Below the pieces are notes generated by a model. It had not been told where the DNA came from, ran no database searches, and saw nothing but the letters and a program-made list of their open reading frames with translations. The translations under genes were made by a program, and so were the position numbers. Shown here piece by piece: positions 1 through 64,000 of a stretch of 64,000 nucleotides of DNA; the first letter of the stretch is position 1, and every line of letters begins with the position of its first letter. Origin of the DNA: Ditylenchus dipsaci (Eukaryota > Nematoda > Chromadorea > Rhabditida > Anguinidae); assembly GCA_004194705.1 (NCBI GenBank), contig SADC01000269.1, forward strand, positions 1 to 64,000. Reading direction: 5' to 3'.

Positions 1-550
1 ATGACCGGGTACCCTTACGTCCGGTTACAGTCACGACCACAGTGACCGTTTTATCGAAAATTTGGACGGCGTCCAGTCCCTGTTACCCTAGTACGGGACT
101 GGAGTGGCTCCCCGTTGTGACAATGCCCGTGACGCTTAAGAAGCAGCCAAATTTGAGTATAAGTTGTGAATGATCATGAAATTAATAATTGCAAAAAACT
201 CATCAAAACAATGCCGAAAATTTCGGGTCAGCCTGGGTGGGAATGCATCCAATTGGACATCCTTGGATGTTTTTTAAATTCTAGCATTAATAAATGATAT
301 TTTTCCTTGTTCGATGGCTCAAATTGAAGCCCAGATTCTTGCTACATTTTGGTATATGAAAACGTGTGAATTGCACAAAAAGTCAGAAAATATCAATTAA
401 ACCAGTCAAAGAAAACCACCACAACGATCGATTTTCGGAAATTAACCTATTTAGCCTGGATACAAGCTCCAGATGTTGTAAAATTATGCCGTGAGGATTT
501 TTGTTGATACGCAATCTCCTGAGAACTATTTTGACACCAAAATTGTAAAA
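1..550. other. No gene recognised
   Basis: AT-rich unique-looking sequence. I see no splice-site-bounded coding exon, RNA gene or clear repeat boundary. Confidence 0.5.
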
Positions 551-552
551 TA

Positions 553-966
553 CAGTCAAACCTCTCTACTATGGCAGCCCCAAAAGTTCGTTCCCCCTGG
601 GTCCGACAACTTTTTAACGAATTTTCAAAGTCTTTTATCCTTCTGTTTGACAGTCTGGTCCCAAATATTGTAAGGATTCCGATTTTGCCGATCGTTTTTC
701 AGAATTATAAAAAATTCTTCTAAAAAAGCAAAAAACTCAGTTTAAAAACAGGAAAATTCAAAAATTTCTGTTTTAAACTGAGTTTTTGCTTTTAAAAAGA
801 ATTTTCTTATAATTCTTTTAAAACGATCGGCAAAATTCGGAATCCTTACGATATTTGGACCAGACTGTCAAAACAAATGGATAAAAGACTTGAAAATTCG
901 GTTTAAAAAGTGTCGGACCCAAGCAGGAACGAAACTTTTGGGGTGCCATAGTAATAGGTTTGACTG
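553..966. mobile_element. pogo/Tigger-like foldback MITE
   Basis: Two long inverted arms begin CAGTCAAACC and end GGTTTGACTG, and TA dinucleotides flank both ends (551-552 and 967-968). The arms pair over nearly their whole length and meet at an AAAACTCAGTTT-type centre near 735-785. CAGTC termini and a TA duplication are the signature of pogo/Tigger members of the Tc1/mariner group. There is no coding capacity. Copies of the same family lie at 42796-43171 and about 60020-61340. Confidence 0.85.
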
Positions 967-968
967 TA

Positions 969-1594
969 ATGAGGTAAATAAAGGGTGTGCACCCACTGGA
1001 ATCAAACTTGAGAGTTCAATATATTCGCATCTCGATGTGTGCAGGTCCGTTCATTTGATTCATCGATTTCGCAAATCAATTAAAAGCTCAAACAAATGTC
1101 CTGAATCAATCAACTCGCGCAAATTTTTTTGAGTAAATCGATTATTCGTTTCGCGAGACAAAGAAAAGACGCGCGAATCGAATCAATCAATTCGCGCGTT
1201 ATAGATTCACCAAGTTTATTAATTAACTAGTGTTAAGCGGCCCCCTTCGGGGCCGCGACTTTGTATTACAAAGTTTGTAATCAATAACATTTGATACGTT
1301 GATACTTGGGGTAAAAGCATGATATTGTCCCACGCGAAAAAAATCGCAAAAGTTCTCTTAATCTGCCCCACGCTCGGGCCTAATTTGGACGATTTGTGAA
1401 AACCAGGTTTTTTGACGGAGCACCGGCAAATTTCATGAGTTTTTGACCTAATCGGCTTATTCTGACCTACGATGTGACAAATTCCGAGCACTTTTGCGAC
1501 ACGAGTAGATTTCTTCGTCAACCGGACAATTCATGAGTTTTTTCTTTAAAACGCCTTATTCCTGCCCTGACATGGGGCCATAGTTGCACGCGAA
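969..1594. other. No gene recognised
   Basis: Contains a patch of repeated 'tcaatcaattcgcgc' wording near 1060-1205. No coding exon with a recognisable product was seen; the short open frames here do not resemble a family. Confidence 0.4.
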
Positions 1595-2140
1595 AAAAAT
1601 GGGCGCCGGGCGCACCACCTGGCGCCGGCATCTCAAAAAATTGGCGCCGGGCGCAGAACCGGCGCCGGCGCCTTCGGCGCCGGCTCTTTTTGGGCGCGAG
1701 CGCAGCACCGGGCGCCGGAATCCCGAAAAAATGGGGGCCGGGCGCACCACCGGGCGCCGGCATCTCAAAAATTGGCGCCGGGCGCAGACCGGGCGCCGAG
1801 CTTTAAATAAGTTAATTATATACTAGTAAACGATTAGTTTATTAAATTGAAGAAAAGCGCTGAATTAGAAAACAACTATGACTCAACTACCAGTTAGAAA
1901 AAATCGATCAAAAAGAGAAAGCTTGTTTAAACTAAACTGTTATAAAAGAAGAGAAAAAATGTGGAAAAATTAGGCACCGGGCGCCGAACCGGACGCCGGG
2001 CTGTATTGAAATTAAGCACCGGGGCCGAACCGGCGCCGGGCTGTATTAAAATCGGCGCCGAGCGCCGGCGCAGCGCCGGCGCCCTAATTTTTTCAAAATT
2101 CGGGCGCACCCGGCGCCGGCGCTGGCCCGGCGCCCGTGCA
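1595..2140. repeat. GC-rich GCGCCGG repeat island
   Basis: Two blocks (about 1595-1805 and 1970-2140) made almost entirely of variants of ggcgccgggcgc and accggcgccgg, separated by about 160 nt of AT-rich DNA. The wording is largely self-complementary, so it reads alike on both strands. The open frames across it (Pro/Ala/Arg-rich) follow from the repeat and are not called as genes. The base composition contrasts sharply with the AT-rich surroundings. Confidence 0.75.
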
Positions 2141-2470
2141 AGTATGCATGGGCATATTCAAAGCACTTCGAGAAGTGGTCTGAATCCGTCCGAAATCGGG
2201 CATATCCGGAGCACTTCTGAGAGTGCTCTGAATCCGTCCCGAAATAGGGAATTCGGAGTACTTGTGAAAGTGCTTAATGTGTACCAAAATGGGGTGAATT
2301 AGGAGTACTTTTGGATCCCTAGTATTTTTGTCGCTTTCAGAGAAATTCGGCTGAGTAAGTGCTCATCTTGAGTCAGAAAAGATCGGTGTTTTTCTGACTC
2401 AGAATAGATGGGTCGAATTCTGACTCAGAAAGAGGTGATTAAATTCTGACTCAGAAAATATGGGCCGACC
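2141..2470. repeat. Short tandem repeats, about 48-bp unit, then ctgactcagaa repeats
   Basis: Three diverged copies of a roughly 48-bp unit containing gggcatat...gcacttc...ctgaatccgtcc run from 2149 to about 2290. From 2341 to 2470 the string tctgactcagaa recurs at least four times. Confidence 0.6.
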
Positions 2471-2749
2471 TTCTCGCCGATTGGCCTTCCGAATTGTGCA
2501 ATCTTTATTGAAGAACAATACCTGAAACAGCTTAGCTTAACTACTTATACGTAACAAATCAATGATAACTAATCAAGCTATTTCTTGAAAAGATTGAAAA
2601 CTTCCCAAATGATTGGATAAATCTTTCTGAACCAAGCATTTAATCTGCATGGAAGGCCTCAATTTCGCAAGTTTATTCGAACAGTGCCTGAATAAATGAC
2701 AGGTAATTATTTATCTGAATGAGCAACCAACCAGGTATATCTAAGCCGG

Positions 2750-3600
2750 AATGCATCCACATAGAATGCGAGAATCTTGGACGCCGAATCATTTGACCAT
2801 CTTCATCGCAGTCAGATTTCTCCACACTTCACTTAGCTCAAGCCTTGCAAGGTCTAACGAGATTCTGGATAATTGTTTGCTGCCTGAAATTATAAAATTT
2901 TTTTTGCTAGAAATCTTTACTCGATATAACATTTACCTCACGTGCCCTCTTGATCAGCTGCAATAATTCTTTGGCTCGATAGCATTTTTCGCTGCACTAA
3001 AGCAATTTGTATCTTGAAGAGCTTGTGTGAGAATATCCCGAGGCGCTAGCTGAATGAGAGCCTTTTTTAATTTTTCTCTGAAGACTTTCCAAATTACTTA
3101 CCAGCATGTTAGATTGGCTATATCAATCGCTTTCTTGGTGAGCTCATAAACCTCGACATCAATTGGATCAGCTATGATTGAGCTCTTCTTGGGACTCTTC
3201 GTAATATTCTCCATCTCGCAGAACGACTCGTTTGCAGCAGTATATATCGTCTTTGCGGAATCTCTGGCACTGATAAATTTGCTTTTCTCCGCCAAGGATT
3301 GAGTCGAATGCTGTACCGAAAGTTTAAGATTAATCTAAGTTAAACAAACGCTTAAGACTGGGGAAATAGAAAGTACACTACTTACTGTTATAACACAAGA
3401 GACGCCGATGATCGCTTGGAGTGTCAATTCTTTGGAGTCCAACCACTTGATAACACCTCTTTGCTCTGAGGAATTGAGTAAAAGCCCTCTCTTGTCTGAT
3501 TTACGTCATCAGCATAGTTTACTCTTCTTCGTCACTGCTTTTTGCATCCCAGTCAATGTCCATAGCGCTTTAGAGTTCTAAGAATTAAGAATAAAGCGAC
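2750..3600 (-). pseudogene. Unrecognised spliced gene, frame interrupted
   Basis: The minus strand reads like several short coding exons with GTAAGT-type donors. A likely start at about 3563 encodes MDIDWDAKSSDEEE. Another segment ends ...GVSCVIT before a GTAAGTAG donor near 3386. An exon at about 3110-3330 ends ...KAIDIANLTC before GTAAGTAATT. Further exons contain LAPRDILTQALQD and AKELLQLIKRAREV. The frame breaks after DEEE and within the 2960-3070 exon, so either an intron is missed, bases are missing, or the gene is decayed. I do not recognise the protein; it is acidic at the start and helical later. Confidence 0.4.
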
Positions 3601-3739
3601 AGACATTGAAAAATGAAAAGGAGTGCAAAAAAAAAAAAGTACAAAATTATGTAATTTACAACCAAATCGGCAACCACATCGGAGCCGATCGTGCACTATG
3701 GCGGGGGTGTACACTATGGAGGAGTTGACTGTATAATTA

Positions 3740-4030
3740 TCTGGACGGAAACAAAATGGGTAGTTAACGATTTGGCGACAAAGAACGTGGTCAATTAATT
3801 TTCGGTTAGAAAAAATTTGGCGAGCTGATCATTTGGCGAAAAAATGGCGAATTAATCGTTTGGTGAGTCAACTGTTTGGCGAGTTTTTATTTTGGCAAAC
3901 AATCGATTGGCGAATTGTATCTTGGTGAGACTTAACAGGGTGAGTTTATCGTTTGCGAAATGTATTTTGGTGGATTAGTCGTTTTGGCGAAACAATCGAT
4001 GGCGAGTTAACTTTTTTGGCGCAGGATAAC
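3740..4030. repeat. Degenerate tttggcga tandem repeat
   Basis: The phrase (c)gtttggcga(g/a)tt recurs about every 25-32 nt with substitutions. No coding signal. Confidence 0.6.
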
Positions 4031-4184
4031 CCCACCATTTTAGGTAAGTCGGTCAAATGACAGTTTTTTACATACAAACTGTCTTTAGATTATAAGAATT
4101 ATGCACGAAAAAGAAAAACACAAGAAAAAAAATTTGCTTCAGGTGGACATCAAGATTCACCGCTTGCGTCCAGATTAGTGTGGT

Positions 4185-4890
4185 AAAAGTACGAGAATAG
4201 TCACCCCCACCACCACCGCCACCACCACCGGTCGTGGTACCAGCCAACGCCACCAGTGGGTGCCACCATAATACACCACCTCCAGAAACCACGAAAAGGC
4301 GCAAAAAAGCTCGAAAATAGCAAAAACTCAAAAAATCAACAGGTTAATGCTTTTATTACAGTCGGAAGTTGGAAATCAAATTCCAATAAAGCGCTTATTA
4401 TAGTTTAGAATAACTCGTTTTTCAGAAGTTCAGGTCTAAACACGCTATATTCGACCTAAAATGGCCTCAGGAGTTCGAAGAAAAAAAACATTATTTTAAA
4501 GTTCTTGTCAATAAAAAATTGATTTTGAGCTTTTTTGAAATTTCGACTTTTGCCTGTTTTACCATATTTTTCATTATGAGACTTGGCAAAAGAGCCTCTA
4601 AAATGAAACGTACTGTGTTCAAAAAAATTTAGCTTTCCTCTTATCATTTAATAATAAAAACCGTTAAGTTCAATATTATGTCTGATTGTGCAAAACTTAT
4701 CGAAAAAAAATATAAAAATCTAAAACAAGCAAATCTACTGAAATTTTTGAAAAAATTTGAACATTTAGCCACCAAAACTGCCACCGGTGTATTCTGCCAC
4801 CCAGTGCTACCGCCACCGATGTGCTTGCCACACACCGCCACCGGTGGCTACCTAGAAAACCCCACCGCCACTGGTGGATCCACGGTGGAT
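4185..4890. repeat. CCACCACC/CACCGGTGG-rich repeats in two patches
   Basis: Patches at 4200-4290 and 4770-4890 are rich in ccaccaccgcc and gccaccggtgg wording; the intervening 450 nt is AT-rich and featureless. Open frames here (Gly- or Pro/Thr-rich) follow from the repeat. Confidence 0.5.
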
Positions 4891-5076
4891 TTACCACACT
4901 GGTCCGGATATTTATTGAGTGGACCAAAACAGTTGACTTCATTATTTCAATCTATCCACTGGGTATCCATTAACCTCCAAATGTCGCCATCCGCCACTGC
5001 CTACTCACTTCTACCTGATAAGTGTGTGAGTTCAGATACCTAGGCACTGCTTTGTACTAACATCTGATCACATGTA

Positions 5077-5233
5077 CCGTATTTCCTCTAATAGGCGCGC
5101 CGGGGCGTTTATCTTTCAAAAGCCTGAAAATTTTGAAACTGTCAATCAAAAACGGTCTTAACTCTGAAATCTAAGTCAAAATTTAGGGGGGGGGGGGTGT
5201 TTAGAGCAGGGACGTTTATTAGAGGTAATACGG
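5077..5233. mobile_element. MITE, CCGTATTTCCTCTAATA family (mariner-like)
   Basis: Inverted ends CCGTATTTCCTCTAATAGG and ...TTATTAGAGGTAATACGG, with TA on both sides (5075-5076, 5234-5235). A G-run sits inside the right arm. It belongs to the most frequent MITE family in the window, with further copies at 5446, 31866, 35590, 44309, 44598, 47989 and 63743. Short ends plus a TA duplication indicate Tc1/mariner-type mobilisation. There is no coding capacity. Confidence 0.8.
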
Positions 5234-5445
5234 TACCTAGGTACAACAACCTGAATTACATACGGGTTTCAAAACCACTACAAAACTAAAGCTTCTGCAA
5301 GTCAAATAGCTATTTTAGCATTAGGACAGGATTCTGGATAGGGTACCAATATTTTTGAGCCTCAGACTGATTGAGATATAAAATTGCCAAAACTGAAAAA
5401 GCGTGCACTCACAAAGATTCGAACCAATACATTTGTCCGGGGATA

Positions 5446-5684
5446 CCGTAATTCCTCTAATAAGCCGCCCCCCTAAATTCAAAAAACGGGTTTCTGGCAT
5501 TGTGTTTTGACCTATGTTTTGAAAACCACTGTTAGGCAAGTCACCATCTATTTTGTAGCTCATCTCACTGGCTACAAATTGAGGGTAACTTGCCAAAGAG
5601 GAGTCTTCAAAAAATGGGTCAAAAACACAATGCCAAGAACACGATTTTGAACCAGGGGGGGGCGGCTTATTAGAGGAATTACGG
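5446..5684. mobile_element. MITE, CCGTATTTCCTCTAATA family
   Basis: Inverted ends CCGTAATTCCTCTAATAAG and CTTATTAGAGGAATTACGG, each bordered by TA. The two arms share a 'tttgacc' and 'tggcattgtgtttt' inner region, giving a long imperfect hairpin. A tRNA T-arm-like string (gattcgaacc) lies just outside, at 5416-5430. Confidence 0.8.
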
Positions 5685-5689
5685 TATTA

Positions 5690-5745
5690 TGGCCGGGGAT
5701 ATTGTGGTGCGGGGATATTGTGGCGCGGTTATTTGTCACGTACCG
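5690..5745. repeat. GGGATATTGTGG short repeat patch
   Basis: Two or three copies of gggatattgtggcgcggg. The same phrase recurs at 12175-12250 and, as a longer array, at 13795-13940. Confidence 0.6.
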
Positions 5746-6179
5746 AATCAGTGCTGGGCTGATTGCGACGTAGGATTATACTAGATTCGAGTGATATTAT
5801 AGAAATAGCGTATTTTGGCAGTGATTCATAGTCTGCACCAGAAAAGAGCGGAATCGTCTTAGGCTTTATATACAAGTTGAGGCAAATAAAACAACAACAA
5901 CCGATAAAATTAGATAAAAAACTCAAAATTGTGAAACTCAAAATGGCTTTCTTGAAAAAATGGTAAGTAAGAAGTCGGAAGTCTATTGGAGTCACCCTGA
6001 CTTCAGTATCGCCTTCGACATCCTACTTCCGACATCCGTTGGAGCCCCTATTTCCGTCAAAGAAACTGTGTTCAACATCTTCATTTTTTAGCTAGTGGGC
6101 CCTCTGAAACTTTATCTGGTTCCTTCTCTCCGAATACACCTCATACACTTCACATTCAAAGAGCCATAGCCGAGCGTTG

Positions 6180-6385
6180 TGAATTGTCCCCCGCCAATTC
6201 AAAAAATTTCGCCTAATCATTGAGCTTCCGTACGAGTTTTTCATCTTGGTTTCTAACAAAACAATGCCCATAACTTAATTTTAGGCTTAGTTGTGTTAGA
6301 AACCAAGGTGAAAAATCCGAACAGAAGTTTAATGATTATGAAATGTTCTTGACTCGGCGGGAACAACCCTTGTCGGAGACATGAA
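6180..6385. mobile_element. Foldback MITE shared with 35085-35330
   Basis: Inverted arms of about 90 nt: gccaattcaaaaaattt...cattgagcttccgtacg on the left pairs with cgaacagaagtttaatgat...gggaaca on the right, around a spacer containing 'aacttaattttaggctta'. A second, better preserved copy lies at 35085-35330. I could not define a target duplication. Confidence 0.6.
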
Positions 6386-6389
6386 TGAG

Positions 6390-7855
6390 GACAGCAAACT
6401 TTAAAGGGCTTTTTTAGTCTTTTCATGGAAATATTACTAGTTAAAAATAGTTTTTAGACAGTCCTAAACAAAGTTGATTAAAGGGCGGTATGACACTGTG
6501 TCGATTACTTGGGTCGATATTAGGTATAGGAAACGGTTGATTTTTTCAGATTCACCTTCCACATATTTGTGTTGAATATATATAGTTCGTAAGTGTATCT
6601 TTTACAAAAAAAATTAAATTAGCGCGTTATTAATTAGCGTGTTACGTTTTGTACTTTTTTCTAGGGTTTTCTATTTTTCTGAGAGAATAGAAATCGAAAA
6701 ATGCTTCAGAATTTTCCGGAAAACCCGTAGAAATCGGAACTCAATCGCAATTTTCAGCAAAAACTTAAATAAAGAGCAAATTTGCGTTTCCAGAACAGGG
6801 GACCACTTAATTGGACTCAGTGATGTACACCCCATTTTCGCCTCTTTCTCACTTCAAAAGCAGTTTTTTTTACCTTCTTTGTTAACATTTTCGAATTTTT
6901 TTGTTAGAGGGTTGTAGTTGAGGAATTTTCCTACAAGTTTATACTGATCGAAACTTTTTCGGTGAATTTTCTGGCAAGATATAAGAACTTTTCGAGAAAA
7001 ATTTTTTAGGAGCCAAGAGCAAAACCGGAATTTTTAAATATTTTTGTAACTTTTACAATCTTTTGATAATTTTTAGTGTGATTCTACGCAATATTAAATT
7101 CTGCGTTAGACGGACAAATAACCTTGACTGAATTAACTGTCAGAATTGAGTGTCAGAAAAAAGTCAAATGCTCTTTTCAACCAGATTTACGTTATTTCAC
7201 TTTGAACCACCCTAAACTAAGTTTCTGAGCGATAAAGCCCATCTGACTGGAATTCCGATCCGCTTAATCGATTTTTCCCAAAAAAGTCTACCCCCCCCCT
7301 TAGTAAAACAATTATTTTTGGCTTTTGGCCATTCTGGAGTGGGTCCTAAGCCATCTGGTTTTCGCCTACCCCTGAAATTTTTACAACATTGACCAAATTG
7401 CATTACTTTATTTTAAGTTCCTGATTTCGAGTCCACAAGAAGACTTCCCCCGTTTCTATTTTTACGCCATCGAATATAATTATTTGGTTTTCGACGAGCC
7501 TTACTCTGTTGTATTTTCTCTAAGATATAATGATGTTTCTGATCCAAAAAGGGAGGGGTGGGGGGTGGTGGGTGGTTACAAACAGCATAAGTGCCCACTG
7601 ATTTTTTGAGAAATTTTGCTGATTTTCGGTTTAGCAGATCTGGCAGCCGTGTTTTGATATCAGACTTGGGTCTTATATTGATGATTTACGCTATGTCATC
7701 TTAAATCCGCCTTTTCATTATTTTTTATAAGAACTGAAGAAAATAATAATGGTTTACCAGCACCTAATTTTTTGCGTCACCTAGCAGTTTTAAAAATACT
7801 TAAAAATACTTGAAAGAACACACTCTCTTCAAGCTAAAATAAATTTGCCTTGAAT
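6390..7855. other. No gene recognised
   Basis: AT-rich sequence with C- and G-runs near 7290 and 7555. Short open frames on both strands show no recognisable domain or splice-bounded exon. Confidence 0.4.
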
Positions 7856-8369
7856 TTTCGTGTCTACAAAAGAGAGTCTGCACATGCCGCATCTGCGGAT
7901 ACCGGTCTGCAAATGTCTTGTCTTCCAATTTCGCGTTTGCAAAAGACGGTCTGCAGATGTTGCATCTGCAAATGACTGTTCCAAATTGTCGATAAACGAA
8001 TTTTGCCTACGTTAAAATACCATCTGTAAATCTCAACATGAAAAAAATAAATGTGCAGATTCATTGTTTGTAAATTACATACCACAAATGTTAAGACGTG
8101 AAATGTTACGTCTTTTAACCCATTTTCGCCCAAATTAATTTTCAAAAAAATTTGAATTTTTTATTTTTTTTTGGGAACGTTGTATATAGGGGCATAATTA
8201 TTGGTTTTATTGTAAAAATGATATCAAAAATAGTGTTTCATCAGTAGAAAGAAGAGTTATGAGTCATTCTATTAGCATATGTTTATGCTTCTTTTTTCTC
8301 TTAGTTGACATAGTTCTTTTGAAATACAGCTGGCTATTTTGAAGAACAAGGAAGGAAGTCACTTTCCCT

Positions 8370-8662
8370 TTGTCATTTGATTTTGTACAACACTATATCG
8401 ACAAATATATTATTTTTGCTAAAGTAAATTCGCCTAATATGGGAGAGTTGGTCAATCTCTTCGAGTGTCTATCCTTGTTAGAGTCGGAGGATGTGGACGT
8501 GGAACAAATGGAGATTGTTGCGATCCCTCCGGAAGCACAGGACTCTGATGAGGAAGTCATGGAGTTGAAGAAGTAGAAGTGGGCGATGAGGAGGAGAGTG
8601 TTGATGAGGAGCCGGCAGCGACAGTAGTAGTAAAAGTTGTGCCTGCACAAGGTATTTTGCAG
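8370..8662 (+). pseudogene. piggyBac transposase, N-terminal acidic fragment
   Basis: Encodes an acidic stretch containing DVDVEQMEIVAIPPEAQDSD followed, after a one-base frame change near 8556, by EEVEVGDEEESVDEEP. This matches the layout of the acidic N-terminus of PGBD-type piggyBac transposases ('I.PP......D...'). The frame change and a TAG in the first frame make it a broken remnant. The region joins the C-terminal part without the catalytic core. Confidence 0.65.
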
Positions 8663-8735
8663 TAATTGTGTATTAGAATTATAGAACAGAAAATTTAGAT
8701 CCAGACACGCTAGCCGGCTATTCGAAGTCCAGGGA

Positions 8736-9311
8736 GTGGACACAAGAAAGAGATTTAGCTCAGTCCCTCAATACAGTGAATACCCGGGCAACTCCCTGGA
8801 TCCCTCCGTAAGCCGTTGGTCAGCCAAGGAAAAGAAAAGGATCCAGATCGAGCAGCCAAACACTGTAGCCTACAACAAGCACATGGGTGGTGTGGACAGA
8901 ATGGACCAAAATATCAATAACTATAGGGTTTCCATTGGCTCCAAAAAATGGTGGTGGTCGTGCTTCTGCTTTGGAGTAGATACTGCAGTGCACAACGCCT
9001 GGCAGTTGTATAGAAAAGTCCACCCCAAGTGGGACTACCTCCAGTTTCGCCGCTATGTTGCCACCTCCTATATGCAAACATATGGAAGTCCACCCACAGG
9101 ACCCGGCCGAAGATCATCTCAAGATAGACAACTAACTTCTAAGCAAGTAAATGAGAGTGTACGGCTTGACGGGTACAATCATTGGATTGCCACAACAGAC
9201 TTATCTCTTCACTGCGGGGTTTGTGATGGGAGAACTAACAAGAAATGCGAAAGATGTAATGTAGGCCTGCATCCCGTACCTTGCTTCAAAGAATTCCACG
9301 TGAAAAACTAA
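8736..9311 (+). pseudogene. piggyBac (PGBD-type) transposase, C-terminal part
   Basis: A 191-residue open frame. Residues about 28-80 contain VSRWSAKEKK, then YNKHMGGVDRMDQNINNYR and GSKKWWW, followed by D(T)AVHNAWQLYR. This is the end of the DDE domain, with the last conserved Asp in the MGGVDRMDQ block. The tail has a cysteine-rich zinc-binding region, CGVCDGRTNKKCERC...C, as in PGBD proteins. The first two catalytic aspartates are missing, so it cannot transpose. An AATAAA-like signal follows near 9371. The frame is open to the stop, but the M used as start is an arbitrary internal one. Confidence 0.85.
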
Positions 9312-10267
9312 CGCAAATAGCAAAATCTCATATTTTTCATTATCAAATGCTTTTTTTGACAACATTTTTATAATAAAACCAGTACTTTTTCCCTGTATAT
9401 GATGTTTCCAAAGAAAAAAAAATTTTGAAATTTTTAGGTTAATTTTCATACCCGTGGGAAAAAAGGGGTTAATGTCGGAACATAAATGTCCTAATGCAAA
9501 TATTAAGCCACGAATTTCAAACTACAAAGTCGCACATGCAAAAGTGATATCTGCAAATGCCGTAATGTCAATGCCCGATCGCACTCAGGTCGGTAATGTC
9601 GAATTGATAATAAAACAGACTGCAAATTGCCATGCGCATTTGTTAGACCTCATCCGCCAGCAGGCCGTTTTTTACTTTAAGTGACCCTTCTACCACGTTT
9701 TGCGGACCTTCAAAGCTTGAGAGCCAGATTTGTCAGGAACTTGGGCACGCCATACAAATATTTACAGAAAAATTTCATCGAAGTTCCCCGGGTCACAGTC
9801 AGGGTCTCTCCCTTGGAGCTCTTTCACATTTTCTATTTCTCCGTTTTTTGTTTACCGTATAATACGCCTCAAAATAAACTATTTGGTTTTGTCTGACTTT
9901 AGGGGGGGGGGGGGGTAGGCACTATTTTTCACCACCAAGCAAAAACCCAAAATCGACCAAATACGCACCGACGGCTCAGTTCCTATTTAGGCGATTTGAG
10001 AAAATTTCATTAAATTGTACCGTGCATGGTACAAAAAGTGGTACAATCACTCTAGATTTCAACCACGCTTGGTGCAAAATAAGCATTTTTAACGAAATTG
10101 ACTGATTTTTTAGGTGCATGGTGCAAAAACCGGAGTTTTGGAAAAGTACTTTTTTTTTTACTTGTCATGGTGCACATCCAGAGTGCTTTTAAGAAATGAT
10201 ATATACGATTTGCACGGTGCAGATCCTGAATCAGGATTAGAACCATTGTTACAGTTACAAATAAAAA

Positions 10268-10345
10268 TAACGCCCACCTAGTGGGGTTCGAACTTACGAC
10301 CAATTTTACACATCCACACCCCCACTTTTCCACTAGGCCAACCTG
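10268..10345 (-). repeat. tRNA-like SINE head
   Basis: On the minus strand an A box TGGCCTAGTGGA is followed about 45 nt later by a B box AGTTCGAACCC, the Pol III internal promoter arrangement of a tRNA. The anticodon arm does not fold into a standard 5-bp stem with 7-nt loop by eye, so I read it as tRNA-derived repeat and not a working tRNA. Confidence 0.5.
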
Positions 10346-10759
10346 GTTATCACGTCTGAGTGGTATTCGCCACACTTTGACCCAAAACTTAGTTCATTGG
10401 GTGAAAAAAAAAGTTAAGTTGCCCTCCTGCGTCAGGAGGACATTCTGGTAGTGGTCACGTGGGTTTTTCAGGTAATTTCTACATAGTTTTTGTTTCTTTT
10501 GGGCCACCTAGCTTCAATCTTTCAATTCTGTGAAAACCCTTGTCAAAGGGTTACCGAAACCTTTTTTGGCTCTTTAACTAAGCCACCTGACCTTTTTAAC
10601 CTCAATAAGAATTTCAATGGTCGGGACAATAAATGTTTCCGAATCGGTACTGGGCAGAACATGGAGACATTGAGGAGCTGAGCTAGGGGATATCACTGAT
10701 CACGCAAAAATACAAAAAAAGGCATATAATTTATTACAAAGAAATCAAAAACATTAAAC

Positions 10760-11335
10760 AAAACATGGAAACTACTGGATTCTTCTGTTGAATTCATGGC
10801 ATTCTCTTGTAGACCAGCATCCAGAAACTCTCTTGATTTTCTACCTAAATTTTTGATCATTAAGCGACACGAAAGGGAATGTAAAAGAAATGCCTACTGA
10901 TTCTCAGATTGTCTGCGCAATAGTTAGGCTAGCCGAAGCAACTGTCAGGATCTTCTTATTAAGCTGGTAGGCCAATGCACCATTGTTCTTTCTACACTAC
11001 TAGGCTGATCGGAAGCTTGCACTTTCTCGCAGCTACAGTCACGCACTGATTGGGCATCGACTAACGCAGCAAAAGTACTGGAAAGAGAGAAATTAAAGAG
11101 GAACAAGCCCGGAAGAGATGACTACCTGCTACTTTGTACTACCTCCAACTGTGTATTTTGATCAACCGACAGCCAATGCTTCTGTCGAAAAACAAAAAGT
11201 GAAGAAAATAGCCGAAAAAAATGCAATGACCTGCTACGATTAGTATCAGGCGTGGCCTAAAGAACCTCTGCGATGCCATCAGCTTGTTCTGAGCCAGCAA
11301 CATCAGGATGAGTCCTGTAGAATGGTCAGGTACAA
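10760..11335 (-). pseudogene. Unrecognised spliced gene fragment, decayed
   Basis: Three exon-like stretches are separated by two 48-nt GT...AG introns (...CGTAGCAG|GTCATTGC...TTCGACAG| and ...AGTAGCAG|GTAGTCATC...CTTTCCAG|). They encode fragments such as THPDVAGSEQADGIAEV, LSVDQNTQLEVVQSS and TFAALVDAQSVRDCSCEKVQ. In-frame TAG, TGA and TAA codons follow, and the first exon does not join in phase. I do not recognise the protein. It lies inside the inverted-repeat element 9853-11768, so it may be captured. Confidence 0.4.
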
Positions 11336-11789
11336 AGTTACTAACCGAGAGGAGTCGATTACTTTCTACGTCAAAGATAATATGCTAAGTGAAGCTGTTC
11401 TCTGCATATACTGAATTTCGGAAGTGCTCTGAATACGTACCGTCGGCAGTGCGTATTCAGTCGATTTGAGCAATTCTCAATAAATTGTACTATGCATAGT
11501 GCAGAAAACATGATTTTCAGAAATCACTTGAGATTTAAACCACGCTTGGTGCAAAATTGTTCATTTTGGGCAAAATGATTGAAATCTCTATTTTTGGTAC
11601 GAATCCTGAGTACTTTACGAACTGCTATAATCTGTACCGAGCGTGGTGCGGATTTTGGCGTTTTTGAACCTACACATTTCAAGATGGTGCAAAATAGTGC
11701 ATACACCCCCCCCTCCCCCTAAAGTCAGACAAAACCAAATAGTTTATTTTGAGGCGTATTGTATATTCTCTATTAATCCCCCACTCTCT

Positions 11790-12365
11790 AATAAACCCAA
11801 ACCCCCCTTTTTTACTAGGATTTAAGAGTTAGAGTTATTATTATTTATAATTTCATAATTTTGGGGGTTGAAAAATAATCACCCATGATGGTTTAATAGA
11901 AAAAATTAAAGTAGTTAAAAATTAAAGTGGTTTTGATAACGCAAATTTTTTCACGCCACGAACAACGAAATGAAAAATAAAGACATCCACACGGTTCCAG
12001 ACCATCGAATGTGGAACAAGACTACTATAAGTAGATAGATCACGAAATGATATCACGAAATAAAGAACATAATGGCTGGATCAGGATCATTGAGGATCGA
12101 TCAAAACTACTGAGGGTACATCGGGACCATTGAACATTGATTAAAACCACTGAGAATAGACCTCGACCAAGACCCGGACACGATATCTCTGGGCCACAAT
12201 ATCCCCGCGGCCACAATATCCCGGCCATAATATCCCCACGGCCACAATATGTTTTTGAAGTGTTTTTGAAAACGAATACGAAATCGGTTTACGAATGAAT
12301 TTGCGAAACGAAATGAAAACGAAATGGTGTCTCAAAGCGAAACGAAAACGATAAGTTATTGCCAA
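11790..12365. other. No gene; scattered repeat fragments
   Basis: AT-rich, with a ccacaatatccccgcgg repeat patch at 12175-12250 related to the array at 13795. Confidence 0.4.
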
Positions 12366-12369
12366 AAGA

Positions 12370-12490
12370 TTCCTCACATTAAGGCCTTTCGAATGAGCCA
12401 TTACTTGCCCATAAAACACGTGAAAATTTTAAAATCTCGATTGATTGATTTCTGTGAAAATTTCCAAAGAATTTTCATCATCTAGAACTC
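12370..12490. repeat. Fragment related to transposons at 38.4 and 50.7 kb
   Basis: The string ctttcgaatgagccattactt...gatttctgtgaaaatttcc...catctag matches the 5' non-coding part of both transposons (38620-38720 and 50918-51005). It is a third, truncated copy. Confidence 0.65.
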
Positions 12491-12561
12491 AGGTAGTGTA
12501 GTAGTACCCGGTAGTAATATTTTCGGCTTGTAATGAGCTTTTAAAATTTAAAATGTTGGCG

Positions 12562-12793
12562 CTACTATAGAATAACCCCCCCCCCCAAAATCCGACCTTT
12601 AAAAATTGCTGTAACTACCCTTGCAAACAACAAGTTTAGGCTTAGCCCTTAGGCTTGGGGGTAGGCCAGCGTACGGAAGTTGTGACTAATGAAGAGTTTG
12701 CGCACATTTTCCGGGTCTGGGACATAAATTTGGGTACTTTTTACTTAAGTTTTAAAAGGTCGGATTTTTGGGGGGGGGGTATTCTATAGTAGG
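12562..12793. mobile_element. MITE with CTACTATAGAATA ends
   Basis: Inverted ends ctactatagaata + C-run + aaaatccgacctt and aaggtcggatttt + G-run + tattctatagtag, with a roughly 130-nt unique centre. No coding capacity. Confidence 0.7.
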
Positions 12794-12824
12794 GTCAAAA
12801 TGTTTTTCTGTGATCCAACTTCAG

Positions 12825-13205
12825 TTCTACTGGATACTCCATGCAACAACTAAATCAAGTGGTCGTCCACTTGGATCAAAAAATTTTTTTACGTTCTCCA
12901 TGATCTAAAACCTGTTTTCTAGACTAATTCGGACACGACGAAGATGGTTTGATAATAGTTAAAAAAGGTTTTTGTATGGTATTTTTCGAGTATTGGGATA
13001 ATTGATTTTACCAAAGCTCGATTTACCAAAACTCAAAAATACCTTACAAAACGGCATCTTACCACTATCAAACCATCTTCAGCGTGTCCGCATCAGTCCA
13101 GAAAACAGGTTGTAAAACCTGAAAAGATAAAAAAAATTTGATTTTTTTTTATCCAAATGGACGACCACTTGGTTTGGTTGGTTCAGACTAAAAAATTCAG
13201 ACTAA
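12825..13205. mobile_element. Long palindromic MITE (aagtggtcgtccacttgg family)
   Basis: The left arm has atcaagtggtcgtccactt, aaacctgttttctagact and gaagatggtttgata. The right arm has the inverse order (atcaaaccatcttcagc, ccagaaaacaggtt, gacgaccacttggtt). The two arms meet around a gattttaccaaa...tttaccaaaactc centre with almost no spacer. Better-preserved copies are at 19520-19890, 31640-32290 and 53690-54085, with partial copies at 23610-23660, 36147-36300 and 52955-53235. Confidence 0.8.
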
Positions 13206-13794
13206 AAAACCCAAAAGACAGGTTCAAATAAACAAAACTAACTACATATCCGGATACAAGTGGTCAATCTGGATGTCCACCTGAGGCAAACTTTTTCATT
13301 ATGTTTCGGCTTAACAAAATTTTCACGTGCACTACTTCAGAAAATCTAAAAATAGTTTGGGAGTGAAACAATGCGATTTGGGCGATTTTACCAGAAATAA
13401 AAAAACACCCTACAAAATGGCATTTTACTATTATAAAACCTTCTTTGGAAGGCTCGAATTAGAGCAAAAAAATATTTTGGAACCCGAAAAACATTTAAAA
13501 AATCGCACCAGATGGACGACCAATTGGTTTGGTTGGTGGCTCTTTTAGTCCACTAAGAGCTTGGACAACACCTTAGAGAATTAGCTCACAAGTTTGTTAT
13601 GGATCACTGGAATGATAAAATTGTTTTCATTGTTTATAAGTATGATATACTTCATGAATAAAGCACTTTACTAATGTTCAATGAAAGCGCTTATGATTTA
13701 TTGTGAAATTACCAAGAGCCTCAGCCCGATTGAGATATATATCCCTGAAAATGAAAGTGTGCACTCAAAAAGATTCGAACCACTACATTTGTCC

Positions 13795-14145
13795 GAGATA
13801 TTGTGACTGCGGGATATTGTAGCTCGGGGATATTGTGGCCACAGGGATATTGTGTCCCGAGGATATTGAGGCCGTGGGGATATTGTGGCGCGGGATATTG
13901 TGGCCGTGGGGATATTGTGGCGCGGGGATATTGTGTCACGTATCCACCGAGACCACATGCAACAAAAATTTGAAAAATTGGCCATTTTAACCGAGAGGAT
14001 TTGGATAGCTATCATAAAATAATTTTTGACTGCGAGAGGGTTTTGGCCAAGGGGATTTTGGTCCGGGCGAATTATGACTGAGAGGATTTTGACCCGAGAG
14101 GATTTCGTCCTCGAGAGGATTTCAGTCCGAGAGGATTCTGATACG
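13795..14145. repeat. Two adjoining short tandem arrays
   Basis: 13795-13940 is about seven copies of ggggatattgtggc(c/g)(g/c), unit near 19-20 nt. 14030-14145 is about five copies of gagaggattt(tg/cg) wording, unit near 18-20 nt. Open frames across them are repeat artefacts. Confidence 0.75.
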
Positions 14146-14388
14146 TTCCGTTCTAAACAGCCTCATGGAACACAAAATTTTGTCAATAATTTTATTATAC
14201 GTCAAAAATAGTCATAGGAGATTGGCAGTATTCACCACGTGACCCTGAAAAGGTGTGAAAGTTCTGCAAGGAGCAATGAACAACAACAAAAATCACGGAA
14301 AAATTTTTATTGACGAAGAAGAGCAAACCCTAACAAGGTTTCAATAAAAGAATATTACTTATACTGTTTTTCGACGAAATTCAAAGAA

Positions 14389-17300
14389 CTAGTTGTCGCG
14401 ATATTTCATCAGGATCCCAATACATCTGCAACCCACTTGAATAAAACATCTTTGCAGTTTCTGGAGTATTTCTTTGAATAGACCACGAGTCTTGATGCTC
14501 TCCAATATAAGCTGCTTGCTCCATGGACAGTGCTCACGCGCTAATGCAAAAGCCTAGAAAATAATATTATTAGATCAATATCTACAACAAATAATAAACC
14601 TCTTCCATTCTCTTGCCGACTTCTTCACTGCATCATGGGATAGCAACCAGCACCACAAATAAGCATCAGGCAAAACAAGTTTATTTTCTTCCCGTACAGC
14701 AATCGAGATTACTTCTTGTAAAATCCGAGCTGGATTCTGACCTTCTTGAGCATACTTTTTAAGTCCTAATACAAGCAGAGCACTGCAGCGAATCCGCCTC
14801 TGGAGCCAACCTGAAAGCAATAAGTAATTTTTAACACCTAAGGACGCAATCAAAATTACTAATGCCCGGATTTATCTTCAAATAAACAACTGCATCGAAA
14901 TGGTGACTCAGCTCGATGAATTTCTTGACAAAATAAATTTCATCAGAGAATGTTTCCATGCCATCCTTCAGCAATCGAAGAAGCAGTTTAGGAGAGAACG
15001 CCTTTGATTTCTTCACTTCATTACTGTAAAATTTGCAACGAAGCTTCTGCACAGCTGGACGGTCTTTCAAGCTCTTCGCCAACGGAGATTCAGTTGCTGC
15101 TCGGTCGAACACCTTCCACTTCTTCATTAAGCCGCCATCAGTCACCTCTGAGAAGAAGGCAGCAGCCAGCTCAAGAATAATTTCAGCTTCATTTGCTAAC
15201 CAGTCAAACTTCGAGTGAGCGCTGTTAGCAGAATCTTTCAAGCAAGCCATCCAGCTATTCCACGCTCTATCCTTTGCTCAAGTTCATTAGTCAACTGTAA
15301 CCGATAAACCGATTATATTTGACACAATTAAAACCTAAAAAGAACCGACTTCTCTAGCGTTTCCCTGCACACCAAGCCTCAACAGGAACGACTTTTTAGT
15401 TAGCGTCTTTGGAGCGCCAGGAGAAAGCTGATCAGCCGCAGCAGGAAGACGACGACAAAAAGCTTTGGCCATTCTTAGGTAAATAAGGCGATCCCTGAGA
15501 CTCTGAAGTTGCCGAACATTAAAGCTTACAGAAATGAGTGTTCAGATAAAGATTTAACCTGTATGGACCAAATACATGACGAAAGCGCAGAAAAAACCAT
15601 TGAAAGAAATTTGAAAAGCTTCAAAGAACCAGCTCTGTCACCGCTATTCTCGTACTAAAATAAATAACTTGCAAAGTTGAGACGTTTAGAAACGGACAGA
15701 AACACACGGATTTCAGCATGTAAAAAGTAATTGCCAAATTCTCTGCCTCATTGATGTTGTCCACACTTTCGAGCGTTCTCTTGCGCAAGTTCACCGCTTT
15801 CTCCCGTGCCCGGCATCTAGGTCTGGTCCAGATAATTGCAAATGCGCATAGCTAAATGAAAAAATTATAGGGTCGATTAAATTATTTAAAATGATTACGT
15901 CAGTTCACGAGCAGACAAGATCCTCACAACATCCGCTTCTTCCGCACTGGACAACAGAAGCAGAAATTTGTCCAAAAATTCACTCATGCTCTCATAGCGA
16001 AGCGAGCAACTTGGGAAAAGATCAGAAGAGAGTCGACGCAAAATACCCTCGTGCGAATCGTCCTTCTGTGAAATTAAGTGTTCACAAACTGACAGCATAC
16101 GTCGCAGCAAGTTACCATTCCGGGAATAACAGCACCAAAGAGTTGTAATATCTTGAAGACAAGGTACTCAGCGCAACTCTTATCAGAGAATGGGAAAAGC
16201 AGCGGTCGAACTTCTTCAAAAGACACTTTTCTAGATGCGAACTAAAATAAACAGATAAATAAATCTGTAGATGATCCGGGTTGAGCAGATCTACCTCATA
16301 TAATTCGTGCGGTGTGCCTGGACTTCTGACTGGTCTCCAACTAGCTTGATTTCGGAAAGTCTCGAGCTGCCTCCAAATTTCTGCCGTCACACCCGTTTTC
16401 TGACTGCAAGTTGCAAGAATCAACTCTTCTTTTTCCTGATCTTAAGCAATTCTTTCTGCAAATCGGCGCATTCTTCAGAAGGTGCTAACGCATTAGTTTT
16501 AGACCTAGACCATCCTAAAACAAAATCAGTCTTGGATACAGTCCGGACGACGAAATCGAAACAGCATACCCAATGAACCATCATCACCTATAAATCCTTC
16601 GTATTAAATACTCAAGACGAAAAATAACAAATTACCGATTCGTGGAATACCCTGCGTCCAGAAGTTCTTGAATTTATCTACAAACTTTTCATCTACTAGA
16701 GACTGATCCATCAACGGAAAGAAGTGGAATTCCGTCAAAGCTTGCAAAGAGGCTACAGCTTGGTCAGCGAACCCACACTCTATCAGAAGTTTGCAGCGAT
16801 AAACAACAAGGGAGACGAGGAAGTCATCAGTCGCTGCTTCACTGTTTAAACCATTTCCGCGATAACGAAGCATATTGCTCAGGCATCTGTCAATCATTCC
16901 TAGCTAAAAACATAATGACACTAAACAGAAATGAAGATGACTTCTATACCATTTCGGTGCTTTCGAAATTTGCGAGCTTATTTTGCCTTTTTCGCAACAG
17001 TGCTTCCCACATCACGATATTGTTTGGAAACTCATTGATGAGCTGAAAAAGTTAAGGTCATAAGAGTAAGCATGTGAATAGAGAAATATTACGCGTCCTT
17101 CCATATCGGAAAACTCATCCGAATTGAACCCATAGCAGGCTTCGGCGACATCAAGCATTTCTAGCCGAAGAGCGATACTTGAACGTTGGACCTCAAGGAT
17201 TTGGAAATAATGGATTGCTTGATTTGGTAGAGCGCTCGCTTATTCCGAACTTCTGCTGCAGCGATTCCCGACTCTTTGAATGCCATCAGTTGATCCTAAA

Positions 17301-18777
17301 ACATTCAAATAAGTTAATCATGTCGATGGCACTGAGTAATTATTTGGTACCTGCAATCGAACGAACTTTATGCAAGCATCCACATCGTTCGGCTCAATGT
17401 TGATACGAGTAGCAAGCAGAATTCGTTTCTCTTCTAATCCCGCTTCTTCCCACGACAAAAATTTACTCTTTACGTAGTCATCGTAATCATCAGGGTTCAT
17501 TTTAGCAACACAGGTAGTGACAATCTCCTAATATTGCAATAAGTCTGTTTTTAAGAAGCTAACGTCAACAAACATACCTCTTTAGGCGTATATTTTTCAT
17601 GTGATATTGGAATAGGCTCAACATTGACAGTTCCTAGTGGCTTTCGGTGATAAAAGACCCTTTCCACTTGTTGATTTTCCTCTCTGCCCTTGCTCAATAG
17701 ATCGAAATAGCGAGGATCTCTGACAGAGACCACAGCCTCAATGAAACCAATGGCACCAAAGAGATTTGAAAGAGCACCGCTCAGAGATTTGTGACTTGCA
17801 ATTTCCGACTTGTAAGACCGACCATACAGGAGATTTTTGGGATCACCTTCTGTCTCCACCACCAAATGAGTAGTTTTGTACCCGTATTCTGACGAAGAGA
17901 GAAGCTTCCAAGGGTTACTTTTCACGTCGAACATCTAAAAAAGCAGAACGGCATCAAACAGGAGAGCATAACATTAGCTGCACTTACGTTCTCAACCTTT
18001 ATATCTTTGTGACCGTTCTGTCTGCTCCCCAGATTTCCACTGAAGAAGAACGACTTGAGCTGCTTGAGCTGCTAGAGGAACAGGATCTTCGACGACGCTT
18101 GCTCTTATTATGCCCCTTCTTGCTTTTGTGACTGTTATGTCGATGACTCTTCCTTCTCTTCCTGTGCTTATGCGGACTAGAAGCCTAAAAAATGGCTAGA
18201 GTAATCACGACCATACACGTAGTAGAAAATACAGTTACCAACGGAGGACATTCATCAGCTTCAGAATCACTTGCAATGGAAACTTTTTTGATGCTTAAAT
18301 TTTTTGAGGTATAATTAAGACATAAAACATTGGTGACATACCTGTACTTGGAGGACTCTTCTTTTTCACGCTTCATTTCCGCACACTTCTGTTCAAGTTT
18401 TCTGATTTTCTCTTCTTGCTTTCTTGCAATCAGACAACTGTTAAAATCGGCCACGCTTCTTCGAGGCGTACTAGCTTGATCAGAAGGAGGCGTCGGTTGG
18501 AAATTTTGCTGCTGCATTCTAACGAAAGGCTGCATCATTCTCTCAGGCATCATCGCTGGCACTTGCATTGGCATCATTGGAACATAGAAGAGAGGCGGCT
18601 GATTTGGTAGCGGCTGCTGCATACTTTGGGCACCATAAGCTGGTCGATGATTCGGATGATGCGGATAAATCGATTTCGCTTTCGTCTTCCATACTCTGCT
18701 AGATCATGATTCTTTTGATCAGGATTATCGAAATCATAAGGAAATTGACCACCGTTAGAATTTCTGTTGCTAGACAT
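14389..18777 (-). CDS. nrde-2: NRDE2 homologue (nuclear exosome/RNAi factor), multi-exon, frame breaks
   Basis: NRDE2 proteins are nuclear HAT/TPR-like repeat proteins. In nematodes they are needed for nuclear RNAi; in mammals they bind the exosome helicase MTR4. The parts read in family order on the minus strand: a basic block KHRKRRKSHRHNSHKSKK followed by a Ser run (near 18060-18170); a GDPKNLLYG...YK block, then QVERVF(Y)HRKPLGTVNVEPI (17580-17934); DVDACIKFVRLQ; a helical block CGFADQAVASLQALTEFHFF; FVDKFKNFWTQGIPR (16625-16880); EIWRQLETFRNQASWRPVR (16300-16400); and a C-terminus AREHCPWSKQLILESIK with stop at 14389-14391. Introns are about 45-60 nt. The start at 18777 follows a TTTTAG acceptor. 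The Pro/Met-rich N-terminal segment (18342-18777) is not typical of the family. At least four single-base frame changes (near 18660, 18030, 17250 and 16440) but few stops suggest small indels in the sequence or early decay. The product call is strong; exon joins are approximate. Confidence 0.88.
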
Positions 18778-19205
18778 TTTGCTAAAACAAAATTTTACGA
18801 CAGGAATCGAAAAAGTGCTACAAAGGAAGGCTAAAGTGCCTTATGATGGGGCTGCCAAAAAGAGGTTTTCGCCACTTTTTCGCGTTTTAGCTACTGAAAC
18901 GTGTATAAAACACGTTAAAAGGGGCCCGGTCGACCATTTTTAGAAAAAAATTCACCAAAAATCGACTTTTTGCCTTGGGTGACCAAGGTTAAGGGTACTG
19001 GAGGCAGGGTTCACAGATCGAAAATCGCAAAAGCAGAATTTGTTTCAAAAAAGCAGAAATTTAAACCAAAAAATCTACAAAAAGCAGGAACAAGCTGATA
19101 TAAAATGCTGTGAGATGTGCAAAAATTCCTGCTTTTTCACGGACAAATAGCAGATTTTAAAGGGGCATGCTAACTAGCCCTATTTTCAAATACATCAACC
19201 GACCT

Positions 19206-19214
19206 AAAATTAGG
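19206..19214. repeat. 9-bp target duplication AAAATTAGG, left copy
   Basis: An identical AAAATTAGG lies at 20443-20451, immediately outside the two ends of the foldback at 19215-20442. Confidence 0.85.
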
Positions 19215-20442
19215 GTTCGTACTCATTTGGGCGAAACTCATTTGGGCGCCCTCGTTTGGGCGCCCTCGTTTGGGCGCCCTCATTTGGGCGCCAATATTTT
19301 ATATTGGTTTTTAAATGTCTCAGATAGTCTGAAAAGGATATGTTAACCCCAGGGATGGTAGGGAAACCACCAAGTACCCACCCATGAAGGGTATCCACCG
19401 GGCGGCGTCGAATTGATCCAGAGCGAATTGATCCACATAAATTTACGAAACGCAATGTTTTTATATTTTTGTCTTCACTATTTTACTTGTTAATTCAAAC
19501 ATTGTTCTTATGAACCAACAGTAGTTTTGCTGGATATCCATGTACCGACAAAAGCAAGTGGTGATCCACTTGGATCACAAAAAAAATAATTTTATTTTTT
19601 ATTTTTTCACTTTCCAAAACCTGTTTCCTGGACTAATTCGGGCACGCTGAAGACAATTTGATAGTGGTCAAATGCCATTTTCTCGAAAATTTATTGATTT
19701 TTGATAAAATCGAGTTTTCGGTAAAATCAATTATTTTCCAAAACTCAAAAAATATTCAAGAAAATGGCCTTTTACCACTATCAAACCATCTTTAGCATGC
19801 CCGAATCACTCCAGAAAACAAGATTCGGAACATGAAAACGAAAAAATTTTTCGATCCAGGTGGACAACCACTTGGTTTTATTGTGCCCAGATAGTCATAC
19901 TCAGGTTGGGGAACTCAGGTAGTGTAGCAGTACCCGGACAGTGATATTTTTGTCTTGTGGAGAAATTTTAAAATTATAATGTTTTGCTAGTCCGAGTTCA
20001 CTAACTTGGGGACACAAAATGTTGGGCTTAAAGAGTGGGCAGAAATGGTGGTGGTACCCAGGTTTTCAGGTGGCAACACCAAATGAAAATGTTATGAACT
20101 ACCAAAACATGTTTAGCACTTGATTTCGGATAGGATAAAATGGATTTTGATCGATTTTCACTAAATGTAAAATTTCAGGATTATGGAGCTGGAATCCAGC
20201 TGCTGGATACCCTTTACATGTGGGTACGTGATGGTTTCCCTACTATCCCTGGGGTTAACATATCCTTTTCAGACTATCTGAGACATTAAAAACCAATATA
20301 AAATATTGGCGCCCAAATGAGGGCGCCCAAATGAGGGCGCCCAAATGAGGGCGCCCAAACGAGGCGCCCAAATGAGTTTCGTCCAAATGAGGGCGCCCAA
20401 ATGAGGGCGCCCAAATGAGTTTCGCCCAAATGAGTGTGTACG
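19215..20442. mobile_element. Foldback element with tandem-repeat arms, 9-bp TSD (FB-a)
   Basis: The outer arms are short tandem repeats of catttgggcgccct on the left and inverted agggcgcccaaatg on the right. Each is followed inward by the same inverted segment (ggtttttaaatgtctcagat...aaccccagggatggtaggg at 19300-19380, inverse at 20225-20300). Ends GTTCGTAC-TCATTTGGG and CGTACACACTCATTTGGG (right, reverse complement) are flanked by the perfect duplication AAAATTAGG. A palindromic MITE (19520-19890) sits inside. Long arms built of subrepeats plus a 9-bp duplication recall Drosophila FB elements and MULE foldbacks. No transposase is present. Confidence 0.85.
19520..19890. mobile_element. Long palindromic MITE nested in FB-a
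   Basis: Copy of the aagtggtcgtccacttgg family. The left arm has aagtggtgatccacttgg and acctgtttcctggact, the right arm the inverse with cagaaaacaagattcgg and ggtggacaaccacttgg. The arms abut at ttttgataaaatcgag. Confidence 0.75.
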
Positions 20443-20940
20443 AAAATTAGGCCTGTAGGTTTATTTTTGGCGCGAATTTGAAATACATTTAATTTTCAAA
20501 TGCATTTTTTTTGCTTTTTTATAAGGGCAGTACATTTTTCTGGCCCAAATCCATGCTTTTGTTTCAGATTCTTGGTTGTCAATGGCTAGGTAACAGCGAT
20601 TTGCATGATTAGTTCATGTTGAGGAAATTAATCAAAATGGATTAAATCAACTAAAATGAGTCTTGGATATCCGCTTTGAAAAAAATAAAAAAAAATCAAA
20701 ATCGTTTTTTTGATATTTTTATGCTCCACCCTTTTGTCAGGGTTTGGATGTATATCTTGTATAAAAACTGTGCGGATTGTTCTATCTGGACAGATGGAGC
20801 CACTTTATGCTTAAATTCAGCAAAAAAACTGGTGGTAGAAGGATAACGCATCTGTTTTGATGATTGTGCTTGATTTCTATTACATCATCTTTTTTCCTTC
20901 TTTGTTTTTACCATAAATTTTCAGTTCTGAAGTATTATAA

Positions 20941-21299
20941 ATGGCGCCGGATAGAGTGAGGAAAGTGATGATGTAGGTTAGTGATTTCATTGGCTTTGCT
21001 GTAGTCATGTTTTTTGCTTGTTATAGCCTAGCAATCTCATTTTCCACTGCTTGCAAAGTTGATCTAGGGTCCAAATCCGGCTGTACGAAGACGTCATCTA
21101 CCGCCTGGAGGATACATCATCGTCAGTGAAATTTATTTTGACTTACTTCTCTGATACATTCAGTCCATTTAGCATTCGATGAGTACATGAGCATTGTGGT
21201 GAATGAAGCCGAAGAGCTGCACATGAAGACTCTCAACTGAAAGAAGCTGGGGCTAATCCTTCTCAAGGCGACAATGTCACATTGCTCACTACAATTTAG
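20941..21299 (+). pseudogene. snr-6: Small nuclear ribonucleoprotein E (SmE) gene, decayed
   Basis: SmE is a core subunit of the heptameric Sm ring on spliceosomal snRNAs. Exon 1 (20941-20976) encodes MAPDRVRKVMM. Exon 2 (21027-21121) encodes PSNLIFHCLQS-stop-SRVQIRLYEDVIYRLE. Exon 3 (from 21173) encodes FDEYMSIVVNEAEELHMKT, then LN-stop-KKLGLILLK and, after a one-base shift, GDNVTLLTTI and stop at 21297-21299. The order and spacing match SmE over its full length of about 90 residues. Introns are retained, so this is not a processed copy. Lesions: TAG at the exon 1/2 join where the family has Gln, TGA twice where it has Arg, and frame changes in exon 2 and near the end. AATAAA follows at 21337. 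A TTTTCAG acceptor lies 16 nt before the ATG. The symbol is the nematode orthologue name. Confidence 0.88.
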
Positions 21300-21810
21300 T
21301 AATCGTCTATCCTGTTTTTGTTGAAATGTTGTTACAAATAAACTTCTCGTGTCATGTGGTTATTTTTGGTAATCGGAAAAATTAGTGTTGGGTTGTTTCA
21401 GCCGACGAAAATCTGCACTTACGAGAGTCTTGGTACGTATTAAAAGTGATTAGCACACAGTCGACTCTCTACATGGCGATCCTGTTTGTTAAGTCCACCT
21501 CTTCACTGTGTCTGTGTTTAACAGAACCGGTTAGACTGGTTTGAAGTCAAAATAGGAAATGTAACCCTCCTTGTTGTGTCCATTTTTTAATTGCTTTCGG
21601 GTCGAACAGGTCTCGAGGGATTTCCGGACTCGAGGGATTTTTTGCGAAGACAGACGATTGAAACTCGAATCCTTGCCAGTGAATATTGACTGAAGACAAG
21701 AAAACAGGCCAAATAAAAAGAGAAACAACGGAAATTAGTCCAACTAATCATGCAAATCGTCGTACCTAACCATCAACAACCAAAAATTCAAAAAAGGCGT
21801 GGATTTGAGT

Positions 21811-21819
21811 CAGAAAAAA
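21811..21819. repeat. 9-bp target duplication CAGAAAAAA, left copy
   Basis: The identical string lies at 22736-22744, just outside the other end of the foldback 21820-22735. It is A-rich, so chance identity is less negligible than for the other two duplications. Confidence 0.65.
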
Positions 21820-22735
21820 GAGTAATACTTTTTTCTAGCGTCAAAAGACACTTTTCTAGCGCCAAAATACTTTTTTCTAGCGTCAAAATTTTCTAGCGTC
21901 AAAATACGTTTTTCTAGCGTCAAAATACGCTATTCTAGCGTCAAATTTTGTTCTCATATGCCATTTCTTGTTTCTATGTGTTTCACGGGTGTTCATTCTT
22001 AATTTCAGTTGATCAGCCAACATGGAAGCCTTCATTGAGATTGGACAAGTGAGAAAGCGTCAATTTGGTCTGAACTATCATCCTATCGCCCACTTTGAAG
22101 ATGAAAACTGCCTCGAACAATGGATGCAGCTGAACAAAGGATCGTGGACCAAGTTCGTGTTTATTTGTTTTGTCTGGTATGTCTGGTAGTTCTGTCTGGT
22201 ATGGTCAACGCCTCTTATCCAACAGCTACAGCGAAACTCGGTAACTATACTTTAGCTGCTGTTACTGTTTGGCCTGCTGTGAAGAGGAGGATGTGCTATG
22301 TCCATATGTTTTGTTTTCATTGTTATCGCTTTGTTCTTGGAGTGTGGTATTTGGAATAAAAGTTGTCTGGTCTGAATCATGTGGCGTAGAGTATAATTTT
22401 GAAGATGTGGGAATAGGGATTGAGTAGAATGAAAAGGAAATAAAACAGGAAATAACGACCACATCTTTGACAGTGGAAGTTTTGAAGGTAGAAAGAAGTA
22501 TTTTTATGGCAGAAAAAGCTATTACACGGCAGAAAAGCATTTTCACGGCAAAAATTCATTTTGATGGCAGATGAAAAGGGTCTGGCTTTTGACGCTAGAA
22601 TAGCGTATTTTGACGCTAGAATGGCGTATTTTGACGCTAGAAAAACGTATTTTGACGCTAGAAAAATTTTGACGCTAGAAAAAAGTATTTTGACGCTAGA
22701 AAAGCGTCTTTTGACGCTAAAAGAAAGTACCACCC
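21820..22735. mobile_element. Foldback element with tandem-repeat arms and a gene-like core (FB-b)
   Basis: The left arm (21830-21950) is six copies of ttttctagcgtcaaaata. The right arm (22585-22725) is the inverse, tattttgacgctagaaaa, in the same order of variants. Ends (G.GT..TACTTT.TT.TAGCG on both sides) are bordered by CAGAAAAAA. The core (about 21955-22560) contains a T-rich tract, a TTTCAG acceptor and the exon-like frame at 22022-22189. No transposase. The layout is that of a Pack-type (gene-carrying) MULE foldback. Confidence 0.75.
22022..22189 (+). CDS. Exon-like 55-residue frame inside FB-b
   Basis: An ATG follows ttaatttcag by 13 nt, then 55 codons to TAG. The protein is mixed and protein-like: MEAFIEIGQVRKRQFGLNY, then AHFEDENCLEQWMQLNKGSW, and a short aromatic/hydrophobic end FVFICFVWYVW. 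A GTATGTCT donor at 22179 could end it earlier. I do not recognise a family. Because it sits in the core of a foldback with target duplications, it may be a captured host exon and not a gene in its original place. Confidence 0.35.
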   Translation: MEAFIEIGQVRKRQFGLNYHPIAHFEDENCLEQWMQLNKGSWTKFVFICFVWYVW

Positions 22736-22769
22736 CAGAAAAAATGGCAACCGGACAATAATCTTTTTT

Positions 22770-22895
22770 TGAGAAATTTGTCGCGCGAGAATTTTTCCTT
22801 TTTGAAAATTTTGTCGCGCGACATTCTTCCGTTTATCAAATTTTGTCGCGCGACATTCCTCTTTTTTTACTGAATTTTTTTCGCGCGACATTTCT
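22770..22895. repeat. ttttgtcgcgcgacatt tandem repeat
   Basis: Four copies of a roughly 35-nt unit with the palindromic core tcgcgcga. Confidence 0.7.
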
Positions 22896-23099
22896 TATTT
22901 TTGTCTTTTTTATTTTGGTTTGTAGTCCCCACTACTACTAAAGGAGTGTCCGTCTGTCTGTCTGTGTGTCCGGACACAATTGCGTTTGAAAATCATTTCC
23001 TTTCGAGACCAAAAAATTATTTCGTAGTCATTTGGGTATATAAGCAATTGTGTCAGTCTTTTCATTCATTCTTAGGTTTTGTGTGTGGTGGGTGGTCGT

Positions 23100-23108
23100 G
23101 TCAGCTGT
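23100..23108. repeat. 9-bp target duplication GTCAGCTGT, left copy
   Basis: Perfect and non-repetitive; the partner is at 24351-24359. Confidence 0.9.
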
Positions 23109-24350
23109 GGACAAAGCTTTTTTTGCTGCAAAAAGACTTTTTTTGCTGCAAAAAGACTTTTTTTTGCTGCAAAAATTAGTTGATGCAAAAAGTCTTTTTT
23201 TTGCTGCAAAAAAACTTTTTTTTTGCTGCAAAAAGTCTTTTTTTCGCTGCAAAAAGACTTTTTTTTGCTGCAAATATTTTTGCTGCAAAAAGTCTTTTTT
23301 TGCTGCAAAAAAACTTTTTTTTGCTGCAAAAATTCTTTTTTTCGCTGCAAAAAGACTTTTTTTTGCTGCAAATCGGCTTTTTTTGCTGCAAATCGGCTTT
23401 TTCTGGTCCAAACTATTTTAGCTGTAATTTTGGCGTGCGGTCGATTGGTCCACGGTCAATTGCTCCACGGTCAATTGATCCACGGTCAATTGGTCCACAG
23501 GTCAATTGGTCCACAAATTATTTTCAAATTAAATTCTTTTTTGTCTTGTGAAGAACTTCTATTACTTTAACAGTTTTTCGATAATTCAGCCTTAACCCTA
23601 CTGGTTAATCCACGCACCAACCAAACCAAGTGGTCGTCCACTTGGATCAAACTTTTTATGGTCTAATAAACAACCTGGGTACCACCTAGAAACAACCACC
23701 ACCCAAGCACTGCTACCTAGGCACTTCTACTCCTGAATACCGGTACCTGGTCAATGCCTTGGTACTAGTACCGTACTACTACCTTAACACCAGTTCAGCT
23801 TTCAGGGTCATTCCAGCAATTTTAACGAAACTATAAATTACCCCACAAAATGGAATTTTACTATTATCAAACCCTCTTTAGAATGCTCGAATTAGTGTAA
23901 AAAACAGGTAATAGAACCGTGGAGCAATTGACCGTGGACCAATCGACCGCACGCCAAAATTACAGCTAAAATAGTTTGGACCAGAAAAAGCCGATTTGCA
24001 GCAAAAAAAAGCCGATTTGCAGCAAAAAAAGTCTTTTTGCAGCGAAAAAAAGAATTTTTGCAGCAAAAAAAAGTCTTTTTGCAGCAAAAATATTTGCAGC
24101 AAAAAAAAGTCTTTTGCAGCGAAAAAAAGACTTTTTGCAGCAAAAAAAGTTTTTTTGCAGCAAAAAAAAGACTTTTTGCATCAACTAATTTTTGCAGCAA
24201 AAAAAAGTCTTTTTGCATCAACTAATTTTTGCAGCAAAAAAAAAGTTTTTTTGCAGCAAAAAAAGACTTTTTGCATCAACTAATTTTTGCAGCAAAAAAA
24301 GTCTTTTTGCAGCAAAAAAAAGTCTTTTTGCAGCAAAAAAAGCTTTGTCC
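23109..24350. mobile_element. Foldback element with tgctgcaaaaagactt arms, 9-bp TSD (FB-c)
   Basis: Left arm 23109-23410 is about 16 copies of cttttttttgctgcaaaaag, some reading tgatgcaaaa. Right arm 23990-24350 is the inverse. The arms continue inward through gtccaaactattttagctg and ggtccacggtcaattgctcc. Termini are GGACAAAGC and GCTTTGTCC, exactly bordered by GTCAGCTGT on both sides. The centre (23480-23915) holds a piece of the palindromic MITE family and cctaggcacttctac-type repeats. The Lys/Phe-rich open frames on both strands are repeat artefacts. Confidence 0.9.
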
Positions 24351-24359
24351 GTCAGCTGT

Positions 24360-24840
24360 GGCTGAATCAATTGGTTGGATCAGTACAATTGTATTGATTG
24401 TACAATTGTACTGGTTGGATTAGTTCAGCTGGTTGAATCAGTCCAGTTGTATTGATCCATCTGGTTGAATTGATTCAGCTGCTTGAATCAATTCAGTTGG
24501 ATGGATCAGTCCAATTGTACTGATTCAGCTGGTTGGATTGGTTCAGCTGGTTGAATTAATCCAATTATTGGATCAGTTCAATTGGATTGATCCATCTGGT
24601 TGAATTGGTTCAGCTGGTTGAATCAATCCAATTGGTTGGATCAGTCCAGTTGTATTGATCCATCTGGTTGGATTGGTTCAGCTGGTTGAATCAATCCAAT
24701 TATTGGATCAGTTCAATTGGATTGATCCATCTGGTTGAATTGGTTCAGCTGGTTGAATCAATCCAATTGGTTGGATGAGTCCAATTGTATTGATCGATCT
24801 GGTTGGATTGGTTCATCTGGTTGAATTAGTCCAATTGGAT
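24360..24840. repeat. Imperfect tandem repeat, gattcagctggttgaatca units
   Basis: About 480 nt made of ttcagctggttgaatcaat, ccaattgtattgatcc and atctggttgaattgg words, with a higher-order repeat near 120 nt (compare 24540-24650 with 24680-24790). Confidence 0.75.
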
Positions 24841-24954
24841 GGTGTCAAACATTCACAAAAAAGCAAGGAGCGCGAAGCGCTCCTCTTTCCAGTGCATTAT
24901 GCCTTTGCATTTAGCTCTGAAGGTGTCAGTCCCTTATTCATTTATCCTTACTAT

Positions 24955-27900
24955 CCACAGTAGGGGCTGCAAGCTTCATTCCTTATTGCATTTGGTATGC
25001 AACGGTATCTGCAAAAATCAAAATGGCCACAGTTGGGGCTGCAAGCCTCACTCTTTATTGTATTTGGTATGCAACGGTATCTGCAAAAATCAAAATGGCC
25101 ACAGTTGGGACCGCAAGCTTTATTCCCTACTGCATTTGGTATGCAATGGTATCTGCAAAAATCAAAATGGCCACAGTTGGGGCTGCAAGCCTCACTCTTT
25201 ATTGCATTTGGTATGCAAAGGTATCTGCAAAAATCAAAATGGCCACAGTTGGGGCTGCAAGCCTCACTCTTTATTGCATTTGGTATGCAAAGGTATCTGC
25301 AAAAATCAAAATGGCCACAGTTGGGACCGCAAGCTTTATTCCCTACTGCATTTGGTATGCAATGGCATCTGCAAAAATCAAAATGGCCACAGTTGGGACC
25401 GCAAGCTTTATTCCCTACTGCATTTGGTATGCAATGGCATCTGCAAAAATCAAAATGGCCACAGTTGGGGCTGCAAGCCTCACTCTTTATTGCATTTGGT
25501 ATGCAAAGGTATCTGCAAAAATCAAAATGGCCACAGTTGGGGCTGCAAGCCTCACTCTTTATTGCATTTGGTATGCAAAGGTATCTGCAAAAATCAAAAT
25601 GGCCACAGTTGGGGCTGCAAGCCTCACTCTTTATTGCATTTGGTATGCAAAGGTATCTGCAAAAATCAAAATGGCCACAGTTGGGGCTGCAGGCCTCATT
25701 CCCTACTGCATTTGGCATGCAATGATATCCCCGAAAATCAAAAATGGCCACAGTTGGGACCGCAAGCTTTATTCCCTACTGCATTTGGTATGCAACGGTA
25801 TCTGCAAAAATCAAAATGGCCACAGTTGGGACCGCAAGCTTTATTCCCTACTGCATTTGGTATGCAATGGCATCTGCAAAAATCAAAATGGCCACAGTTG
25901 GGACCGCAAGCTTTATTCCCTACTGCATTTGGTATGCAATGGTATCTGCAAAAATCAAAATGGCCACAGTTGGGGCTGCAAGCCTCACTCTTTATTGCAT
26001 TTGGTATGCAAAGGTATCTGCAAAAATCAAAATGGCCACAGTTGGGACCGCAAGCTTTATTCCCTACTGCATTTGGTATGCAATGGCATCTGCAAAAATC
26101 AAAATGGCCACAGTTGGGGCTGCAAGCCTCACTCTTTATTGCATTTGGTATGCAAAGGTATCTGCAAAAATCAAAATGGCCACAGTTGGGGCTGCAAGCC
26201 TCACTCTTTATTGCATTTGGTATGCAATGGCATCTGCAAAAATCAAAATGGCCACAGTTGGGACCGCAAGCTTTATTCCCTACTGCATTTGGTATGCAAT
26301 GGCATCTGCAAAAATCAAAATGGCCACAGTTGGGACCGCAAGCTTTATTCCCTACTGCATTTGGTATGCAATGGCATCTGCAAAAATCAAAATGGCCACA
26401 GTTGGGACCGCAAGCTTTATTCCCTACTGCATTTGGTATGCAATGGCATCTGCAAAAATCAAAATGGCCACAGTTGGGACCGCAAGCTTTATTCCCTACT
26501 GCATTTGGTATGCAATGGCATCTGCAAAAATCAAAATGGCCACAGTTGGGGCTGCAAGCCTCACTCTTTATTGCATTTGGTATGCAAAGGTATCTGCAAA
26601 AATCAAAATGGCCACAGTTGGGGCTGCAGGCCTCATTCCCTACTGCATTTGGCATGCAATGGCATCTGCAAAAATCAAAATGGCCACAGTTGGGACGGCA
26701 AGCTTTATTCCCTACTGCATTTGGTATGCAACGGTATCTGCAAAAATCAAAATGGCCACAGTTGGGGCTGCAGGCCTCATTCCCTACTGCATTTGGCATG
26801 CAATGATATCCCCGAAAATCAAAAATGGCCACAGTTGGGACCGCAAGCTTTATCCCTACTGCATTTGGTATGCAACGGTATCTGCAAAAATCAAAATGGC
26901 CACAGTTGGGGCTGCAAGCCTCACTCTTTATTGTATTTGGTATGCAACGGTATCTGCAAAAATCAAAATGGCCACAGTTGGGACCGCAAGCTTTATTCCC
27001 TACTGCATTTGGTATGCAACGGTATCTGCAAAAATCAAAATGGCCACAGTTGGGGCTGCAAGCCTCACTCTTTATTGTATTTGGTATGCAACGGTATCTG
27101 CAAAAATCAAAATGGCCACAGTTGGGACCGCAAGCTTTATTCCTACTGCATTTGGTATGCAATGGCATCTGCAAAAATCAAAATGGCCACAGTTGGGACC
27201 GCAAGCTTTATTCCCTACTGCATTTGGTATGCAACGGTATCTGCAAAAATCAAAATGGCCACAGTTGGGGCTGCAAGCCTCACTCTTTATTGCATTTGGT
27301 ATGCAAAGGTATCTGCAAAAATCAAAATGGCCACAGTTGGGACCGCAAGCTTTATTCCCTACTGCATTTGGTATGCAATGGCATCTGCAAAAATCAAAAT
27401 GGCCACAGTTGGGACCGCAAGCTTTATTCCCTACTGCATTTGGTATGCAATGGCATCTGCAAAAATCAAAATGGCCACAGTTGGGACCGCAAGCTTTATT
27501 CCCTACTGCATTTGGTATGCAATGGCATCTGCAAAAATCAAAATGGCCACAGTTGGGACCGCAAGCTTTATTCCCTACTGCATTTGGTATGCAATGGCAT
27601 CTGCAAAAATCAAAATGGCCACAGTTGGGACCGCAAGCTTTATTCCCTACTGCATTTGGTATGCAATGGCATCTGCAAAAATCAAAATGGCCACAGTTGG
27701 GGCTGCAAGCCTCACTCTTTATTGCACTTGGTATTCAATGGCATCTGCAAAAATCAAAATGGCCACAGTTGGGGCTGCAGCCTCATTCCCTACTGCATTT
27801 GGCATGCAATGATATCCCCGAAAATCAAAAATGGCCACAGTTGGGACCGCAAGCTTTATTCCCTACTGCATTTGGTATGCAATGGTATCTGCAAAAATCA

Positions 27901-27975
27901 AAATGGCCACAGTTGGGGCTGCAAGCTTTATTCCCTACTGCAGTTGGTATGCAAGTTTATCTGCAAAAAAAACAA
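24955..27975. repeat. 72-bp satellite array, about 42 copies
   Basis: A tandem array whose unit repeats exactly every 72 nt over most of its length (for example gccacagttgg at 25026, 25098 and 25170). Two main unit types alternate irregularly: one with ggggctgcaagcctcactc and atgcaaaggtatct, the other with gggaccgcaagctttattcc and atgcaatggcatct. A rarer variant with atgatatccccgaaaat occurs near 25725, 26808 and 27811. Because 72 is 24 codons and the unit lacks stops in several frames, long open frames of 24-residue repeats arise on both strands. I do not regard them as genes. GC-rich palindromes (gcgcgaagcgc at 24870, gcgcgcggagcgcgc near 28001) flank the array. Confidence 0.95.
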
Positions 27976-28068
27976 TATTTATACGAACGCAAAGGTAAGG
28001 CGCGCGGAGCGCGCCGGCCCCTGGGGCTAGTATCTTACTAAATATTAAACAATGGGCTTGAGTTCAGA

Positions 28069-28900
28069 ATCCCCCCCCCCCACGGGGACTGATCAGATCG
28101 AGGAGATAACATCATATTCGTGTTTCTCGACCCCGATTTCATGAGAAAGCCGGCTGTTTTTTTGGTTCTGAGAAAAAAAAATTTTTCGAACCACAGGGGG
28201 GGTTGGTATCATGGTTTTTTAGTCAAAATTTGAAAAATTTAAATTGGCGCCTTTTGAATTTTAAAGGAAATAAGGGCTGTATTGGGAGGGGAAGGGAATA
28301 AAAGGGCCACTAATGACTCAGGGCCCACTAACAAGAAGATGTTGAACATAGTTTTGAATACTGGGCCTACCGCATAAATAAACTCTGGTATGCATGCTTT
28401 TTCATGCATCCAGAGTCACTTTCGAGTGATTTGTGTCTAAGGTATGTGGGTGTGCACATCTCAACTCCAAGCCCCCAACCCCCCGAAGGGGCGCAGGGGC
28501 TTGAGAGTTAGAGATGCGCGCACACACTTACCTTAGACATGATTCCGAGAAGTACTCTTGACCATAAAATGCATATAGAGTCTTTTTTTGCCACGGCCCA
28601 GTTGAAAAACATGGTGAGGCAGTCGAAGAATATAGATATTCAAATTTATAATGTTCTGCCATAAAAGTGGCCCCCTTTATTCCCTTCCCCTCCCAATACA
28701 GCCCTTATTCCCTTTTAAATTCAAAAGGCGCCAATTTAAATTTTTCAAATTTTGACTAAAAAACCATGATACCCCCCTGTGGTTCGAAAAAAAAATTTTT
28801 TCTCAGAACCAAAAAAACAGCCGGCTTTCTCATGAAATCGGGTCGAGAAACACGAATATGATGTTATCTCCTCGATCTGATCAGTCCCGTGGGGGGGATT
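28069..28900. mobile_element. Long foldback element with inner palindrome
   Basis: Arms of about 240 nt (28069-28313 and 28669-28900) are nearly identical inverses, sharing a C/G-run, actgatcagatcgaggag, gagaaagccggctg and gggctgtattgggaggg. The 355-nt centre has its own palindrome around 28440-28545 (aggtatgtg...cccaaccccccgaagggg...cacacttacct). I could not find a clear target duplication. Confidence 0.8.
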
Positions 28901-28970
28901 CGAAACTGCAACCAAACAATGTACAAATTCAACAAAATAAATCTTTATGCATAAAAATAACATCACTCAA

Positions 28971-30300
28971 TCAAAAATTGACAACACATTAATATCCGGC
29001 ATCAAATATAAGATGTTTTCCTTGTCTTCTTCATCCTCTTCAAATTCATCAATGTCCGGATTAGCGCCCTTCGGGTAACATAACGAGTCTTGGATTGATC
29101 GCAAGAAGGCTAATAATTCATTATCGGAGCTGGTTCTGTTTGATTTTTCCTGATTTCATTCCATCCGACGACAGTTGAGTGAATTTGCTGCTCTGCTTCC
29201 AGTTGCTTTGCTCGCATAATTCGAAAAGGTTCCTCGGGTTTCGCTCATGTCTTAGATTATATGTTACTTTTCATACGAAACTTAAACAACAACCTGATGA
29301 TTGCGTGACGAACGCCCTCTTTTTCGTCCATCTGATGTCGAATTACCTTGCTTCGATCAGGTTTGCCACCGCCAGGAAAGTGACTCTTGTATTCTTTATT
29401 CCATGCTTCGACGGCGTTGTTGGTAACTGGCCTCTGTTTGATGATATGCTGATTAACATTCCAAAGATCAAAACTGTACAGAGGCTTTCTTGGCTGCGCA
29501 TTGTCTCCACGGTAAATGTACGTTGTCCTGATGTACTTGAAAAACGCTAAATTATATTTATAATTTTTTAAACCAAATACAAATCATACCTGTAACTCTC
29601 TGATCATCTGCACCCGAAGCAATTCTATTATGAACCATTCTCTCGTATTCTCTGATCAGCGCATGTAAACCAAAAAGCACATCTTTGCAAGGCAAATAAG
29701 CAAGCTTTGAAAATAGAATAATCCAATCGCTTAATTCCCCATTGACATAAAAGCGAGCCATTCCATGTTTCTTTGCCCATTGCTGTTCAGCGTGCCACAA
29801 ATCAAATATACATCGTATTGCAACTTCACATGGAAAGATCGACAGCACAACATTCGAAGGACCAGATTCGAAGTCTAAGGTTGAGGGTTATGTTGTAAAT
29901 AAAATGTATATTCACCAGAAACGAAAGCATCAACACAATATTCAATAGCTGGCAAATAAAAAAACTTCTTGAATACTCGACGGAACGTTTTTTCACTTTT
30001 AGACCGCATCCAGCTGAATCCAATAACGCAGAATGTGTCGTCAATCATTTCATGCAGTGTAAAATACTAAGACGCTTTAAATTAATACTGATAATATAAA
30101 TAAATTATACCTGATAGAATTTTCTTGGAGTCTTCTTATAGGTCGCGTCAAAAACAATTACTTGGCTCGTTTCAAGAGGTCATGCCCAAAATCCGACATC
30201 CATACAACAATCCACGGTAAAGCTGAATTTTCGCCTGAATTAGTACCCAAAGCACCACCTTGGACCCAATAAACAACTTTTGGGCACAGCTCTAAGTCGC
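28971..30300 (-). pseudogene. MULE-type transposase, decayed
   Basis: Minus-strand exons in order: VIVFDATYKKTPRKFYQ (first catalytic Asp, about 30110-30165); YFTLHEMIDDTFCVIGFSW and FRRVFKKFFYLPAIEYCVD; then, after a roughly 40-nt intron, DFESGPSNVVLSIFP (second Asp) with the CxxxxxxH-like block, AKKHGMARFYVNGEL and LAYLP; later WNVNQHIIKQRPVTNNAVEA and an acidic C-terminus ending near 28971. This is the order of the MULE transposase domain used by Mutator-like elements and FLYWCH-linked host genes. There is a frame change at an A-run near 29150 and stops upstream of 30200, so it is broken. It is the only transposase remnant here whose superfamily makes 9-bp duplications. Confidence 0.75.
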
Positions 30301-30309
30301 CGAGTGTCA

Positions 30310-31600
30310 AAAATAAACTAAACACACTTTATGCTGTAAATAAAATTTAAATTTGCTTTACAAAGGAGTTTGTTGTATACATGAAACGGTTTATCATTAC
30401 ACATTTTCTGCACAGAATGTCATACAGTTGGATTCAGCAAGAGTTGCATATTATTCCTCGCATCCGCATTTACAAAACTCATGCACAGGAAGGCGTATAT
30501 CCAATCCCCTGCAAAAAATAAAATAAAAACAGTGAACAAAGGAAAATTAATAAGATAACCTGCAATTTTACGTACAAAAGGTACATGCAAGGTACATGCA
30601 TCACACGATATGCCATGTGTGTATGTCGGTCAAAATGATGTGACTTAGCTCCAAAAACGCTTACAACATAGTTGTTGTGATTGTGTGAACAGCTGACAAA
30701 GCCTGGCGAATAGTTAATAAATTCCCCATATACACCTACAGTGGAAACATCCACGCGGCACAACATCCTATAATTGATTGACTGATTTATTTAGCAGGAG
30801 AACTAGTAATCCCCTGTTTTTTTAACCCTAATAGGTTTACATAAAAATGCCAGACCAAGTTTTTCGCAAGAAAATGTGAAAAACACTGCTAGAATTTTTT
30901 ACTTCAGAGTTATCTAAAAGTACACGTATTTTAGATCTTAGATCTTTGCAAACACTTTTATACCTCGATATAACCCCTAGAAATTGACCCAATGGTGCGT
31001 TATATTAAGGTTTAACTGTGTTACTAGCTCTGGTATTTTTTCATTGTTCCTCCAGACTTCTTAAGCTATTGAAGACTATAATTTTGCCGCAAAAAACAAC
31101 CAGTCAGTTTTAAATGTTCCAGTTCAGCAAATACATCTTGGAGGCTCTTCGAGCCTTTTTTCGTGTAACTTCTCTGACTAAGTGTGTTACTTTTTGCTGT
31201 ATATTGTGCCTGCAGAAAAGTTTGAACTCACAGTCCCGCAATATTGTTTTGTAAAAAATGCTCTATTAGCTAGCAACTAAGTCCGACCAGAAATAGGAAA
31301 TCCTTGTTGCACCTTCTTCAATTTGAGAAGTCTAATTATCGCTTAAAATGGAATGGTACTTTCTTCTCGAAATTACCGCGAATCATTTTTTTCTCACTGC
31401 AATTTGATTTTCCCGCAAAACACTTTTTTTTCCCGCAAAAATATTTTCTCATCGCATTTTGAAATTTTCAGTTAAATTTCGTAAAATTTAACTTAATTTT
31501 TCAGATATAAAATGACTTGGATCCCTCGAAATCCTACCCGGAGTGGCTAGAGGTCCCTGAAAGTCGGTTTTTTGGGGATTCACTAAAGGGGGGTAAACCT
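30310..31600. other. Possible 5' remnants of the MULE gene, otherwise no gene
   Basis: On the minus strand, 30370-30770 has exon-like pieces (for example GVYGEFINYSPGFVSCSHN) that may be the DNA-binding N-terminus of the MULE gene, but stops break them. From 30780 to 31600 I see only AT-rich sequence with ttttcccgcaaaa words. Confidence 0.35.
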
Positions 31601-31639
31601 GGATAGTCTTCTGTGCAGCCATAGGGGTTCGAACCATCA

Positions 31640-32290
31640 ACCTCGGTTTTGAGAAATTTTGCGCGAATTTAAATTTTTTAGTCTGGACCAACCAAACCAA
31701 GTGGTCGTCCACTTGGATCGAATTTTTTTTTCGCGTTTTTCATGATCCAAAACCTATTTTCTGGACTAATTCGGGTATGCTGAAGACGATTTGTTAGCGG
31801 TGAAATGCCGTTTTGTAGGGTATTTTTTTAGTTTTATTAAAATCAACTTTTCATAAAATCAATTACCGTGTTTTCTCTATAAATCCCCCCTCTCTAATAA
31901 CTCCCCCGCCCCCTTAAAAGGTGATTTTCGCTACACCTTGTTCAGATTTATCAAAAGTCAATTTTCACAGTTTTTAAGTTAGCGTTCCATTCAATCAAAC
32001 AATGATTTAATGTGAAAAAAAAGTGAAGCAAACAAATCAACATTCACCACCATTACAATCTTTAAGGTTTATTTTTTCGCATTGAACGATAACTCCTCCG
32101 GGAGATTTAATAGAGAAAATACGGTATTTCTCAATACTCAAAAATATCTTACAAAATGGCATTTAACCACTATCAAACCATCTTCAGCATTTCCGAATTA
32201 GTTCAGAAAACAGGATCCGAAACATGAAAAACGTAAAAAAATTTTTTGATTCAAGTGGACGACCACATGGTTCAGTTGGTGCATGGATTA
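31640..32290. mobile_element. Long palindromic MITE split by a second MITE
   Basis: Left arm 31640-31863 (gcgcgaatttaaattttttagtc, aagtggtcgtccacttgg, ctggactaattcggg) and right arm 32128-32290 (inverse) are interrupted by the TA-flanked element at 31866-32124. Confidence 0.8.
31866..32124. mobile_element. MITE, CCGTATTTTCTCTATTAA family, nested
   Basis: Ends CCGTGTTTTCTCTATAAA and TTTAATAGAGAAAATACGG, bordered by TA on both sides, inserted into the centre of the palindromic MITE. Confidence 0.8.
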
Positions 32291-32329
32291 TACAGTAGAA
32301 ATGAAGATGGATCATAGAAAAACATGTTA

Positions 32330-32620
32330 AATTTTAAAAGTTCTTTACAAGACGAAAATATCACTACCCGGATACCACTACACTACCTCAGTTCCTCAAC
32401 TTGGGTACTACAAGCTCGGTACCACTACCTGGGCAGTATAATGGGATCACCACTACCTGGGTACCACCATCTGGATATCACTACCTGGGTACCACTCATT
32501 AGGCACTACCACCTGAGTAACACCACCTGCTTATGAAAATCAGGATACCACAACCTGAGAGGTCTGGGGCATTTCCGAGTCGACCATTTCCAAGTCGGAC
32601 ATTTCCGAGTCTAGCATAAA
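32330..32620. repeat. ggtaccaccacctgg and catttccgagtcg short repeats
   Basis: Several diverged copies of actacctgggtaccac (32340-32560), then three of catttccgagtcggac (32570-32615). Similar wording occurs at 23690-23800 and 53500-53610. Confidence 0.6.
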
Positions 32621-32629
32621 AACGTTGAA

Positions 32630-33190
32630 TTGGCGTTTTTCTTGCAGCTTAGTTCACTTTTAGGCACTTGTTGGGTTGGGGGGCCTCTTATCAAAAAAAA
32701 ATTCTTACCAAAACGACCTGTTATCAATAGGACCTCTTACAAAATTGGCGGTTATATCTTCGTGTACAGCCGTTTAGGATGGTTTAGGGTGATTTAAGAT
32801 GGTTCAGGGTGAAATTCTGAGCTATTGAGCCCATCGGACTGGAATTCTGATCCGCCCGAACGAATTTTTGCATAAAGTTTACCCCCCTTTGGTAACCCCT
32901 AAAAAACCAACTTTCAGGACTTTTAGCCCCTCCGGGGTGGGATTCTGAAGGATCCAAATTCTTTTCAGACTATAAAATTCAAACTCCCATAAAATTTCGG
33001 ACTAAAAATCCAAGATACGATGAGAAAATTTTTTTGCAGTGAGAAAAAAGTATTTTTGCGGGAAGAAAAAAGGATTTTACGGGATAATAAAATTGCGCTA
33101 AGAAACAAATGATTTGCGGGGCGTTTGTAGTATATTTTCGGTAAGAAAAAAATATTATCCCTTAAAATGTCGATCAAAAGTGCGGCAAGT
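32630..33190. other. No gene recognised
   Basis: AT-rich, with aaggatttt/ttcccgcaaaa words. A tggtttagggtgatttaag patch lies near 32770-32820. Confidence 0.4.
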
Positions 33191-33193
33191 GAC

Positions 33194-33733
33194 TTACTCT
33201 AGGTGAATACCTCGAGATTCAGCAAATCCTTTGATTTTCTTCATAGTTTGCACCTCTACGAACTCGATTTCAATTTCAAGAAACTTCAACCTAATCGCGT
33301 GTTCGAGCAATGCCACAAGTTCATCGTAAAACTTTTTGCTCTCCTCAATTTTATTGGCTGAAAGCAGCCAAGGCATTCTTACCTCGACAACTCCGTTAAG
33401 GCATTTACTTAGTAAAAACCTTTGCCTGAAAAAAAACATTATAAAGTTTTTAGTTCTTAATAACAAGCGTGTATAGTACCTGACTGGGGTATAGCCTTTT
33501 CTTTGACTCGTGCCAGCATTTTGGAAATACGGTCTTTACTGAGAAGGTATTGGCCAATTCAAATCTGTGGATGGAAATAATGTCCCTCCATTGTCTGCAC
33601 GTTTGAGCACACATACCCAGATCTATGATACACTCAAGGCGTTGAAATACGTTAACCTAAAGTTTATGGTACAACAAGGAAAGCTAGAGAATTTTATTAC
33701 CAGCACATCGCTTGGAAAATAATTAATGTGCAT
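33194..33733 (-). pseudogene. F-box protein gene, short, with a frame change
   Basis: Exon 1 (33701-33733) encodes MHINYFPSDVL. It joins across a 44-nt GTAATA...TTTAG intron to exon 2 (33480-33656), VNVFQRLECIIDLGMCAQTC followed by RQWRDII. Together these give a classical F-box (FPxDVL..VF..L...DL..C..TCRQWRDI), the Skp1-binding motif of SCF ubiquitin ligases. Exon 3 (33194-33424) encodes RFLLSKCLNGVVEVRMPWLL and a helical tail ending RGIHLE, but it joins only after a one-base shift within exon 2. Total length would be about 145 residues, which is short. Such genes are abundant and fast-decaying in nematodes. Sure of the F-box, unsure of function or integrity. Confidence 0.65.
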
Positions 33734-33999
33734 TTAAGGTGGAGTTGAATGAAAGTGAAGAGAGATGAGCAATTGTTAGGTTTGTATTGCATTTCTGTTA
33801 TTCATTCTTAATTTCCGCCTTTTATGGCGTTGCATAGTGCATAATTTTCAGGCATATATTTAAATAGCGCTGATATGGCTTGGGCCCCGCCGCCATTTTA
33901 TTATAATCGGCCACAAAAACAAGGTCATTCACAGTCGAAAATAAAAGCAGTGACAATTACTTTTACTTAATAAACGACTCTATGGATCAAGAAAAAATA

Positions 34000-34167
34000 C
34001 AGTCGACTCTCGCTAACACGTCATCCCTGGGACCGGAAAAAGTGACGGGTTAGCAAGAGTGACGGCTTATCTAGAATATTTTTCCTTGACTTTACTTGTC
34101 GGCCATCTAAATTTTCAGTAAAAAAGGTGACGGGTTAGTGGAGTGACGTGTTAGCGAGAGTTCACTG
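34000..34167. mobile_element. pogo/Tigger-like MITE
   Basis: Ends CAGTCGACTCTCGCTAACACG and CGTGTTAGCGAGAGTTCACTG (20-nt match with one gap), flanked by TA. Inner subrepeats are gtgacgggttag. Confidence 0.85.
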
Positions 34168-34249
34168 TACATTTGCAATGTTTTTTTTGCCAATTGTGTA
34201 ATTTACTAGCACTATTGCCTGTTTGTCATGATCTTTTAGATTTTCCACC

Positions 34250-34600
34250 CGATTAAACAGCTTTAGCAGAAGGCTCTGGCTCTGCTCTGGCTCCGAGCAT
34301 GAGCCAAAACCGAGGGCTGAAAACAAGGAACAAAACAGAAAAGATACCTAAAGCCAGAGCAAAGGAAGACAGCACTAGCCAAGAAAAGAGCCATAATTCA
34401 TAATTTTTAAACCGAGGCTGAAAAAAAAAGAACAAAAAAAAGAGAAGATACCTAAGGCCAAAGCGAAGGATGAGAGCATGAGCCAGAGCTGGATCAAATT
34501 TTTCAAAATTGAGAGCACAGAGCAAGAGCCGGAGCAAATTTTTTGCTCCGTCGACGGCGAAGCAAGACGACAGCAAATACCGCGACCGCAAATCAGCCCT
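34250..34600. repeat. gagccagagcaaag simple repeats
   Basis: Diverged copies of gagcatgagccagagc and agaagatacctaaggcc. The minus-strand open frame over it is a repeat artefact. Confidence 0.5.
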
Positions 34601-34619
34601 CTTCCTCCACCTTGATGGC

Positions 34620-35084
34620 CTGAAAAATTAATATTTATTCAAAATTAATAACTAACCTTTGTGATTTAAAATTGTATAGGGAGTCGGTTTGTTAGTACCG
34701 CAATTTAAATTCCACCCATCCGGAGCGAAAAACCTTGGGTAGGTATTTCTCGGGTATGTAGTTATATACCCAGATGGCCTAAAAATAAAACAGCCCAAAT
34801 CAAAAACAAACCACTGTTCCTTATCTAAAATGGCCTGACGAAACCAAAAATTATGCCTATGACTACTTTGCCTTTCACTCAGAGCTATCTATGACTCTAT
34901 GCTTATGACGTTTGAATCACTGCTGCAAATTCAACATTCAACTAAAATTTTTGTCTACTTTCGTTGGTTGGCGAATATGTTGGCGAAATATATGCAGCGG
35001 AATATAAGACTATAACCATAGAGGCAGAGACATAGCTGCCTTGTCTCGCGAGACAGATGGACTCGCGAGACAATTTTGTTTTTT
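34620..35084. other. No gene recognised
   Basis: AT-rich spacer; a short gtctcgcgaga palindrome lies near 35042-35070. Confidence 0.4.
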
Positions 35085-35330
35085 GCTTAAAGGACCCTGT
35101 CTCTTCCTGATCAATGGTCCCGCGCCAATTCAAAAAATTTTCCCTGATCATTGAAGTTCTGTACGGATTTTTTAACTTGATTTATAACACAACTATACCT
35201 AAAATTAAATTCTAGGCCTTGTTTTGTTGGAAACCAAGTTGAAAAATACGAACAGAACTTCAATGATTAGGGAAAATTTCATGAATTGCGCGCGAGACCA
35301 TTGATCAGGAAGAGCCAGGGTCCTTTAAGT
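35085..35330. mobile_element. Foldback MITE shared with 6180-6385
   Basis: Ends aaaggaccctg and cagggtccttt. Arms of about 95 nt contain cttcctgatcaatggtc and its inverse, around a roughly 60-nt centre. Confidence 0.75.
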
Positions 35331-35392
35331 GCTTAATCAGTTGATTTTTTGGTTGGTGTGTGGTTGTTGGTCGTGTTTATAATATCTTTCTA

Positions 35393-35550
35393 CAGTCAAG
35401 TCTCGATATAAGATACACCCTCGGTACTGGACCAAGTGTATCTTGTATCGAGGTGTACCTTATATAGAGACTAATTTAAGGAGGTTATTCAACTTGGGAC
35501 GGACCCAGGTGTATCTTATATCGGGGGTATCTTTTATCGAGAGTTGACTG
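35393..35550. mobile_element. pogo/Tigger-like MITE
   Basis: Ends CAGTCAAGTCTCGATATAAG and CTTTTATCGAGAGTTGACTG, flanked by TA (35391-35392, 35551-35552). Subrepeats are gtatcttatatcg. Confidence 0.85.
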
Positions 35551-35589
35551 TATATCATTCTCGCCTTCTTCGTGTATATTTTCGATATA

Positions 35590-35745
35590 CCTTATTTTCT
35601 CTATTAACGCACCCGGGTTCATTATTTTTCAACCCTTCAAAATGTTGAAATTGTATATCAAAAATGGCCCTAACTCTGAAATCTTAGTCAAAAATCGAGG
35701 GGCGGTTCATTATTAGAGAGGGGTTCCTTAATAGAGAAAATACGG
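35590..35745. mobile_element. MITE, CCGTATTTTCTCTATTAA family
   Basis: Ends CCTTATTTTCTCTATTAACG and TTAATAGAGAAAATACGG, flanked by TA. Confidence 0.8.
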
Positions 35746-35929
35746 TAATTACTTTGTTTTCATTCGAAATTGTCGCAATGCAGCTATTTCCACACACCAG
35801 GCCTAAAAATAAAAAAAGGTCTAGAAATTACCAAATTTTGACCGGCGACAAACTGCACTCGAATTTTCCAGAAACACGAATCAACCCAAATCATCTAAAA
35901 GCACCTTATGCTCCCTGAACCTCGTTAAG

Positions 35930-36146
35930 CACCTAGTGACCAGGACATGAATCGAGGTCCTCTACTCGGGACTGATTGCACCCAGAGGGGTTCGAACCAG
36001 CAACCTTGGTGATGATTATGTGGATCTCTACACCACTTGAACACTCAAAATTATAATAAAAATAAGGTATCCGCCCAGGTGGATTCGAACCAGCAACCTC
36101 TATATCACCCTTAGTATCGCTCAGAACTTTATCCAGAGTGACCAAA
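35930..36146 (-). repeat. Dimeric tRNA-like SINE
   Basis: On the minus strand two tRNA-like modules follow each other. The first ends gaggttgctggttcgaatcc and acctgggcg, then a linker ttatttttattataattttg. The second has an A-box-like tggtgtagaga, a B box ctggttcgaacccc and ctgggtgcaatcag, then a tail cctcgattcatgtcctgg. The same two-module order recurs on the plus strand at 54412-54630, and a partial copy lies at 52875-52950. Each abuts an arm of the palindromic MITE family. Confidence 0.65.
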
Positions 36147-36300
36147 CCAACTGGTCGTCCACTTGGATCAATGTTTTTTTTTACGTTTTCGGGTCTTAAA
36201 AGAATTATTCTGTACTAATTTGAGCATGCTGAAAATGGTTTGACAGTATAATCACGTTTTATCGAGAAATTTTTGAGTTATTATAAAATTCTTGACTTAT
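36147..36300. repeat. Half copy of the palindromic MITE
   Basis: One arm only: accaaaccaactggtcgtc...gagcatgctgaaaatggtttg, then tcttgacttata. Confidence 0.6.
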
Positions 36301-38445
36301 AGTGAACTCTCCAATAACGTCTCTCTGATTAACGTCCCTCTCCCATTAACGTCTCTCTGATTAACGTCCCTCTCCCATTAACGTCTCTTCATAGTTGATC
36401 CCATCCTTGTGAACGACCCTCCACATAACTTCTTTTGATTTTTTTCAAAAAAATTGGAATTGAATTTGGTAATATGGTTTAAGTCCGGCCTAACTTAAGT
36501 CCAGTTTAAGTCCGGCCCAACTTATGCTAGCATACCCTCTGCATAAGCAAAAACCAAACCAACAACATGGAGGAGTGACAAAAAAATAGAGGAGATTTCA
36601 AAGCCCTCACCTAGCTGTTATGTAATGTAATGAACCAATAAAAAATTTGCTTTGTTTGTTCTGTGCTGTAAAATAAAATAATCTCCGTGTTTTTTTGAGC
36701 ATCCTATATGTCGAAATTTCTTCAAAATCAAAAATTTGATAAAGGAAGTAACTTCTAACCGACTGTTTTCGACAATAAATTACACCAAAAAAGAGTGGTT
36801 TACAACTTTTCCAATTTATTAAAATGGGAAAAACTGTCATGCGCCGATTAAAATCGGATGTTGGTTTGCTCTGGATGGTCATCTTTGATGAGGGAGAAAA
36901 CCCTCCTTTTTGTCAACAACACTTTCCCCAAAAACAATGAAGTATGAGAGAACTTGTTTTTTTCACAAGTTTTTCTCCCCTCTTTTACTAAATTGCGCAA
37001 AAATTAGTTAAATTCAATTTTTTTTTTCTTCCATCAGTTCAAAAGACAACCAACAAGTTTGAGGGAGAAGGAACAGTCAAGTGGACACCGAAATTGATAC
37101 AAAAAAGCAATTTGGGCTCCATACTCAAGCGGTGCTAACAACAACACCACAAACAAATATAATAACAAGAAGAAGAAGAAGCAGACAACAACATAACAAA
37201 TGTTTGCTCCTGCAGCATACAAATTATCGTCTTTTGCAACACCACGAAATTTTGCTATTACAGTCGAGTTTAAATTTACCGCAACTTCAAGCTAATTTTT
37301 ACCATTGGTCGGATTTTCGATGTACCACCATTTATGCTGCACCCCTCATTTTAAAGCATTTTTCTCGGTGGTCTATTTTCCTGACAATTGACCGTGTTGG
37401 TAACCCATCATGGGGCGAAAAATGCGTTTTGGTTAGAGTAGTCAAAATTGTTGAGCAGAATTTTTTTGAGCATATTCTAGCAGAATTAATATCAGTGTCT
37501 GTGAATCCGGTTATGGATATCTGCGTAATCTAACTTTTATACTAAACGATTTAAGTACAGAATCTTCCCTGGCCCAAAAATGGCCGAAATGGTATCCTAA
37601 GGCTTTTTGGGATCTAAAATTGACAAAAACACGGAAAATTAGAACGTTGTAAAAGGCGCGAATTTGAAAAAAATTCCAAAAACCTCTAAACGCCTGATCA
37701 CACTGATATTAATTGAATAGGAATCATCAATTTGACAGGTAACAAATCAAAAAAACATAGGGAAATTTCTTTTCGAAAATTCCGCCTTCCCAAAAAAGAT
37801 TCAACAGGAAATATATACGACATAAAAAGAAATTTTCAGTATATATTCTAAAAACCAAGGTTTTTGCTTGGTCCCCGTGTGGTTTGGTCCTGGTCTGTGA
37901 ATGGTCTCTGGATAGGGAAAGCCTAAACCACTCAGCGAATGCTGAAAAAAAGGAAAAAAAGCAGATACCTACGGCTTGTGGCATAGCCAGGGGCAGGAGG
38001 AGGCCTTTAGAAAATCATAATTTTTCGTGTTTTTGTCAGAACTTTTCTCATTTTTCGAATAGCAGAAATCAACTGAATAATAAATTTTATTTTAGCACAA
38101 AAGATATTACCTTAAATTTCTGCTTTCCCAATCGGATTTTTGTTTTGAAAGAATTTTGCAAAATATAATACTGATTTCTTCAGGATTTTACAAATTTTGT
38201 CCTTACTGGTGCCCCTGTCAGATTTTTCTTAAAGCAGTATAAGTAAAATGGACTAAAAAATTTTGGTGCCCCCCCCCTTCCGTCAGAAATTTCTGGCTAC
38301 GCCTCTTTCTACGACCAAAGCAACAAAGAATGACGTATACGGACGAAGTCACGTTGACCAAAAGGGTAGCAAGCCAAAATAGTTGGTTTTGACAAAAAAT
38401 TAGTAATTTCTATTAAAAATAAGCATTTCGCAGCCAACTTTAGTT
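36300..38445. other. No gene recognised; short repeats and simple sequence
   Basis: 36300-36400 has four copies of ttaacgtctctctga/ccctctcccat wording. A plus-strand open frame of 150 codons (37081-37533) is Gln/Leu/Arg-rich in its first half and resembles no family I know; without splice or codon evidence I do not call it. The rest is AT-rich. Confidence 0.4.
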
Positions 38446-41400
38446 CACAGTGTTTCAAAATTCGAATTTTAGTATGTTAGGAAAATTTGGCGCCAAATAA
38501 AAAAATGGCAAAATTTTCAAAAATGGTCGATTTCAGACTATTTTTATTTGTGTTTCTCATCGATTTTTTTTCTCTTTTGCCTTTGCATATTTATAGCCAG
38601 AATATTCCTTACACTAAGGGCTTTCGAATGAGCCATCACTTGCCTATAAAACATGCAAAATTTGAAAGCTATAATTGATTTCTGTGAAAATTTCCAAGAA
38701 TTTTTTTTCATCTAGTTGACTAGATTGAGATTCTAGCACTATTTTTTGTCGAGGTTTCCTGAAACGCAACTGGAGGCTTGATAGAGGAGTGAATTTGCTG
38801 CATTTTGGTACTAAGGACGTATACAAAAAATGCAAATTTCAGGTGTTTTATGCAAAAGTTAGATGGAAAACACAAAAACCCCTATTTTTACTCGGAAAAA
38901 TGCCACTTGTTTGCTTCAAGTGGTCTCTAGTTTCTAAAATAACATCATCACAAAATTCGGCTCAACTTTTCGAGTAGTTTAATGTATGAGCTACGTTTTG
39001 GTATATAAGTTGTACGTAAAACTCCGTGGTTTTGCACTTTTTTTCCGTCGTTTATGTTGTCCAACATTTTTTGTATTTTCAGGTGATTCAATGGTGCAGA
39101 CGAGACGTGCTACTGTGGTACGAAAAGAGCTAACAACAAAGAAACCTGTCACTCTGAGAACTGTGGAAGCAACAATGGCTGCTGTGGAAGCGAAGAGAGC
39201 AAGAAAAATCTCAAAGGAAATAGCTAGTTCCCGAGCAAAGGAAGCGACCAGAATACGTCTTTGTAAGCTGTTTTACCTTACTCTTTCGTAGTGGTTATAA
39301 GTCTTTTGTTTCAGCAAAACTGGCCAAAGGAAAAGCAAAGCAGTCAAAACACGCTCAAGATGATGTCGAAGCAAGGGCCCTTCTCTCAGCCAAGAGGAAG
39401 CAAGCAGCTGCAAGCAGGTGGAACAAGTCTAGTGCTAACAAGGATCAAAGAATCAAGGCTGTCGAAAAGACAAGTTTGTTGTTTTATTTACTGGCTGTTC
39501 GACGTTTATCTACGTAAATCTAAGTATCTTTTTTCAGCAAAAACTTTGCCAGTAAGAAAGAGCCAAAGCACTCAAGTTGACTTCAGCTCTCCAGTGATTG
39601 ATGAACTCCGGCATTCTTTGAAAATGAAGGATGATAAATACAGATGCCTTGAACAAAGGCTTACCAAGTCAGACAGGAAAAAAACTCAAACTGTAGGGCC
39701 TGTCACACAAATTTAATACTTTACGTAACTATTTAGTTGCCGCGTAAATCATTGCATGAAGTCAAAAGAAGTGCTTCCCTGCCAAGGATAAAAAAAATTG
39801 CGGAGCTTATTCTTGGGTCTAAGCGACAAACTCTGTCTTATGAAGAATTCCACCAAACGTCAGAGAGCGTGCGCCATGAACTTCACATCTTGTCACCAGA
39901 AAAGAAATCTAGTGAATCAGCAAAGCTTGCGCCTTTGGAGGATATCCGGCTTTGTATATCAATGTCAGGGAGGCAAAGAAGCCAACTGAAGTCAGAGCTT
40001 ATTAAGGTGAATAAAAAAGTTTTTTTATTAACATGCCTTTCACACTTGCGTACAGGTGAAAAAGGATATCTTCGCTCCTACCCATCAAGTTCGTCAACAT
40101 TTAGAGCAGATTTCGGCTGAGTTAGAACTTGAAAGTAGTATAAGCAACGGGAAGCAATTTACCTGGGTATCAAATGTCAAGATCATCCTTGAAAGAAGAT
40201 TAAGCCGATTGCATCAGTCAGGCAGCTTGGACTTTAGTGGACGATTCGGAGGCAATGTTTTCCTGTTCTTCGTAGCAGATAAAGGTGGAACAACTACCAA
40301 GTGTGCTATTGGAATCGGCAACGTGAAGCGTGCAAATTCCGCTGACAATTTGCTACTTATCTCTCTATTCGATGATAGTGATGATCATCAAAATTTGGAT
40401 AAGCTGAAGGACGTCCTTTTCAATCAATTACTATTTGAGTCAGTTCGTGTTGGCGGGGAAGAAAAGGCAGTCAAGTGGTATAACCTATTGGCACCGAAGT
40501 TTGTTAATTAATCCGTTTTGTCTTAGGTTTGCTACTGGAGACTTGAAAATTCTGAGCGCTCTGTACGGACATATGGGATCATCGTCTACATTCAGTTGCC
40601 TGTTATGCGAAGCACCCAAGAATTCATTCAAGGTTTTCATCAAATTTTCTAGGTAGTAAGAGTAAAAAAAAATTCAGGACAACAATATCTATCCAGCCAG
40701 AACTCTCTTCTCTATTGACCAAGGATTTTGTCGCTATCTTTACTTCTCCGATGCAGCTCTTAGTCGGAAGCGGACAGAACAGCTTGGCAAGAACAGTAAA
40801 TCTATATCAAAGCAGCCTATACTCAATGTACCAATTGCCCACATAGTGCCTCCATCGCTCCACATCGTCCAAGGGTTGGCTCAGAATACTGTAAATTTGA
40901 TGGAGGAAATGAATCCAGAGTTAGTTCCACAGTTGGAAATCGTGTACAGAAGCCTTGGAGCTGATAAGCAAAACTTCTATCAGACTTTTACAGGTGAGTA
41001 TTTGCAGGCTTCGAAATACATACTTACGATAATTCTAGGCAATCATATTCGAAAGCTTCTGACAGGTGAAGTCCATCAAAATCGCACGTATGTTGCCAGC
41101 TGGATTGATGCAGAGTGTTTTCTTCAAGCTGCTATCGCTACTAGGGAAATTCAGTCATATGCCAGAGCTTCATTTCTAGTTGAAGATGAAATCGATCACT
41201 TTGAAACCAAAACCAATCAGTTTTTTGAATGCATGAGGGTAGATTTTTTGTCAGAAAGTATGCTTATTTCATATTCTAAAATTTAGGAGAATTTCCACAG
41301 TCATCAGTATCTCCAAAAGGTCACTATTTGCGTTCACACGTAGGCAAATTTATGCGCCATCATGGATTTTGGGGACTTTTGTCAGAGCAGTCAATAGAAG

Positions 41401-41826
41401 CGTTGCACGCCAAAGTGAACAAGGATGAGAGAAGACTAGCCAGCCTCCGGAACCGGATAAAAATACAGAAAAAAATTGTTGAGAACTCTTATGTACGGAA
41501 TGTGTTAAATGATGGTATGGTAAGGTGTTTTGATGAAAATGTCAATCTAGAAGATTCAGATTTGTAATAAATCCTTCTTTTAACTCTTGAATTTGACTTT
41601 TTTGTGATGATTGCTTTCATTTGATACTGACCACGCAAAAAAGGTCACTTATATCAGGATTTGAAGATGTAACTGTATTGGGTTGGGTGTGATATTTCAC
41701 ACATTTGTCGGGAGTTTTCAATTTGATCCAAAAGAAACCAATAAATTCTGAAAAAGACTCTTTCAAAAATCTTGGCGTTTTGTCTAAAAATGAACCAAAT
41801 AGATTTTCGACTTTTGAAACACTGTG
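38446..41826 (+). mobile_element. DNA transposon with CACAGTG ends and intact-looking transposase
   Basis: The left end CACAGTGTTTCAAAA-TTCGAA matches the right end in reverse complement, CACAGTGTTTCAAAAGTCGAA. Subterminal gaaaatttggcgcc (left) and the inverse ggcgttttgtc/ttggcg (right) extend the inverted repeat weakly. Length 3381 bp. No target duplication is evident. About 640 nt of non-coding 5' sequence precede the transposase gene and are shared (38490-38960) with the element at 50744. CAC termini, and a 4-bp duplication on its relative, suggest the CMC (CACTA-Mirage-Chapaev) group, closest in style to Chapaev. That assignment is an inference from ends only. Confidence 0.75.
39091..41567 (+). 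CDS. DDE-like transposase, about nine exons, about 690 residues
   Basis: The start ATG lies 8 nt after a TATTTTCAG acceptor. Small introns include 39261-39314, 39471-39537, 39692-39736, 40007-40056, 40473-40525, 40633-40678 and 40996-41039. The N-terminus is basic and helical (KRKQAAASRWNKSSANKDQR). The likely catalytic triad is Asp in LFFVADKGGTTTK (near residue 325), Asp in FATGDLKILSALYGHMG (near 393) and Glu in GLLSEQSIEALHAK (near 635). A zinc-type block FSCLLCEAPK lies between the second Asp and a PPSLHIVQGL motif. The last exon joins best with a 29-nt intron (about 41258-41286) giving FPQSSVSPKGHYLRSH. No internal stop is needed with these joins, in contrast to every other transposase here. 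It could be active or recently active. Family not proven. Confidence 0.7.
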
Positions 41827-41829
41827 CCT

Positions 41830-42055
41830 CTACAGGCACGTTTCACAGAGCTAGAATGGTTTATAAAAACAGAACTTTCAGACCACTTAAGTTTGAAAAA
41901 ATCACCTCTCTCTAATTATAGACCCGGGTTTTTGATTAGAGAGAGTACGTGTAAGTGGTTAGGCACCTAGGCTGCAAACGTTAGCGCCTAATCAAACTTA
42001 AAATGAAGATTTCTGATGCTATATATGATGCCTAATATTATGGCATACCAATGTT
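41830..42055. other. No gene recognised
   Basis: Short spacer with a tctctctaattatagacc... pair near 41905-41955 that recalls a MITE end. Confidence 0.35.
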
Positions 42056-42059
42056 GTAA

Positions 42060-42790
42060 TTTTATATTTTAGTTGCTGATGGATACCGCCAGCGGGACAA
42101 AGAAGAACACGAAGAAGTATGCTTGAGAATCGACTGAACTCAGCTGAACGAATTGGAATCTCAACTGAAGACAGCATTCCGAAATGTTCGCTTGTGGGGC
42201 AGTAGCAATTGAGCATCGTCATCGGTGCACTAGCAAGGACTTTTCCTGCAGATCCGAAATGCTTTGGAATGCTCGGCCAGAAGTTGCAGCAGTACTAGCA
42301 AGTCAAACAGCTCGGTTTCCAACAACTATATGAATGCGAATGATGTCTTCTCGCTGCCCAAGATCTCTTATGCGGACAAGTCTACTCAGGTTTTTACATT
42401 TCTCTTACGATGTTCAATATATCTTTTTGCTAGTTTCAGTGTGGCGGCTGTGGCTGATGTGAATCCAGCGTTTGCAAGTTCAATGTTCTTCCATCCCTAT
42501 CGTCTCAAACCGAATCGGCAGATCAAGTGTATTCAATGCAGCAATACTTCCTCTTTTGGTGGACAGTGAGGGTGCCAATCATCCGGACCATTCTTCCAAA
42601 TCTCTTGTTCTGATATATTCCGTATGTGATTTAGGAAATAAACATTTGAGGGTTGTGGACCGAGACGCAGATGATCACCATATGATCTGTCGCTCTCAAT
42701 CTGGAAAGATCACCGTATTTTTTTCCTACTACCCCGCAATGCTGGAATACAGATGTATATCGAAAAAATCGAAATGCATCCAATAAAAGA
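42060..42790 (+). pseudogene. Unrecognised decayed gene with in-frame stops
   Basis: One frame reads like real protein through several stop codons: QRDKEEHEEVCLRID, stop, TQLNELESQLKTAFRNVRLW, GSSN, stop, ASSSVH, stop, QGLFLQIRNALECSARSCSS. After SYADKSTQ a 50-nt GTTTTT...TTTCAG intron leads to CGGCG, stop, CESSVCKFNV and QVYSMQQYFLFWWTVR. All stops are TGA or TAG, each one C-to-T change away from Arg or Gln codons. A following stretch encodes DLGNKHLRVVDRDADDH. I cannot name the protein. Confidence 0.45.
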
Positions 42791-42795
42791 TAAGA

Positions 42796-43171
42796 CAGTC
42801 GAACTGTTAGCTCACTGGGTCCGACACTTTTTTAGCTAGATTTTCAGAGCTTCTTTTAAATTCTGTTTTGTCCGGTCCCAAATATCGCAAGGATTCCAAT
42901 TTTACCAATCGTTTTGCAGAATCCAAAACTTTTTTTCTAAAAAAGCAAAACCTCGATTATTGGAACCCTACTTCTCAAATGGGTGCCCGTTTATCGAGGT
43001 TTTGCTTTTTCAGAGAAAAAAGTTTTTGAAAATAAAAAACGATCGGTAAAATCGAAATCCTTGCGGTATTTAAGATCGGACTGTCGAAACAGAATTTAAA
43101 AAAAGCTTTGAAAATCGAGCTAAAAAGTGTCGGATCCAGCGGGAGAATATGAGTTTATCAAGGTTCGACTG
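42796..43171. mobile_element. pogo/Tigger-like foldback MITE
   Basis: Ends CAGTCGAACTG and AAGGTTCGACTG, with TA on the right. Arms share ccgacac, gattccaattttaccaatc and aaaaagcaaaacctcgat with the copies at 553 and 60020. Confidence 0.8.
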
Positions 43172-43469
43172 TACTTTGAAATCATTGGAGCTTTGTTTGA
43201 CTTAAACTGAACACAAATTTAAGTTTTTAACCCTGTGTATTTCTGTTATTTAGAAAATATCAATTTGAAAATTTAATGTTAGAACCAATGATTGATTTGG
43301 ATGACACATTCACCTTTATTCATGCCTATTTTTTCTTAGAAGCTGTTAGCTTTGTTGTTGTTTTCAAATAAAAAGAATTTTCTTTTAAAAAACAGTTTTC
43401 CTTCCGTCTATTTTTATTTCGATCAAATTTTGTGTTTTTAAATATCTTACTAGTTGACAATATCAATAC

Positions 43470-43853
43470 TAGAGACAGAAACCGGGATTACCGGGATTTT
43501 GCATAAAATGCATTTTTGACCCACTTTTCAAGTAAAAGTGCTGACTAAAAATTTTAGGTCTGTATGCTACTTTTTATTCTCTATCGACTGGCTCTTTTAC
43601 TTTTTGCTTTTTATACGAAAATTTCGACCTCCGACCCTGAATCCCGGTATTGACAAACCGGGATCCGTTTCGTCAGTACCGGGATTCAAGGTCGGAGGTC
43701 GAAATTTTCGTATAAAAAGCAAAAAGTAAAAGAGCCAGTCGATAGAGGAAAAAAAGTAGCATATAGACCTAAATTTTTAGTCAGCACTTTCACTTGAAAA
43801 GTGGTCAAAAATGCGTTTTATGCAAAATCCCGGTAATCCCGGTTCTGTCTCTA
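43470..43853. mobile_element. hAT-like foldback MITE, 8-bp TSD
   Basis: Ends TAGAGACAGAA and TTCTGTCTCTA; arms of about 185 nt pair almost perfectly (cgaaaatttcgacctccga and inverse). The 8-bp duplication ATCAATAC lies at 43462-43469 and 43854-43861. An 8-bp duplication with a TAGAG-type end indicates hAT mobilisation. Confidence 0.9.
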
Positions 43854-43861
43854 ATCAATAC

Positions 43862-44300
43862 CATCCTGCTTAACTATTTTATGTTAGCAACGTTTTAAAA
43901 GTTATTAAAAAAAGTTTTTTTTAAATTTTGCCAAACTATGATAGCTAGTCTTTGCATTCTCAATATAAGATTTCTTTAATAATCAATGTACGATTTTATA
44001 TCAACAATTTTTTAATAAGTTGAAACAATTTTCAGTAATTCGAAGAAATTGTAGATCTAAGGAGTGGAATTGTTTTGACTAATTTTTTGAGCAAATTTTC
44101 ATGAATTTTGCGCAGAGTTATCACTCTAAAAGTTTTCTTTTAATTTTACCACTTTTTTAAATTCACCTAAAAATTACTTAAAGAAATTCTCAAAGAAGAA
44201 AAAAGAATCTCATAGAAAATCTCATAGAAATTATCGAAAAAATCAACAGAAGAACTAAGGCAAAAAAGCATCCTGATTCTACACTAGACCCAAAACTTTA
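43862..44300. other. No gene recognised
   Basis: AT-rich spacer with no repeat boundary or coding exon seen. Confidence 0.45.
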
Positions 44301-44308
44301 ATAGTGTA

Positions 44309-44521
44309 CCGTATTCATTTAATAGGCGGCCAGACGCCTTATTTTTGGATGTCTGAAAATTGGAAATTCGACATATTGAGTGGAAACCCAAAACCCAAAA
44401 AGCGTAATCGGTAGAGCCCAAAAGAGTTAAGAAGACGCAATAAATAGCTTGTCAGAATATTTATTCTGGGATAAGATGGGTCCTCAAAGTCGAGAGGGCC
44501 GCCTTATTAAAGGAAATACGG
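44309..44521. mobile_element. MITE, CCGTATTTCCTTTAATA family
   Basis: Ends CCGTATTCATTTAATAGGCGG and its inverse CCGCCTTATTAAAGGAAATACGG (18-nt core), flanked by TA. Confidence 0.8.
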
Positions 44522-44597
44522 TACGCTAAATTGAGGTGTATGTTAAATCGAGATCCAATGTAGTCAATTTAGCTGTAGTTTTTAAGGAAGTCACTCA

Positions 44598-44777
44598 CCG
44601 TATTTATTCTTATTGAGCACCAGTCTCTATTTGAACACCAGTCTTTATTAGAGCACCACCTCTTAGGGCCAAAATTAGTGGGTAGACTATGTTTTATTGA
44701 ATTTTTAACACGAAGTCGAAAATTTTTTTGGAGGTTGAAAAATATAGCACCATGGTGCTCTATTAGAACAAATACGG
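44598..44777. mobile_element. MITE, CCGTATTT family, upstream of the FYVE gene
   Basis: Ends CCGTATTTATTCTTATTGAG and CTCTATTAGAACAAATACGG; the flanks are CA and TG, not TA, so the site has mutated. It ends about 95 nt before the LST2 start. Confidence 0.7.
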
Positions 44778-44871
44778 TGTATACCGTTTTCTATTCACAA
44801 AGTCGCTTTTATTTATTTTGTTAATTTCGCAGAATTTTTTTTTTATCATATTATCAATTTCAGATTCACAG

Positions 44872-47060
44872 ATGCAACTTATCTTCAATTTTTTTAACTG
44901 GCCTAGAGCAGATCCTTCATCTCTTCTAGCCAAGTTTTTTTTCGCCAATGAAGAGCTAAAACTAGTGGTCAAGAAGCTTAATGCCATTGGAAGCATAGCC
45001 CATTCCCTCTTTGTGCCGAAATCGTAGAAGACTTTAAAAAAGCGCAAAAAAGAGTTATACAACTTGTAGCCAAAATCATGCTCATTTGCTTGCCTAATCC
45101 AGCTGAACGGGCTGATCGCTCCTACCGCCTTAAGTTAAAGCACAAAACTTTAGCCAAGAACTGTTTCCGGCCCAGATTTGGTTTTTGGCAGAGTGCTTAG
45201 CTGCAGGCAATGTGATAGGCAACCATCCAGCAGAATCAGCTGCTCTGCGACTACAAGCTCTGAAATTTCTTGACTCACTTAGAAGCTATTGGATGTATTG
45301 AGAAGTCAAGCACTGGTGGATCCAATGAATGTCAATACAGATTTGATTCGATGCTTTTTGAGAGCTTTTGACAACATTTTTGTGGAATTCGAACTCAAGT
45401 TTGTGGATATATTGATCATTTTCATGATTTTTTTGTAGAAACTCATAAATAGCCCCCCTTACATAAATAAATCCCTTTGGAAGGTTATATATGGAGTATT
45501 TTTAGTCTTAGGCTTCCGTAGGCCAGCGCCCGTCCGGACGGACTAGGGGGGGGGGTTTATTTATGACCCACAGTCATTTATTTAGTATCTTTAGCGTGGT
45601 CAGTCACTTGAAAAAGGTGAAAAGTGTGAAAGATATGAACGACAAACAAAACATAGCTGTGCTATTCTCTGAATCGATCATTAGGTTAGCATTACAAAAA
45701 AACCTTTTAAAACTATTAAACATTATTTCAGAGCTCAAAAGCTAAAATATTTACAGTGGAACAGATAGAGGCATGTGATCCAGCATTAATATTTGCTCTG
45801 CCTAGACTTTCTTTAACTTGGTAATTCCTGTTAAAAACCTTTTTCGCCTAATCCACTGAAAAAAAATGAACGTTTAAAATAACAAGCATGTTAAAAAATT
45901 GCAATATCCTTATTTCGATAATTTAGGGGTTGATTGACAACAAGGACATCAATAAGGCGCTGATCAACATTACTAGTGACAGCGAGGATCTTACAGAACT
46001 ATTTAGCAAATATCACAAACAGCTTATTCTTGTAAAACACATGCTACAATCACTCGACAAGAAGCAGTTGAAAAACTCGAAACTCGTTTGATCAGTGGAG
46101 ATTTGACAGATAAAGTGTATCAAATAGACAGAAAATTAAGTTGACAGGTGTCGTGAGCTTGATGAAATCGGCCATTTTACAGCAGAATAATGAATGTGCC
46201 AAAAAAAGAATGTAAGTTTATTTTTGTCAAGAGCTTAGTATATGAAATTATCCAAAGACTCCAAAAATCAACAATTTTTGCAGCTACAACTGCGAGAATA
46301 CATTTTCCTCTTAGAAACCAGACTATTTTTTACAAATTATTTTTGGATCAGGAGTAAAGAGAAAAATAACCTTTTAGTGACTTTAAAAATTTTGAAAATT
46401 TCAATTTGACTGGAAAATTTCGAAGTTCGCATGTTCTATTTTAACGTCATTTTGGTTTTTTTTATCTTTAAGAATATTCAGACTGAACCAATTTCCTGTC
46501 AATCAGCCAAAGAAGGATGAACTTGTTCAAGAGCTTTTTCTTTCAATTTGTGGAATAGCTGACAAATTGCACAGTGAACATCCATTTGAATTCAGCCACT
46601 TTATCAAAATTGCTCTCACCCTTCCTTCATCAGCTCCTGAATGTGAAGTTTTGAACACCACAGTTGCTCCTATGCTTTTGTCAACATCTTCAGCAACACC
46701 TCCTAGCAACACATATTACTCAACGCATCTTACATCTACTATTAATAGAACGGCCAGCGAGCTATTTTCCAAATGGAATGTATGAAGTGCTTCAAGTGTC
46801 AAATCAATTTTTGCCTTTTACGGCAAAAACATCGCTGCCACAACTGCAAAGATGTATTTTGCTCCACATGCTGTTCCAACAAAATGCTTTTGACAGAAAT
46901 GAACAGGCAAATAAAGGTGAGATTGTGTGATGAATGTTGCTCTGCTCCATCGGCATTCTACGAGAGACTAGTTTTTACACTGCTGCAGTTAACAGCTATG
47001 CAAGAAATTCTTATAGTGATGACACATTGTCTATATCAAGTACACCAAACTACTTTGTTA
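44872..47060 (+). CDS. lst-2: LST2/ZFYVE28-like FYVE-domain protein, frame breaks
   Basis: LST2 proteins bind PI3P membranes through a FYVE finger and dampen EGFR/LET-23 signalling at endosomes. The start ATG (44872) is 8 nt after TTTCAG: MQLIFNFFNWPRADPSSLLA, then KFFFANEELKLVV. Downstream blocks follow family order: IWFLAECLAAGNVIGN (45180-45230), ALVDPMNVNTDLIR...FVEFELKFVD, IAVLFSESIIR, CDPALIFALPRLSL, SEDLTELFSKYHKQLILVK, KLETRLISGDLTDK, then DELVQELFLSICGIADKL and the FYVE finger CMKCFKCQINFCLL, RQKHRCHNCKDVFC, VRLCDECC (46780-46955). At least four one-base frame changes occur, including one at the finger's first Cys (46770), where the copied fragment at 48056 keeps the frame. The usual R(R/K)HHCR pocket reads QKHRCH. 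So either decayed or affected by sequence errors. Confidence 0.85.
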
Positions 47061-47275
47061 ATCCATCATTCAATGGCTACAATGAAATATGAATTTTTGT
47101 AATTTTACTATTATGAAAAAATTTACAAAAAAAACTGACGTCTATGACACAAAAAATGTATTTCTTTATTTCATATACCAAAATTTAAATTTGAAAAGAA
47201 AAAGGATTAAAAGACGTATAGCCAGCACACTAGAGAACGCATGATTCATCCTTTCAGTCCTGAAGAGCACAAGGT

Positions 47276-47622
47276 TCAGAAAGCATGAAGTATGCTAAGA
47301 AAAGGGAACCTGCTAAGAATAACATGACCCTGGGATGTCACATCAGAGCTACTCCAAACTTTATCATCCGGGTGCTTCGTTTCCCAGTGGTACTTGAGCG
47401 TCGTAACAGTAACATTTTCGAGCTTGTAATCCTGATGAAAAAAAAATGTTGTTAGCCAAGGGCATGAAAAGTGTACCTTTTTGCAAGTTATACACCGAAG
47501 GTATGAGACATCGTTCTTCGATAATTTTTCGAATTTGCTCCAATCGGATGCACACGTTTTCTTTTCATGATTGGTGTCGTTGAATCGGCTGTTGAAGGGC
47601 TATTTTCGGCTGCCTGTGACAT
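47276..47622 (-). pseudogene. BED-type zinc finger fragment
   Basis: The start ATG at 47622 follows a TTTTAG acceptor by about 11 nt and encodes MSQAAENSPSTADSTTP. After a one-base shift the frame reads CASDWSKFEKLSK, then CITCKK, and across a roughly 43-nt GTACAC...CATCAG intron, VTTLKYHWETKHPDD. C-x2-C followed by H-x4-H with a W/F at the front is the BED finger found in hAT transposases and some chromatin proteins. It ends at 47276 after only about 110 residues, so it is a fragment. Confidence 0.5.
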
Positions 47623-47709
47623 CTCGATAATTACTAAAACATGATTCGGTCAAAAGAAGGTGAGAACAACTCAAAAACAAGCCATAAATGTCAACGTAAT
47701 AGAAGGACA

Positions 47710-47905
47710 ATTTTCAGTGAAAATTTCATTTTTCACTGAAAATTCTCGTTTTTCATTTGATGAAAATGAAAATTTTCATTTTCATTTTCCTCTTTCAAAA
47801 TGAAAATGAAAATGAAAATTTTTCATTCAATGAAAATGAAAATGAAAATTTCATTTTCATTCAAATTTCACTGAAATTTTCATTTTTCATCGTGTTTTCA
47901 TTTTC
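47710..47905. repeat. gaaaatgaaaatttcatttt simple sequence
   Basis: Self-complementary runs of gaaaat and attttc over about 200 nt. The Phe/Asn/Glu-rich open frame is an artefact. Confidence 0.75.
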
Positions 47906-47988
47906 ATTTTGGAAACACTGGAATCTACGTAGATTCTATATCAGAACTAAGGTTTTTTGTATCACAAATGTATTTGATTCAGTAGCTA

Positions 47989-48402
47989 CCGTATTTCCTC
48001 TAATAGGCCGTCCCCTTCTAATAATCGCCTCCTCAACTTTAGGAACCTATATCTCGGCGAGCTATTTTCCAAATGGAAATGTATGAAGTGCTTCAAGTGT
48101 CAAATCAATTTTTGCCTTTTACGGCAAAAACATCGCTGCCACAACTGCAAAGATGTATTTTACTCCACATGCTGTTCCAACAAAATGCTTTTGACAGAAA
48201 TTAATAGGCAAATAAAGGTGAGATTGTGTAATGAATGTTGATCTGGGGCATTGAAAATATTTTGCAAAGCTGTTGATTGAGTTTTCTTAACTTTCGCGAG
48301 CTCTAGCGATTGCACTTTTTGGATTTTAGTTAAGCAGAAAATCTTTAAAATTTTCAGATTTTTGAGGGTTTGAAAAATAATACGGCCTATTAAAGGAAAC
48401 GG
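47989..48402. mobile_element. MITE carrying a captured FYVE exon
   Basis: Ends CCGTATTTCCTCTAATAGG and CCTATTAAAGGAAACGG, flanked by TA (47987-47988 and 48403-48404). The left inner part (cctcaactttaggaacctat, atctcgg) and right inner part (ttttcttaactttcgcgagc, atttttgagggtttgaaaa) match family members without insert, such as 63743-63971 (ctcgactttaagct, tatctcgg, cacgagctct). Between them lies 48056-48246, almost identical to part of the LST2 gene 1.3 kb upstream. Confidence 0.8.
48056..48246 (+). pseudogene. Captured copy of the LST2 FYVE exon
   Basis: Matches 46754-46943 with only a handful of substitutions over about 190 nt. It keeps one extra A (aaatggaaatgtatg against aaatggaatgtatg), which restores an uninterrupted KWKCMKCFKCQINF...CNEC frame that the main gene lacks. 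No start, promoter or other exons, so it is not expected to function alone. Confidence 0.85.
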
Positions 48403-48409
48403 TAATTTT

Positions 48410-48795
48410 ATAGTTTAAGGTGAAGTTCTTAATATAGCGGTAAAAATATATTGCTGTTATTTACCGGAAAATTATAGGTAATTCAATGATTAATTACCAA
48501 TCAACCTGTCAAACTGTCCGAATGTCAAAATTACAGTTTATTTCATTAATCACTGTCATTTAGCAGTGATTAAAAATATGAGATATGATCAGCAATTCTT
48601 TATTTGTTTTTAGACCGGTGACATATCAAAATTTGTTTTACAATTGTTTTTCCATAAATAAAGGATGGATTGACAACATAGTATGAAACAAGTAAAATGT
48701 TTTTTCAAGAACATTGTTTTGGAAAAATTTTGTAAAAGAGTTTTAAACATATTTTACTTGTTGAAATTTTAATTTTCTTTAGCAGCAACAGCTCC
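48410..48795. other. No gene recognised
   Basis: AT-rich spacer with ttaccaatcaacctgtc and weak inverse patches. Confidence 0.4.
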
Positions 48796-48799
48796 AAGA

Positions 48800-49355
48800 A
48801 TTTTGCTAACGTCCACTTTGCCCTTGAGTTGATCACAAGGGATCTGGGGCATTTTTAGTTGTTCCACTATAGCAGGTCAGCCTGGGAGGTTAGCTGGTGA
48901 ACTTGGTTGCACACTTCGATAGTACTCAAACCTGGGTTTTGCATTATTCTCTGAATTGAGGTAATTTTATTTGCGGTTTTAACACACTTAACCACCTTTA
49001 TTTGGTCAAGCAACTTGAGGCCATTGTCGTCTAAGTTGGCTGCAGCTTTGGCAAAGCTGCTTCAATTGCTTGTTTCTTGTCATCAGCCAGTTTCTGGATG
49101 CCAGCCTTGACATTAATTTGAATATTATTACTGGAGTACCACCAACCTGAACTTCAGAAGGTAGTCCAGCAGTCAATTCTTTCAACTTGGCCTCTTTGGC
49201 TGCCTTAGAATAGAAAAGTCAGAGAAAGTAGTCATAATTTGCTGTTTTGTATCTTGGGAAACATTATCCAAAAAGCTCAAGTCAGGCGGGCTTAATTGAG
49301 CATTCACCAAAAATACAACTAGAATGTCACTGGGTAAGGTAATAAAGCGAAACAT
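48800..49355 (-). pseudogene. Small secreted helical protein, possibly SXP/RAL-2-like, frame breaks
   Basis: The start at 49355 encodes MFRFITLPSDILVVFLVNAQ, a plausible signal peptide. LSPPDLSFLDNVSQDTKQQI follows, then, after frame changes, KAAKEAKLKELTAGLPSEVQ, VKAGIQKLADDKKQAIEAAL and KLLDQIKVVKCVKTANKIT. The small Lys/Ala-rich helical secreted layout with 'PP..L' after the signal recalls nematode SXP/RAL-2 (DUF148) proteins. The resemblance is by style only. A TATA box at 49390-49397 lies 35-42 nt upstream, so the 5' UTR would be short. At least two frame changes are needed. Confidence 0.35.
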
Positions 49356-49389
49356 TTTTTGTTTGGTTTAATCTGCTCTTGAGACCGCT

Positions 49390-49397
49390 CTTTTATA
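49390..49397 (-). promoter_or_regulatory. TATA box
   Basis: TATAAAAG on the minus strand (in gtaTATAAAAGagcgg context), 35 nt before the ATG at 49355. Spacing predicts transcription starting within about 10 nt of the ATG. Confidence 0.5.
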
Positions 49398-49399
49398 CT

Positions 49400-50533
49400 T
49401 ATAACTTTACTCATAAAAATTTATTTTATTTGATGTGGTATGACTAATATCTGCCCCTACTCAAGCATAGTTAACTAAACTAACTGTATGGATGTCACTG
49501 ATATGTGATCATAAAGCAATAAAAGGTTGATCAGGATCTCTGATATTTGTAGTGAGAGCAAGATAAAATAAAAATAAATTGCAGCATAATTGTGTTCTCT
49601 AACATTATTAAAATAAAGTTTTGGTTTTCGTGTTTTTTCGTAACTAAAAAACCTTGCCTTGCTAAATTGCCTCCGAAATAAGTTAACTTGAAGAGGCATT
49701 TAAAGGGAGAGTGTATCTTCTTTCCGTATCTGTTCCCGCATGGAAATTGCTTTAAATTAGATTAAACCACATTCTAAGGTTGCTGGTTCGAATCCCTGTA
49801 AGTGTAAACTTTATTTTTTCATATTTTATTTGCTAGTTTGATACAAAAAATCGTCAAGGTCTTTTTAACTGATTCCACGACCATTATAGCTAAGCTACAG
49901 CCAAAACCAAGAATAGAAATTTAAAGCGATCTTCGTCCAATTTTTTTTAAATCAAGCTATCCATGCTACCTAATTTCTGAAGTAATTTTTGATGTACGAC
50001 AGTACTCTATCTTTTCGTCTTTCTCTTTTTAATACAATTTTTTTTATGTGCTACTTCGCGCATTTCTGAGTCTGGAAATGGCCATAATTCTTCAAAAAGT
50101 AATAAAATAGCTAGAGGCAATACATGTTTTCTGGCTGGTTTCGCAAGTATAGGACAGACATTAAATCATTGAAAAAATGTGGACAAAATAAAGTTGACAC
50201 CCAGAGGGATTCGAACCAGCAACCTCTAAATGAAGTTTATTTGAATTTTAACGATTTCCATGTGGGACCAGATACGGAAAGAGGATACACCCCGTTTAAA
50301 TATTTAAAAAAAGGTGTTGAAACTGTAAAGAGGGTGTCGCTTTGTCTGTTGAATGAATAAACTTTGTTAGTTTTAATGTCTTCATCTAAGATTTATCTCT
50401 CATGTCTTTTACTTCTCAAGCCTCCTAATCTTTAATTGTACCTAATATTTCTAATTCACGATTATATCAAGACTGTCTTTTTATTTATTTTGTTGTTATT
50501 TTTGACATCATTAAAAAAAATTATTTTATCAAG
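49400..50533. other. No gene; tRNA T-arm-like scraps
   Basis: AT-rich. B-box-like strings gctggttcgaatccc (49780) and gggattcgaaccagc (50205) recur here without a matching A box. The open frame at 50124-50360 shows no known domain. Confidence 0.4.
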
Positions 50534-50743
50534 CTTTCTTTGGGTGTACCGAAGAATTTAAAAAAATATTTGCTAAACGGCACATTTGCTAAAAAAACTT
50601 TGCTAAAAAAAATTTTGCTAAAGACATATTTGCTAAAGTCACATTTGCTAAAATTTCTTTTGCTAAAGTCACATTTGCTAAATTTTTTTTTGCTAAAGGC
50701 AATTTGCTAATGAAATTTTTTGGTAAAGGCCTTTCTGGTCCCT

Positions 50744-52770
50744 CACGGCCCTCAAAAACTGCATTCTAGTGCATTAGCGAAATTTGGCGCCAAATCAAAA
50801 ATTTTGAAAAACCGCTGTTTTTTAGTTTATTTTATCCAGCACTTCTGGTTTTACTTTTTTTGCTGTACCTCATGTAAGTTTATTGTCAAAAAACTCACCA
50901 CATTCAGCGCTTTCGAACAAGCCATCACTTGCCCATAAACATGCAAAATTTCGAAGCTATAATTGATTTCTGTGAAAATTTCAAAGAAATTTTTTTCATC
51001 TAGTTGACTCGATTGAGATTCTAGCACTATTTTATGTCGAGTTTTCCTGAAACGCAACTGGAGGCTCGATAGAGGAGTAAATTTGCTGCATTTGGTACCA
51101 AAGACGTATACAAAAAATGCAAATTTTAGGTGTTTTATGCAAAAGTTAAATGGAAAACGAGAAAACCCCTATTTTTACTCGGAAAAATGCCAGTTGTTTC
51201 ACTCTTTTGGTCTGAGATTTCTGAAAAATGGCCTTTAAGGATTTTTTATAGTTTGTCGTGGGACTTTATTTGTTGCGCTATCTTTTAATGCATGAAGCGC
51301 TAGAAAAAATGCGAATTTTGAGTTTTTTATGCGAGACAAAGATTTATGTTTCAGGTCTAGCAATGGTCAATACCCGAAAAATGCAAAAAGATGCTGAAGA
51401 GCAGCCGATATTCGGGAAATTTCAAGCTCTGGCATGCAAGCGATGGTCTAAAAGTCAAACATGAAGCAAATTGAAGTACAGAAGAGAAAAGCAGCAAGTG
51501 CAAAAGCAAGAGAAGTGTGGGAACTTCGTCATCGTAAGCTGTTTCATATGGCTGTACCTGATATTTTGAAAGAGCTTTCGTTTTAGTGAAGCAAGCTGAT
51601 AAGCAACAGCTGGAGGCTAAATCAAGAGAAGAACTTTCAGCCAAGAGGCAGAATGCAGTCACAGTAAGATGGAACAGGTTAAGATCCAGAAAAGAACAAA
51701 GAGTAAAAGCTGAATGAAGCAAGAATGGACCATGACTGAGTTGGACAAAGGATCTGTAAGTAATTTTCTACCAAATACTGTTTCGTTTGGTTGAAAAACT
51801 TTAGTTGAATTGTAGAGATGCCAATCTTCCGTTGAAAATTGATGCGCTCAACTGCTCCAATCTGATCAACGTCTCGCCAATCATTCAGTCGATCGTTTTT
51901 CTGCTTCTTTGGTGGTCGTGCTTCGAGTCATCGTAAGGGAATAAGGCTGAAGTGGAGGCTGAAGTTGCCCATATGGTAAGTGATAAGCTCTTTTATAGTA
52001 TAGTCGACGCTTAGATTAACTGCAACCCAAGGGATCGTCCTTGGGGGATGTTAATCTAGAGACTCATTAATTCAAATGGCTTCTGAACTAACTTTTTCAG
52101 CTAGGTGAATTTATGAAGAGTGATCCTGGTTTTCTGAAGTTGCGCAAGATCAGTGCAGTCCAGAAGATAGCCAAGACTGTGTCATCCGCCTCTTCTAATC
52201 AGGTTCCCTTCCGTCGGATGTCCTGATGTAAGTTTTGTTTCTGTGGATTACCATTTTTTGTTGTGTACCAATCTTATTTAGGCTCAACATCGCCGATAAT
52301 GACTATTTGGATATCTTCAATAGTAAGGATGCAAAGAAGCGTTGTTGAAGAAGGATAATATTCCAGGAAAATGTTGTAAATGAATCTGATGTTGCGTTAT
52401 ATCGTACATTTACTTTTGAGTTTCCGCAAAATAAATGTATTTTGGTACCATTGCATGAATCTGGTGTTTTAGGATAGTTGCAAGGGCATAGTTGTGCTGT
52501 GTTTTTTGATCTAATTTTTGTTGACCATTCGTTTTTTCTGGTATTTTCATAGTTTTCGTAAATCTAGCAAAACATGATTTCAGTACTGTCAAACCATCAT
52601 CAGAATGCTTGAATTAGTCCAGAAAACAAGTTTTAGAATTTTCGTCAAAATTTGCATATCGTAGTCAATAAACACTGAAAATTATAGAAAATATGGGAAA
52701 ATGTCTTTCAAAAATCTTGGCGTTTTGTTTATTTTTAAATGCACTAGAATGCAGTTTTTGAGGGGCCGTG
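50744..52770 (+). mobile_element. Decayed relative of the 38.4-kb transposon, 4-bp TSD
   Basis: The left end CACGGCCCTCAAAAACTGC and right end (reverse complement) CACGGCCCCTCAAAAACTGC match over about 32 nt. The flanks repeat CCCT at 50740-50743 and 52771-52774. Subterminal gaaatttggcgccaaat and 50900-51240 match 38490-38960. At 2027 bp it lacks most of the transposase. CAC ends with a 4-bp duplication fit Chapaev-type elements. Confidence 0.8.
51361..52350 (+). pseudogene. Remnant of the CAC-ended transposon's transposase N-terminus
   Basis: ATG at 51364 follows TTTCAG by about 8 nt, as in the copy at 39091. Readable pieces include KQIEVQKRKAASAKAREVWE and, after an intron, REELSAKRQNAVTVRWNRLR, parallel to LSAKRKQAAASRWNKSSANK in the intact copy. 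Frames are broken, and no DKGG, GDLK or SEQS motif is present. Confidence 0.6.
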
Positions 52771-52954
52771 CCCTTTGTGTCACAAATATGACCGTAGGGT
52801 GTTTAGGAAATGCAGGTACTTGGAACCGAACCTGTGACCAAGTCAAACGCTTGTCTTTCTATATCTAAAATATGGTAAAAAAAGGTATGCGCCCAGGTGG
52901 ATTCGAACCAGCAACCTCTATATCAACCCTCAGGATCGCTAAGAACTTCATCCA

Positions 52955-53235
52955 GTGTGACCAAACAAAGTGGTCGTCCCCTTGGATCGAATTTTTTTTT
53001 CGCGTTTTCGAGTTCTAAAACGATTTTTCTGCACTAATTCGACCATGCTGAAGATGGTTTGACACTGGTAAAATTACGTTTTATCGAGAAATTTTTGAGT
53101 TATGGTAAGTTCTTGATTTATCAAAATCAATTACTCACGATAACTCAAAATTTTTTTTTGATAAAACGTGATTTTACAACTGTCAAACCATCTTCAGCAT
53201 GGTCAAATTAGTGCAGAAAAATTGTTTGAAATCCG
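52955..53235. mobile_element. Palindromic MITE (aagtggtcgtccccttgg copy)
   Basis: Left arm with tggtcgtccccttgg and gaccatgctgaagatgg; right arm with accatcttcagcatggtc. The centre is tgatttatcaaaatcaa. A partial tRNA-like module (52875-52950) abuts its left end. Confidence 0.7.
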
Positions 53236-53261
53236 AAAATGCGAAAAAAAAATTTGGTGCG

Positions 53262-54390
53262 TTATCGTTTCGTCCTTTTTTCAAATGAAAAAAAGGACGA
53301 AACGTTCGTGCTTTTTTTTCATTCTAAGATTGCCTTGGTACCCCCTGTTGTTTTTTTTGCAAAATTTTCAGATTGTGTCTGAAGCACCCCAAACCACCTA
53401 AAACACCCAAAACACCCCAAACCACCCAAAACACCCAAAACCACCCAAATTCACCAAAACTACCCGAATTCACCCAAACTACCCAAACACTTCGAGCCAC
53501 GGGAAACCCCAGGTGTTGGTACTCAGGTAATGGTCCTCAGGCAGCTCAAGGTAGCTCTTCCTGGGTGGTGCTACTTCGGTGGTGGTACTCATGTAGTGGT
53601 ATCCTGGGTCGTTAATCGAATTGATCCACACCGAATCGGCTCACACACGAATCGGTCTACACTTTTCAAATTCGTGCATTTCGAAAAATTTTGCGGGGCT
53701 TAATTTTTCAGTCTCAACCAACCAAACCAAGTGGTCGACCACTTGGATCAAAAAAAATTTTACGTTTTTCATATTCCAAAACCTGTTTTTTGGACTGATT
53801 CGGGCCGCTGAAGATGGTTTGATAGTGGTAAAATGCCGTTTTCTCGGTATTTTTTGAGTATTGGGCAATAATTGGTTTTACCAAAATCAATTATTGCCCA
53901 AAACTCAAAAAATACCCGAGAAAACGGCATTTTACCACTATCAAACCATCTTCAACGGGCCCGAATCAGTCCAGAAATCAGGTTTTGGAATATGAAAAAC
54001 GTAAAAAAAATTTGATCCAAGTGGACGACCACTTGGTTACATTGATTCAGACTGAAAAATTTCAATTCCCGCAAAACTTTTATTTGGAGTAGTTTTGGAT
54101 GGTTTAGGGTGGTTTGGTTGGCTTTGGGTGTGTTGGGTGCTTTTGGCCATTTTTGGATGTTTGGGTGGCTTGAGGTGTTTTGAGTGGTTTGGGGTGGTTC
54201 GGACACAATCTAAAATTTTCTAAAAAACAACAGGGGGGACCAAGGCAATCATTAAATGAAAATATTCTTAAATAAAAAAACAACAGGGGGGACCAAGGCA
54301 ATCATTAAATGAAAATATTCTTAAATAAAAAAAAACAACAGGGGGACCAAGGCAATCTTAGAATGAAAAAAAGGACGAAACGTCCCTTTA
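53262..54390. mobile_element. Foldback with accacccaaaacaccc arms
   Basis: The outer arms share tttcgtcctttttttc, attctaagattgccttgg and ccccctgttgtttt in inverse order. They are followed inward by accacccaaaacacccc repeats on the left (53385-53495) and ggggtggtttgg/gtgttggg on the right (54090-54230). A 54-nt block with caacaggggggaccaagg is triplicated at 54225-54360. The palindromic MITE at 53690-54085 lies in the centre. Confidence 0.7.
53690..54085. mobile_element. Best-preserved palindromic MITE copy
   Basis: Two arms of about 190 nt pair nearly perfectly from attttgcgggg/cccgcaaaact inward through tttttcagtct, aagtggtcgaccacttgg, ctgattcgggcc and gaagatggtttgatagtgg to a centre of attggttttaccaaaatcaat with essentially no spacer. 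Confidence 0.85.
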
Positions 54391-54411
54391 CCAAAATTTT
54401 GATCCACTTGG

Positions 54412-54630
54412 TTTTACCTGGTCACCTGGATGAAGTTCTGAGCGATTCTAAGGCTTGATGTAGACGTTGATGGTTCGAATCCACATGGGCGCATACCTTA
54501 TTTTTTATTATAATTTTGAGTGTTTGAGTAGCGTAGAGGTCCACATACTCATTATCAAGGTTGCTGGATCAAACCCTCTGGGTGCAATCAGTCCCTAGTA
54601 GAGGACCTCGATTCATGGTCCTGGGGTTTT
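54412..54630 (+). repeat. Dimeric tRNA-like SINE, plus orientation
   Basis: Inverse-orientation copy of 35930-36146: ggtcacctggatgaagttc, gatggttcgaatccacatgg, linker ttattataattttgagtg, A-box-like gtagcgtagagg, B-box-like gctggatcaaaccc, tail cctcgattcatggtcctgg. Confidence 0.65.
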
Positions 54631-55287
54631 CTCGAAGTGGTTTCAGCAGTTTGGGATGGTATGAGGTAAATCATGGATGGCCTAAAAAATTTGGGATGAT
54701 TCAGACGCAATTTGAAAAATTTCGAAAAAAAACTTAAACATTTACAAAACCACCCAAAACTTGAAGAAAAAGGTAAAAAGAGGAAAAAAGTTGAAATGAT
54801 AGTGTCTTTGACGCAATAAGAACCACAAAACCGCGTTAACAAAAGAAATTTTAGTAAATATGCCTTTAGCAAAAAATTTTTTAGCAAATGTGACTTTAGC
54901 AAAAGAAATTTTAGCAAATGTGCCTTTAGCAAAAAAATTTTTTAGCAAAAAGTTTTTTTAGCAAATGTGCCGTTTAGCAAATATTTTTTTAAATTCTTCG
55001 GTACACCCCTTTCTTTATCATATTTTTTTTACGGTTATCTACAATTATCAATACTTGATGTTTGACATTGAAGCTCACACTTATAAAAGTTGATTATTTT
55101 CAAGTAAATAAACAGAACTTCTTTTGATTTTTCGTTGCGAATTTCACAATCTATTTCTTCAAAATTTATTGTTTCAGCAATCGAAAATTCGGCCTTGCAG
55201 TTTATCCAACATGTTTCTTTAGTATCACAGAAAGCCTAAATATGCATGCATTTAAAGTTTAAAGTAACTTTGCACAGGGCTCTCATC

Positions 55288-55801
55288 CAGTGTTTTCATA
55301 ATTCACACTGACAGTGACACTGACATTGACACTGACATGTCAGTTTAGCAAACTGACATTTTTTAACAGTGGTCGTAGACATGAAAAAACTTGTCTTTCG
55401 AAATTCTGTAAAGTGCGTTAGAAAGCTGACGAAATTCTGATTGAGAAAGGTGTTATCACATTTTCGACCTACCTATGAAAAAAGCCGAAAAAATAAGTGT
55501 CAGTTTCATTTTAATGTCAGTTTAGTAAAAAAATGTCAGTGTCAGTTTAGACTTTTTTTACTAAACTGACATTAAAAATGAAACTGACACTTATTTTTTC
55601 CGGCTTTTTTCATAGGTGGGTCGAAAATGTGATAACACCTTTCTCAATCAGAATTTCGTCAGCTTTCTAACGCACTTTACAGAATTTCGAAAAGACAAGT
55701 TTTTTCATGTCTACGACCACTGTTAAAAAATGTCAGTTTGCTAAACTGACATGTCAGTGTCAATGTCAGTGTCACTGTCAGTGTGAATTATGAAAACACT
55801 G
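55288..55801. mobile_element. hAT-like foldback MITE, 8-bp TSD
   Basis: Ends CAGTGTTTTCATAATTC and GAATTATGAAAACACTG. CTCTCATC is duplicated at 55280-55287 and 55802-55809. The two arms of about 250 nt are almost perfect inverses with a small centre (gtcagtttagactttttttac), including the gacagtgacactgacattg repeats. CAGTG ends with an 8-bp duplication are typical of hAT elements. Confidence 0.92.
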
Positions 55802-55809
55802 CTCTCATC

Positions 55810-56505
55810 TGTACTTTATTTCCAATTTGAACTTTTTCGGGATTCTAAATTGAAGTTATATGTCAAAATCTTTATTTTAAATTTCAACAAGCACTGGACA
55901 AAATATCACTTTTTGATGGGAAATGAACAAATTCTTCTTTGTTTGACCAATGTACTTTATTTCAAAATTTTAAGATAAGATTTCTTCTTTTACCCCAAAA
56001 AACTTTAGGGGTTTAATGAGGGATCAAACTTAAAATTCTGCCGCTAATGCATTTTCGGTCATCAACAGCGTGAATTGTGGGAATTATTTTAGAACTTACG
56101 TTTTTATCGGTACCCTAGTGCACTTTATCAAATACAAAAATGAGGCCAGTAAGCAGGGTTTTATTTCGAGTATAAGGTTGTTTATGACCTTGATTTTGAC
56201 TAAAGCCTCGAAAATTCTATACAATTCTGGTCTCAAGTGAAAAACAAATATTTGCAGGCTGGCGCGAATTCGTCGAACTACTTGTTCGGCTCACAACTTT
56301 TTCACTTTTCAATCATTCTAAGAGATTTTTCGCAATCGATAAAGGGGAAACTAAGATTTTTTATATTTCAACAAGACCTTTTTTATTTTTTAAAGAGGCA
56401 TACGAGTGCGTTTCAGTGGCGATTTCAAATTCGCAAAAGGCAGTTATGCTTAAACGAGAATTATTTCGAAATACAAATTTGCCATTTTATATAAAAAGGT
56501 AAGTG
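55810..56505. other. No gene recognised
   Basis: AT-rich. A plus-strand frame at 56237-56494 is preceded by tttgcag but has no recognisable domain. Confidence 0.4.
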
Positions 56506-56511
56506 ACGTGT

Positions 56512-56580
56512 TGTAACCGAATTCGACCACGTTCGGTCAACGTCAGCAGGTTACCACTGAGCTACGTGACTTATTACGCT
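56512..56580 (-). repeat. tRNA-like sequence, probably not functional
   Basis: The minus strand has gtcacgtagctcagtggtaac, a strong A box (TAGCTCAGTGGT), and B-box-like ggtcgaattcggt. Acceptor halves gtcacgt and acgtcac pair with one mismatch. The anticodon stem acgtt/aacgt closes only a 5-nt loop, where a tRNA needs 7, so I read it as a pseudogene or SINE head. Confidence 0.5.
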
Positions 56581-56589
56581 CACATAACG

Positions 56590-58230
56590 TTTTTCATTAC
56601 TTATTGGTCTTAGCAAAATGAGAGAATTGAATTTAAAAATAATTCTCGTTTGAATATAACTGGTCCCCACCTTTTGCGGAATTGAAATTGCCATTGTAAC
56701 GCGCTAGTATGCCCCTTTGATAAATGTTTTAGACCTGTTAAAATTAAAATTAAACTGCGGACAGTCATTTTTGACATGGAATGCATGGTTCATCGAAGAA
56801 GGTTCAAAGCATTCTTGCATTTGCGTCTAAATTCTTTCGCTATTCGAATTGAATATTCTTCAGCAAATATACTTTCCATACTGTCCATACCATATCCACC
56901 CATCCAAATGACTGTCCACACTTGTTGTTGAATAGAATATTCTGCCCTTTTTGATCCGAAAATGAGTGAAAGTTGAACAGGTCAAAAAACATTGATTGAA
57001 AAAACAACAAAAGTCATGTTTGAGATTAATAAATTGCCTAATGTTTCCTCTATGAAATTTTAAAGAAGACTTGTCGGATGGTTTAAAAATAAAAAGATAT
57101 AAGCAGAACAAATAATTCAACGAATTCGAGACACCCTGTGAATAAAGAACATCTCAAAGATTTTGTTAAATCTATTTTCTAAAATTCATTAAACTATGAC
57201 CGATACCATTTTTTCTACAAAAAATTATGCAATTACTTTTCAGGTTTAAAAAAGTGAGATAATCGATACCGGGAAAATTTTTGTTTTACTTCTCAGAAGT
57301 ATGATGGTATATTTAAGGCAGTCTGAGGTCATTTTCGGTGATTTATTTACTCTTTAAGCTTTTTTACTTTTTCAAGAAAAGGTTAAGTATGGGTAGGTCA
57401 AAATATGTTAGGAACGACTAAAACATGTTTTTTGAAGTTTTGAAAAATAACACAGACATGTTTGAGTCCGTCGCCGTCTTAAATTACGCTGTTCTACCCT
57501 TGCCTTATCCTAAAAACATCACAGAGTGATCAAGTTAAGTAGGCGGTGGCAACCAACGACACTAGTACCCACAGAAATCACACATTTGCAGCGGCAACTC
57601 AGGCATTTTCTGTATGAAAAAGGGCCTAACAAGTAAGGATAAGCAAAAAAAAACGACAAGGGGGCGAAGACAGATAGAAGGATGAGACTAAAGGCAATTG
57701 AGTCAATTTTTTTTTAGCATTTTTGTCACTTTTATTCTTCTAATGAAACCACTGCTGGAAATATTTATTTTTCAATCCCCCAAAATTGATAGAATTTTGA
57801 GTGAGTCTCGACATTTTTAGGTGTCTAAGCAAAATCGAACAATTCGAAATCCTTAGAACTCGTGGCAGTTAAGAAAACACAGTAGACGAAAAATTCTTTT
57901 TGCTTTAACAGATAAAGAGATCTTTAAAGCCCAGGTAAAGGCTCTATTAGAAGAAAAAACCTATATCCCAGAGCAAATAAAAAAAATTCGCAACTCTGTT
58001 TTTGCGTTTTCTTAACTTCAGGAACTTTACCGATTCCACTTTTTATATTCATTTTATATTTACACCTGAAAATCTCGAGATCGATCTCTGATTTTGCCTC
58101 TTGTTGAGGGTTCGAAAAAAGTATTAGCGCTGGTTAATTGATAGACAAAATACGGTATGAGAAAACTTTAGTGCAAACAACCTCTTTAAGGAGACGAACA
58201 CAGTCTTGCAATTGTTGGTATGTCTCTAAC
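56590..58230. other. No gene recognised
   Basis: AT-rich; 58080-58160 carries one MITE end (gacaaaatacggta). No splice-bounded coding exon was seen. Confidence 0.4.
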
Positions 58231-58237
58231 GAGATTT

Positions 58238-59114
58238 TCAGTCGGCGTTGCACAAACTTCGAGGATTGTTTAAGATGATTACAAATATCTGACAATTCAC
58301 ACCAAATATTTCACCCAGGCTTAAGTTTTGGCAGTTAGCTAAGTCAGGATAGTTAAGATTTAAAACTTGATGCTTAGTGGATTGAATTCCAATGTTTTTA
58401 GACTGATGTGCAAAATCAGTAAAACATCTCACGAACACATTAGGACTTGCAGTTTCAGCAAAGTTGAAGATAAGAATAAAGTTATGCCACAAGTGAATAT
58501 AATCTTTTATATTTTCAAGGTAAATAATAGCTTTTTGATCTTCACCGGGTATCATTAAATTGCACTGTTCGAAGCGTATAAAAGAAAGGCTTAAAGCGAA
58601 GAAATCTTAAAACAAAAGTTTATTGCTAGCTATCATTTAAAACGACTCAATTTAAATTTCTCTTTATTTCTGACTTTACAGGGGGGGGGGTAGGTGGTTT
58701 TAGTGGGAGAGGGAATCATAAACATATATTTGTCCCATTGACTATTTTTGGTCATTCTGACTCAGAATGAGAAAAGTATTCAAGGAATTTCACAGTTAAT
58801 CCAACAAATATTAATTTGAGTCAGAACGACCAAAAAAGTCGACTGGAAAAACATTCCTAGTCCCCTCTCCCTAAAGTCAGAAAAAAGGTTACCTTATGGA
58901 TAGGTAGCATTTTCAAAGTAGATTTGGTATCGAAACAAATGACACAGTTCATGTCATCCTTTACGTCTATCAATTTATATAAATGGTAGGGCTCTTGTAA
59001 GAATTGTTTGTTGACGATTGCGTGAAGTTTTTTAGATGTAGCTGACAAATAACTAAGTTTTAGCCTACTCATGAAACTAAGTATGTCACACAAAATTTCT
59101 GTAGAGAAAAGCAT
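58238..59114 (-). pseudogene. F-box protein gene with MITE in its intron
   Basis: Exon 1 (58893-59114) encodes MLFSTEILCDILSFMSRLKL, then SYLSATSKKLHAIVNKQFL and CVICFDTKSTLKMLPIHK: an F-box at the extreme N-terminus. It ends at an AAG|GTAACC donor. The ATG follows a TTTTTAG acceptor by 17 nt. The candidate next exon (about 58238-58610) reads RFLRFKPFFYTLRTVQFND, then after a one-base shift AIIYLENIKDYIHLWHNFI and NLNYPDLANCQNLSL. The intervening 58675-58880 holds a small foldback (gactttac + G-run ... ctctccctaaagtc). No stop lies inside the F-box itself. Substrate unknown. Confidence 0.6.
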
Positions 59115-59119
59115 TTCGT

Positions 59120-60010
59120 ATATTATTCTAAAAAGAATGAGATTTCTTGTAAGTAAATTAAGAAAAAAATATATATCAAACTTTTGGCGGCTTTTTCAAT
59201 ATTTTTTTGAACAGTAGATTGAGTCATACGAATAGTAATGTTTGTTTAAAGCTATTTTTGAGCAAACGATTTTTGTTGCATATACTATTTTTCTTTCCAG
59301 CTTTCACCAATCACAAACATTCTAACTGCGACTTTGTGAACAGCTCAGAATTAGAGTCGGAATAAAGGGTGTTCACCATGCAAAATACAAAAAATTAGAC
59401 TTTAACTTTAAATCCGGGTTAACACGAGAATCCCTGTCGGGAATACCGGCACACTCTGGTGCGAAATTTCACAGAAAATCCGCATCAACAAACCGTTTTT
59501 CGAAAAAGGCGATTTGGCTTGAGATTTCGACCAATTTCAAAAAGGTGTGAAATGTGACTTGTGTATGTTCAGAAAATCAGGTGCTGCTAGAAAAATTTAT
59601 ATACGCATGCATCACTTCTATAACTGTTCAGAAAGCGCAGGAAATCAGCTTTTCAATGACATATTGTTGTGAGGTTTATTATGTCTTAATGTAAAATTAT
59701 CGGTCCAAGCAAAATTAGGTGGGATACAGCTGTGTGTTCATTGAACCCTACACTCTATTCGAAAGAGCAACTAAAATTGCACCAAAAAAAGCTTCGAAAT
59801 ATGAAAACAGAATCATTAAGGGGTTGAGCCATCGTTCCAAAAAAAAACTAACAAATATTTGATAAAGCATTTTTGACCGAAAACTTTTTCCTCGGTACGC
59901 TAACATAAAATTCCATCGACGATGTCCAACATGGTCGATTTGCTAATAGAACTTTTCTCTTGAAATTTGAAAATCATCGTCAAATTTGAATTCCTCTCGA
60001 GACAATAATT
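59120..60010. other. No gene recognised
   Basis: AT-rich, with no coding exon, RNA gene or repeat boundary that I can support. Confidence 0.4.
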
Positions 60011-60019
60011 ACACTTAAA

Positions 60020-61340
60020 ACTCGATTTAACGAAACTCGATACAACGAATATTTTAGGTCGGAAGTTCGTTCCCACCTAGGGTCCGACACTTTTTTTACC
60101 TTCATTTTAAAAAATTTATCCAGTTGTGTTTTTATTAGAGACAGAAAGTAGGAACCAAGCGATATTCCGAGACAAGATTTTGACCGAAATTTTAACCAAG
60201 ATCAAGACCAAGATTTTCGAAAACGGCCAAGCAAGATCTTGGCCAAAAGCCAAGATCAATAGTATAAATTTTTATAGCAAAACTCGTGGCCATTGTCATA
60301 TAAATTTTTAGGCACTATGTTTCCCAGTACTTCATATCGTGCTTTTCATATTTTTTGACTTGTTTTTCATGGTCGTAGTACTTTAGATGAATGCTATTTG
60401 CAAGATTGGTTTTCTCGAAAATTTCCGGTAGTGAAGCTCAGTTTGAAGCTTGCCAAAAAATTATCAAGATGACAAATCATAAACCAATTTGCTGTTTGTG
60501 CACGTGAAGACTCATGCCGAATATGCCGCTAAGGTGAAGGAAAATAACTTTACTACAGTACCATTGTATGTATACCGTATAACTTTTAACAGACGGGCAT
60601 GCCCGTCTATTTTTCAACCCCTGAAAAGTAAAAATAAAAAATATTCTGATTTTGAGATTTTCGGGTACTCAACCGAAATCTAAAGATAGAATCAACAAAA
60701 ATTGTGGTGATTGAGAAAATGCAAAAAACAGATCTGCAAAATAATCTTTTTGGACTGAGATAACGGTTTTGAAGTATCTGTCTATAAGAGGGTGCTCGTC
60801 TTTTAGATATTATACAATATTGTATATACATCACCCGGAATAAGATTCTTTTCAGTTTTGGAAAGTGATCAGCATTAAAAAGTTTTTCGAATTTCTTCCA
60901 ACTATCAATTACCCTGGCAAACGAGCTAAGTTATCCGATTCTCACTAGGCTTGGTCGTTATCTTTCAGCTCCAAATGAATTTTGCATACAAGATTGACCA
61001 GAAAACCAAGACCAAGATTTATAAAAATGACCAAACAAGATGCCAAGTCAAGATTTTTCGTCAAAATTGGGGCAAGAAAAGACAAAATCTTGGCCAAGAT
61101 TTTGTCTTGTTTCTGTCTTTAATTTTTACAGTCTTGTCCAAATATCGCAAGGATTCCAATTTTGCGGATTATTTTTCAAAAATCCAAAATTTCTTTCCCT
61201 AAAAAAGCAAAAATTTGATTTAACGAATTTCGGTTGAACGAAAAACCTGTTTTTCATCGAGTTTTTGCTTTTTCTTTAAGAAAAAATGGATTTCCAAAAA
61301 ATGATCGGCAAAATTGGAATCCTTGCAAATCGGCTCTAGT
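60020..61340. mobile_element. pogo-like foldback MITE split by an insertion
   Basis: Outer pieces 60020-60127 (aaactcgatttaacg, ggtccgacac) and 61130-61340 (caaggattccaattttgc, aaaaagcaaaaatttg, tcgagtttttgctttt) belong to the family at 553 and 42796 but are separated by the 986-bp element at 60136. Confidence 0.65.
60136..61121. mobile_element. hAT-like element nested in the pogo-like MITE
   Basis: Ends TAGAGACAGAAAGTAGG and (right, reverse complement) TAAAGACAGAAACAAG; subterminal ccaagatcttggcc-type repeats on both sides. The flanks GTTTTTAT and ATTTTTAC agree at six of eight bases, a plausible worn 8-bp duplication. The end sequence resembles that of 43470-43853. A further small inverted segment around gacgggcatgcccgtc lies at 60570-60830. 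Confidence 0.65.
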
Positions 61341-61697
61341 GAACAATACGTTTCCATTTTTCGCCTTGGTCCCCCCTGTTGTTTTTTATTAAAAACAGCT
61401 TGGTCCCCCTGTTGTTTCAATGGTAATACTGATTAAGGTGATTATGTTAACTATAATCACCATGACTACCATAATCTTGTTTTGTTTAGGACTTTATATG
61501 TTGGATCACTTTGCTATATTTTCCGACCAACCTGACAAATAATATTTTACAGGGTGGACAAAGTATTCCAGCATATTCGAGAGACCTGTAACTATTTTTA
61601 AGACTCTGGCAAAACAAGTCATGGCTCATTTGTTAGCTCTGAATTTGCGGTTTTGTTTGACATCAAAATAGATATTTTATTATACTTGAGTGTTTGG

Positions 61698-62315
61698 GCA
61701 CTATTGTACAATCGGTTTCCGCTTTTTCGCCTTGTCTCTCCTGTTGTTTTGAAAGTGATCATGGTTAAGGTGATTATGTTAATCACAACCACCATCATCA
61801 CTGCAATCACCATAATAACCTAACTATAATGGACACGGGGACAAAGACATTTTTTAATAGGTTCATGCATACTTCACCGAAACACGTCTACCGAAACAAT
61901 CAGGAATTGCTTTGGCTCGGAAATATTTTATTTATTTTTCTAAAAAGTGTGTGCTCATTTTGGTAATAAGAACTTTCAGGAAAAAAATAAAAACTTTGAA
62001 GATCAAGTCAAAGAAAATAGTGTTTCGGTATGTTTTGGTGGATTTTAACCGAAGCATACCGAAACACTATTTTCATTGACTTGATCTTCAAAATTTTTAT
62101 TTTTTTTCCTTAAAATTCTTATTACCAAAATGAGCACCAACTCATGGCAACCATTTTGAGTATAAAACTTTTAAGAAAAATAAATAAAATATTTCCAAGC
62201 CAAAGAAATTTCTGATTGTTTCGGTAGACGTGTTTCGGTGAAGTATGCATGAACCTAATAAAAAAAACAACAGGGGGGAACTAGGCAAAAAACAGAAACC
62301 GATTGTCCGATAGCG
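61698..62315. mobile_element. Element with ggcactattgtacaatcgg ends
   Basis: The left end gcactattgtacaatcggtt and right end (inverse) aaccgattgtccgatagcgc are followed inward by gccttg...cctgttgtttt on both sides. A foldback is inserted inside (61853-62262). A partial direct copy of the left end lies at 61330-61410. Confidence 0.6.
61853..62262. mobile_element. Foldback MITE, nested
   Basis: Ends taggttcatgcatacttc and gaagtatgcatgaaccta. Arms of about 190 nt share aaacacgtctaccgaaac and inverse, meeting at tggtggattttaaccgaag. Confidence 0.8.
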
Positions 62316-62319
62316 CCGT

Positions 62320-63270
62320 GCTGAGATATGCTTATTTAAATCAAACATGACATTTTTTAATGCAAAATTAAAAGCAATATTCATGTTTTCGGGTCTAATT
62401 TTTAAGGGATTTTTGTTTCAAAGAGCCATATCTTCACACTTTCACGTTCAGAAAAAATTATGTGAAGTGAATTTTGCAGCTCTTGATCTGCAAAACAACA
62501 TGGTGCTAAAAATATTACAGAATGACATACAATCCATCAAAATTATGACTACTAGACTATGTAAGTTGCTAAAAATGTCGTATTTAATTTTTAATTGTAT
62601 AAACATAAAATATTCCTTTTGGTGTCGAACAAAACCAGAGATGCAGAGCGAAAAAGCTGAAATTTGATTTTTCAGAGTCTTGAAAAAAGTTCTTAACCTC
62701 TCAAATAGGCATGAAATACTTGGTACGCAAAGTGATACTTGGTACGTCTATATTTAAGCTGATTTTTTTTATCAAGTTTAGAAATGTGTGGATGTTTAGC
62801 AGCAAATGCGCTCTTGAATCACACTACTGGTTATAAACTACATCCGTTGGATTTCGTTATAAAATGACAGAGAGAGATCAAAAAAAGGAAAAGCTGTTTA
62901 TCACTGCGATCATCTTCCCAGAAAACACTTTTCAATGTTGTCTTATATTTTTAGCTTGTTAGTTGAAATTGTTTGATCTTGTTTTGAAAGCACATTTAGC
63001 TTTGTTACAAACGATTTTTTGAAAATTGTGAAAGTTTTTGTGGATGCTTTTTAGGACTTTTCATTTTGCTAGCTTGCATAGCAAGGAAGAATTAATCGAA
63101 TGCATTTTAAAATTTTCATTCTTTGATTTATGCTGCTTTCACAGTCTTTCTTTTTTTCAAAAATATTTTTGAAGTTTTTCAAATCGAATGAAAGTTTTAA
63201 ATAGCTGTTTAAGGGATGGAATTTTTTGGTTCTGTCGAAAGAATTTTTGGCGCTAGTAGCGAATAAAATT
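62320..63270. other. Mostly AT-rich; one weak exon-like stretch
   Basis: 62440-62562 on the plus strand encodes a protein-like run (VNFAALDLQNNMVLKILQND) that ends at an AGACTAT|GTAAGT donor. No family recognised. The remainder has no features. Confidence 0.3.
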
Positions 63271-63284
63271 TTCAGACGAAAAAA

Positions 63285-63541
63285 ATGGAGAAACTAACTA
63301 GGAGTATTTGCATTTTATTCGATGAACCAGTGGATCAACAAACAAGCAGTCATCCCTTATCCTGCAACACTAAATTAGAGCATAAAATCAGAAGATTGCT
63401 TGAAAAATACAAGAGCAGCCCATCAGACTGGCACAAATACACTTTATTCCACCCACTAGAATACACCAGAAACCTAGTTGATGCTGGAAATGGACGGTTC
63501 AATGTAATTATACTATGTTGGGGACCTGGACAGTTTAGCCA
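63285..63541 (+). CDS. cdo-1: Cysteine dioxygenase, first exon (gene continues past the window)
   Basis: Cysteine dioxygenase is a cytosolic Fe(II) cupin enzyme that oxidises L-cysteine to cysteine sulfinate. The exon encodes about 85 residues: a helical N-terminus (LEHKIRRLLEKYKSSPSDW), then YTRNLVDAGNGRFNVIILCW and GPGQ. YTRNLVD.GNGKFN and ILCWG.G are diagnostic; the YTRNL Arg binds the substrate carboxylate, and the ILCW Cys is the residue that in animals cross-links to Tyr. The frame reaches a stop within 3 nt, but a CCA|GTGAAT donor at 63541/63542 would split just before the iron-binding IHDH, which must lie beyond 64000. ATG is 13 nt after an ATTTTCAG acceptor. The exon is intact. Confidence 0.9.
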
Positions 63542-63742
63542 GTGAATTTTTTACTGAACAATCTACTTATTAATAAGCTTTATTGGCATAGCAAGGAAAT
63601 ATTCGCGAACTTTTTTTTGAGTATAAAACTTTAAGGACCCAAATTGAGAAAATAACATTTTTGGCCTGACATTGACATTTACAGACGTTTGCGGAATCCA
63701 CATAATAATCCATAAAAATAATATCAAGAGTAGACTGTATTA

Positions 63743-63971
63743 CCGTATTTCCTCTAATTACCGCCCCCTCGACTTTAAGCTATTGTATCTCGGCCCAGAA
63801 TTTTTTTTCGAACAGCTATGTTTCAGATTTTCTTAGTTCCCACGAGCTCTACTTATTCTGCATTTTAGATTTTCACCTAAAAATTTCAAAAGGACTCTAA
63901 TAAGCGCCCCCACCCTTTTAGAGGTCGATGAAAAAAATAGCACCTCGGGGCGGCAATTAGGGTAAATACGG
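63743..63971. mobile_element. MITE, CCGTATTTCCTCTAATT family, in the cdo-1 intron
   Basis: Ends CCGTATTTCCTCTAATTAC and its inverse CAATTAGGGTAAATACGG, flanked by TA. It is the clean empty counterpart of the FYVE-carrying copy at 47989-48402. Confidence 0.8.
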
Positions 63972-64000
63972 TATATGGTTTTAATGTAGATTCCGCGAAT

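Follow-up and report, generated by a model that had tools for sequence, protein, structure and literature searches.

A MITE in the genome of Ditylenchus dipsaci contains a copied piece of the FYVE exon of a neighbouring predicted LST2-like gene, and we consider it highly probable that DNA repair in place, and not transposition, produced this chimera, a single-copy Pack-TIR. The element lies in a stretch of 64,000 nucleotides of contig SADC01000269.1 (C268 in our numbering), referred to here as the window. An earlier sequence-only reading of the window had described a TA-flanked MITE that carries a copy of part of the FYVE exon next to it; this is confirmed, and the boundaries of the element are exact. 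The analysis adds to that reading the duplication of the locus on its contig, the left junction in the second copy, a 13-nt match at the right junction, deletions in the donor exon, and a Cys-to-Tyr change in the captured piece. Chimeras of this type are a known kind of animal-genome repair scar and the mechanism is not new. The value of this one lies in the base-level anatomy of one nematode gap-filling event, with donor, acceptor, junctions, a possible second template and a bound on age. It also indicates that an old MITE beside a gene can gain exon sequence without moving, which may mislead annotation and claims of gene capture.

Structure of the interrupted element

The element is 414 bp long, and its TA flanks and inverted ends (CCGTATT...AAACGG) were read directly from the sequence. 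Compared with the family consensus the right end is 2 nt short, and both ends are still present. The parts of the element, its donor and the duplicated locus in which it lies are given in Table 1, where copy A is the locus inside the window and copy B its counterpart further along the same contig; the corresponding FYVE exons are called exon A and exon B. The approximately 350 bp that follow the element in copy A (48405-48755) have no other match in the genome and are missing from copy B.

Table 1. Positions, in window coordinates, of the element, its parts and the related sequences.
Feature	Position	Strand	Basis
Left TA target-site duplication	47987-47988	.	sequence
Right TA target-site duplication	48403-48404	.	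sequence
MITE with internal insert	47989-48402	+	inverted ends and family membership
MITE left part, ending TATCTCGGC	47989-48058	+	93% to C1338:71846-71916; also in copy B
GC microhomology common to MITE and exon, left junction	48057-48058	.	sequence comparison
Net insert, 194 nt in place of 5 nt (CTACA)	48059-48252	+	alignment with 30 family members
Copy of FYVE exon segment	48057-48240	+ (donor's orientation)	179/184 columns identical to exon A; Pfam FYVE
13-nt stretch, possible second templated piece	48240-48252	+	exact match to 48841-48853
MITE right part, from GAAAATATTTTGC	48253-48402	+	78-83% to family (best matches); alignment
Donor segment, FYVE exon of LST2-like gene (copy A)	46757-46939	+	alignment, Pfam, PDB
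Candidate second template, 13 nt	48841-48853	+	sequence identity
Locus copy A	41827-61276	+	contig self-comparison; copy B at C268:108182-127075, outside the window

The captured FYVE segment and its donor

The sequence-only reading had set 48056-48246 against 46754-46943, and BLASTN aligns 48057-48245 with 46757-46944 at 96.8% identity over 189 columns (E 1e-86). Within the unambiguous stretch (48057-48240), the five columns that differ from exon A comprise 4 substitutions and one single-base indel, and 177 of the 184 columns are identical to exon B. The Pfam FYVE domain is recognised in exon A (frame starting at 46749, E 1e-9), in exon B (E 4.9e-9) and in the captured copy (48056-48238, E 5.4e-8). 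By sequence, the PDB entry most similar to exon B is 9f43_G, a Lateral signaling target protein 2 homolog (E 8.1e-9), and by these matches the donor is the FYVE exon of a putative LST2-like gene. Donor exon and MITE insert are about 1.3 kb apart on the same contig, and the sequence on either side of the donor (46657-46756 and 46940-47039) can likewise be aligned to exon B and its frame. The insert of 194 nt, set against the 183 nt of exon A that it covers, falls inside the 80-120% length range used to define Pack-TIRs. The captured piece lies wholly within one exon, so that loss of an intron could not show.

Private changes in the 184 columns number 4 substitutions in the captured copy, 3 in exon B and one deletion in exon A. 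Three of the four substitutions private to the captured copy alter the protein, and one of the four turns a FYVE cysteine, which we take to be a zinc-binding residue, into tyrosine. The captured frame (86 aa) has no stop from a point upstream of the FYVE part until a TGA at the right junction. A search of a large protein collection, limited to proteins of about 47-150 aa, returned none sharing enough words with this frame. The product of the captured copy would most likely be inert.

Exon A itself carries two 1-bp deletions relative to exon B, by which its frame is broken (46757-46990 compared with C268:117265-117500, in L009). The 226-aa translation of exon B has a single match at E <= 0.001 among 206 candidates, the Ditylenchus dipsaci protein A0A915DN86, which is 96% identical to exon A in an alignment of 105 residues and terminates, with ...SKWNV, at the exon A frame break. 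Since A0A915DN86 stops at the first exon A deletion, that gene model has no FYVE domain. The D. dipsaci genome was assembled from PacBio data, merged and scaffolded, and no short-read base correction is named in its description (PMC6929663), so the two deletions may be sequence errors. We see only a slight chance that the LST2 gene of copy A has truly lost its FYVE frame by a 1-bp deletion and that the MITE-borne copy is spliced to it as a substitute last exon; if this were true, a repair scar would have turned into a working gene part.

The two junctions

At the left junction the MITE (...CTCGGC) and the exon (...CAGCGAG) both contain GC, a microhomology of 2 bp. The full pattern of this junction (27 nt, with at most 3 mismatches) has one occurrence in the genome.

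At the right junction the exon copy is certain as far as 48240. The 13-mer GATCTGGGGCATT (48240-48252) is identical to 48841-48853, and the match extends on neither side; the 13-mer occurs twice in the window, the second time about 0.6 kb downstream. Copy B, the sole locus usable for polarising among the loci compared, has one difference in its version of the 13-mer. When 14,650 complexity-filtered 13-mers were sampled outside the big tandem array, an isolated exact match was present for 114 of 14,650 within 700 bp and for 148 of 14,650 within 1,600 bp (about 0.8-1.1%), and the 13-nt stretch was probably copied from 48841-48853 as a second template. Without the filter, tandem arrays and repeats enter the count and a match is found for 754 to 927 of 8572 13-mers (9-11%, and 10-12% when the 13-mers are complex); by this background of 9-12% in a repeat-rich window, the match could also have arisen by chance. 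Alternatively, the right junction consists of one substitution and 7 nt of filler.

The MITE family in the genome

The assembly searched comprises 226,978,389 bases in 1359 contigs. The family consists of elements of about 247 bp, with 3882 first-look candidates, 40 of which were scored. None of 30 aligned members has an insertion between the equivalents of TATCTCGGC and GAAAATATTTTGC, these being the best-scoring members, a choice that disfavours interrupted copies; one of them (L048) has a deletion just after this position. A 28-nt pattern of the unbroken junction, allowing at most 3 mismatches, has 99 occurrences (58 forward, 41 reverse), and its reversed control has 0. The sequence-only reading had pointed out that its case would fail if family elements already contained the FYVE sequence. 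FYVE as normal family content is ruled out by the 30 of 30 members and the 99 unbroken junctions that lack it.

The gap at the insert site amounts to 5 of about 247 nt, and the breakpoint is at 72 of 247. Over 226 columns the two halves of the MITE share 89.4% identity with the family consensus, and the captured piece is 97% identical to its donor, a comparison that allows rough dating since the consensus is biased to the best-scoring members and mixes subfamilies. Of the 31 rows aligned, 17 are flanked by TA at either end; the present element is out of register there, its own TA/TA having been read directly.

A survey less biased by score was made with the left half of the MITE, for which 40 of 157 candidates were scored. 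These 40 places include the present element, copy B, 11 with the unbroken junction, 13 that were fetched and 14 that were left unexamined. Ten of the 13 fetched places align across the junction position, and three diverge from the family ahead of the junction, at 46-48 of 247. Among the former ten, L078, L079 and L082 contain about 10-30 extra bases at some position. No second interrupted case was seen among the examined places of the 40 scored out of 157 candidates. FYVE DNA was found in three places among the best 40 of 1173 candidates, all on C268: exon A, the element, and exon B (117265-117453). Further chimeric copies, for which the sequence-only reading had proposed a search, were detected neither by the junction pattern genome-wide nor by the FYVE search among the best 40 of 1173 candidates, so dispersed copies of the chimera were not found within this scope.

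The family displays the traits of MITEs, being short (about 247 bp), non-coding, bounded by inverted ends and high in copy number. No obvious transposase with the same ends appeared in the ORF listing of three 3.5-kb stretches. The designation 'mariner-type' given by the sequence-only reading has only the TA target site and the inverted ends as its basis, no matching transposase having been found in this limited look. Two longer sequences, L091:49-1194 (1146 bp) and L092:37-878 (842 bp), have the same inverted ends and different interiors, and no ORF of at least 110 aa lies wholly inside either. A tandem-repeat ORF of 7 units in L091 (2456-3364) falls outside the element.

A second copy of the locus and the relative age of the capture

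Contig self-comparison indicates that the locus, at least 19 kb long, recurs about 70 kb away, with main blocks at 92-98% and many indels, and contig C268 ends inside copy B. At the left edge of the duplicated locus, 40032-41600 has a nearly identical copy at C965:38297-39869 and shorter relatives elsewhere; this recent repeat could have misled the assembly at the locus edge. A search with 61400-63400 for the continuation of copy B recovered the window and otherwise just a repeat, at query positions 444-870. The haploid size of D. dipsaci by flow cytometry is 160-170 Mb, and the assembly amounts to 227.2 Mb in 1,394 scaffolds (PMC6929663). As the assembly exceeds the flow-cytometry size, copies A and B may be two haplotypes joined by mistake, or else the result of a genuine duplication.

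The left part of the MITE and its flank in copy B agree with copy A in 128 of 131 columns, and the differences are single-base gaps. Copy B continues through the chimeric junction, reading TATCTCGGC and then GAGCTAT, before passing into sequence also found on C1016. In the short stretch past the junction, exons A and B differ at a single base, and there the MITE remnant of copy B agrees with exon A and with the captured copy. With seven bases beyond the junction in agreement, the copy B junction is unlikely to have arisen independently. Since both locus copies carry the left junction, the capture most likely took place before the two copies separated, and copy B would later have lost the rest. 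Copy B is without the right half and therefore replicates the left junction only. Taken together, the sequences fit an order in which the MITE would have landed and decayed, been broken and patched, and only then have been carried along as A and B diverged. The point at which copy B leaves the MITE remnant for the sequence shared with C1016 is in L009:5884-6239 (C268:117883-118238), and relatives there have, by eye, a tRNA-like look just outside it.

Origin of the chimera

The donor, the acceptor, both junctions and the size of the lost piece are read from the sequence, and the left junction is without another match in the assembly. The proposed course of events would begin with an old, non-autonomous, TA-flanked MITE that sat downstream of the LST2-like gene. 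A break or a stalled fork may have arisen inside it, between TATCTCGGC and GAAAATATT, with the loss of 5 nt. The left end would then have paired via GC with the FYVE exon upstream, from which about 184 nt would have been copied; synthesis would next probably have moved to the site about 0.6 kb downstream and added 13 nt from it, after which the end would have been joined to the right part of the MITE. We infer the initial break, the sequence of template switches and the enzymes responsible. We also infer that the patching took place in situ, after insertion, and repair in place is favoured by the unbroken family junction, the small gap, the local donor, the microhomology, the single copy, the left junction in copy B, the 13-nt match downstream and the older MITE halves, as well as by the likeness to traits reported for single-copy animal Pack-TIRs (PMC8277862). 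The sequence-only reading had already suggested local template copying or gap repair, which is also the best mechanism here.

A course that depends on transposition, in which the MITE was excised and the gap abortively repaired with LST2 sequence, or in which the chimera formed first and was then inserted, appears improbable to us. It would agree with both inverted ends and with TA on both sides, and a local donor is likewise expected for excision repair; however, the loss amounts to just 5 nt, at 72 of 247, and is not a large terminal-biased one, a second chimeric copy was not found, and the halves of the element look older than the captured piece. The sequence-only statement that a MITE 'has captured' the exon is right as to the exon piece inside and overstates the role of the element, as transposition is not needed and a moved copy was not found. 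Mis-assembly that pasted the exon into the MITE deserves consideration in a draft PacBio assembly that was merged and scaffolded and exceeds the flow-cytometry size (PMC6929663), with the locus twice on one contig and a nearly identical repeat at its left edge. We hold this to be very unlikely, because the 4 private substitutions of the captured copy relative to both exons show that it is not a pasted duplicate of either, and because the left junction is independently present in copy B.

Even less probable is an active gene-shuffling element like plant Pack-TYPE, or a working exon, with the chimera being used or spreading. The captured frame, open up to its TGA, still scores as FYVE, but the chimera is single-copy, three of its four private substitutions change the protein, one of them at a FYVE cysteine, and no protein was matched to the 86-aa frame in the large collection, searchable for about 47-150 aa. 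An ordinary tandem or segmental duplication that happened to include a MITE is the least credible of these explanations. The wider locus is indeed duplicated, but the large duplication copies the whole arrangement, and the similarity between 46757-46939 and 48057-48240 starts and stops inside the MITE. Continuation of the similarity past the MITE borders, which the sequence-only reading would have taken as a sign of tandem duplication, is absent on both sides, and ordinary tandem duplication is refuted by the junctions. Capture by a Helitron is expected to leave neither inverted ends nor a target-site duplication, and the element has both.

Comparison with known systems

Repair in place accords with what has been reported for animal Pack-TIRs by Tan et al. 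2021 (PMC8277862), who describe 370 of them in 100 animal genomes (55 species with them), 115 being TcMariner; against these figures the sequence-only remark that gene capture by animal MITEs of this class is rarely documented is outdated. Nearly all are single-copy, and the single-copy ones are attributed there to transposition-independent gap filling. Among 281 cases, 160 lie no more than 15 kb from the parent, the majority of them within 5 kb, and 190 have microhomology at one or both breakpoints (median 2 bp); the gap has a median of 4.6% of the element, breakpoints are skewed inward, and copies are at a median of 18.3% from the consensus. The corresponding values here are a donor at 1.3 kb, 2 bp, a gap of 2%, a breakpoint at about 0.29 and an element about 11% from its consensus. 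The element resembles the reported single-copy cases in its inverted ends round a non-TE piece, its nearby parent, its 2-bp microhomology, its age, its single copy and its small internal gap; TcMariner (115 of 370) is among their commonest superfamilies. It differs in its nematode host (the study covers 19 invertebrates, and the word 'nematode' is absent from its main text), in the possible second template on the right, and in a second locus copy that shares one junction.

Pack-TIRs are defined in that study by at least 10 bp of TE end on both flanks, non-TE sequence inside, a parent of at least 90% identity and a length of 80-120%, and further by the lack of a TE within 100 bp of the parental copy and by not being a retro-copy (PMC8277862). 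In the present case TE ends of at least 10 bp are present on both sides and the non-TE piece is identical to its parent in 179 of 184 columns. As in the single-copy subclass, no transposed chimera was seen, the junction pattern occurring once and the FYVE search covering the best 40 of 1173 candidates. Among the publication titles listed, none describes this locus, which is no proof of its absence from print.

Transduplication in a nematode DNA transposon has been described for Turmoil-1 of C. elegans (PMC2572040), which likewise contains host coding pieces. Turmoil-1 is a Harbinger element with the pieces within its inverted repeats and has several copies, whereas the chimera here is one copy with the piece in the MITE interior. 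Plant Pack-TYPE elements, including Pack-Mariner, are also non-autonomous TIR elements with gene DNA; they acquire their DNA when adjacent insertions fuse and are mobilised again, and they occur in clusters, in contrast to the present element, for which no spread was seen (PMC8903248). Polymerase theta end joining in C. elegans resembles the proposed repair in the copying of nearby DNA with minimal homology and in template switching, but its inserts are mostly shorter than 25 bp and mostly come from within 20 bp of the break (PMC5068794, PMC8654963). For 184 nt from more than 1 kb away, gap-repair synthesis or fork switching fits better.

Other repeats in the window

The same inverted ends are found elsewhere in the window at 5075-5235, 5444-5686 and 63741-63973, and the element at 63741 has weak matches to both halves of the interrupted MITE. 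A fragment at 8685-9308 has a match to the transposase domain DDE_Tnp_1_7 (E 1.8e-10). The ORF list places long, tandemly repeated reading frames, in several frames, at 24830-28041, where they form a large tandem array.
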